Shown: positions 1 through 36,064 of the stretch, piece by piece | Layout of the letters: each line of letters begins with the position of its first letter | Numbering within the stretch: position 1 is the first letter of the stretch | From: Dialister micraerophilus DSM 19965 | GTDB lineage: Bacteria; Bacillota; Negativicutes; Veillonellales; Dialisteraceae | Assembly: GCF_000194985.1 (NCBI RefSeq) | Contig: NZ_GL878519.1 | Location: 1,104,168 to 1,140,231, forward strand | Length of the DNA: 36,064 bases | Direction of reading: 5' to 3' | The notes under the pieces: generated by a model | Told to the model about the DNA's origin: nothing | What the model saw: the letters and a program-made list of their open reading frames with translations, nothing else | Databases searched by the model: none | Position numbers and translations under genes: made by a program

Positions 1-620
1 GGCTTCATATTTTCTAAAAACTCTTCCCACGATTTAGACTTATTAATCATTCTATCTATATCAAATTGTAGTTTAGATTTCCAAGAATTTCCTTTCTTGT
101 TTTGCTCATATTCGTACCAAGATTTACCAGCAGTTTTATATTTTCTTTTGTAAGCTTCATAATATTTATCAATGACTGAGAGCTTATTTTCTTTACATAA
201 TTCGTCACTTTGATACCTGATTTTGTGGTAAGATTTTTTGTTAGATTGGTAGCATTTACCAGTCTTGTAATTAACATTATTGAAAATAATATTGTTATGG
301 ATATGCCCTCTATCTATATGAGTTGCAAGAACAAATTCATAATCTTCTTTTAAAATTTTCTTACATAATTCCATTCCAATTTCGTGAGCTTTTATAGGAT
401 CAACCTCTCCTGGTAGAAAAGATTGGATTAAATGTCTAGCCAAAACTGTACCTTTAGTATCATTGTCTTCTCGTGTTTTCATAAACTGAATGTGGGCAGT
501 AGATGGGTGACATTTGAATGAAGACACTAAGATTTTTTCATCAGTTTTTTCACTCTTTGTTATATAATCTATTGCCAAATTTAGAGTTGATTTTATAGGA
601 TTTATTTTTGTAATTGCCAT
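1..620 (-). CDS. MOBP-type relaxase / mobilization nuclease, 3' end outside window
   Basis: This is the N-terminal 206 codons of a relaxase that nicks oriT and leads plasmid or IME DNA into a recipient; the rest lies beyond base 1. Reading from the ATG at 620, the protein shows an early tyrosine in the context DYITKSEKT (Y19), the usual place of the nicking tyrosine in the MobA/VirD2 relaxase family (PF03432). The metal-binding histidine motif HIDRGHIHNN is at residues 101-110 (H101, H106, H108). The start follows the TAG of the upstream mobC-like gene by one base, so the two are probably translationally coupled. No stop codon interrupts the visible part. The family call is firm. Whether the whole gene is intact cannot be seen. 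Confidence 0.9.
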   Translation of the reverse strand, partial: MAITKINPIKSTLNLAIDYITKSEKTDEKILVSSFKCHPSTAHIQFMKTREDNDTKGTVLARHLIQSFLPGEVDPIKAHEIGMELCKKILKEDYEFVLATHIDRGHIHNNIIFNNVNYKTGKCYQSNKKSYHKIRYQSDELCKENKLSVIDKYYEAYKRKYKTAGKSWYEYEQNKKGNSWKSKLQFDIDRMINKSKSWEEFLENMK

Positions 621-621
621 A

Positions 622-978
622 CTAATCACCAGAACGTTCTTTTGATTTATTAAGAAGTAGGGAATGGATCTGCCATATTTCTCTTGGTAATTTTTCTATC
701 TGTTTATTCATAGATTCAATTTCATTTTTGTAAATAACACCAGTTGTATTAGTTGCTTTTGCAATCTGGTTTATGTTATTTGTTGCATTTGAAAGTAGCC
801 ATTGTAGGTTTCTAACTGGTTCTAAATCTACAACATAAATTTCTTTTACTAATACGCACTTTCTAAGAAAGTGGTACATAGTTTTGAAATTAGCAAGTCT
901 CATTTTCTTTTCAAAAACTTCTTTTTCTTCTATGGTTAGTTTTATTTCTATCCTTTCATTTCTAAATCTATTTGTCAT
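622..978 (-). CDS. mobC: MobC-like relaxosome accessory protein
   Basis: This is a 118-aa basic, helical protein resembling MobC (PF05713), the accessory factor that binds oriT and helps the relaxase open the DNA. The N-terminus reads like a ribbon-helix-helix DNA-binding segment (roughly residues 5-45, ending FLRKCVLVKEI). It is followed by an Asn-rich stretch NNINQIAKATN (about 67-78), typical of MobC proteins, and a helical C-terminus. A good ribosome site (AAAGGAG, minus strand, about 985-991) precedes the ATG at 978. The gene sits directly upstream of the relaxase with a one-base gap, which is the standard mobC-mobA arrangement. The call rests on similarity of pattern plus context. Confidence 0.82.
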   Translation of the reverse strand: MTNRFRNERIEIKLTIEEKEVFEKKMRLANFKTMYHFLRKCVLVKEIYVVDLEPVRNLQWLLSNATNNINQIAKATNTTGVIYKNEIESMNKQIEKLPREIWQIHSLLLNKSKERSGD

Positions 979-1040
979 TTTATTCTCCTTTATAAAATAT
1001 ATTTAGGGGTCTTAGAGTTCTCCCTAACAAGGTAAAAATT

Positions 1041-1073
1041 AAAAAAATGAAGCATTCCGTTAAGGTATGCTCC
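1041..1073 (-). terminator. Rho-independent terminator of the rhuM-like remnant
   Basis: An imperfect inverted repeat, AGCATTCC (1051-1058) and GGTATGCT (1064-1071), is separated by GTTAA. On the minus strand it is followed by a T-rich run (1041-1050). It lies downstream of the minus-strand rhuM-like remnant and upstream of mobC, so it would separate their transcription. It could instead be part of an extended oriT. Confidence 0.5.
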
Positions 1074-1085
1074 ATTACTTTTTTT

Positions 1086-1105
1086 GTAAGTGTCCGTACA
1101 CTTAC
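1086..1105. other. Candidate oriT inverted repeat
   Basis: A perfect 8-bp inverted repeat, GTAAGTGT / ACACTTAC, with the 4-base spacer CCGT lies about 107 bp upstream of mobC. Relaxase-mobC modules normally keep oriT immediately upstream, and nic regions generally lie beside such a repeat. Position and symmetry support the call. No nic consensus was verified. Confidence 0.45.
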
Positions 1106-1171
1106 TGTGCTTGCTATTAAAGTTATAAAAGTTATAAGCATTAAGCGTATATTATGTTATTCTTCTAATTT

Positions 1172-1414
1172 TTAAGTATCATCTTCTAGTTCTAGGAACT
1201 TATCAAAATCACTTTTGTAGAGTCTATCTTGTATTATTCTATATTTTTCAAACTCACTCTATGCGTGTTTTTTAGCAAGTGCTGCAGAGATTTTTCCTGA
1301 ATCGTTTAGAATTTCCTTATCCCATAATTGTAAAAATCCATTCAATCTTTTTTCCCAATCTTCCATTGTCATAGGTATATGTCTTTCTGCTTGTAGTTCT
1401 GCCATGTCTAAATA
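1172..1414 (-). pseudogene. RhuM-family protein, C-terminal remnant
   Basis: On the minus strand this region encodes about 80 residues matching the C-terminal part of RhuM-family proteins (PF13310; the name comes from a Salmonella pathogenicity-island gene of unknown biochemical role). Recognisable segments are YLDMAELQAERHIPMTMEDW, then LQLWDKEILNDSGKISAALA, and after a stop SEFEKYRIIQDRLYKSDF. The TAG at 1259-1261 replaces what is normally a Glu in AKKHAESEFEKY-like sequence. The natural end is the TAA at 1172-1174. Upstream of residue Y (about 1414) the similarity stops and adhesin DNA begins. The gene is therefore 5'-truncated and nonsense-mutated. Such genes are common cargo of islands and IMEs, consistent with the adjacent mobilization genes. 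Confidence 0.78.
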
Positions 1415-1415
1415 A

Positions 1416-4138
1416 GGTGATACGGTAGAACAAGAAATCAAAGACGGAAACACCGTTATCTTTGATGTGACGGAAGCCAATAAAGGACTGACCGTAACTC
1501 GTGACGGAAACACAACAAAGTATGGAATTGATGCAGATAAATTAGTTGAAAACATTAATGGTGCTACAACAAAAATAACTAATGCAAACGGAGATAATAT
1601 TGATTTAAGCAAAAACAGTTCTATTACGAATATTACTAAATCTGACGGATTGCTTTCAAAGAAAGAGGATAAAAATGCGGACAATATAGGTTATTCAGAA
1701 AGAACTGCATGGGCAGGAAAACTCGGTACAGGTAAGATTGATGATAATGACACTAACCTTGTAACAGGAAAAACTGTTTATGATTTTGTAAATCCGGTCA
1801 AGACACAATCGGAAACGAATAAAACGGATATTTCTAAGTTACAAAAGAGATTTACGATTCAAGATGAAGCTGCTTCAAAAGGAAGTAAAGTAATAAAAGC
1901 GGAAGATACGATTATATTTAAGAATGGTACAAATCTTACCGGCAAAGTCGGCATAGACAGTAGTGTAATATATAGTTTGAATGATACGCTGACCAGAATG
2001 AAGAGCATTACTTTTGCGGTTCAGTATCCTATACAAGGTGCAGCAAGTAAGGCACTTACCGTTGACGGTACATCGGGAACGATTGCGGGACTGACCAATA
2101 CGACATGGAATGTAAATAGTATTACATCAGGTTGTGCTACGATGGAAAATCAGTTGAAAGCTTTATCCGAGACAGTGAGTGGTAATGTTTCCAGTTCGAC
2201 GGATTATAAATTAGTGAAAGCCGGTACGACGGAAACTAAAGACGGAACAAATTAATATAATGTAGATAAAAATGGAAAGATAGATTTATTAGTTCAAGAT
2301 AAAAATCATAAGAAGAATATAGAAAAGATTACAATTTCCAACGTAGCCAGCAAGTCTTCTTTAGATACGTTGAAAGAAGAAATGAAAAAGAATATTCAAG
2401 TAGGCGGAAAAGGAGCTGAGAGAGGTGGACGGAGTTGACGGTACTATCGGAGTTAACGGTAAAGACGGAGGTTCTATCACCATTCACTTAACGAACGGTG
2501 CGGACGGACAAGACGGACAAAACGGATTGACAATTAGCGGCGTTGACGGAAAGAACGGAGAAAAAGCGAAAAAGGTGTAGACGGAAAAGATGTAAATCGT
2601 ATTGTGACGGTAGATCCGAACGGAACGAAACATCAAGTAGCTACTTTGGATGACGGCTTGAAATTTGCCGGTGACAGCGGAGATGCTATTGCAAAGAAAT
2701 TGAATGAAGCAATTACCATTTCCGGTGGAGTAACAGATGAAACCAAGTTGACCGATAAAAATGTCGGTGTAGTGGCTAAAGACGGAAAGCTTAATGTAAA
2801 ATTGGCAAAGAATCTAACCGGTTTAGAAAGTGCTGCGTTTACTAAGACCGTTAAAAATGGTGATAAATAGGAAACTACAAGCACCGTTATCAATGACTTG
2901 GGAACGACGGTTACGGATAAAGACGGTAATACCAATCAAACGACTGCCGGCGGTACGGTAATTCAAACTAAAGACGGCAAAGAAAAGGTAGAAATCAAGA
3001 AAGACGGTATTACCATTACGGACGTTGAAGATGGAACATCGGATAATCCGAAAAAGAAGATTTCTTTGACGAAAGACGGATTCAATAACGGAGGCAATAA
3101 AATTACCAATATTGCAGACGGCGAATCAGATACCGATGCCGCTACGGTAGGACAAGTCAATGAAACCAAGAAAGAAGCGGAGAAGCATACAACCGTAGAA
3201 GCAGGAAATCACTTGTCGATTAGGGAAGAAATCGACAAAAACGGAGGTAAGAAATACACAATTACAGGACCGTCTATTACATCGGGAGATGGTAGTGTTA
3301 CAGTTGAAGATAATACGGATGATAAAGGTAAGAAAATAGGTTACAAACTTTCTGTAAACACCGATAAAATTGCGGAAAAATCGGAAAAACGGAAATTGAA
3401 TCGGGCGATAAAAACACAGCAGAAGTGACATCCACAAAAGATGCGAAAACGAATAAAACAACTTATAAGGTGAACCTGAAAGATATGCATGTTGAATCGG
3501 GTGTGATATCTTACGATAAAGGAAAAGGTACACTCACACTCAAGCATAAAGATGGAAATGAAGTGAAAGTGGAAGGCATTTAGAATACATACACCTAAAG
3601 CGGTAAATATGATGAAAAAGGGAAGAAGATTATATTTAACCGTAATGACGGAAGTGCTTTTGATGTGGATATGAGCAAGCTGGTTAAAGGTATGAATTTC
3701 GGTATAGCAAAACTTGATAACAAAATCAATCGTGTAAGATCAGGAGCGGCAGCATTGGCGGCACTTAAGCCGTTGGAATTCGATCCGGAAGATAAATGGG
3801 ATGTTGCTGTCGGTTATGGTAACTACATGGGTGCAAATTCACTTGCATTGGGTGCGTTCTACCGTCCGAATGAAAATACGATGTTCTCACTCGGAGGATC
3901 GTTCGGTGACGGAGAAAACATTATTAATGTAGGACTTTCTATGAAAGTAGGTAAAGGTATACAGAGATTTATATCTAAAGCGGAAATGGCAAACCGCATT
4001 GTAGAGCAAGATGCAGAAATTGCGCAACTTAAGGCAAAAGATGCACAACGTGAAGCAGAAATCAAGGCGTTAAGGGAAAAAGATGAACAACGTGAGTTAC
4101 AGATGAAAGAAATTCTGAAAAAGCTCAATATGGCGTAA
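1416..4138 (+). pseudogene. Trimeric autotransporter adhesin (YadA-like), 5'-truncated and degraded
   Basis: This is a remnant of a type Vc surface adhesin. From codon GGT at 1416 (no start codon or signal peptide) the frame runs through repetitive stalk sequence such as GNTTKYGIDADKLVENIN. Lesions by direct reading are in-frame stops at 2253, 2868, 3581 and 3596, and frameshifts near 2415-2430, near 2560 (one base missing in GAAAAAGCG) and near 3390. A collagen-like run of G-x-y triplets (GVDGKNGEKGEKGVDG after frame repair) lies about 2430-2590. A stalk/neck-type motif, NKITNIADGESDTDAATVGQ, is at about 3090-3150. The last intact stretch (from 3671, reading MSKLVKGMNFGIAKLDNKIN) holds the neck and the YadA_anchor barrel (GYGNYMGANSLALGAFYRPN), then a 50-residue Glu/Lys/Ala heptad-rich tail to the TAA at 4136. 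An anchor-only protein from the 3671 ATG is conceivable but lacks a signal peptide. Confidence 0.88.
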
Positions 4139-4150
4139 TTTCTTAAAGAT

Positions 4151-4187
4151 AAAACCTCGACAAAATGTCGAGGTTTTTCTTTTTTTA
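4151..4187 (+). terminator. Rho-independent terminator after adhesin
   Basis: The stem CCTCGAC (4155-4161) / GTCGAGG (4167-4173), extended by flanking A/T pairs, is followed by TTTTTCTTTTTTT. It lies 13 bases after the adhesin stop codon. Confidence 0.9.
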
Positions 4188-4203
4188 TATCGGCGTTGTT
4201 TTA

Positions 4204-4231
4204 TTGATATATGAATAAAAGTATATATATT
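4204..4231 (+). promoter_or_regulatory. Putative sigma-70 promoter for the rluA-pgeF unit
   Basis: TTGATA (4204-4209), a 16-bp gap and TATATT (4226-4231) lie about 30 bases upstream of the pseudouridine synthase ATG and after the adhesin terminator. The spacing is slightly short and the background is AT-rich, so this is tentative. Confidence 0.4.
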
Positions 4232-4261
4232 TGTGTTATTATGAAATAAGCGAGGTGAATA

Positions 4262-5134
4262 ATGAAAGCAGAATGGAAAGTTCCCGAAAAGTGGGACGGT
4301 TGTTCGATTAAAAAATTTATAAAAGGTTATTGCGGACTTTCTACAAATTTGTGGAAAAAAATAAAATGGAACGGTTCCGTCATTTTAAACGGAGTTCAAA
4401 TATATAATGCAAATATCGTTGTACATGTCAATGATAAAGTTGTATGCGAGTGGAGTGAAGAAACCGATATTATTCCATCATGTATTCCGTTGAAAATTAT
4501 ATATGAAGATAATACATTATTGATTATAGATAAAGATGCAGATATGATTATTCACCCTACAAGCAAAACGGAAACGAATACACTTGTAAATGCAATTTCC
4601 GGATATTATAAAAAAAATAATCAAATGTCTGGAATACATCCTATATACAGATTGGATCGAAATACTACCGGATTGATTGTTGTTGCAAAATCTGCAAAAT
4701 TACAATATGAATTGTCAAAAGAGCATGGAACTATAAAGCGTGAATATCTTGCTGTTGTAGAAGGCAGATTTAAAAATAAAGAAGGTAGCATTATTTATCC
4801 GATAGGAAGAAAAGAAGGCAGTATTATTGAATGGAAAGTAAGAGATGACGGAAAAGAAGCGAGAACCGATTATAAAGTGATTGAAGAGAAACCCTCATGT
4901 ACATTGTTGAAATTACGTTTGTATACAGGAAGAACTCATCAAATACGGGTACATATGTCATTCTTGGGTCATCCTCTTGTAGGTGATGATTTGTATGGAG
5001 GAAATTGTTCAAAACTGAAAAGACAAGCATTACATTCACATCATATTTCATTTATACATCCGGATACCGGTGAATGTATGGAATTTAAATCTCCTATGCC
5101 GTATGACATGTATGAATTTTTTGAAAATGAATAG
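4262..5134 (+). CDS. RluA-family 23S rRNA/tRNA pseudouridine synthase
   Basis: This 290-aa enzyme isomerises specific uridines to pseudouridine in structured RNA, probably 23S rRNA. An S4-like N-terminal part (about residues 10-70) is followed by the RluA/RsuA catalytic domain. The RluA motif is present as YRLDRNTTGLIVVAK, placing the catalytic aspartate at D132, and the RNA-binding motif GRTHQIRVHMSFLGHPLVGD is near residues 222-241. Length is typical of RluD-like enzymes. The ATG at 4262 is preceded by the ribosome site CGAGGTG. Its stop (TAG 5132-5134) lies just before or overlaps the start of the next gene, so the two are probably cotranscribed. Which RNA position it modifies cannot be decided from sequence alone. 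Confidence 0.93.
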   Translation: MKAEWKVPEKWDGCSIKKFIKGYCGLSTNLWKKIKWNGSVILNGVQIYNANIVVHVNDKVVCEWSEETDIIPSCIPLKIIYEDNTLLIIDKDADMIIHPTSKTETNTLVNAISGYYKKNNQMSGIHPIYRLDRNTTGLIVVAKSAKLQYELSKEHGTIKREYLAVVEGRFKNKEGSIIYPIGRKEGSIIEWKVRDDGKEARTDYKVIEEKPSCTLLKLRLYTGRTHQIRVHMSFLGHPLVGDDLYGGNCSKLKRQALHSHHISFIHPDTGECMEFKSPMPYDMYEFFENE

Positions 5135-5144
5135 AGATGATTTT

Positions 5145-5963
5145 ATGAATTTAAACAAATCTGAAAATATAAGTTTTTTGTCTTTTTCAATATTTAAAAA
5201 CAAGCCGTTAATTGCCGCAGTTTCTACAAGAAGCGGCGGAGTAAGCAGCGGATGGTTCAGTTCGTTAAATATGAAATTTCTGGAAGGTGAAAAATCTGAA
5301 AATGTTGTAGAAAACAGAAAAAGATTTTTAAAAGTTTTTGATATTTCATATAAAAATATTATTGCTTGCGATCAAGTGCATGGAACTGAAATTAAAACGG
5401 TTACGGGAAAAGATAAAGGAAAAGGCGCTTTATCTCCAAATAGTTGTTTTCATGGATATGACGGGTTGATTACAAATGAATTGAATGTTCCGCTGACAAT
5501 GTGTTTTGCAGATTGCACTCCGATATTTCTATATGACAAAGTAAATAATGTTATTGCACTTTGTCATGCTGGGTGGAGAGGTACTGTAGGAAATATAATG
5601 GGAAAAGCGGTGGATATAATGAAAAACGATTTCGGTACAAATCCTGAAAATATAGTAGCCGGAATAGGACCTGCGATAGGTCAAGATTCGTTTGAAGTGG
5701 GGAAAGAAGTATATGAAGAATTTTTGAAAATATTTGATAAAAATGAAATGAATTTGATTTCATATGAAGGTAATAACGGGAAATATTTCATCAATTTGGA
5801 AAAGGCCAATGAATTATTGTTGGTAAAATCGAAAGTAAATTCAAAAAATATTGAATGTGCCGATTTTTGTACAAAAACACACAGCGATATTTTGTATTCA
5901 TATAGAAAAGATAACGGTAAAACAGGTAGACATATGGCGGTATTTATGTTAAAAAATAGATAA
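5145..5963 (+). CDS. pgeF: Peptidoglycan editing factor PgeF (YfiH / laccase-domain protein)
   Basis: This is a 272-aa member of PF02578, which hydrolyses wrongly incorporated residues in peptidoglycan precursors (as shown for PgeF) and was formerly called a polyphenol oxidase. The conserved metal ligands are visible as DQVHG (H79), FADCTPIFLY (C124) and CHAGWRG (H141). The frame is open from 5070, but that start would overlap the upstream gene by 65 bases. The ATG at 5145, with GAGATGA just upstream, gives the normal family length, and ATG 5127 is an alternative. Coupling to an RluA-type synthase upstream is a common arrangement in Firmicutes. Nothing looks damaged. Confidence 0.9.
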   Translation: MNLNKSENISFLSFSIFKNKPLIAAVSTRSGGVSSGWFSSLNMKFLEGEKSENVVENRKRFLKVFDISYKNIIACDQVHGTEIKTVTGKDKGKGALSPNSCFHGYDGLITNELNVPLTMCFADCTPIFLYDKVNNVIALCHAGWRGTVGNIMGKAVDIMKNDFGTNPENIVAGIGPAIGQDSFEVGKEVYEEFLKIFDKNEMNLISYEGNNGKYFINLEKANELLLVKSKVNSKNIECADFCTKTHSDILYSYRKDNGKTGRHMAVFMLKNR

Positions 5964-5987
5964 TGAAAAATAGGGGAATAAATTATT

Positions 5988-6800
5988 ATGATAACTGTGA
6001 AATTTGAAAATAAGGTGAAAATGCCGAGGTTGGGACTCGGTGTATGGCAATGCGGAGAAAAAACCGAAGATGCGGTAAAGTACGCATTACAGGCCGGATA
6101 CCGTCTTATAGATACTGCAGCGGAATACGGTAATGAGAAAGCTGTGGGAAAAGCTATTCGTGAATCCGGAATTTCGCGAGAAAAAATATTTATAACCACA
6201 AAATTATGGAACTCGGATATAAGAAAAGGTCGTGCAAAAGAAGCTTTTTTCGACAGTTTTAAAAGATTGCAAACCGATTATATAGATATGTATCTTATAC
6301 ATTGGCCGGCGGAAGGATTTCAAAAAGCATGGCAAGATATGACTGAGATTTATCACGAAGGTTGGGTACGTGCAATAGGAGTGTCGAATTTTCAAATACA
6401 TCATGCAAAAGAACTTGAAAATGCTTCTGATGTAATACCTTTTGTAAATCAAATTGAATCGCACCCGTATTTCAATAATCAGGAATTGATAGATTATTGC
6501 CTTGAGCATAAAATAGAAGTTACGGCATACAGTCCGCTCGGCAGCAATGAAAACGGATTGCTGGAAGATCCGATACTTATGAGAATAGCAAGAAAATACG
6601 GTAAAACCGTTGCACAAGTAATACTTCGTTGGAATTTGCAACGTGGAATTACATCAATCCCGAAATCTGTGAATAAAAAAAGAATAGAAGAAAATATAAA
6701 TATATTCGATTTTGAATTATCTTCAGGAGATATGAACAAAATATTTGCATTGAATAAGAATGAAAGAGTATCGGCAGATCCGGATAATTTTAATTTTTAA
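5988..6800 (+). CDS. Aldo/keto reductase
   Basis: This 270-aa NADPH-dependent oxidoreductase belongs to the AKR superfamily (2,5-diketo-gluconate reductase/YvgN-like AKR5 group by overall pattern). The (beta/alpha)8 barrel tetrad is intact: D42 and Y47 in IDTAAEYGNE, K72 in ITTKLWN and H105 in YLIHWP. The cofactor-side motifs GVSNF, SPLGS and SIPKSVN are also present. The ATG at 5988 follows a GGGGAATAAATT stretch that serves as ribosome site. It sits 24 bases after pgeF and is closed by a strong bidirectional terminator, so it probably ends the rluA-pgeF operon. The physiological substrate (methylglyoxal, aldose or another carbonyl) is unknown. Confidence 0.92.
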   Translation: MITVKFENKVKMPRLGLGVWQCGEKTEDAVKYALQAGYRLIDTAAEYGNEKAVGKAIRESGISREKIFITTKLWNSDIRKGRAKEAFFDSFKRLQTDYIDMYLIHWPAEGFQKAWQDMTEIYHEGWVRAIGVSNFQIHHAKELENASDVIPFVNQIESHPYFNNQELIDYCLEHKIEVTAYSPLGSNENGLLEDPILMRIARKYGKTVAQVILRWNLQRGITSIPKSVNKKRIEENINIFDFELSSGDMNKIFALNKNERVSADPDNFNF

Positions 6801-6804
6801 AATA

Positions 6805-6845
6805 AAATGACCTCAAAAAGAGAATAAAACTTTTTGAGGTCATTT
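6805..6845. terminator. Bidirectional terminator between aldo/keto reductase and AraC regulator
   Basis: A 16-bp perfect stem, AAATGACCTCAAAAAG (6805-6820) with its complement (6830-6845), encloses a 9-base loop. A/T tracts flank both sides, so it can end both converging genes. Confidence 0.88.
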
Positions 6846-7784
6846 TTATTTGTTTTTTCTGGCATCTTTAGGACTTTGTCCCTTGTATCTTTTGTATAAA
6901 GCCGAAAAACGTCCGGGTGAACTGTATCCTACTGCTTTTGCAATATTTTTGATGTCTATATCGCTTGTCATGAGTAAATTTTCGGCAAAGTTTATTCTTT
7001 TTCTTTGCGTATATTCGGTAATACTCATGTTATGTATTTTTTTAAAAGTACTTTTCAATTTAGTGCCGCTCATCATTGCGATTTTCTCAAGTAATGATTG
7101 AGGTATTTTCATTGAATAATGGTCATTTATATAAAGACAAACTTTTTCAATTGCTTTTTTATCTGATAAAGGAACGGATTTTTTATTTTTACTTTTTAAA
7201 AAAGCATTGATTGTAATACTGAGCCATTCTTTGGCGATACCTTCAAAAAATAAATCTGCGGCAGGTTTTTCCATGGTACAGTTTAATATTTTATTTGCAA
7301 GTTTTTTTATAGGTTCAGTTATGGTATCTCTTGTTGAGAGAAATACATGTGATACATTATTTCTTTTAAGTTGCAATGATTCCACAACATATTTTTTCAA
7401 CATATTTTCTTTAAATTTTAAACTTACTCCGTAAAAAATTGAATTCTTGTGGAAAATATAATTGTTTTCACGAAATACATCCATAATCAATATTGTATTA
7501 GGTCCTATATTTTGATATGGTGTGTCCCATTCTCCGTTGCAAGAAATAATATAGTTTGAAATCAAAGATAAATAATTGGATAAAAATTCAGATTCGTTAA
7601 AAACATAATCTTCTTTTATATACATATTATGTATATCTATATAAAAATCTTTTCCTTCGTAAATCCAATATGTTCCGGAATATTCCGAGTTATTACATGA
7701 AAAAGTTTTTCCGGCAGGACTGTATAAAGGGGTTTCTGCAAGTTGTAATCTGAATTTTTTTATTAAATCATCAAAATTTTTCAT
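6846..7784 (-). CDS. AraC-family transcriptional regulator
   Basis: This 312-aa regulator has an unrecognised N-terminal sensing region (about 1-205) and a C-terminal double helix-turn-helix (about 210-305). The AraC signature is clear: TLKSTFKKIHNMSITEYTQR followed by DIKNIAKAVGYSSPGRFSALYK. It is transcribed away from two ABC half-exporters across a 153-bp gap, the arrangement in which YbtA/PchR-type regulators control siderophore-related exporters. It therefore probably responds to a small molecule and activates the exporter. The ligand cannot be read from the sequence. A convincing minus-strand promoter lies upstream (TTGTAT, 17 bp, TACAAT). The ATG at 7784 is the only good start. Confidence 0.9.
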   Translation of the reverse strand: MKNFDDLIKKFRLQLAETPLYSPAGKTFSCNNSEYSGTYWIYEGKDFYIDIHNMYIKEDYVFNESEFLSNYLSLISNYIISCNGEWDTPYQNIGPNTILIMDVFRENNYIFHKNSIFYGVSLKFKENMLKKYVVESLQLKRNNVSHVFLSTRDTITEPIKKLANKILNCTMEKPAADLFFEGIAKEWLSITINAFLKSKNKKSVPLSDKKAIEKVCLYINDHYSMKIPQSLLEKIAMMSGTKLKSTFKKIHNMSITEYTQRKRINFAENLLMTSDIDIKNIAKAVGYSSPGRFSALYKRYKGQSPKDARKNK

Positions 7785-7838
7785 AAATTATCCTATCACG
7801 ATTAGACGATAAAATGATTAATCTTATTTCTGTGTTTT

Positions 7839-7867
7839 ATTGTAACATGTAATTTTCGTTGATACAA
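7839..7867 (-). promoter_or_regulatory. Promoter of the araC-type regulator
   Basis: On the minus strand, TTGTAT (plus 7862-7867) and TACAAT (plus 7839-7844) are separated by exactly 17 bp. They lie about 55 bases upstream of the regulator's ATG in the divergent intergenic region. Confidence 0.55.
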
Positions 7868-7937
7868 TTTAAGTATAAGCTGTAAAAATAATATTGGATT
7901 TGATTTATATCTGTCTAATTGTTATATAGGAGGGTTT

Positions 7938-9674
7938 ATGGAAATTTATAAAAAAATGTTTAAATATGTACCGGAAAAGAAATGGTACATTGTAATATCC
8001 GTAATATGTTCTGCGCTTTCCGCATTTTTGACTGTAGGTGCATATTATTATGTTTATAAATTTTTAATTAAGCTTTTGAGTTTAAACTTGCAAAGTGCTT
8101 GGGATGCGGGAATGAAAGTGGTTTTATTATTGATTTCAGGTTCGATTGTTTACTATATATCTGTAATTTTATCGCATATATTCGCATTCAGACTTGAAAC
8201 TAATTTAAGAAAGTACGGTATAAATTTGTTGAGTAAGGCAAGTTTTAAATTTTTTGATTTGTATCCTTCGGGTTTGGTAAGAAAATTGATAGATGATAAT
8301 GCTTCAAATACTCATACTGCCGTTGCTCATCTTATACCGGATAATGCAAGAGGGATGTTTTCGCCGTTGCTTGCGATAATGTTAGGATTTTTTATTGATA
8401 TTAAACTAGGAGTAACTTTGCTTGCACTTGTGGGAATTTCAGTTTTCATTTTAAGCAAAATGATGGGTGAACAAAAATTTATGGAAAAGTATCAAAAATC
8501 ATTGGAAGTGCTTAGTGATGAAACTGTTGAATATGTAAGAGGCATTCAGGTAGTAAAAATTTTTAGAACTTCAATAACTACATTTCGTTCTCTCTATGAA
8601 GCTATAATGAATTATTCGAAGAATGCCTATGAATACGCACAGAGTTGTAAGATACCTTATACAATTTATAATTGGATTTTTTTCGGTTTGGTTTGCATTG
8701 TTTTGCCTGTTTTGTTTTTCTTTGAAGATATTGTAAATATAGATATACGAATTCTTGTCGAGCTACTTATGTTGTTCTTTTTGACAGGAGTTATTTTTGC
8801 TGCATTCATGAAAATAATGTACATAGGAATGCATACCTTTCAGGGGAGTGAATGTATAAGAAAACTTGAAGATTTATATGAATCTATGGAAAAGGAAAGA
8901 ATGGTATTCGGCTCTGTTTCTGAATTTAAAAATTATAATATTGATTTTGAAAATGTAACATTTGCATATAAAGACAGAAATGTAATTGAAAATTTAAGTT
9001 TTTCACTTGATGAAGGTAAAATTTATGCATTGGTCGGAGAGTCCGGCAGCGGAAAAACAACGATTGCAAAATTAATTTCAGGTTTTTATTCGGTAAATGA
9101 AGGTGTAATAAAGATAGGGGATATACCAATACAAAATTATTCATATGAAACTTTATCTAAGAATATTGCATTCGTATTTCAAAACTCAAAATTATTTAAA
9201 ACGGATATATACACAAATGTAGCTATAGGTAGAAAAAATGCAACACGAAAAGAAGTTTTGAATGCACTTCATTTAGCATCTTGCGATTCGATTTTAGACA
9301 AATTGCCCAATCGTGAAAATACTGTAATCGGAAGTAAAGGTATAAATCTTTCTGTCGGAGAAAAACAAAGAATAGCTATAGCACGTGCAATATTAAAAGA
9401 TGCAAAAATAATTATAATGGACGAAGCATCCGCATCGACTGATCCGGAAAATGAATATGAAATACAAAAAGCATTTAAATCATTGATTAGAGGAAAGACG
9501 GTAATCATGATAGCGCATCGGTTATCAGCAATTAAAAATGTGGATGAAATTCTCGTGATGGAAAAAGGAAAAATTATAGAAAGAGGAAGCGATTTGAGTT
9601 TAAGCAAGTATGAATCAAAATATGATGCCTATAAGAAAATGTACGGTAAAGCAAATGAATGGAGGCTTGTATGA
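7938..9674 (+). CDS. ABC half-exporter (permease-ATPase fusion), first subunit
   Basis: This 578-aa type IV ABC exporter half has a six-helix transmembrane domain (about 15-300) and a nucleotide-binding domain (about 330-570). The NBD shows Walker A GESGSGKTT at about 367-375, a signature written LSVGE at 471-475 (valine replaces the usual glycine), Walker B IIIMDEASAS with the catalytic Glu at 496, and H-loop IAHRLS. The start ATG follows TAGGAGGG. It is coupled by a 4-base ATGA overlap to a second half-exporter, so the working transporter is most likely a heterodimer. With the divergent AraC gene the locus resembles YbtPQ/IrtAB-type systems, but substrate and transport direction are open. 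Confidence 0.9.
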   Translation: MEIYKKMFKYVPEKKWYIVISVICSALSAFLTVGAYYYVYKFLIKLLSLNLQSAWDAGMKVVLLLISGSIVYYISVILSHIFAFRLETNLRKYGINLLSKASFKFFDLYPSGLVRKLIDDNASNTHTAVAHLIPDNARGMFSPLLAIMLGFFIDIKLGVTLLALVGISVFILSKMMGEQKFMEKYQKSLEVLSDETVEYVRGIQVVKIFRTSITTFRSLYEAIMNYSKNAYEYAQSCKIPYTIYNWIFFGLVCIVLPVLFFFEDIVNIDIRILVELLMLFFLTGVIFAAFMKIMYIGMHTFQGSECIRKLEDLYESMEKERMVFGSVSEFKNYNIDFENVTFAYKDRNVIENLSFSLDEGKIYALVGESGSGKTTIAKLISGFYSVNEGVIKIGDIPIQNYSYETLSKNIAFVFQNSKLFKTDIYTNVAIGRKNATRKEVLNALHLASCDSILDKLPNRENTVIGSKGINLSVGEKQRIAIARAILKDAKIIIMDEASASTDPENEYEIQKAFKSLIRGKTVIMIAHRLSAIKNVDEILVMEKGKIIERGSDLSLSKYESKYDAYKKMYGKANEWRLV

Positions 9675-11392
9675 TAAAATTCTATGAACAAAGATTTGCA
9701 CTTACAAAGAAAGGTGCAAAAGGACTTACAAAAGCTACAATGCTTTCACTTATAGTTTATTTTATACAAATGCTTCCGGTTATATTGCTTATGAAACTTT
9801 GCGACGATATTCTGAAAGGGATATTATCCGATGCAGGTTTATACAGCATATTATCAATAATTATTTTGGTGATTTTATATCCGGCACTTTTAAAGGAATA
9901 TGATTTATTGTATAACGCGACTTATAAAGCAAGCGCAAATTTACGTATAGATACGGCAGAAAGAATGCGTAAGTTACCGTTATGGTATTTTTCCAGACAC
10001 AATATTTCCGATATGACGCAAATGATTATGAGTGACATTACAGGAATTGAACACGCGATGTCACACAGTATACCTAAAGTGTTCGGATTTATAGGGTTTT
10101 TTATTTGTATATCCGTTTTAATGTTTTTTGAAAACTTGAAAATGTCAATAGCGGTTATAACACCTATTTTATGTAGTTTTGCATTTATACTTTTATCACG
10201 AAAGATGCAAATAAAAATACATAACAAATATTTCAAACAATTACGAGAAAATTCAGAAGCATTTCAAGAAACTATAGAAATGCAACAAGAAATAAAAAGT
10301 TATTGTTTGAGTAAATATATTAATAAAAAGCTTAATAAAAAAATGGATTTGTCCGAAAAAATGCATTTAATCGGAGAAATCAAGCAGTCTGTAATAATGA
10401 TTTTTTCTATTTTGACAGGTTACTTGGGGGTTGGAATTGTAATTATAACCGGAACATATCTTTTGATGACGGAACAGATAACTCTCGTTTATATGATAGG
10501 ATATTTTCTTGCAAGTTTAAAATTTAAAGAAATAGTAGACTCTTCCGAAGAAAATATAATGGAAATTTTATATCTTACACCTAAAATCGAGCGTATACGT
10601 GAAATGAAAAATGTTGAAACGGAGGAGGGTAAAGATTTTGAATTTTCAAATTTCGATATAGAATTGGAAGATGTAGAATTTTCTTATGAAAAAGGCATAA
10701 AAGTTTTGAATGGTGTATCGTTTAAAGCAAGACAAGGAGAAGTTACTGCAATTGTAGGGAAAAGTGGTTGCGGCAAAAGCAGTATTTTGAAATTGATATC
10801 TAAACTTTATGATTATGATAAAGGAAAAATAATTATCGGCGGAAAGAATATAAAAAATATTTCTACCGATTCATTGTTTAAGAATATTTCAATGGTATTT
10901 CAAGATGTTGTGTTATTTAACACTACAGTTTATGGAAATATTTTGATTGGACGTAAAGATGCAACGAGAGAAGAAGTATATGAAGCAGCAAAACTTGCAG
11001 GTTGCGATACTTTTATAAAAAAGCTTTCAGATCAGTATGAAACTGTTGTGGGTGAAAACGGTGCAACATTGTCAGGCGGAGAAAGGCAGCGAATTTCTAT
11101 AGCACGTGCATTTTTAAAAAATTCTCCGATTTTGATATTGGATGAATTTATGACAAATCTTGATATAGAAACTGAAAAGGAGATACAATTAAGTCTTAAT
11201 GAATTGATAAAAAATAAAACCGTTATAGTAATTTCACATAGAATGAAATCCATAGAAAAGGTAAATCATATAGTTGTTATAAACAACGGGGTTGTAGAGT
11301 GTGAAGGAACTCATGAAGAATTGATTGAGAAATCTTTTGTATATAATGAACTTTTGAATAAATCGAAAATGATAGAAGATTTTATTTATTAA
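9671..11392 (+). CDS. ABC half-exporter (permease-ATPase fusion), second subunit
   Basis: This 573-aa partner of the preceding half-exporter has an N-terminal membrane domain with about six hydrophobic helices (roughly 20-300) and an NBD after residue 330. Motifs are Walker A GKSGCGKSS (363-371), a canonical LSGGERQRIS signature (467-476), Walker B ILILDEFMTNLD and H-loop ISHRMK. The frame is open from 9659, but the ATG at 9671 overlaps the previous stop (ATGA) and is spaced correctly from GGAGG at 9661-9665, so I choose it. This subunit has the canonical signature and its partner the altered one, so the two ATP sites of the heterodimer are probably not equivalent. A terminator follows at once. 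Confidence 0.9.
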   Translation: MIKFYEQRFALTKKGAKGLTKATMLSLIVYFIQMLPVILLMKLCDDILKGILSDAGLYSILSIIILVILYPALLKEYDLLYNATYKASANLRIDTAERMRKLPLWYFSRHNISDMTQMIMSDITGIEHAMSHSIPKVFGFIGFFICISVLMFFENLKMSIAVITPILCSFAFILLSRKMQIKIHNKYFKQLRENSEAFQETIEMQQEIKSYCLSKYINKKLNKKMDLSEKMHLIGEIKQSVIMIFSILTGYLGVGIVIITGTYLLMTEQITLVYMIGYFLASLKFKEIVDSSEENIMEILYLTPKIERIREMKNVETEEGKDFEFSNFDIELEDVEFSYEKGIKVLNGVSFKARQGEVTAIVGKSGCGKSSILKLISKLYDYDKGKIIIGGKNIKNISTDSLFKNISMVFQDVVLFNTTVYGNILIGRKDATREEVYEAAKLAGCDTFIKKLSDQYETVVGENGATLSGGERQRISIARAFLKNSPILILDEFMTNLDIETEKEIQLSLNELIKNKTVIVISHRMKSIEKVNHIVVINNGVVECEGTHEELIEKSFVYNELLNKSKMIEDFIY

Positions 11393-11397
11393 CCAAT

Positions 11398-11449
11398 AAA
11401 AAAAGACCGTTTGAAAAATTAATTATAATTTCTCATTCGGCCTTTTTTT
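11398..11449. terminator. Bidirectional terminator, ABC exporter / small-protein operon
   Basis: An imperfect long stem is formed by AAAAAAAGACCG and CGGCCTTTTTTT, with inner A/T pairing around AATTAATTATAATT. T runs on both strands end the converging operons. The right arm touches the stop codon of the small gene at 11448. Confidence 0.7.
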
Positions 11450-11678
11450 ACATTGTTCGTTTTCCGAGTGAAGGGTGATTTACCTGTTTAAGACTGCGTT
11501 TTTCTATAAGAGTCAATGCTTTTTGCATACTTATATCTTCTCTTTTGTCTTTTGTTTCATATACAAGCAAAGGATTGTCCGTATTTAATTCACTTGCGGG
11601 AAGGTATACATATTCTTTTAAAAAGTTATCACCATAAATGAATCCTGACAAAAGTTTGCTTTCTGCAACCTTATGCAT
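11448..11678 (-). CDS. Small protein of unknown function (76 aa)
   Basis: I do not recognise this protein. It is read from the ATG at 11678, which overlaps the stop of the phosphoesterase gene within ATGCATAA. A strong ribosome site (GGAGGAT) inside the end of that gene supports this start over an upstream in-frame ATG at 11696. The product begins MHKVAESKLLSGFIYGDNFL and ends HPSLGKRTM. It is soluble, mildly basic, and lacks a signal peptide, membrane helix or cysteines. The body has a mixed sheet/helix look with a helical segment ISMQKALTLIEKRSLKQ. Tight coupling suggests it works with, or is expressed in proportion to, the phosphoesterase. It is likely real because of the overlap and ribosome site. 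Confidence 0.72.
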   Translation of the reverse strand: MHKVAESKLLSGFIYGDNFLKEYVYLPASELNTDNPLLVYETKDKREDISMQKALTLIEKRSLKQVNHPSLGKRTM

Positions 11679-12384
11679 CGGTATCCTCCAAATCACATAT
11701 AAATAAAGGTTTGAAATTCAAGTAGTCTGCTGAAGTAAGATGAAGACGTATTCCGTCAACTTCGCTCGGAATGTTGTAAAAATGAGGATTGCCGTGTATA
11801 TGTCCGTAAATACAATCTGTTGCACCGTATTTTTTCATTATATCGTGCATATGAGTTGGATTACGTGCTTCATCATAAGGCGGATAGTGAAGGCATGCAA
11901 TAATGCGTTCGCAAGGAAGTTTTTGTGCGGAAATCAAACCTCGCTCCATGCGTCCTTCTTCACGTGCCAAAATTTTTTCATCATCTTTTGTAAATTTTCG
12001 TGAAGTTTCCGCTATCCAACCTCTGGTACCGGTGAGAGCTATTTGTCCTACTTTTATAGCACAATTATGAATGAATTCAAACTTACCTTGCGTCATTTTG
12101 GTCATTTTAGTAACCGTATCCCACCAATAATCGTGATTACCTCTGACAATTATTTTTCGTCCGGGAAGATTTCCTATCATAAGCAAATCTGAAATGGCAG
12201 TTTTTAAGTTCATAGCCCAAGATAAGTCACCTGCCAAGATGACGGTATCTTCAGGTTTAATCGTTTCGAGCCATGAATTGACAATTTTTTGGCGATGATT
12301 TTTCCAATGATCCCCGAAAATATCCATCGGTTTGGTAGGAGGATCGCCGGAAAGATGAAAATCGCTGAAAGCATATAATTTCAT
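11671..12384 (-). CDS. Calcineurin-like metallophosphoesterase
   Basis: This 237-aa cytoplasmic phosphoesterase (PF00149) carries the full set of metal-ligand motifs: SDFHL (D8, H10), AGDLSW (D53), RGNHDYWW (N83, H84, D85), CLHYPP (H166) and GHIHG (H195, H197). It resembles the YkuE/YpbG-like single-domain hydrolases, and its substrate (nucleotide, phosphodiester or lipid) cannot be told from sequence. The ATG at 12384 lies one base after the stop of the upstream DUF4931 gene, and its own stop overlaps the small downstream gene by 8 bases. The three therefore form one translationally coupled operon. The lack of a signal peptide argues against a secreted role. Confidence 0.92.
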   Translation of the reverse strand: MKLYAFSDFHLSGDPPTKPMDIFGDHWKNHRQKIVNSWLETIKPEDTVILAGDLSWAMNLKTAISDLLMIGNLPGRKIIVRGNHDYWWDTVTKMTKMTQGKFEFIHNCAIKVGQIALTGTRGWIAETSRKFTKDDEKILAREEGRMERGLISAQKLPCERIIACLHYPPYDEARNPTHMHDIMKKYGATDCIYGHIHGNPHFYNIPSEVDGIRLHLTSADYLNFKPLFICDLEDTDA

Positions 12385-12385
12385 A

Positions 12386-13147
12386 TTAAACTCCGAAGTA
12401 TTTTTCAGAAAGAAGCAGTTTTTTTATAATATTTCTGTTCTTATCTGAAAGTGTATTTGTTATGTAATATCCTCTGTGTAAAGGATTTGTTGTAATAATC
12501 GGAATAATTTTTGCGTGAATTTTTTCCAAATTATAAAAGAAAATATTGTAACTTGTGCAATTTATAGGAAAATCGTTTAATAAAAATTTTGCACAATTTT
12601 GTATTGCATCGGAAAAATTATTTATATTTCCGTCTTTATTCAGTGTAACGGTAAATTCTCCGATTCCGTAAATAGGCACATTTGAAAATTTTAAAGTGTA
12701 ATCGCAATTTTCATTTATAATCGGACCTGAAAAATTTTTCTCATCAATATTCAGTTTATAATCATAGTCTTTAAAACCCATTATTTGTGAGTGAGGATGT
12801 CTTTGAGAACCTCCGGAAAAAGGTCCGTAATTTCTGAAACAGATTACTGACTTAAATTTTCCGCTCGAGTCTGTTTTCAGCCATCTGTCAAATAAAAAAG
12901 AAAAAACATCGTGCAATTTATCGGAATCATATCGAGTAAATTCATCATCGTGTTTTTCAGTTTCAATTATAACCGTAGGCCATGTTCTATCCAGTACGGG
13001 ATATTTATTCATAAGCCAAATTATATCGTTTTTACGTTCAAGAATATTTGTCAAAGTATCTCTTCTGCAAAAAGGACATTCTTTTTTATTTGAATAGTAG
13101 GGTTTTTTATTTCCTATGTCTAAATTGAAAACAACAGATTTTTGCAT
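12386..13147 (-). CDS. DUF4931 protein, galactose-1-phosphate uridylyltransferase-like
   Basis: This 253-aa protein of the HIT/GalT superfamily matches the DUF4931 pattern. A zinc-type pair CPFC (C24, C27) lies near the N-terminus, followed by NKYPVLDRTWPTVIIETEKH and then HPHSQIMGF (H117, H119, Q121). That resembles the GalT active-site HPHxQ in which the second His is the nucleotidylated nucleophile. A nucleotide-transferase or hydrolase activity is therefore plausible, but no substrate is established for this family. At about 250 residues it is shorter than GalT. It heads a three-gene minus-strand operon with a metallophosphoesterase. The ATG at 13147 has GAGGA upstream. Confidence 0.8.
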   Translation of the reverse strand: MQKSVVFNLDIGNKKPYYSNKKECPFCRRDTLTNILERKNDIIWLMNKYPVLDRTWPTVIIETEKHDDEFTRYDSDKLHDVFSFLFDRWLKTDSSGKFKSVICFRNYGPFSGGSQRHPHSQIMGFKDYDYKLNIDEKNFSGPIINENCDYTLKFSNVPIYGIGEFTVTLNKDGNINNFSDAIQNCAKFLLNDFPINCTSYNIFFYNLEKIHAKIIPIITTNPLHRGYYITNTLSDKNRNIIKKLLLSEKYFGV

Positions 13148-13164
13148 ATATTATTCCTCTTCGG

Positions 13165-13175
13165 TTATTATAGCA
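13165..13175 (-). promoter_or_regulatory. Extended -10 promoter for the DUF4931 operon
   Basis: On the minus strand, TATGCTATAAT contains the extended -10 element TGn-TATAAT (TATAAT at plus 13167-13172) about 20 bases upstream of the ATG at 13147. The -35 is weak, as usual for extended -10 promoters. Confidence 0.45.
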
Positions 13176-13233
13176 TACCGAAATAAAAGGTAATTAAAAA
13201 ATAATTCATCGGAAAAATAAATTAAAAAAATTA

Positions 13234-13262
13234 TTGACAAAAATAATGCTATACGATATTAT
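13234..13262 (+). promoter_or_regulatory. Promoter of the amino-acid ABC importer
   Basis: TTGACA (13234-13239), a 17-bp spacer and TATTAT (13257-13262) form a near-consensus sigma-70 promoter 54 bases upstream of the binding-protein ATG. Confidence 0.72.
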
Positions 13263-13316
13263 TGTAACATAATACTTCATTAACTAAGTAAAGTAATAAA
13301 GAAATCAGGAGGGCTT

Positions 13317-14114
13317 ATGAAACAATGGAAGAAAATGTTGGTGGTCGGTATGGTGGCTGCCGGCGTTGTAGGGCTGGTTGCAGGCTGCGGTTCGGATTCC
13401 GCAAAAAATGACAGTACTCAGAAGCCCAAGAAGATTATTGCGGGTTTGGATGATACGTTTGCACCGATGGGATTTCGTGATGAGAACGGAAATATTGTAG
13501 GATTCGATGTGGATATTGCAAAAGCCGTATCAAAAGAAATCGGTGTTGAAATTGAATTTAAACCGATTGATTGGGCAAGTAAAGAAAGTGAATTGAATTC
13601 GGGACGTATAGATTGTATTTGGAACGGTTTGAGTATAACGCCCGAGCGTGAAGAGAAAATGGATTTTACAAATCCTTACATGAACAATGACCAAATTTAC
13701 GTTGTTATGGATAATTCAGATATTAAATCTGCAAGTGATTTGAAAGGTAAACGCATTTGTTTCCAGGAGGGATCGACTGTAGACCTTGCTTTGAATAAGA
13801 ATATGGATTTACGACATTCGTTCGGTGAAATCAAGACTTATCCGGACTTCACTTCATGTTTCCTTGATCTTGATGCAAACAGAGCGGATGCGGTTTTAGT
13901 TGACGGAATTTTGGCAGATTACTATATGACAAAATCTCCGGGTAAATATCGCAGATTACCGGAAAAATTATCAACGGAACCGTTTGCAATCGGTGTGAAA
14001 AAAGGTAATGAAGAGATAGTAAAAATGTTAAACGAAGGAATAGAGAAGGTTAAAGCAAGCGGAGAAGCTGCAAAAATTTCTCAAAAATGGTTCCAACGTG
14101 ATGTAATCGGATGA
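13317..14114 (+). CDS. Amino-acid ABC transporter substrate-binding lipoprotein
   Basis: This 265-aa family 3 solute-binding protein (PF00497) has a lipoprotein signal peptide. A basic start MKQWKK and a hydrophobic run are followed by lipobox LVAGC with the acylated cysteine at 24. The typical ligand-binding signatures are present: FAPMGFRDENGNIVGFDVDI (about 49-68), GLSITPEREEKMDFTNPYM, and the lobe-2 segment beginning DLKGKRICFQEGST. The protein captures a polar amino acid (which one is not readable) and delivers it to the permease encoded downstream. AGGAGGGC precedes the ATG. A hairpin between this gene and the permease probably makes the binding protein the most abundant component. Confidence 0.93.
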   Translation: MKQWKKMLVVGMVAAGVVGLVAGCGSDSAKNDSTQKPKKIIAGLDDTFAPMGFRDENGNIVGFDVDIAKAVSKEIGVEIEFKPIDWASKESELNSGRIDCIWNGLSITPEREEKMDFTNPYMNNDQIYVVMDNSDIKSASDLKGKRICFQEGSTVDLALNKNMDLRHSFGEIKTYPDFTSCFLDLDANRADAVLVDGILADYYMTKSPGKYRRLPEKLSTEPFAIGVKKGNEEIVKMLNEGIEKVKASGEAAKISQKWFQRDVIG

Positions 14115-14125
14115 GACTTGAAAGA

Positions 14126-14150
14126 GGAGCGTAACAACGCTCCCTTTTGT
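14126..14150 (+). terminator. Intra-operon hairpin (partial terminator) after the binding protein
   Basis: The stem GGAGCG (14126-14131) / CGCTCC (14138-14143) has loop TAACAA and is followed by CTTTTGTTTTG. It lies between binding protein and permease, a usual place for partial termination or mRNA 3'-end protection. Confidence 0.65.
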
Positions 14151-14183
14151 TTTGTTTATCGGTTGTTGAAGAAGGGTGAATAA

Positions 14184-14837
14184 ATGTCTTATATACAAGG
14201 AATTTTACCGCAAATGATTAGCGGATTGGGTGTGTCGGCACAAATTTTTATAATAACTTTGGTATTATCTCTTCCTTTAGGTATACTTCTATCGTTATTG
14301 CGTGTATCCGGTGTTTCCGTTATAAAAAATTTGGCCGGCGTATATATTTACATAATGCGAGGTACACCGCTTATGTTGCAAATATTGTTTATATACTACG
14401 GATTACCGTTAATTTTGGGAAATTCGTTTCAAATGAATGATTTTTCATCTGCAATTATCGCATTTGTAGCAAATTATGCAGCTTATTTTGCAGAAATTTT
14501 CAGAGGCGGTATACAATCCATCGGTAAAGGGCAGTACGAAGGAGCACAAGTATTGGGATTTAATTATAGTCAAACAATGAGATATATAATTTTGCCTCAA
14601 GTGGTAAAAAGAGTCCTTCCGCCGCTAGGAAATGAAACTATTACATTGCTTAAAGATACTTCGCTTGTATATATTCTTGCCATGAACGATCTTATGAGAG
14701 TTACACGTTCAATCGTTCAAAGAGATTTTGATACAACGGCATTTTTGGTAGCAGGAGTGTTTTATCTTGTATGTACATTTGTGCTTACTAAAATACTTAC
14801 TTGGCTTGAAAATAAATATGCGGTATATAGTGAATGA
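14184..14837 (+). CDS. Amino-acid ABC transporter permease (HisM/GlnP type)
   Basis: This 217-aa inner-membrane permease of the polar amino-acid uptake family has about five hydrophobic helices: near 10-35, 52-75, 85-105, about 150-170 and 185-205. The N-terminal conserved segment [20 protein letters not shown] is present. The EAA loop that docks the ATPase reads [20 protein letters not shown], followed by [14 protein letters not shown]. The length is standard and nothing is broken. It follows the binding protein after a 69-base gap containing a hairpin. It ends 8 bases before the chosen ATPase start, so permease and ATPase are translationally linked. Confidence 0.93.
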
Positions 14838-14845
14838 GGTGTGAT

Positions 14846-15601
14846 ATGAAATTTATTGAAATGAAAAATATATACAAAGCATTCGGTGAACATGAAATTT
14901 TAAAAGATGTAAATCTTTCCGTAGACAAGGGACAAGTTGTATCTGTTATAGGTCCGTCGGGTGCCGGTAAAAGTACATTACTCAGATGCCTTAACAGATT
15001 GGAAGAAATAAATAAGGGAAGTATTTATATAGACGGGGAATGTCTTGCAAAAGAAGAAAACGGAAATGTAATTTATGCCGACGAAAAAATGTCAAAAAAA
15101 TTACTTGGTAAAACAGGAATGGTTTTTCAGTCATTTAATTTATTTCCACACATGACGGTTGCAGAAAATATTATTGCGGCACCTGTATACGTAAAGAAAA
15201 TGAAAAAAGAAGTTGCACTTGAAATTGCGAAAGAAATGCTTGCAAAAGTAGGCCTTGAACAAAAAATGGATGCATATCCCGGAAATTTATCGGGAGGACA
15301 AAAACAACGTGTTGCAATTGCACGTGCGCTTGCAATGAATCCTGAAATTATTTTGTTTGATGAACCCACTTCGGCATTGGATCCGGAACTTACAGGTGAA
15401 GTTCTTAAAGCAATTAAAAGACTTGCAGAAGAAAAAATGACAATGATTATAGTTACTCATGAGATAGCTTTTGCAAGGACGGTATCGGATAAAATAATAT
15501 TTATGGTAGACGGATGTATTGAAGAAGAAGGAAACAGTGAAGAAATATTCAATAATCCGAAAAGCATAAGAACAAAAGCTTTTTTGAAATCAGTTTTGTA
15601 A
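14846..15601 (+). CDS. Amino-acid ABC transporter ATPase (GlnQ/HisP type)
   Basis: This 251-aa cytoplasmic ATPase energises the importer. Motifs are Walker [12 protein letters not shown]-loop [15 protein letters not shown], signature [15 protein letters not shown], Walker [16 protein letters not shown] and H-loop IVTHE. Between Walker A and Q-loop there is a slightly enlarged segment ([20 protein letters not shown]) seen in some members. The frame is open from 14834, overlapping the permease stop, but ATG 14846 is spaced correctly from GAGGTG and matches the usual N-terminus [20 protein letters not shown] strong terminator follows. Confidence 0.94.
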
Positions 15602-15607
15602 TATATG

Positions 15608-15655
15608 AATACCGATTTTACAAATAGAACAACGGTAAAATCGGTATTTTTTATT
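15608..15655 (+). terminator. Terminator of the amino-acid importer operon
   Basis: A perfect 14-bp stem, AATACCGATTTTAC (15608-15621) with its complement (15635-15648), is followed by T-rich sequence. Confidence 0.88.
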
Positions 15656-15713
15656 TTAAGTGTTATACTATATTAAAGTATGCGGTAAATTATAATTTTA
15701 AAAAGGAAATATA

Positions 15714-16745
15714 ATGAAATCTTTTAAAAATATTTTTATTATACTTATGTTATTTACGACAATTTTAACTGCAGGTTGTTCACGAGTATCCGTACATGTA
15801 CAAAAAGCTGAATTTACAAAAAAACCTTTTGTATATGAAGAAGAAATAAAAATGGAAGCTTCGCAGACAATACCGATTATTCCTATCGTATCAGGAAAAA
15901 TAATTTCAGGTAAACCGGATATAGGACAAAAAGTAAAAGCCGGAGATATTTTGTTTAAGCTGGATACTTCAAAATACGAAGAAGAACTTTCATCACTTAG
16001 CAAAAAAAGTGTAAATAACGAAGTTTACGAAGAAGATGATCCGGCTGTACTTTCATTGGTTAATCAAGGAATAATTACAAAAGCCGAATATAATAAACTT
16101 ATGCAAAAGAAAGGAATAAAACATTCAAACAATGCAGTAAATGAAATTCAGTCGCAAGCGAAACTGAATACAATTGCAAAAATTATAGAAGAATGTACCG
16201 TAAAATCTCCTATAGACGGAGTCATTTCCGAGTTGTTTATAGGAGAAAATCAATCAGTAATTTCGGGTAAACCGGCACTTGTCGTAAGTCAAAATGCATA
16301 TGTTTGCGGAAAAATTTCATTACCGGAAAATATTGGAGATGCTCTCGAAGAATCGGGTAAATTAAATAAATTGAAAGTACAATTGATTGACGGAGAAAAC
16401 ACGATTGACGGGGAATTTAAAGTAAATAAAGCGGAAAACGGACACAAAACATATAAAGTAGAATTTAAAAATAAAGATAATGAATTGAAAGTAGGAAAAA
16501 AATATAAAGTACATATAGAAACAGAACGTGAGATACCATGTATTGTGCTGCCGGTAAAAGCACTTATAGGAGAAGATACCGTAGCAATAGTAACTGAAAG
16601 CGGACTTGCAGATATGAAAACGGTAAAAGTGGCTTATAATGACAATAAAAATATTTTTATCATAGACGGCATAAACGAAGGTGAAGAGGTTATTGTAAAT
16701 CCGCCGAAAAATTTGGAAATAGGTGTACAAGTAAATGAAGTTTAA
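15714..16745 (+). CDS. RND/HlyD-type efflux periplasmic adaptor lipoprotein
   Basis: This 343-aa adaptor links an inner-membrane pump to an outer-membrane channel in tripartite efflux systems. It has a lipoprotein signal peptide (KNIFIILMLFTTILTAGC, Cys22). A biotinyl/lipoyl-like half follows (VSGKIISGKPDIGQKVKAGD, about 59-78), then a short helical hairpin of low complexity (about 90-155). The second lipoyl half reads CTVKSPIDGVISELFIGENQ (about 162-181), followed by beta-barrel and membrane-proximal domains ending GINEGEEVIVNPPKNLEIG. No pump or outer-membrane channel gene is adjacent, so its partners must be elsewhere. A terminator follows it immediately. Its presence supports a double-membrane envelope. 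Confidence 0.82.
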   Translation: MKSFKNIFIILMLFTTILTAGCSRVSVHVQKAEFTKKPFVYEEEIKMEASQTIPIIPIVSGKIISGKPDIGQKVKAGDILFKLDTSKYEEELSSLSKKSVNNEVYEEDDPAVLSLVNQGIITKAEYNKLMQKKGIKHSNNAVNEIQSQAKLNTIAKIIEECTVKSPIDGVISELFIGENQSVISGKPALVVSQNAYVCGKISLPENIGDALEESGKLNKLKVQLIDGENTIDGEFKVNKAENGHKTYKVEFKNKDNELKVGKKYKVHIETEREIPCIVLPVKALIGEDTVAIVTESGLADMKTVKVAYNDNKNIFIIDGINEGEEVIVNPPKNLEIGVQVNEV

Positions 16746-16770
16746 AAAATCCGTATTTACGGATTTTTTA
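16744..16770 (+). terminator. Terminator after the adaptor gene
   Basis: Near-continuous stem AAAAAATCCGTA / TACGGATTTTTT lies immediately after the stop codon (16743-16745), with a very short loop and T-rich right arm. Confidence 0.8.
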
Positions 16771-16772
16771 AA

Positions 16773-16802
16773 TTGGTAAACAAATTGAATATAATTTATA
16801 AT
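16773..16802 (+). promoter_or_regulatory. Putative smc-ftsY promoter
   Basis: TTGGTA (16773-16778), an 18-bp spacer and TATAAT (16797-16802) lie 43 bases before the smc ATG, just downstream of a terminator. Background AT content makes the -35 uncertain. Confidence 0.5.
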
Positions 16803-16845
16803 ATAAAATGAAATAATGTAAACTTAAACGATGTAAGGGGATTTC

Positions 16846-19800
16846 ATGAAATTACTTCGATTGACAATGCAAGGCTTTAAATCTTTTGCAGATAAAACGA
16901 CAATAGAATTCAGTGACGGAATGACCGTTATAGTAGGACCCAACGGTTGCGGTAAAAGTAATATATCGGATGCTGTTCGCTGGGTTTTGGGTGAACAAAA
17001 TGTAAGAAATTTAAGAGGACAAAAATCTGAAGATATTATTTTCTCCGGATCGGAAACAAGAAATACAAAGCAAGTTGCGGAAGTTACAATGGTACTTGAC
17101 AATGAAGACGGAAAATTACCGTTGCAAACTGCAGAAGTAACTATAAGCAGACGTGTATTCAGAAGCGGTGAAAGTGAATTTTATATAAATAAAAGATCCT
17201 GTCGCTTGAAAGATATTCATGAACTTTTGGCAAACAGCGGACTTGGAAAAGGAACACTTGCAATTATAGGACAAAATCGTGTAGATCAAGTATTGACAGC
17301 TCAACCTGAAGAAAGGAGACTGATTTTTGAAGAAGTTGCAGGAATCAGTCTTTTTCGTATGCGTAAAAATGAAGGACTAAGAAAGCTTGAAAAAACAGAT
17401 GAAAATATGAATCGTGTAAAAGATATGACGGCACTTTTGGACGAACAATTGGTGCATTTAAAAGAAGCTGCCGAAAAAACAAAAATTTATCGTAAGTATG
17501 AAGAAGAGCAAAAAGCAATCAATATAACGGAACATTTATTGAAACTTGCATCTGTAAACAGAATGATTTCAAAATATGAAACGGAAATCAGAAATTTGAC
17601 AGATGAAAATGTAAAATATGAAACGGAAATATCAAAATTTACAACAGAAAAAGCAAAATTTGAAATAAAGAATGAAGAAAGTAAAAAAGAGCTTCGTGAA
17701 TCAAATGAAAAAGTTGCAAAATGTTTGCAAGAATTGGAAAAAATACGCAGTGACTACAGAATAAGAGAATCCTTACTTCAGCAAGTTAAAGATAAACTTC
17801 AGAAATTGAAAGAAGATGAAGAAGATCAAAACCTTGCGGAAAATGAAACAAAAGAAGAATTGTCGGCGGTAATTGAAGATTTAAAGAAATGTATTTCAGA
17901 AAAAGAAGAAAAAGAAAAGGAACTGTTACAAGCTGAAGAAGAAAAAAGTAAAATATCTTCTATACTTCAGCATGAAAAAGAAGAATATTATAAAGCACTG
18001 GATGTAGATAAAAAACAACTTGCAGAAAGAGAACGTTTAAAACAGGAATTTTTACATATAAAGCAAGAAAAAGTAAGACTGTTAGAAGAAAAAAGCAAAA
18101 AACAAAGGATTTGGAATTAATAAAAAATCAACGTAATGAAACTGAAAGAAAACTTAAATACATAACCGAATCAATTGAAAAATTGCAAAAAGAAATTTCG
18201 GTAAAAAAGAAAAATTCGGAAGAAACAGGTAAAAATTTAAGAAAAATACAAAACGAGCAGTTTATTATTTTACGTGAATTCAATGACACTCGAACAACTT
18301 ACGAAAAAATAAAAGATAAAAGAGAATATTTGTCAAGTTCAGACAGAGAAAATGCAAATTTCACAAGTGCTACAAGAAGCGTTCTGTCAAATATTTCCAT
18401 GTTTGGAAACGGTATATTCGGTACTGTAGGACAACTCCTTAAAGTTCCGGATGAATATGCAGATGCGGCAGAAGTTATATTAGGTGGTAAAGTTTCAAAT
18501 ATAGTAGTAGATACATCAAAAACTGCACAGAATATAATTGAATGGTTGAAAAGAAAAAAACTTGGAAGAACTACATTTTATCCATTGGCTTCAATAAGAA
18601 GAAAGCATAGAAATGAAATAGAAAAAGAAATTCTCGAAATTGAAGGTGTTAGAGGATTTGCAAAAAGTATTTTCAAATATGATAAAAAATACTCCGAATT
18701 ATTTGAATATTTATTAAATGGTACAGTGATTACGGAAAATTTGACGATTGCACGTAAATTATCCGATAAGTATAATCATACATTACGTATAGCAACGCTT
18801 GACGGTCAAATTATACATGCAGGAGGATCACTTACAGGAGGATCACTTAAAAAAAGTGAAAATACATTCTTCGGAAGAAAGAAAGAAATAGAAAAACTTT
18901 TAAAAGAAGAGAAAAATTTTGAAGAAAAATTAAAGAATTTGAAGCAAAAACGTTTAAATATAGATTTTGAATGTTCGAATTTATCGGACAAAGTAACAGA
19001 AGTACAGGAAAATTGTAAAAAGCTTGAGATAGATTATGCGTCATTAATTTCAAAAAAAGAAGGACTTGTAAACTCATTTAACGTATATAAATCAAATGAA
19101 GAAAAAAATAATATAGAACTTCAAAAAGTGTCAGATGATTTGAAAAGCATAGAAGAAAAAATAAAAGTTTTTTCTGAAAAGGATATTTCTGCAAATTCAT
19201 TGAAAAATACAGCCGATGACGGTAAGTTGAAATATTGGACGGAAAAAGAAGAAAAGGTGAAATCATCTATATCATCGATACAAGTTGATTTGGCGAAACT
19301 TCAGGAAGCAATTCATTTTAATCAAAAAATGAAAACTGAACGGGAAAATTATTCTATACTTCAAAAAAATGAACGTACCGAGCTTAATCAGGAAATAGCG
19401 GAAACTGTTGAAAAAGAAAAAAATATATCAAAAGAATTGGTACAGATGGAAGAATTATTTAAAACCAATCAAAAAAATTATGAAGATTCAAAAATAATAC
19501 AAAATAATCTACAAGAAAAATATGATATTTTTGAACAAGAACAAAAAACAAATGATGTTGAATGGCGTAAAATTCAAGAAGAATCCGCAAAACTTCAAAG
19601 TAAAATAACCGAACGAAAAATAAGGTTGGAAAATTTTAAAGAACAGGAATTGCAAGTTGTAGAATTTTTTAAAGAAAATAATTTAACTGTAGAAAATGCC
19701 GAAAAACTTCGTGTTGAAGGTAATATGCAAAGTATAAGCGGCAAAAAAATCGAAATTGAACGAAAAATTTCAGAATTGGGAAGTGTAAATCCCAACGGCG

Positions 19801-20402
19801 TTGAAGAGTATGAAATGCAATTAAGGCGTAGAGAGTTTTATGAAACACAAATTCATGACTTGGTAAAAGCGAAGGAAGGATTGCAAACTGTAATTGAAGA
19901 TATAGATAAAAAAATGGAAAAAGAATTTAAAGATGCGTTTTCTTTAATAAATAAAGAGTTCAACCGCATTATGAATTTGATGTTTGACGGGGGTAAAGCA
20001 AGACTTGAATTGACAGATGAAAAATCTCCGTTGGATGGAGGTGTGGAAATTTATCTTCAACTTCCGGGTAAAAAACGCCAGTCATTGACGCTCATGTCCG
20101 GAGGTGAGCGTGCATTGACGGTAATAGCACTTCTTATTTCATTTATGGCATATAAACCGGCTCCGTTTTGTTTTGTAGATGAAATAGATGCATCGCTTGA
20201 CGATGCAAATGTCGCACGATATAGCAGCATGATTGCAGATTACAAAAAGAAAACACAATTCATTGTTATATCGCATCGTAAAAAAACAATGGAATATGCC
20301 GATACCTTGCAAGGCGTTACGATGGGCGAAAAGGGTGTTTCATCGTTAATTACAGTTCATATGAAAGATTACATAAAGGAGAGCAATAATGAGCTTTTTT
20401 GA
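16846..20402 (+). pseudogene. smc: Chromosome partition protein SMC, interrupted by an apparent 1-base frameshift
   Basis: SMC is the condensin ATPase that organises and segregates the chromosome with ScpA/ScpB. The N-terminal half runs from ATG 16846 and carries Walker A GPNGCGKSN (31-39) and the head segment AIIGQNRVDQVL, then coiled coil. The frame stops at the TAA 18118-18120. The second half continues in another frame from about 18105 with coiled coil, hinge (GNGIFGTVGQLLKV... AGGSLTGGS, about 18410-18850), coiled coil, the signature LMSGGERALTV and Walker B CFVDEIDASLDD. Restoring one A at CAAAGG (18104-18107) gives continuous SKKQKDLELIKNQRNE and a normal SMC length near 1,185 residues. 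This may be a mutation, an assembly error, or frameshifting. If it is an assembly error the gene is intact. Confidence 0.88.
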
Positions 20403-21330
20403 TCGAATAAAAAAAGGACTTGAAAAAACAAAAAAAGGATTAATACAAAACATTGAATCTATAGTTATAGGATATGCACATATAGACGAAGAATTTTTAG
20501 ATGATTTGGAAATGATTTTAGTTTCTGGTGATTTGGGCGTAAGAACAACGGACTATCTTATGCGTCAAATCAGACGAGGAGTAAAAGAAGGCAATATTTC
20601 AAATACAAGCGAAGTTATGCCGTTTATTGAAAAAACAATGATTGAGCTTCTTACTGAAAATGATGAAAAAGAAGAAAATCATGTTCCCGAGGTGTATTTA
20701 ATTGTCGGTGTAAACGGTGTAGGTAAAACTACAACGATAGGTAAGTTGGCTTATCAGATGAGTAAAGCAGGTAAAAAAGTATTATTGGCGGCAGGAGATA
20801 CTTATCGTGCTGCAGCATCCGAACAGTTGACTATATGGGCTGAAAGGACAGGTTCGGACATAGTTAAACATGCAGAGGGAGCAGATCCTGCAGCAGTGGC
20901 TTTTGATGCATTGACAGCAGCGAAGGCAAGAAATATAGATGTGGTATTGGTAGATACCGCAGGAAGAATTCAGACGAAAACAAACTTGATGAATGAACTT
21001 GGAAAAATAAATAAAGTAATGAAAAAAGTAATTCCCGATGCACCTCATCAGACACTTTTGGTGCTTGATGCCACAACCGGACAAAATGCAGTAAGTCAAG
21101 CAAAACATTTTAAAGAAGTGGTGGATATAACAGGAATAGTTTTGACAAAATTGGATGGAACCGCCAAAGGTGGAGTTGTATTGTCAATACATGAAGAATT
21201 GAAAGTTCCGGTAAAATGGATAGGACTTGGGGAACGTGAAGATGATTTACAGAAATTTGACGCATCCGTATTTGTAAAAGCACTTTTTGAAAACAGCGAA
21301 CAATCAATGAAAGAAAGTACAAAAATATAA
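20389..21330 (+). CDS. ftsY: Signal recognition particle receptor FtsY
   Basis: This 313-aa SRP GTPase receptor docks SRP-ribosome complexes at the membrane for cotranslational insertion. The NG domain is complete: N-domain helices (about 1-95), then GTPase motifs GVNGVGKTTT (107-116), DTYRAAASEQL (137-147), VDTAGRIQ (188-195) and TKLDGTAKGG (253-262). The acidic A domain of enterobacterial FtsY is absent, as in most Firmicutes. The ATG overlaps the 3' end of smc by 14 bases, with GGAGAG upstream, so translation is coupled. The smc-ftsY order is common in Firmicutes. Confidence 0.96.
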   Translation: MSFFDRIKKGLEKTKKGLIQNIESIVIGYAHIDEEFLDDLEMILVSGDLGVRTTDYLMRQIRRGVKEGNISNTSEVMPFIEKTMIELLTENDEKEENHVPEVYLIVGVNGVGKTTTIGKLAYQMSKAGKKVLLAAGDTYRAAASEQLTIWAERTGSDIVKHAEGADPAAVAFDALTAAKARNIDVVLVDTAGRIQTKTNLMNELGKINKVMKKVIPDAPHQTLLVLDATTGQNAVSQAKHFKEVVDITGIVLTKLDGTAKGGVVLSIHEELKVPVKWIGLGEREDDLQKFDASVFVKALFENSEQSMKESTKI

Positions 21331-21368
21331 TTGTAAATAATAATTTTAAGCAGTTTGAAATTAACGGT

Positions 21369-21418
21369 AAAAACGGTTTGTAACTTATAATTTGACAAGA
21401 AGCAAACCGTTTTATTTT
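21369..21418 (+). terminator. Terminator of the smc-ftsY operon
   Basis: The stem AAAAACGGTTTG (21369-21380) and CAAACCGTTTTA (21403-21414) enclose a 22-base loop, followed by TTTTTA. Confidence 0.65.
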
Positions 21419-21458
21419 TATGTTATGCAAAATATGGAAATTCAGATTTAATGCATAT

Positions 21459-21500
21459 AAAAAACCCTTCAATTCACAATGAAGTAAACTGAAAGGTTTA
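21459..21500 (-). terminator. Terminator of the first LysR gene
   Basis: On the minus strand, AAACCTTTCA pairs with TGAAGGGTTT (one G-T wobble) and is followed by TTTTATATG. It lies 13 bases downstream of the LysR stop. Confidence 0.65.
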
Positions 21501-21512
21501 GGTACAAAATTG

Positions 21513-22379
21513 TTAAACTTCAAAATATTTTTTTACATAATCTATAAAAATTTTTACCGGTGTAGACTGCGTCATTGCCTGTTTATATAACAAATGACTC
21601 GGTCGCATAAGCGGTCTGTGATGATTATCATAAACCGGTTCACGATTTATATGAGGCATACATTTCGGAAGAATATCTGCCGGAACCAATGAATACCCAA
21701 GTCCCTGATTGACGATTTCAACACAAGTAAAACAATCACTTACCGTAAGCATAGATTGCGGAGAATCAGAAAAATTATGGCGCCACCATTTATCGCGTAT
21801 TTCATCTAGAGAAGGATCTGAACGATAACGTATGGCAGGTTCTTTTATAAGTGTTTTATAATCTATCGTATGTGCCGAAATAAGGTACAAAGGTGCATCT
21901 TCCAATAAAATATCCGTATCCGGCCAATCTTGATTACCACGTACAATTGCAAGATGAATATCTTCTTTTTTCAATAATTTTACCAGATGATCGCTTGTAT
22001 CGGTTGTCAGCGAAATTTCAACATCATTGTAATTTGATAGAAAGCCTTTCAAAATTTTAGGAATATAAGATTGTGCAAACGATTCACTTGCACCTATACG
22101 TAAAACGCCTGAAATGGAATTAGGTTCATGAGTAACATAATTTTTCATGTCCTGATATTGCTGGAGTTCTTTTTCCGCAAAAGAGTACAGTCTGTTTCCG
22201 GCGTCTGTAAAATGTACACCTTTATTTGTACGAATAAATAAAGGACAGCCTATTTCCTTTTCCATTTGGCTTAATCTATATGTCAAAGAAGGTTGAGTCA
22301 TAAAAAGTCTTTTTGCGACTTTATTAATACTGCGTTCCTCTCGTAAATATATAAGAATTTTCCAATCTGTATTATTCAT
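21513..22379 (-). CDS. LysR-family transcriptional regulator
   Basis: This 288-aa regulator has an N-terminal winged helix-turn-helix (about 3-62; the recognition stretch reads NKVAKRLFMTQPSLTYRLSQ). The inducer-binding domain spans about 90-285, with the typical core LRIGASESFAQSYIPKILKG. The Trp-rich segment DKWWRHNF is unusual and might belong to the effector pocket, but no ligand can be named. AAGGGG precedes the ATG at 22379. Downstream on its own strand lies only a terminator, and upstream lies a tRNA promoter on the other strand. The regulated gene is therefore not obvious from context, since LysR genes usually sit beside a divergent target. Confidence 0.92.
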   Translation of the reverse strand: MNNTDWKILIYLREERSINKVAKRLFMTQPSLTYRLSQMEKEIGCPLFIRTNKGVHFTDAGNRLYSFAEKELQQYQDMKNYVTHEPNSISGVLRIGASESFAQSYIPKILKGFLSNYNDVEISLTTDTSDHLVKLLKKEDIHLAIVRGNQDWPDTDILLEDAPLYLISAHTIDYKTLIKEPAIRYRSDPSLDEIRDKWWRHNFSDSPQSMLTVSDCFTCVEIVNQGLGYSLVPADILPKCMPHINREPVYDNHHRPLMRPSHLLYKQAMTQSTPVKIFIDYVKKYFEV

Positions 22380-22487
22380 TTGACTGTTCCCCTTTTATAA
22401 TTTTCTGATATAGAACTTTTTTATTATATTATAACAAATCAATAAAAATATCAATAATTTGTAAAACAAAGAGGAATAAATAAACAC

Positions 22488-22517
22488 TTGCAAAAATGCA
22501 GTATTAGAATATATAAT
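22488..22517 (+). promoter_or_regulatory. Promoter of tRNA-Val (first copy)
   Basis: TTGCAA (22488-22493), an 18-bp spacer and TATAAT (22512-22517) lie 21 bases before the tRNA 5' end. Confidence 0.6.
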
Positions 22518-22538
22518 ATAAATATCTGAAATATATTC

Positions 22539-22614
22539 GGGCGATTAGCTCAGCTGGGAGAGCGTCTGCCTTACAAGCAGAATGTCGGCAGTTCGATCCT
22601 GTCATCGCCCACCA
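22539..22614 (+). tRNA. tRNA-Val (TAC anticodon), copy 1
   Basis: A 76-nt cloverleaf with acceptor stem GGGCGAT / ATCGCCC, D-arm TAGCTCAGCTGGGAGAGC and anticodon loop CTTACAA. The T-arm has GTTCGAT, and CCA is encoded. It is identical to the copy at 22852-22927. It has its own promoter and terminator. Confidence 0.97.
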
Positions 22615-22641
22615 AAAAGAACACGATTGTGTTCTTTTTTT
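22615..22641 (+). terminator. Terminator after tRNA-Val copy 1
   Basis: The hairpin AAGAACAC-GATT-GTGTTCTT is followed by T6 directly after the encoded CCA. Confidence 0.85.
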
Positions 22642-22653
22642 CATAAAAAACAG

Positions 22654-22682
22654 TTGCAAAAAGCAAAAAACTTTGTTATTAT
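22654..22682 (+). promoter_or_regulatory. Promoter of the tRNA Asn-Glu-Val unit
   Basis: TTGCAA (22654-22659), a 17-bp spacer and TATTAT (22677-22682) lie 13 bases before tRNA-Asn. The -35 is the same as in the promoter of the first tRNA-Val. Confidence 0.6.
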
Positions 22683-22695
22683 AGCAAAGTAACAT

Positions 22696-22771
22696 TCCTG
22701 AATAGCTCAGTTGGTAGAGCAATCGGCTGTTAACCGATCGGTCGTAGGTTCGAGTCCTACTTCAGGAGCCA
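22696..22771 (+). tRNA. tRNA-Asn (GTT anticodon)
   Basis: A 76-nt cloverleaf with acceptor TCCTGAA / TTCAGGA, anticodon loop CTGTTAA, T-loop GTTCGAGTC and encoded CCA. It is two bases upstream of tRNA-Glu and so part of one transcript. Confidence 0.97.
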
Positions 22772-22773
22772 AT

Positions 22774-22848
22774 GGCCCGTTCGTCAAGCGGTTAAGACAC
22801 CGCCCTTTCACGGCGGAGTCGGGGGTTCGAATCCCCCACGGGTCACCA
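22774..22848 (+). tRNA. tRNA-Glu (TTC anticodon)
   Basis: A 75-nt cloverleaf with acceptor GGCCCGT / ACGGGTC (one G-T pair), anticodon loop CTTTCAC, T-arm GGGGGTTCGAATCCCCC and encoded CCA. Confidence 0.97.
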
Positions 22849-22851
22849 TTC

Positions 22852-22927
22852 GGGCGATTAGCTCAGCTGGGAGAGCGTCTGCCTTACAAGCAGAATGTCG
22901 GCAGTTCGATCCTGTCATCGCCCACCA
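22852..22927 (+). tRNA. tRNA-Val (TAC anticodon), copy 2
   Basis: Identical over all 76 nt to the copy at 22539-22614, including the preceding ATTC and the following AAAA. It is the last gene of the Asn-Glu-Val transcript. Confidence 0.97.
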
Positions 22928-22953
22928 AAAGGACACATATGTGTCCTTTTTTA
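22928..22953 (+). terminator. Terminator of the tRNA Asn-Glu-Val unit
   Basis: The hairpin AAAGGACACATATGTGTCCTTTTTTA follows the CCA directly. It is similar in design to the terminator after the first tRNA-Val. Confidence 0.85.
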
Positions 22954-22978
22954 TTTTGCAAGTTTCAAAAAAATAAAA

Positions 22979-23016
22979 ACTCATAAACGTTTATCGTGAA
23001 ATAAACATTTATGAGT
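22979..23016 (-). terminator. Terminator of the second LysR gene
   Basis: The stem ACTCATAAACGTTTAT (22979-22994) pairs with ATAAACATTTATGAGT (23001-23016), one mismatch. On the minus strand it is followed by TTTTTATTTTTTT. Confidence 0.75.
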
Positions 23017-23021
23017 AAGAT

Positions 23022-23999
23022 TTAAATATTCTTTAAAATATTTAAAGATGAGTGGTAATGGCCTTCTTTAAAATGTTGATCTATTAAAAAATCGACAAAT
23101 TTTTGAGTAATCGGAGAAAGTTCACGATTTTTCAAAGTATACAAGAATCTGTAACATCTGAACGTGTCGGACGGAAGAATGTATACTTTCAAATCACCGG
23201 GAACGGGTTCTCCCGGACTTAAAGGTGCAAAAACAATCGCTCTGTTTTCCAACGCCCATTGTAAAGCTGTAGATTTGCTTGTACTTATTGATAAAGGATT
23301 TGTAGATATGAACAGCGTTTTGCAATAATTTGCAATTAATTCTTGTGACTCGGGAATAGTGCAAAACGGAACGTTCAATAAAGTACTTTTCAAAGATTTA
23401 ATAGGAAACTTCAATAATTTCTTTTCATCATCAATAAATACATCGTTTTGTACGAAATTGTTTAGAAGTTTACTTTTTTTATTAATATAAATAGCCAATC
23501 GGGATTCACAAGTTAAATGTGTGTCAAATAATTCAGGTTGAGGTAGTAGTTTGTTGCATAAACCCAATTCCGCAATACCTGATTTAAGTAATTGCATTTG
23601 TTTGTTTATATCGTGCTCTTGAAAATCAAAATAGGTGTCGGGATAAATTTTTGTAAAAGGAATAACTGAAGCACTTATAATTCCCGAAGTAAGAGAAGAG
23701 GAAATTGCGATGTGAATGGTTCCTCTGGCACCGTTTGTGCAATTTATAATATCTTTTTCTATACTGTTTTCTATAGCTATAAGATTTTTGGCGCTTTTAT
23801 ACAAAATTTGTCCGGCAGGCGTGATTTCTATATGTCTTTGTCCGGGCCCTGTTTTAATTAATTGTGTTTTATATTTTTTTTGTAAAATCTTAATATGTCT
23901 TGTTAATGTAGGCTGAGCAATATGTAAAATACTTGCTGCACGTGTTAAACTTCCTGTTTCGGATATAGTAATGAAACTTTTATATAAAGATGTATCCAC
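23022..23999 (-). CDS. LysR-family transcriptional regulator next to the ICE boundary
   Basis: This 325-aa protein has the LysR N-terminal DNA-binding domain (SLTRAASILHIAQPTLTRHI, about 16-35) and a C-terminal sensing domain (about 92-300, core IHIAISSSLTSGIISASVIP). It is a little longer than usual because of its C-terminal tail. The start is GTG at 23999, with GGAGG at 24012-24016 upstream. The Tn916-like element begins only about 40-55 bases before this start, so the native promoter and any divergent target gene have been displaced. Expression, if any, probably depends on sequence at the ICE end. The ligand is unknown. Confidence 0.9.
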   Translation of the reverse strand: MDTSLYKSFITISETGSLTRAASILHIAQPTLTRHIKILQKKYKTQLIKTGPGQRHIEITPAGQILYKSAKNLIAIENSIEKDIINCTNGARGTIHIAISSSLTSGIISASVIPFTKIYPDTYFDFQEHDINKQMQLLKSGIAELGLCNKLLPQPELFDTHLTCESRLAIYINKKSKLLNNFVQNDVFIDDEKKLLKFPIKSLKSTLLNVPFCTIPESQELIANYCKTLFISTNPLSISTSKSTALQWALENRAIVFAPLSPGEPVPGDLKVYILPSDTFRCYRFLYTLKNRELSPITQKFVDFLIDQHFKEGHYHSSLNILKNI

Positions 24000-24038
24000 T
24001 TGATTTACTTATCCTCCCTATTAAATTTAACATCCTTG

Positions 24039-24053
24039 TTTTATATCTAAAAA
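24039..24053. other. Probable left junction (attL-type) of the Tn916-like element
   Basis: TTTT-ATATCT-AAAAA (24039-24053) matches the T-run / 6-base coupling sequence / A-run architecture preferred by Tn916 integrases. It is followed by two Int arm-site-like direct repeats, AAAAATCTAGTTATC and AAAAACTGGACTTATC, at about 24060-24096. The LysR gene on the left is host sequence and orf24 on the right is ICE. The exact end is not proved, because the other end of the element is outside the window. Confidence 0.5.
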
Positions 24054-24059
24054 TAGCAT

Positions 24060-24287
24060 AAAAATCTAGTTATCCGCATAAAAACTGGACTTATCACACT
24101 TTATCAAGGTCAAAACCACTCAATTTACTACTAATTTACTACTTATGAATGAGCTTTGATACGACGATTTATCCTTGAAAAGTGAAGATATAAAGATACT
24201 TCCAATAAAATTTGAATATTTAATAGGTAGACACTTCAAAAAATGAGGTGTCTATTTTTTTACCCGATTTTGAAAGGAAGTGAACTT
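24060..24287. other. ICE end region with Int-binding repeats, no gene
   Basis: No credible coding sequence is seen here. It contains the two Int arm-like direct repeats at about 24060-24096, a repeated ATTTACTAC (CAATTTACTACTAATTTACTAC, about 24120-24141), and the hairpin at 24228-24254. It fits the terminal non-coding region of Tn916. Confidence 0.55.
24228..24261 (+). terminator. Hairpin terminator ahead of orf24
   Basis: The stem TAGACACTTCA (24228-24238) / TGAGGTGTCTA (24244-24254) has one G-T pair and is followed by T7. It could shield the ICE operon from flanking host transcription. Confidence 0.7.
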
Positions 24288-24362
24288 ATGAAAACAAAAA
24301 ATCAAGAATCAAAAGGTCGTTCCCCACTCTTTAAGACCATCAAACATTCATTCAGCCAATAA
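24288..24362 (+). CDS. orf24: Tn916 orf24-like 24-residue peptide
   Basis: A very short frame with a good ribosome site (GAAAGGAAGTG) and ATG at 24288 encodes a basic 24-residue peptide beginning MKTKNQESKGRSPLFKTI and ending HSFSQ. It is the first frame of the conjugation operon, 22 bases ahead of orf23. The position corresponds to orf24 of Tn916. Function is unknown, and it may act only as a translated leader. Confidence 0.6.
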   Translation: MKTKNQESKGRSPLFKTIKHSFSQ

Positions 24363-24384
24363 AAAAGAAAGGATAGGTAAAAAT

Positions 24385-24699
24385 ATGGAACTTAAATTTG
24401 TGATTCCCAACATGGAAAAAACATTCGGCAATTTAGAATTTGCTGGCGAGGATAAAGTCGTTCAGCGAAGAATCAACGGACGGCTAACTGTCTTATCAAG
24501 AAGCTATAATCTCTATTCTGATGTTCAAAGAGCAGATGATATTGTGGTGGTGCTTCCTGCTGAAGCTGGCGAAAAACATTTCGGCTTTGAGGAACGTGTG
24601 AAGTTAGTCAATCCACGTATTACCGCAGAGGGCTACAAAATCGGCACTCGTGGTTTTACAAATTACCTTTTACATGCTGACGACATGATAAAAGAATAA
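24385..24699 (+). CDS. orf23: Tn916 Orf23, YdcP-family protein
   Basis: This 104-aa soluble protein belongs to the DUF961/YdcP family found at the start of Tn916 and ICEBs1 transfer operons. It reads MELKFVIPNMEKTFGNLEFA near the start and ends with a KIGTRGFTNYLLHADDMIKE tail. It is a paralogue-like partner of Orf22, the next gene, with the shared pattern F-G-L-F...R. Work on ICEBs1 places such proteins among auxiliary replication/transfer functions (HelP is the homologue of Orf22/23-type proteins), so a helicase-processivity role in rolling-circle replication is possible. AAGGATAGG precedes the ATG. Confidence 0.92.
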   Translation: MELKFVIPNMEKTFGNLEFAGEDKVVQRRINGRLTVLSRSYNLYSDVQRADDIVVVLPAEAGEKHFGFEERVKLVNPRITAEGYKIGTRGFTNYLLHADDMIKE

Positions 24700-24714
24700 A
24701 GAAAGAGAGGAAAA

Positions 24715-25101
24715 ATGATGAGATTAGCAAATGGCATTGTATTAGATAAAGACACGACTTTTGGAGAATTGAAATTCTCTGCTCTACGTCGTGAAGTGAG
24801 AATCCAAAATGAAGACGGGTCGGTTTCAGATGAAATCAAGGAACGTACCTATGACTTAAAATCCAAAGGACAAGGACGCATGATTCAAGTAAGTATTCCT
24901 GCCAGCGTGCCTTTGAAAGAGTTTGATTATAACGCACGGGTGGAACTTATCAATCCCATTGCGGACACCGTTGCTACTGCCACCTATCAAGGAGCAGATG
25001 TTGACTGGTATATCAAGGCAGACGATATTGTGCTGACAAAGGATTCTAGTTCATTCAAAGCTCAACCACAAGCAAAGAAAGAACCGACACAAGACAAATA
25101 G
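24715..25101 (+). CDS. orf22: Tn916 Orf22, YdcP/HelP-like protein
   Basis: This 128-aa DUF961 protein reads MMRLANGIVLDKDTTFGELK at its start. It lies 15 bases after orf23 with AGAGAGG upstream; ATG 24718 is an equally possible start. In ICEBs1 the equivalent protein HelP (YdcP) is a helicase processivity factor needed for plasmid-like replication of the ICE and works with host PcrA; Tn916 Orf22 and Orf23 are its homologues. The C-terminus is charged and disordered (SSSFKAQPQAKKEPTQDK). Frame intact. Confidence 0.93.
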   Translation: MMRLANGIVLDKDTTFGELKFSALRREVRIQNEDGSVSDEIKERTYDLKSKGQGRMIQVSIPASVPLKEFDYNARVELINPIADTVATATYQGADVDWYIKADDIVLTKDSSSFKAQPQAKKEPTQDK

Positions 25102-25129
25102 TCGCTAGGTAGAAAGGAGACTTTTTCGC

Positions 25130-26515
25130 ATGAAACAGCGTGGTAAAAGGATTCGCCCATCTGGTAAAGATTTAGTCTTTCATTTTACGATAGCGTCACT
25201 CCTGCCTGTTTTCCTGCTGGTTGTCGGACTGTTTCATGTGAAGACAATCCAGCAGATCAACTGGCAGGATTTTAACCTATCACAAGCAGATAAGATTGAC
25301 ATTCCCTATTTAATTATCAGTTTCAGTGTCGCAATTCTTATCTGCTTGCTGGTAGCGTTTGTATTCAAACGGGTTCGCTATGATACGGTTAAACAACTTT
25401 ACCACCGTCAAAAACTGGCAAAGATGATACTTGAAAACAAGTGGTATGAATCTGAACAGGTCAAAACAGAGGGTTTCTTTAAAGATAGTGCTGGTCGTAC
25501 AAAGGAAAAGATAACCTACTTCCCTAAAATGTATTATCGACTTAAAAATGGCTTGATACAGATACGGGTGGAAATCACGCTGGGAAAATATCAAGACCAA
25601 CTCTTACACTTGGAAAAGAAATTAGAGAGTGGCTTGTACTGTGAGCTGACGGATAAAGAGTTAAAGGATTCCTATGTGGAATATACTTTGCTCTATGACA
25701 CCATAGCCAGTCGTATTTCTATTGATGAAGTAGAAGCTAAAGATGGTAAACTTCGCTTAATGAAAAACGTATGGTGGGAATATGATAAGCTCCCTCATAT
25801 GTTGATTGCTGGTGGTACAGGTGGCGGTAAAACTTACTTTATACTGACACTGATTGAAGCCTTGCTTCATACAGATTCAAAACTGTATATTCTTGACCCG
25901 AAAAATGCTGACCTTGCGGACTTAGGTTCTGTGATGGCAAATGTCTACTATAGAAAAGAAGACTTGCTTTCTTGCATTGAAACATTCTATGAAGAAATGA
26001 TGAAACGTAGTGAGGAAATGAAGCAGATGAAGAACTATAAGACTGGCAAAAATTATGCTTACTTAGGTCTCCCGGCACACTTCTTAATCTTTGATGAATA
26101 CGTCGCTTTCATGGAAATGCTGGGAACAAAAGAAAACACCGCAGTTATGAATAAGCTGAAACAGATTGTCATGTTAGGTCGTCAAGCTGGCTTCTTTCTA
26201 ATACTGGCTTGTCAACGTCCAGACGCAAAATATTTAGGCGACGGAATCCGTGATCAGTTTAATTTCAGAGTGGTTTTAGGTCGTATGTCTGAAATGGGCT
26301 ATGGCATGATGTTTGGCAGTGACGTACAAAAGGATTTCTTCTTAAAGCGAATCAAAGGTCGTGGCTATGTTGATGTAGGAACAAGTGTCATATCAGAGTT
26401 TTATACTCCCCTTGTACCAAAAGGATATGATTTCTTGGAGGAAATTAAAAAGTTATCCAACAGCAGACAGTCCACGCAGGCGACGTGCGAAGCGGAAGTC
26501 GCAGGTGTGGACTGA
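25130..26515 (+). CDS. orf21: Tn916 Orf21, FtsK/SpoIIIE-type coupling ATPase
   Basis: This 461-aa membrane-bound DNA-pumping ATPase is the coupling protein that brings the nicked oriT-relaxase complex to the transfer channel (ConQ/YdcQ in ICEBs1). Two N-terminal membrane helices (about 18-36 and 60-79) are followed by the motor. Walker A is GGTGGGKTYF at about 228-237 and Walker B is FLIFDEYVAF near 319-328, with the FtsK-type arginine region ILACQRPDAKYLGDGIRDQF downstream. It starts at ATG 25130 after AGAAAGGAG. It is directly followed by the oriT region. Confidence 0.95.
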   Translation: MKQRGKRIRPSGKDLVFHFTIASLLPVFLLVVGLFHVKTIQQINWQDFNLSQADKIDIPYLIISFSVAILICLLVAFVFKRVRYDTVKQLYHRQKLAKMILENKWYESEQVKTEGFFKDSAGRTKEKITYFPKMYYRLKNGLIQIRVEITLGKYQDQLLHLEKKLESGLYCELTDKELKDSYVEYTLLYDTIASRISIDEVEAKDGKLRLMKNVWWEYDKLPHMLIAGGTGGGKTYFILTLIEALLHTDSKLYILDPKNADLADLGSVMANVYYRKEDLLSCIETFYEEMMKRSEEMKQMKNYKTGKNYAYLGLPAHFLIFDEYVAFMEMLGTKENTAVMNKLKQIVMLGRQAGFFLILACQRPDAKYLGDGIRDQFNFRVVLGRMSEMGYGMMFGSDVQKDFFLKRIKGRGYVDVGTSVISEFYTPLVPKGYDFLEEIKKLSNSRQSTQATCEAEVAGVD

Positions 26516-26554
26516 TCTTGCTGGCTGGTGTGGCAATAGCCACGCCAGCACTTA

Positions 26555-26578
26555 ACCCCCCGTATCTAACAGGGGGGT
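26555..26578. other. oriT of the Tn916-like element
   Basis: Between orf21 and orf20, where Tn916 oriT was mapped, is the inverted repeat ACCCCCC-GTATCTAACA-GGGGGGT. It has the same design as the ICEBs1 oriT repeat. A second imperfect repeat, GCTGGTGTGGC / GCCACGCCAGC (about 26524-26550), lies just upstream. Nicking is carried out by the Orf20 relaxase. Confidence 0.85.
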
Positions 26579-26648
26579 ACAAATCGACAGGAAACAGTCA
26601 AAAAAACATTAGAAAATCCTTTGGTTACAAGGGATTTACAAAATTTCA

Positions 26649-26690
26649 GCGTATGTCAAATGGGCTTTAAAAGTTGACATACGCCTTTTT
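26649..26690 (+). terminator. Inverted repeat before orf20
   Basis: GCGTATGTCAA (26649-26659) and TTGACATACGC (26674-26684) form a perfect 11-bp stem, followed by CTTTTT. It may be an attenuator between orf21 and orf20, or part of the oriT-proximal structure recognised by the relaxase. Confidence 0.6.
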
Positions 26691-26692
26691 GA

Positions 26693-27898
26693 TTGGAGGG
26701 ATTTTTACTGAATGAACAAACTTGGTTACAGCATTTAAAAGAAAAACGCTTGGCTTATGGACTATCTCAAAACCGTTTAGCTGTTGCGACTGGTATTACA
26801 AGGCAGTATCTAAGCGATATTGAAACAGGAAAAGTCAAGCCATCAGAGGATTTACAGCAGTCCCTTTGGGAAGCTCTGGAACGCTTCAATCCCGACGCTC
26901 CCCTTGAAATGCTGTTTGATTATGTAAGGATTCGCTTTCCGACAACAGACGTACAGCAGGTGGTCGAAAACATCTTACAACTGAAACTGTCCTATTTTCT
27001 TCATGAGGACTATGGTTTCTATTCTTATTCAGAGCATTATGCTTTAGGCGACATATTCGTCCTTTGCTCCCATGAACTGGACAAAGGAGTTCTGGTGGAA
27101 TTGAAAGGTCGTGGGTGCAGACAATTTGAAAGCTATCTTCTGGCACAACAAAGAAGCTGGTATGAGTTCTTTATGGACGTTTTGGTGGCTGGCGGTGTGA
27201 TGAAACGCCTTGACCTTGCCATTAACGATAAGACAGGGATTTTGAATATCCCTGTACTCACTGAAAAGTGCCAACAGGAAGAATGTATCTCCGTCTTCCG
27301 CAGTTTTAAAAGCTATCGCAGTGGCGAACTGGTACGCAAAGAGGAAAAGGAATGTATGGGAAACACCCTCTATATCGGTTCATTACAAAGTGAAGTTTAT
27401 TTCTGTATCTATGAAAAGGACTACGAGCAGTACAAGAAAAATGATATTCCCATTGAAGACGCAGAAGTAAAAAACCGTTTTGAGATTCGATTGAAAAATG
27501 AGCGTGCCTATTATGCAGTCCGTGATTTACTCGTCTATGACAATCCAGAGCATACCGCCTTTAAAATTATCAATCGGTATATCCGTTTTGTAGATAAAGA
27601 CGATTCCAAACCTCGTTCTGATTGGAAACTGAATGAAGAATGGGCTTGGTTTATTGGGAACAATCGTGAACGATTAAAACTAACCACAAAACCAGAGCCT
27701 TACTCCTTCCAAAGGACGCTGAACTGGCTATCTCATCAAGTTGCCCCGACCTTAAAGGTTGCGATTAAACTTGATGAAATCAACCAGACGCAGGTTGTAA
27801 AAGACATTCTCGACCATGCGAAACTGACAGACCGACACAAGCAGATTTTGAAGCAACAGTCAGTAAAAGAACAGGACGTGATAACAACAAAAAAATAA
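26693..27898 (+). CDS. orf20: Tn916 Orf20, MobT/NicK-type relaxase
   Basis: This 401-aa relaxase of the Rep_trans (HUH-less, RCR initiator-like) type nicks oriT and starts rolling-circle replication and transfer. An N-terminal XRE-type helix-turn-helix (GLSQNRLAVATGITRQYLSD, about 23-42) precedes the Rep_trans domain (about 80-370), whose conserved tracts include LDLAINDKTG. The start is ambiguous. The conventional TTG at 26693 lies before the ribosome site GGAGGG (26695-26700). The in-frame CTG at 26708 is spaced correctly after it, giving 396 residues. The nearby ATG is out of frame. Confidence 0.93.
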   Translation: MEGFLLNEQTWLQHLKEKRLAYGLSQNRLAVATGITRQYLSDIETGKVKPSEDLQQSLWEALERFNPDAPLEMLFDYVRIRFPTTDVQQVVENILQLKLSYFLHEDYGFYSYSEHYALGDIFVLCSHELDKGVLVELKGRGCRQFESYLLAQQRSWYEFFMDVLVAGGVMKRLDLAINDKTGILNIPVLTEKCQQEECISVFRSFKSYRSGELVRKEEKECMGNTLYIGSLQSEVYFCIYEKDYEQYKKNDIPIEDAEVKNRFEIRLKNERAYYAVRDLLVYDNPEHTAFKIINRYIRFVDKDDSKPRSDWKLNEEWAWFIGNNRERLKLTTKPEPYSFQRTLNWLSHQVAPTLKVAIKLDEINQTQVVKDILDHAKLTDRHKQILKQQSVKEQDVITTKK

Positions 27899-27940
27899 CT
27901 CAAATACAAATTCATTGAATATAGAGAGGAGAACATTTTT

Positions 27941-28162
27941 ATGAATTTTGGACAAAACCTTTATAACTGGTTTCTATCAAACGCTCAATCACTGGTGCTT
28001 TTAGCAATCGTTGTGATTGGCTTGTATCTTGGCTTCAAGCGTGAGTTTAGTAAACTGATTGGCTTTCTCATCATTGCGATTATTGCGGTGGGCTTGGTGT
28101 TCAACGCTGCTGGAGTAAAAGACATTTTATTAGAGCTATTTAATCGCATTATCGGTGCTTAA
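27941..28162 (+). CDS. orf19: Tn916 Orf19, small membrane protein (TcpD-like)
   Basis: This 73-aa protein is almost entirely two hydrophobic helices (about 17-34 and 39-58) separated by a basic turn (GFKREFSK). It corresponds to Orf19 of Tn916 and to small TcpD-type subunits of Firmicutes type IV secretion machines. AGAGAGGAG precedes the ATG. A channel-component role is inferred from homologous systems. Confidence 0.9.
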   Translation: MNFGQNLYNWFLSNAQSLVLLAIVVIGLYLGFKREFSKLIGFLIIAIIAVGLVFNAAGVKDILLELFNRIIGA

Positions 28163-28278
28163 ATTAAACCGTTATTTTGTGGAATATAAGTGGTTTTCTT
28201 ATGTTCCGCAAAAGAATGGTACACCAAACGAAGTGCGGTAGGGATTTTTGAATCTCTACAAAGAAAGGACGTGAACAC
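28163..28278 (+). other. Structured intergenic region (candidate single-strand origin)
   Basis: The segment holds a long imperfect hairpin, TTTTGTGGAATATAAG against CTTATGTTCCGCAAAAG (about 28173-28211). A shorter one (TAGGGATTTTTGAATCTCTA) follows before orf18. ICEs of this group replicate by rolling circle and need a single-strand origin. This non-coding, hairpin-rich gap downstream of the relaxase is a reasonable candidate, but an attenuator is equally possible. Confidence 0.4.
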
Positions 28279-28776
28279 ATGGACGATATGCAAGTCTATA
28301 TTGCCAACTTAGGTAAATACAATGAAGGAGAATTAGTCGGTGCTTGGTTTACCTTTCCCATTGATTTTGAAGAAGTCAAAGAGAAAATCGGCTTGAATGA
28401 TGAATACGAGGAATACGCCATTCACGATTATGAGTTACCCTTTACGGTTGACGAATACACTTCTATTGGCGAACTCAATCGCCTATGGGAAATGGTATCG
28501 GAGTTGCCAGAGGAACTACAATCCGAGCTATCTGCTCTGCTCACTCATTTTTCAAGTATTGAGGAACTAAGCGAATATCAAGAGGATATTATCATTCACT
28601 CGGATTGTGATGATATGGCAGATGTCGCACGTTACTACATTGAAGAAACTGGAGTATTGGGCGAAGTGCCAACCAGTCTTCAAAACTATATTGATTACGA
28701 ATCCTATGGTCGTGATTTAGAAATTTCGGGAACTTTTATCACAACCAATTATGGGATTTTTGAAATCGTCTATTGA
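28279..28776 (+). CDS. ardA: Tn916 Orf18, ArdA antirestriction protein
   Basis: This 165-aa, strongly acidic protein mimics the shape and charge of bent B-form DNA and blocks type I restriction enzymes, protecting the ICE as it enters a new host. Asp/Glu clusters run through the protein (DFEEVKEKIGLNDEYEEYAI; VDEYTSIGEL; SDCDDMADVA). It matches the three-domain elongated ArdA architecture known from the Tn916 protein structure. The ATG at 28279 follows AGAAAGGACG. It is intact and of full family length. Confidence 0.96.
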   Translation: MDDMQVYIANLGKYNEGELVGAWFTFPIDFEEVKEKIGLNDEYEEYAIHDYELPFTVDEYTSIGELNRLWEMVSELPEELQSELSALLTHFSSIEELSEYQEDIIIHSDCDDMADVARYYIEETGVLGEVPTSLQNYIDYESYGRDLEISGTFITTNYGIFEIVY

Positions 28777-28789
28777 AAGGATTGATTCT

Positions 28790-29182
28790 ATGAAGAAAAT
28801 ACGAAGCTATACCAGTATTTGGTCTGTTGAGAAAGTGCTGTACTCCATCAACGATTTTAGACTTCCGTTTCCCATAACCTTTACGCAAATGACGTGGTTT
28901 GTCGTGTCACTGTTTGCGGTTATGATACTTGGCAACTTGCCACCTCTTTCCATGATTGAGGGAGCATTTCTCAAATATTTTGGAATTCCTGTGGCTTTCA
29001 CATGGTTTATGTCTACAAAAACCTTTGATGGTAAAAAGCCTTATGGATTTTTGAAGTCTGTCATTGCTTATGCACTGCGACCAAAGCTGACCTATGCAGG
29101 GAAAAAAGTAACCCTTGGCAGAAACCAGCCACAAGAAGCCATTACGACAGTTAGGAGTGAATTTTATGGCATATCCAATTAA
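28790..29182 (+). CDS. orf17: Tn916 Orf17, TcpE-family channel protein
   Basis: This 130-aa membrane protein has two hydrophobic helices (about 32-50 and 58-75) and a basic C-terminal tail. It resembles TcpE/ConD, an inner-membrane component of Gram-positive conjugation machines. The frame is open from 28751, overlapping ardA, but ATG 28790 with GAAAGG upstream gives the usual Orf17 N-terminus MKKIRSYTSIWSVEKV. Its 3' end overlaps the start of orf16 by 17 bases. Confidence 0.9.
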   Translation: MKKIRSYTSIWSVEKVLYSINDFRLPFPITFTQMTWFVVSLFAVMILGNLPPLSMIEGAFLKYFGIPVAFTWFMSTKTFDGKKPYGFLKSVIAYALRPKLTYAGKKVTLGRNQPQEAITTVRSEFYGISN

Positions 29183-31613
29183 ATACATTGAAAATAATCT
29201 GGTCTGGAATAAAGATGGCGAATGTTACGCCTATTATGAGCTTATTCCTTACAATTACTCATTCCTAAGTCCAGAACAGAAAATACAAGTGCATGATTCT
29301 TTCAGACAGCTTATCGCACAAAATCGTGATGGCAAGATTCATGCTCTACAAATCAGTACAGAATCCAGCATACGTTCTGCACAAGAACGTTCCAAAGAGG
29401 AAGTAACTGGCAAACTCAAAGTAATTGCCTATGACAAAATCGACCAACAGACAGACGCTTTAATATCCATGATTGGCGAAAATCAAGTGGACTACCGCTT
29501 CTTTATCGGCTTTAAGTTGCTTCTCAACGATCAAGAGTTTTCTATGAAAAGTCTTACCGTTGAAGCCAAAAATGCTTTGTCTGATTTTGTCTATGATGTG
29601 AACCATAAGCTAATGGGCGATTTTGTCAGCATGAGTAATGATGAAATCCTGCGTTTTCAGAAGATGGAAAAGCTCTTGGAAAATAAAATCTCTCGTCGTT
29701 TCAAAATCCGTAGACTGGATAAGGACGACTTCGGCTATCTGATTGAACATCTTTATGGACAGACAGGTACAGCTTATGAAGATTATGAGTACCATCTATC
29801 AAAGAAGAAGCTGGATAATGAAACGCTGATTAAATATTATGACCTTATTAAACCGACCCGTTGTTTGGTGGAAGAAAAACAGCGATACCTAAAAATTCAA
29901 CAGGAAGACGAAACCGTCTATGTGGCGTACTTTACCATCAACAGCATTGTCGGCGAATTGGACTTTCCGTCCTCTGAAATCTTCTACTACCAGCAACAGC
30001 AATTTACATTCCCGATTGATACTTCTATGAATGTGGAAATCGTGGCAAACCGTAAAGCACTAAGCACCGTTCGTAATAAAAAGAAAGAACTAAAAGACCT
30101 AGATAACCACGCATGGCAAAGTGATAACGAAACCAGCTCTAATGTGGCGGAAGCTCTGGAAAGTGTCAATGAGCTGGAAAATAATTTAGACCAAAGCAAG
30201 GAATCCATGTATAAGCTCTCTTATGTGGTGCGTGTTTCCGCAAATGACTTGGACGAATTGAAACGTCGTTGTAATGAAGTGAAAGATTTTTATGACGATT
30301 TAAGTGTCAAGTTGGTACGACCATTTGGAGATATGCTGGGCTTACATGAAGAATTTTTACCATCAAGCAAGCGTTATATGAATGACTATATTCAGTATGT
30401 AACCTCTGATTTCTTAGCTGGACTTGGTTTCGGTGCTACTCAAATGCTTGGCGAAAATGAGGGTATTTATGTTGGCTATAGCTTAGATACAGGACGCAAT
30501 GTCTACCTCAAACCTGCTCTTGCCAGTCAAGGGGTTAAGGGTTCAGTAACCAATGCATTAGCGTCTGCCTTTGTAGGTTCGCTAGGCGGTGGAAAATCCT
30601 TTGCGAATAACCTTATCGTCTATTATGCAGTGCTTTATGGGGCACAAGCAGTGATTGTTGACCCGAAAGCGGAACGTGGCAGATGGAAAGAAACCTTGCC
30701 AGAAATCGCTCACGAAATTAATATTGTCAATCTGACTTCTGATGAGAAAAATAAAGGCTTACTTGACCCTTACGTGATTATGAAAAATCCCAAAGATTCT
30801 GAATCACTGGCAATCGACATTTTGACGTTCCTTACGGGGATTTCATCACGAGATTCTGACCGTTTCCCTGTTCTACGAAAAGCCATTCGTGCTGTAACTA
30901 ATAGTGAAGTGCGAGGTCTTCTGAAAGTGATTGAGGAATTACGGGTTGAGGGAACTCAAATAAGCACCAGCATAGCCGACCATATCGAAAGTTTTACAGA
31001 CTATGACTTTGCACATCTGCTCTTTAGTGATGGATATGTGGAGCAGTCTATCAGTCTTGAAAAACAACTGAACATCATACAGGTTGCCGACTTGGTACTT
31101 CCCGATAAAGAAACCTCCTTTGAGGAATATACCACAATGGAGTTACTATCGGTGGCAATGCTGATTGTCATTAGTACCTTTGCGTTAGACTTTATCCATA
31201 CAGACAGAAGCATTTTTAAAATTGTTGACTTAGACGAAGCGTGGAGCTTCTTACAGGTGGCACAAGGTAAAACACTGTCTATGAAACTGGTTCGTGCTGG
31301 ACGTGCTATGAACGCTGGGGTATATTTCGTGACCCAGAATACAGATGACCTTTTAGATGAAAAGCTGAAAAATAATCTTGGTTTGAAATTTGCGTTCCGC
31401 TCTACTGACCTTAACGAGATTAAAAAGACCCTTGCCTTTTTCGGCGTTGACCCAGAGGACGAAAATAATCAGAAGCGATTGCGTGATTTGGAAAATGGAC
31501 AGTGCCTTATCAGTGATTTATATGGTCGTGTCGGTGTGATACAGTTCCACCCTGTATTTGAAGAACTGCTCCATGCCTTTGATACCAGACCGCCTGTGCG
31601 AAAAGAGGTGTAA
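29166..31613 (+). CDS. orf16: Tn916 Orf16, VirB4-like ATPase (ConE family)
   Basis: This 815-aa conjugation ATPase of the VirB4/TraU class powers assembly or substrate movement of the type IV secretion system at the cytoplasmic face. The N-terminal half mediates partner contacts. The motor carries Walker A SLGGGKSF (about 474-481) and Walker B KIVDLDEAWSFL (about 686-697), followed by FVTQNTDDLL. The frame is open 17 codons further upstream, but ATG 29166 (AGGAGTG upstream) matches the known Orf16 start and length. The overlap with orf17 indicates translational coupling. Confidence 0.95.
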   Translation: MAYPIKYIENNLVWNKDGECYAYYELIPYNYSFLSPEQKIQVHDSFRQLIAQNRDGKIHALQISTESSIRSAQERSKEEVTGKLKVIAYDKIDQQTDALISMIGENQVDYRFFIGFKLLLNDQEFSMKSLTVEAKNALSDFVYDVNHKLMGDFVSMSNDEILRFQKMEKLLENKISRRFKIRRLDKDDFGYLIEHLYGQTGTAYEDYEYHLSKKKLDNETLIKYYDLIKPTRCLVEEKQRYLKIQQEDETVYVAYFTINSIVGELDFPSSEIFYYQQQQFTFPIDTSMNVEIVANRKALSTVRNKKKELKDLDNHAWQSDNETSSNVAEALESVNELENNLDQSKESMYKLSYVVRVSANDLDELKRRCNEVKDFYDDLSVKLVRPFGDMLGLHEEFLPSSKRYMNDYIQYVTSDFLAGLGFGATQMLGENEGIYVGYSLDTGRNVYLKPALASQGVKGSVTNALASAFVGSLGGGKSFANNLIVYYAVLYGAQAVIVDPKAERGRWKETLPEIAHEINIVNLTSDEKNKGLLDPYVIMKNPKDSESLAIDILTFLTGISSRDSDRFPVLRKAIRAVTNSEVRGLLKVIEELRVEGTQISTSIADHIESFTDYDFAHLLFSDGYVEQSISLEKQLNIIQVADLVLPDKETSFEEYTTMELLSVAMLIVISTFALDFIHTDRSIFKIVDLDEAWSFLQVAQGKTLSMKLVRAGRAMNAGVYFVTQNTDDLLDEKLKNNLGLKFAFRSTDLNEIKKTLAFFGVDPEDENNQKRLRDLENGQCLISDLYGRVGVIQFHPVFEELLHAFDTRPPVRKEV

Positions 31614-31615
31614 AT

Positions 31616-33793
31616 GTGAAACCATCAATATTAAACAGAATAAAATCAAACTGGACGCTGAAGCGTCTAGGTAAAGTGGCAATGACAGTGGCTTTCACAC
31701 TTGTGATTGCCATTTTTCTTTTAGCCATGATGGGAACAGTGGTTCAAGCTGCGGGCTTGGTAGATGATACAATCAATGTGGCAAATGAGTACAGCCGATA
31801 CCCACTTGAAAACTATCAACTGGATTTTTATGTTGATAATAGCTGGGGCTGGCTACCGTGGAACTGGTCGGACGGAATTGGAAAACAAGTCATGTATGGC
31901 TTATATGCCATTACCAATTTTATTTGGACAATCAGTCTTTATGTTTCCAATGCGACTGGCTACTTAGTTCAAGAAGCCTATTCCCTTGACTTCATTTCTG
32001 CTACAGCAGATTCCATTGGCAAGAATATGCAGACCCTTGCAGGAGTTACGCCTAGCGGACTATCAACAGAGGGATTCTATGTTGGATTCCTCTTACTCTT
32101 GATTTTGGTTCTTGGGGTTTATGTTGCCTATACAGGACTGATAAAAAGAGAAACTACAAAAGCGATTCATGCCATTGTGAACTTTGTCATGGTATTTATC
32201 CTATCAGCTTCCTTTATTGCCTACGCTCCCGACTACATTAAAAAAATCAATGATTTTTCATCAGACATCAGTCAAGCCAGCTTATCACTTGGCACAAAAA
32301 TTGTCATGCCCCATTCCGATAGTCAAGGCAAGGACAGTGTGGACTTGATACGTGACAGCCTATTTTCCATACAGGTTCAACAACCGTGGCTACTGCTTCA
32401 ATACAACAGTTCAGACATTGAAAGTATTGGTGCTGACCGTGTGGAAAGTCTACTTTCAACCAGTCCAGACAGTAATAATGGAGAAGACAGAGAAAAAATT
32501 GTAGCAGAAGAAATCGAAGACAGAAACAATGTGAACATGACGATTACAAAAACTATTAACCGCTTGGGTACAGTCTTCTTTCTCTTTGTATTCAATATCG
32601 GGATTTCTATATTCGTATTCCTACTAACAGGAATCATGATTTTCTCGCAGGTGCTTTTTATCATCTATGCTATGTTTCTGCCTGTGAGCTTTATTTTAAG
32701 TATGATTCCATCTTTTGATGGTATGTCGAAACGAGCCATTACTAAACTCTTTAATACCATTTTGACACGAGCTGGAATCACGCTGATTATTACGACAGCC
32801 TTTAGTATTTCAACCATGCTCTATACCTTATCGGCTGGTTATCCGTTCTTTTTGATTGCCTTTCTACAGATTGTGACCTTTGCAGGAATCTACTTCAAAC
32901 TGGGCGATTTAATGAGTATGTTTTCGCTTCAAAGCAACGATTCTCAAAGTGTGGGAAGTCGTGTGATGAGAAAACCTCGTATGCTTATGCACGCTCATAT
33001 GCACCGCCTACAGCGTAAACTTGGACGCTCCATGACAGCTTTAGGTGCTGGCTCTGCCATTGCCAGTGCTACAGGAAAACAAGGACAGTCGGGTAGTTCT
33101 GGTAGGACACAAGCAGATCACACCCGTCCAGACGGACAGGAAAAATCAACACTTGGAAAACGTATCGGACAAACAATCGGAGCAGTTGCTGATACCAAAG
33201 ATAAAATCGTTGATTCTGCTGGTAATCTCAAAGAACAGGTTAAGGATATTCCGACCAATGCAAGATATGCAGTGTATCAAGGAAAATCCAAAGCAAAAGA
33301 AAATGTTCGTGACCTAACTTCCAGTATTTCTCAAACCAGAGCAGACAGAGCCAGCGGACGCAAGGAACAGCAGGAACAAAGACGCAAAACCATTGCAGAG
33401 CGTCGCTCTGAAATGGAACAGGTCAAACAGAAAAAACAGCCAGCTTCTTCCGTTCATGAAAGACCAGCTACTAAGCAAGAACAATCTCATGATGGACAGA
33501 CCGCAAAACAATCTTCTGTTCAGGCTTTACGCATGGAATCTCAACAAGCCAAACAGGAGCGTCCAGCAGTTAAGTCCGATTCTTCAAGTTTAAAAGCGGA
33601 ACGTCAAAACCGTACTACACAAGAAAGAACAGTTCAAAAGCCAGCAACTTCAACTACACCAGCAGACAGAGCTTCACAACGTCCAGTCACAAAAGAGCGT
33701 CCGTCTACTGTTCAAAGAGTTCAAAGTCAAAACCTTAGAAATAGACCACCAATAAAATCCGCCACTATCAAGAAAGGCAGTAAGAAACCATGA
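31616..33793 (+). CDS. orf15: Tn916 Orf15, polytopic channel protein (ConG/VirB6-like)
   Basis: This 725-aa membrane protein forms the core translocation channel (ConG/TcpH-like, VirB6 class). A first helix near 20-40 is followed by a periplasmic-type segment, then clusters of hydrophobic helices at about 160-200, 310-360 and 380-420. The last 270 residues are a long Gln/Lys/Arg/Ser-rich disordered tail with repeated EQ/KQ motifs (EQQEQRRKTIAERRSEMEQV). Translation starts at GTG 31616 after AGAGGTG; an ATG two bases earlier is out of frame. Its stop overlaps the start of orf14 by four bases. Confidence 0.92.
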   Translation: MKPSILNRIKSNWTLKRLGKVAMTVAFTLVIAIFLLAMMGTVVQAAGLVDDTINVANEYSRYPLENYQLDFYVDNSWGWLPWNWSDGIGKQVMYGLYAITNFIWTISLYVSNATGYLVQEAYSLDFISATADSIGKNMQTLAGVTPSGLSTEGFYVGFLLLLILVLGVYVAYTGLIKRETTKAIHAIVNFVMVFILSASFIAYAPDYIKKINDFSSDISQASLSLGTKIVMPHSDSQGKDSVDLIRDSLFSIQVQQPWLLLQYNSSDIESIGADRVESLLSTSPDSNNGEDREKIVAEEIEDRNNVNMTITKTINRLGTVFFLFVFNIGISIFVFLLTGIMIFSQVLFIIYAMFLPVSFILSMIPSFDGMSKRAITKLFNTILTRAGITLIITTAFSISTMLYTLSAGYPFFLIAFLQIVTFAGIYFKLGDLMSMFSLQSNDSQSVGSRVMRKPRMLMHAHMHRLQRKLGRSMTALGAGSAIASATGKQGQSGSSGRTQADHTRPDGQEKSTLGKRIGQTIGAVADTKDKIVDSAGNLKEQVKDIPTNARYAVYQGKSKAKENVRDLTSSISQTRADRASGRKEQQEQRRKTIAERRSEMEQVKQKKQPASSVHERPATKQEQSHDGQTAKQSSVQALRMESQQAKQERPAVKSDSSSLKAERQNRTTQERTVQKPATSTTPADRASQRPVTKERPSTVQRVQSQNLRNRPPIKSATIKKGSKKP

Positions 33794-34791
33794 AACTGAA
33801 AGCTTTAGTGATTGGTGGTTCTGGGCTATTCTTGATGGTCTTCTCACTACTTCTGTTTGTTGCCATTTTATTTTCAGATGAACAAGATGGCGGTTTTTCA
33901 AACATTCACTATGGCGGTGTGAATGTTTCCGCAGAAGTGCTGGCTCATAAGCCTATGGTAGAAAAATACGCTAGAGAATATGGCATTGAAGAATACGTCA
34001 ATGTACTGCTTGCTATTATACAGGTGGAATCGGGCGGTACTGCCGAAGATGTTATGCAGTCCTCGGAATCCCTTGGTCTACCACCCAATTCATTGAGTAC
34101 AGAAGAATCCATCAAGCAAGGTGTGAAGTATTTCAGTGAATTATTAGCCAGTAGAGATAGGCTCGGTGTGGATTTGGAATCGGTTATCCAGTCCTACAAT
34201 TATGGCGGTGGCTTCTTAGGGTATGTGGCTAATCGTGGAAACAAATATACCTTTGAACTGGCTCAAAGTTTCTCTAAGGAATATTCAGATGGCGAAAAAG
34301 TGTCCTATCCCAATCCAATAGCCATACCCATCAATGGGGGCTGGCGATATAACTATGGCAATATGTTTTATGTTCAGCTTGTTACGCAGTATCTTGTCAC
34401 AACTCAATTTAATGATAATACGGTACAAGCCATCATGAACGAAGCACTGAAATATGAGGGTTGGAAGTATGTCTATGGCGGAGCTTCCCCGACTACTTCA
34501 TTTGATTGTAGCGGACTGACACAATGGACGTATGGCAAAGCTGGGATTAAATTACCACGAACCGCACAACAACAATATGATGTGACCCAACATATCCCAC
34601 TATCCGAAGCAAAAGCCGGCGATTTGGTTTTCTTTCATTCTACCTATAACGCTGGCTCTTATATTACTCATGTTGGGATATACCTTGGCAATAACCGTAT
34701 GTTTCATGCAGGCGACCCAATCGGTTATGCCGACTTAACAAGCCCCTACTGGCAACAGCATTTAGTGGGAGCAGGACGAATCAAACAATGA
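33790..34791 (+). CDS. orf14: Tn916 Orf14, bifunctional cell-wall hydrolase
   Basis: This 333-aa membrane-anchored hydrolase opens peptidoglycan for the conjugation channel. An N-terminal anchor helix (about 8-28) is followed by a lysozyme-like domain with catalytic glutamate in IIQVESGG (E80). The C-terminal NlpC/P60 endopeptidase domain has its triad in FDCSGLTQW (C240), THVGIYLG (H294) and FHAGD (H306). It is homologous to CwlT of ICEBs1. It overlaps orf15 by the ATGA tetranucleotide. All catalytic residues are intact. Confidence 0.95.
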   Translation: MKLKALVIGGSGLFLMVFSLLLFVAILFSDEQDGGFSNIHYGGVNVSAEVLAHKPMVEKYAREYGIEEYVNVLLAIIQVESGGTAEDVMQSSESLGLPPNSLSTEESIKQGVKYFSELLASRDRLGVDLESVIQSYNYGGGFLGYVANRGNKYTFELAQSFSKEYSDGEKVSYPNPIAIPINGGWRYNYGNMFYVQLVTQYLVTTQFNDNTVQAIMNEALKYEGWKYVYGGASPTTSFDCSGLTQWTYGKAGIKLPRTAQQQYDVTQHIPLSEAKAGDLVFFHSTYNAGSYITHVGIYLGNNRMFHAGDPIGYADLTSPYWQQHLVGAGRIKQ

Positions 34792-34805
34792 GAAAGGAAG
34801 ATTTA

Positions 34806-35723
34806 ATGATGAAATTTAGAAAAAATCAGAATAAAGAAAAACAGATACCAAAGGAAAAGAAACCTCGTGTCTACTATAAGGTCAATCCTCATAAAAAGGT
34901 TGTGATTGCCTTGTGGGTACTTTTAGGGCTTAGTTTCAGCTTTGCGATATTCAAGCACTTTACAGCTATAGATACTCATACTATTCACGAAACAACTATC
35001 ATAGAAAAGGAATACGTTGATACTCATCATGTAGAAAATTTTGTAGAGAACTTTGCGAAAGTCTACTATTCATGGGAGCAATCCGATAAGTCCATTGATA
35101 ATCGAATGGAAAGTCTAAAAGGCTATCTGACAGATGAACTTCAAGCTCTCAATGTTGATACAGTACGCAAAGATATTCCTGTATCGTCTTCTGTAAGAGG
35201 ATTTCAGATATGGACGGTAGAGCCAACTGGCGACAATGAGTTTAATGTAACCTACAGTGTAGACCAGCTCATTACAGAGGGAGAAAATACAAAGACCGTC
35301 CACTCTGCTTATATAGTGAGTGTCTATGTAGATGGTTCTGGAAATATGGTACTGGTTAAGAATCCGACCATTACCAACATACCTAAGAAATCAAGTTATA
35401 AACCAAAAGCCATTGAAAGTGAGGGGACGGTTGATTCCATTACAACCAATGAAATCAATGAGTTTTTAACGACGTTCTTCAAGCTCTATCCTACAGCGAC
35501 AGCCAGTGAACTTTCCTACTATGTGAATGACGGGATATTAAAACCAATCGGAAAAGAGTACATCTTTCAAGAACTGGTAAATCCTATTCACAATCGTAAG
35601 GATAATCAAGTCACGGTATCGCTGACAGTGGAGTATATCGACCAGCAGACCAAAGCAACGCAGGTATCTCAATTTGATTTGGTACTTGAAAAGAACGGGA
35701 GTAATTGGAAGATTATAGAATAA
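34806..35723 (+). CDS. orf13: Tn916 Orf13, TcpC/ConC-family channel protein
   Basis: This protein of about 305 residues with one membrane helix (about 32-50) and a large extracytoplasmic part belongs to the TcpC family, VirB8-like NTF2 folds that sit in the conjugation channel. The frame is open from 34788, overlapping orf14, but the ribosome site AAAGGAAG (34793-34800) favours ATG 34806 or 34809. Two similar NTF2-type halves are suggested by ENFAKVYYSWEQ (early) and NEFLTTFFKLYP (late), each opening a helix-sheet unit. It is the last conjugation gene before the tet(M) control region. Confidence 0.92.
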   Translation: MMKFRKNQNKEKQIPKEKKPRVYYKVNPHKKVVIALWVLLGLSFSFAIFKHFTAIDTHTIHETTIIEKEYVDTHHVENFVENFAKVYYSWEQSDKSIDNRMESLKGYLTDELQALNVDTVRKDIPVSSSVRGFQIWTVEPTGDNEFNVTYSVDQLITEGENTKTVHSAYIVSVYVDGSGNMVLVKNPTITNIPKKSSYKPKAIESEGTVDSITTNEINEFLTTFFKLYPTATASELSYYVNDGILKPIGKEYIFQELVNPIHNRKDNQVTVSLTVEYIDQQTKATQVSQFDLVLEKNGSNWKIIE

Positions 35724-35792
35724 CAAATATTGGTACATTATTACAGCTATTTTGTAATCACGTACTCTCTTTGATAAAAAATTGGAGATTCT

Positions 35793-35821
35793 TTTACAAA
35801 TATGCTCTTACGTGCTATTAT
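35793..35821 (+). promoter_or_regulatory. tet(M) promoter
   Basis: TTTACA (35793-35798), a 17-bp spacer and TATTAT (35816-35821) sit downstream of orf13 at the start of the known tet(M) leader. It is the expected promoter of the leader/tet(M) transcript. Confidence 0.7.
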
Positions 35822-35852
35822 TTAAGTATCTATTTAAAAGGAGTTAATAAAT

Positions 35853-35876
35853 ATGCGGCAAGGTATTCTTAAATAA
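35853..35876 (+). CDS. Seven-residue leader peptide in the tet(M) 5' region
   Basis: ATG 35853, spaced from AAAAGGAG (35836-35843), opens the peptide MRQGILK and stops at TAA 35874-35876. It overlaps the left arm of a long RNA stem, so ribosome occupancy here could change folding. Whether it is translated is not known from the sequence. Confidence 0.4.
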   Translation: MRQGILK

Positions 35877-35960
35877 ACTGTCAATTTGATAGTGGGAACA
35901 AATAATTGGATGTCCTTTTTTAGGAGGGCTTAGTTTTTTGTACCCAGTTTAAGAATACCT
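35861..35960 (+). promoter_or_regulatory. Long-range stem in the tet(M) leader RNA
   Basis: AGGTATTCTTAAATAAACTG (35861-35880) can pair with CAGTTTAAGAATACCT (35945-35960), bulging a few bases. The enclosed part contains a G/T-rich loop with TTAGGAGGGC. The arrangement fits the structured leader known upstream of tet(M). Confidence 0.6.
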
Positions 35961-35997
35961 TTATCATGTGATTCTAAAGTATCCAGAGAATATCTGT

Positions 35998-36064
35998 ATG
36001 CTTTGTATACCTATGGTTATGCATAAAAATCCCAGTGATAAAAGTATTTATCACTGGGAGTTTT
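35998..36064 (+). CDS. orf12: tet(M) leader peptide (Orf12), 3' end outside window
   Basis: From ATG 35998 the frame reads MLCIPMVMHKNPSDKSIYHW and runs past the window end. This is the regulatory leader peptide of tet(M) in Tn916-type elements. In the published model, slow translation under tetracycline lets RNA polymerase read through the terminator that overlaps the leader's end. tet(M) itself is not in this window. Its presence downstream is inferred from the leader. Confidence 0.85.
   Translation, partial: MLCIPMVMHKNPSDKSIYHWEF
36031..36064 (+). terminator. tet(M) attenuator hairpin
   Basis: A perfect 12-bp stem, CCCAGTGATAAA (36031-36042) with TTTATCACTGGG (36047-36058), has loop AGTA and is followed by AGTTTT at the window edge. 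It overlaps the leader peptide codons, as required for transcriptional attenuation. Confidence 0.85.

Follow-up and report, generated by a model that had tools for sequence, protein, structure and literature searches.

A DUF4931 Protein, a Metallophosphoesterase and a Small Protein Without a Database Name Are Encoded by a Conserved Operon in Veillonellales

Introduction

The window, the whole stretch of 36,064 nucleotides of Dialister micraerophilus DSM 19965 that was analyzed here (genome size 1.28 Mb), contains three closely packed genes encoding a DUF4931 protein, a metallophosphoesterase (MPE) and a small protein (SP). The question raised by this locus is whether the three products act together, as was suggested in an earlier note on this DNA, which proposed a small, previously undescribed nucleotide repair or signalling pathway. 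A structure has been solved for the DUF4931 family (PDB 4QVU), and no published reaction turned up in literature searches on DUF4931 and 4QVU; a search combining Veillonella, GalT and metallophosphoesterase found nothing. The fixed pairing of the DUF4931 and MPE genes in one order, together with base-repair genes nearby in several lineages, offers a concrete place to seek both functions. The reading preferred here, at about an even chance, is an operon specific to this order, in which two nucleotide-phosphate enzymes are joined by a largely independent SP.

Organization of the Locus and Expression Signals

All three genes are located on the minus strand, in the order DUF4931 (12386-13147, 253 aa), MPE (11671-12384, 237 aa) and SP (11448-11678, 76 aa). 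A single base (12385) separates DUF4931 from MPE, and the ATG of SP ends at 11678, resulting in an 8-base overlap with the end of the MPE gene (11671-11678); the packing given in the earlier note is borne out by these coordinates. As read from the sequence, the starts of DUF4931, MPE and SP are each preceded by a Shine-Dalgarno-like sequence (GAGGAA, GGAG and GGAGG, respectively), the last of which lies at 11685-11689 on the minus strand, within the end of the MPE gene.

At the SP end, a strong stem-loop followed by a T run is present on the minus strand at 11396-11451, with its 5' arm reaching the SP stop codon. The stem-loop has a folding energy of -24.9 kcal/mol (z -7.1), and none of 200 shuffled sequences was equally stable; it was absent from the hits of a simple consensus terminator scan. 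This element is likely the terminator of the SP end and probably also serves the convergent ABC transporter gene, which ends at 11392. The operon promoter is presumably located in the intergenic region 13148-13316, between DUF4931 (minus strand) and a divergent solute-binding protein gene (plus strand), where a promoter scan gave background-level scores and picked out no promoter. From the packing, the common strand and the terminator, we infer that DUF4931, MPE and SP form one transcription unit.

The DUF4931 Protein

Both DUF4931 domains, DUF4931_N and DUF4931_C (PF16285/PF20956), were detected with E-values of 1.9e-39 and 4.8e-23 and scores above the curated cut-offs (135 bits against 24.1 and 81.8 bits against 28.6, respectively). 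The protein carries a CPFC motif at residues 24-27 and an HPHSQ motif at residues 117-121, so the assignment made in the earlier note is confirmed. In 18 of 18 sequences, C24, C27, H117, P118, H119 and Q121 are invariant. HxHxQ is taken here to be the catalytic motif of the GalT-like branch of the HIT superfamily, and the structural zinc-ligand pattern of this branch is presumed to be CxxC + H/C/D + H. The putative zinc-ligand positions of the DUF4931 protein include C24, C27 and H117, while position 68 varies among the 18 sequences (H, C, D and others).

The Pfam models of GalT and Ap4A phosphorylase gave weak matches below their cut-offs, and the GalT equivalog models of NCBIfam scored well below theirs (12.3 against 102.1 bits and 17.5 against 448), so the protein falls outside true GalT. 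The predicted model (pLDDT 84) was matched by Foldseek to 4qvu (E 1.4e-20), the GalT-type structure 6k5z (E 2.8e-10) and the ADP-glucose phosphorylase 2h39 (E 7.6e-9). A comparison of the family profile with PDB sequences gave 4QVU (E 8.3e-90), 6k5z (E 1.6e-8), Apa2 (E 9.4e-7) and At5g18200 (E 1e-4); the profile search and Foldseek thus agree on one set of relatives. Judged by its predicted model, the DUF4931 protein is a member of the HIT superfamily with a GalT-like double-HIT fold.

The closest of these relatives, BCE0241 of Bacillus cereus (4QVU), belongs to the DUF4931 family, with a likeness over nearly the whole length (37% identity in Foldseek), but has the motif HAHMQ instead of HPHSQ. 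The title of the 4QVU entry gives no function, and among the titles of the literature retrieved on 4QVU none concerned its function. GalT and the ADP-glucose phosphorylase At5g18200 have a similar fold (Foldseek) and share the HPHxQ motif and its surrounding region, although the DUF4931 protein is shorter than GalT (253 against approximately 350 aa). The yeast Ap4A phosphorylase Apa2 also resembles the DUF4931 protein (profile positions 20-124; Foldseek E 3.3e-7), but the identity is only approximately 18% and Apa2 is without the CPFC pair in the alignment. By analogy, the substrate would be NDP-sugar- or NpnN-like; its NMP part would be bound to His119 of the HPHSQ motif, giving a nucleotidyl-histidine, and would then be handed on to phosphate or another acceptor.

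The Metallophosphoesterase

The second protein matches the Pfam family Metallophos (PF00149) with an E-value of 9e-14 and 52.8 bits (cut-off 21.5). Residues D8, H10, D53, N83, H84, H166, H195 and H197 are invariant in 20 of 20 sequences, and its metal-binding motifs are those of calcineurin-like metallophosphoesterases. By sequence, MPE is therefore a calcineurin-like metallophosphoesterase with a complete set of metal-ligand motifs; the earlier note had named it a metallophosphoesterase. The roles of the conserved motifs of DUF4931 and MPE, in metal binding and catalysis, are presumed here from general knowledge. None of the named subfamilies acc_ester, YfcE, CpdA and PdeM was reached (best 24.1 against 148.25 bits), and MPE scored below the cut-off of every NCBIfam model that it touched.

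MPE is taken here to be of the COG1768 type. Relatives at E <= 1e-25 are present in 88 of 299 genomes of the phylum, and we know of no substrate for this widespread type; the passage found in the literature on COG1768 is a table of paralogues. From its motifs, MPE would be a two-metal phosphoesterase hydrolyzing a small phosphoester. The nucleotidyl-transfer and phosphoesterase classes that the earlier note assigned to the pair fit the predicted GalT-like fold and the metal motifs.

Conservation within Veillonellales

In each of the 60 relatives compared, which represent four families of the order, the DUF4931 and MPE genes are direct neighbors with a common strand. SP was detected in 56 of these relatives and adjoins MPE in the same orientation in 54. 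The two exceptions are G055, in which SP is on a different contig, and G023, in which it is inverted. The 54 include G006 (locus L135), a 1.3 Mb single-contig relative whose disrupted SP (4938-5111) consists of a 57-aa ORF plus another fragment that contains a stop. In Veillonella caviae (L176), SP is inverted and faces the MPE gene while its full match length is kept. All four genomes of family f2 (G012, G015, G018, G021) have DUF4931-MPE without SP, so the trio is present in three of the four families. Since order and strand recur in 60/60 and 54/56 relatives, the arrangement is not due to chance, and the DUF4931-MPE-SP operon is stably maintained through most of Veillonellales, an order of anaerobes of the gut and mouth.

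A pattern scan of named genomes, using two patterns built from Veillonellales sequences, yielded 69 SP loci, of which 44 have the arrangement DUF4931-MPE-SP, 13 have CorA-SP and 12 have other arrangements. The loci nearest to that of the window belong to Allisonella, a Veillonellaceae bacterium and Dialister. Distances between stop codon and ATG in the 44 trio loci show an MPE-SP overlap in 25 (of 4 bases in 14), a spacing of 0-20 bases in 9 and a larger one in 10; three overlaps of 125 bases are uncertain, as they change with the position at which the MPE frame is taken to stop. For DUF4931 and MPE, 43 of these loci were measurable, with an overlap in 7, a spacing of 0-20 bases in 18 and a larger one in 18. 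Spacing in the 60 relatives was taken from alignment ends only, which overstates the gaps. The overlap in 25 of 44 loci indicates that MPE-SP coupling is common, in agreement with the translational coupling claimed earlier, and rules out that it is peculiar to the host genome.

Distribution outside the Order

The distribution was determined in a class sample of 150 Negativicutes genomes (28 of them Veillonellales) and a phylum sample of 299 genomes, drawn evenly from larger groups, with E-value thresholds of 0.01 for SP, 1e-5 or 1e-20 for DUF4931 and 1e-25 for MPE; one partial, GalT-like DUF4931 row (G113, E 1.8e-6) was dropped before the class counts. SP, DUF4931 and MPE are present in 93, 100 and 93 genomes of the class sample, and in 68, 72 and 65 of its 122 non-Veillonellales genomes, respectively. 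Within these 122, DUF4931 shares 26 genomes with MPE where 38 would be expected (Fisher p 7e-6 for a deficit); MPE and SP coincide in 27 genomes against 36 expected, and DUF4931 and SP in 46 against 40 expected (p 0.04), with tests that ignore relatedness. All three genes are found in 10 of the 122. The conservation of the neighborhood that was to be checked according to the earlier note is thus order-wide, but scattered outside the order. A lack of co-occurrence beyond close relatives, named there as evidence against the proposal, is largely what is seen outside Veillonellales. Outside the class, the phylum sample has DUF4931 in 6 genomes and MPE in 83, with no overlap; this zero is weak, since only approximately 1.7 would be expected.

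Of the DUF4931 stretches fetched outside the order, 39 of 44 are without MPE, and 11-14 of 49 DUF4931 loci have flanking genes for a flippase, a YegS-type kinase or RF3. Draft contigs may hide adjacency in such counts. Six genomes (G061, G067, G081, G085, G101 and G156) among the 26 that carry DUF4931 as well as MPE have these genes at most 12 kb apart; in three of the six, from one genus, the distance is within 4 kb, with acetolactate synthase genes in between in the two that were fetched. In Anaerospora (G156), MutY, NUDIX, DUF4931, MPE and SP have the same order and orientation over approximately 18 kb, with other genes between them, which fits an ancestral functional cluster.

A separate observation was made in Anaerospora hongkongensis (L116, 5137-13216), where an insert of approximately 7.3 kb interrupts the resident MPE gene at the GNH motif. 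This insert contains three tyrosine-recombinase-like genes in a row and its own full-length MPE gene, which appears diverged by eye.

DNA-Repair Genes near the Enzyme Pair

Of the 44 named trio loci, 32 have MutY divergently upstream of DUF4931 and 22 have a NUDIX gene there. In 12 of the 44, MutY was not found within the available DNA; these include L136-L144, the nine named trio loci closest to that of the window, with Allisonella and Dialister. Neither MutY nor NUDIX is among the immediate neighbors of the trio in the window. In family f2, a family-4 uracil-DNA glycosylase (UDG) gene is located directly upstream of DUF4931-MPE in all four genomes. A relative of this UDG gene lies across the start of MPE in L299, and in L298 it is the second gene upstream of MPE. 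These are two of nine MPE loci outside the class; in Negativicutes outside the order, UDG was found near none of 31 MPE loci. The repair neighbors lend some support to a nucleotide or DNA maintenance setting for both enzymes and point to no specific reaction.

The Small Protein and Its Partners

SP is present in 93 of the 150 Negativicutes genomes and in 9 of the 299 phylum genomes, all nine of which are Negativicutes; the titles of the 69 named loci are also of Negativicutes, except for two 'Bacillota bacterium' MAGs. No Pfam cut-off was reached, no NCBIfam match was found at E <= 1, no PHROGs match was better than E 0.01 and no PDB sequence was better than E 1.1, which speaks against a known family in these four libraries and agrees with the earlier description of an unrecognized 76-aa protein. 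A sub-threshold match to DUF4893 was obtained for 4 of 36 members (best E 0.0012). A chance or mis-called ORF is rejected, since SP recurs in 56 of the 60 relatives and an alignment of 16 sequences has 18 invariant columns. SP is a family without a database name in the searched libraries and is seen only in Negativicutes.

The predicted structure of SP, a confident model (pLDDT 92.5, pTM 0.82), consists of a helix, strand pairs, a helix and short strands. A cellular relative of the Tad2-type small proteins that sequester nucleotide signals is very improbable: six of the first ten VIA-align entries are Tad2 and the order of helices and strands is similar by eye, but these entries score Z 3.3-4.0 over 61-62 of 76 residues (rmsd 3.4-3.8), where the best rows of all reach only about 4, the stated noise level of the tool, and an unrelated chain (1yem_A) scores 4.1, while Foldseek gave no match at E <= 0.001, none of 36 SP members matches Tad2 PF11195 and hhalign probabilities were <1% with small and enlarged profiles. 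The Tad2 likeness is treated here as a structural lead only. Passages in PMC6429828 had no bearing on SP.

Outside the order, another partner is common. Of the 68 SP genomes there, 31, from seven families, have CorA directly upstream of SP in the same orientation, at a distance between alignment ends of 2-35 bases in 30 and 246 in one; the 13 CorA-SP loci of named genomes are all Phascolarctobacterium or Avacidaminococcus by title. The CorA-linked proteins belong to the same family as SP, with 36-49% identity (14 CorA-linked alignment rows), but they share their operon with a CorA-type Mg2+ channel, where SP of the window has MPE. CorA is present in 127 of the 150 class genomes, and the host genome has its own CorA at a distant site. 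In L124, L127 and L223, similar proteins of 60-69 aa, antitoxin-like by eye, are encoded directly downstream of CorA-SP.

Possible Functions of the Operon

In the preferred reading, both enzymes would probably serve general nucleotide and DNA maintenance, and DUF4931 and MPE would have been co-transcribed through the history of the lineage without forming an obligate pathway. SP would be a small alpha/beta protein that Negativicutes have retained while its partner changed (CorA, MPE or none of the two); it would thus probably have a role of its own and not act as an obligate third subunit. The largely independent role of SP is suggested by its loss, inversion or re-partnering while the enzyme pair stays. 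Against this reading, the adjacency of DUF4931 and MPE in all 60 relatives and the MPE-SP overlap in 25 of 44 loci are strong for unrelated genes, and the enzymes are also within 12 kb of each other in six of 26 other Negativicutes with both.

The order-wide adjacency and the frequent MPE-SP overlap speak for a joint nucleotide repair or signalling pathway, in which DUF4931 would transfer or phosphorolyze a damaged or signal nucleotide, MPE would remove the product and SP would bind or regulate it. Such a pathway, possible though distinctly less probable than the preferred reading, is also favored by the recurrent MutY, NUDIX and UDG genes (including the UDG-DUF4931-MPE order in f2 and the neighbors in L299 and L298) and by the ancestral gene order in Anaerospora. 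It is weakened by co-occurrence outside the order, where DUF4931 with MPE and MPE with SP fall below expectation and DUF4931 with SP is slightly above (relatedness uncorrected). In addition, MutY and NUDIX are divergent and outside the operon, 12 of the 44 trio loci yielded no MutY, neither gene is an immediate neighbor in the window, and UDG was found near MPE in none of the 31 loci of other Negativicutes outside the order. Of the earlier proposal, the enzyme classes and the conserved, often overlapping arrangement are supported and a role in nucleotide maintenance gains some support, while a dedicated three-gene pathway is not supported.

It is unlikely that SP is an accessory of CorA, linked to Mg2+ or other metals, which in Veillonellales was brought under the control of the operon of a metal-dependent phosphoesterase. 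The 31 CorA-SP genomes in seven families and the 13 named loci argue for this explanation. However, at least 11 SP genomes have no CorA match at E <= 1e-60, and many SP loci have other partners or no close same-strand partner. Profile comparison of SP with CorA gave no similarity, and no Mg riboswitch was found before CorA-SP in the 12 loci searched (of 18). Furthermore, tRNA genes are located just upstream of CorA in 6 of 8 CorA-SP loci searched outside family f18, indicating that the pair may be inherited gene order. The switch of SP between CorA and MPE operons is, in either case, a testable clue to its role.

A more far-reaching combination of these elements, which we consider rather improbable, is an ancestral Negativicutes maintenance cluster of MutY, NUDIX, DUF4931 and MPE, with UDG in one family, in which the GalT-like enzyme and the phosphoesterase would remove a damaged or signalling nucleotide not described before. 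SP, perhaps with a new small alpha/beta fold, would then be a ligand- or Mg2+-responsive regulator swapped between this operon and the CorA channel. If true, nucleotide clearance would be linked to the Mg2+ level.

Other Features of the Window

An SMC gene at 16846-20402 is present as two overlapping ORFs of 424 and 763 aa (SMC positions 2-427 and 428-1181, respectively), indicating a frameshift by mutation, assembly error or recoding. A cluster of tRNA genes, Val(tac)-Asn-Glu-Val(tac), is located at 22539-22927. The stretch 26693-36064 (and L397) is part of a conjugative element with a MobT relaxase, a TcpF ATPase and further transfer genes, which is presumably of the Tn916 type. The resistance gene tet(M) lies by this element, just past the end of the window, and the Rfam family RF02864 (Enterococcus sRNA 30) matches 35880-36044 with 198 bits.
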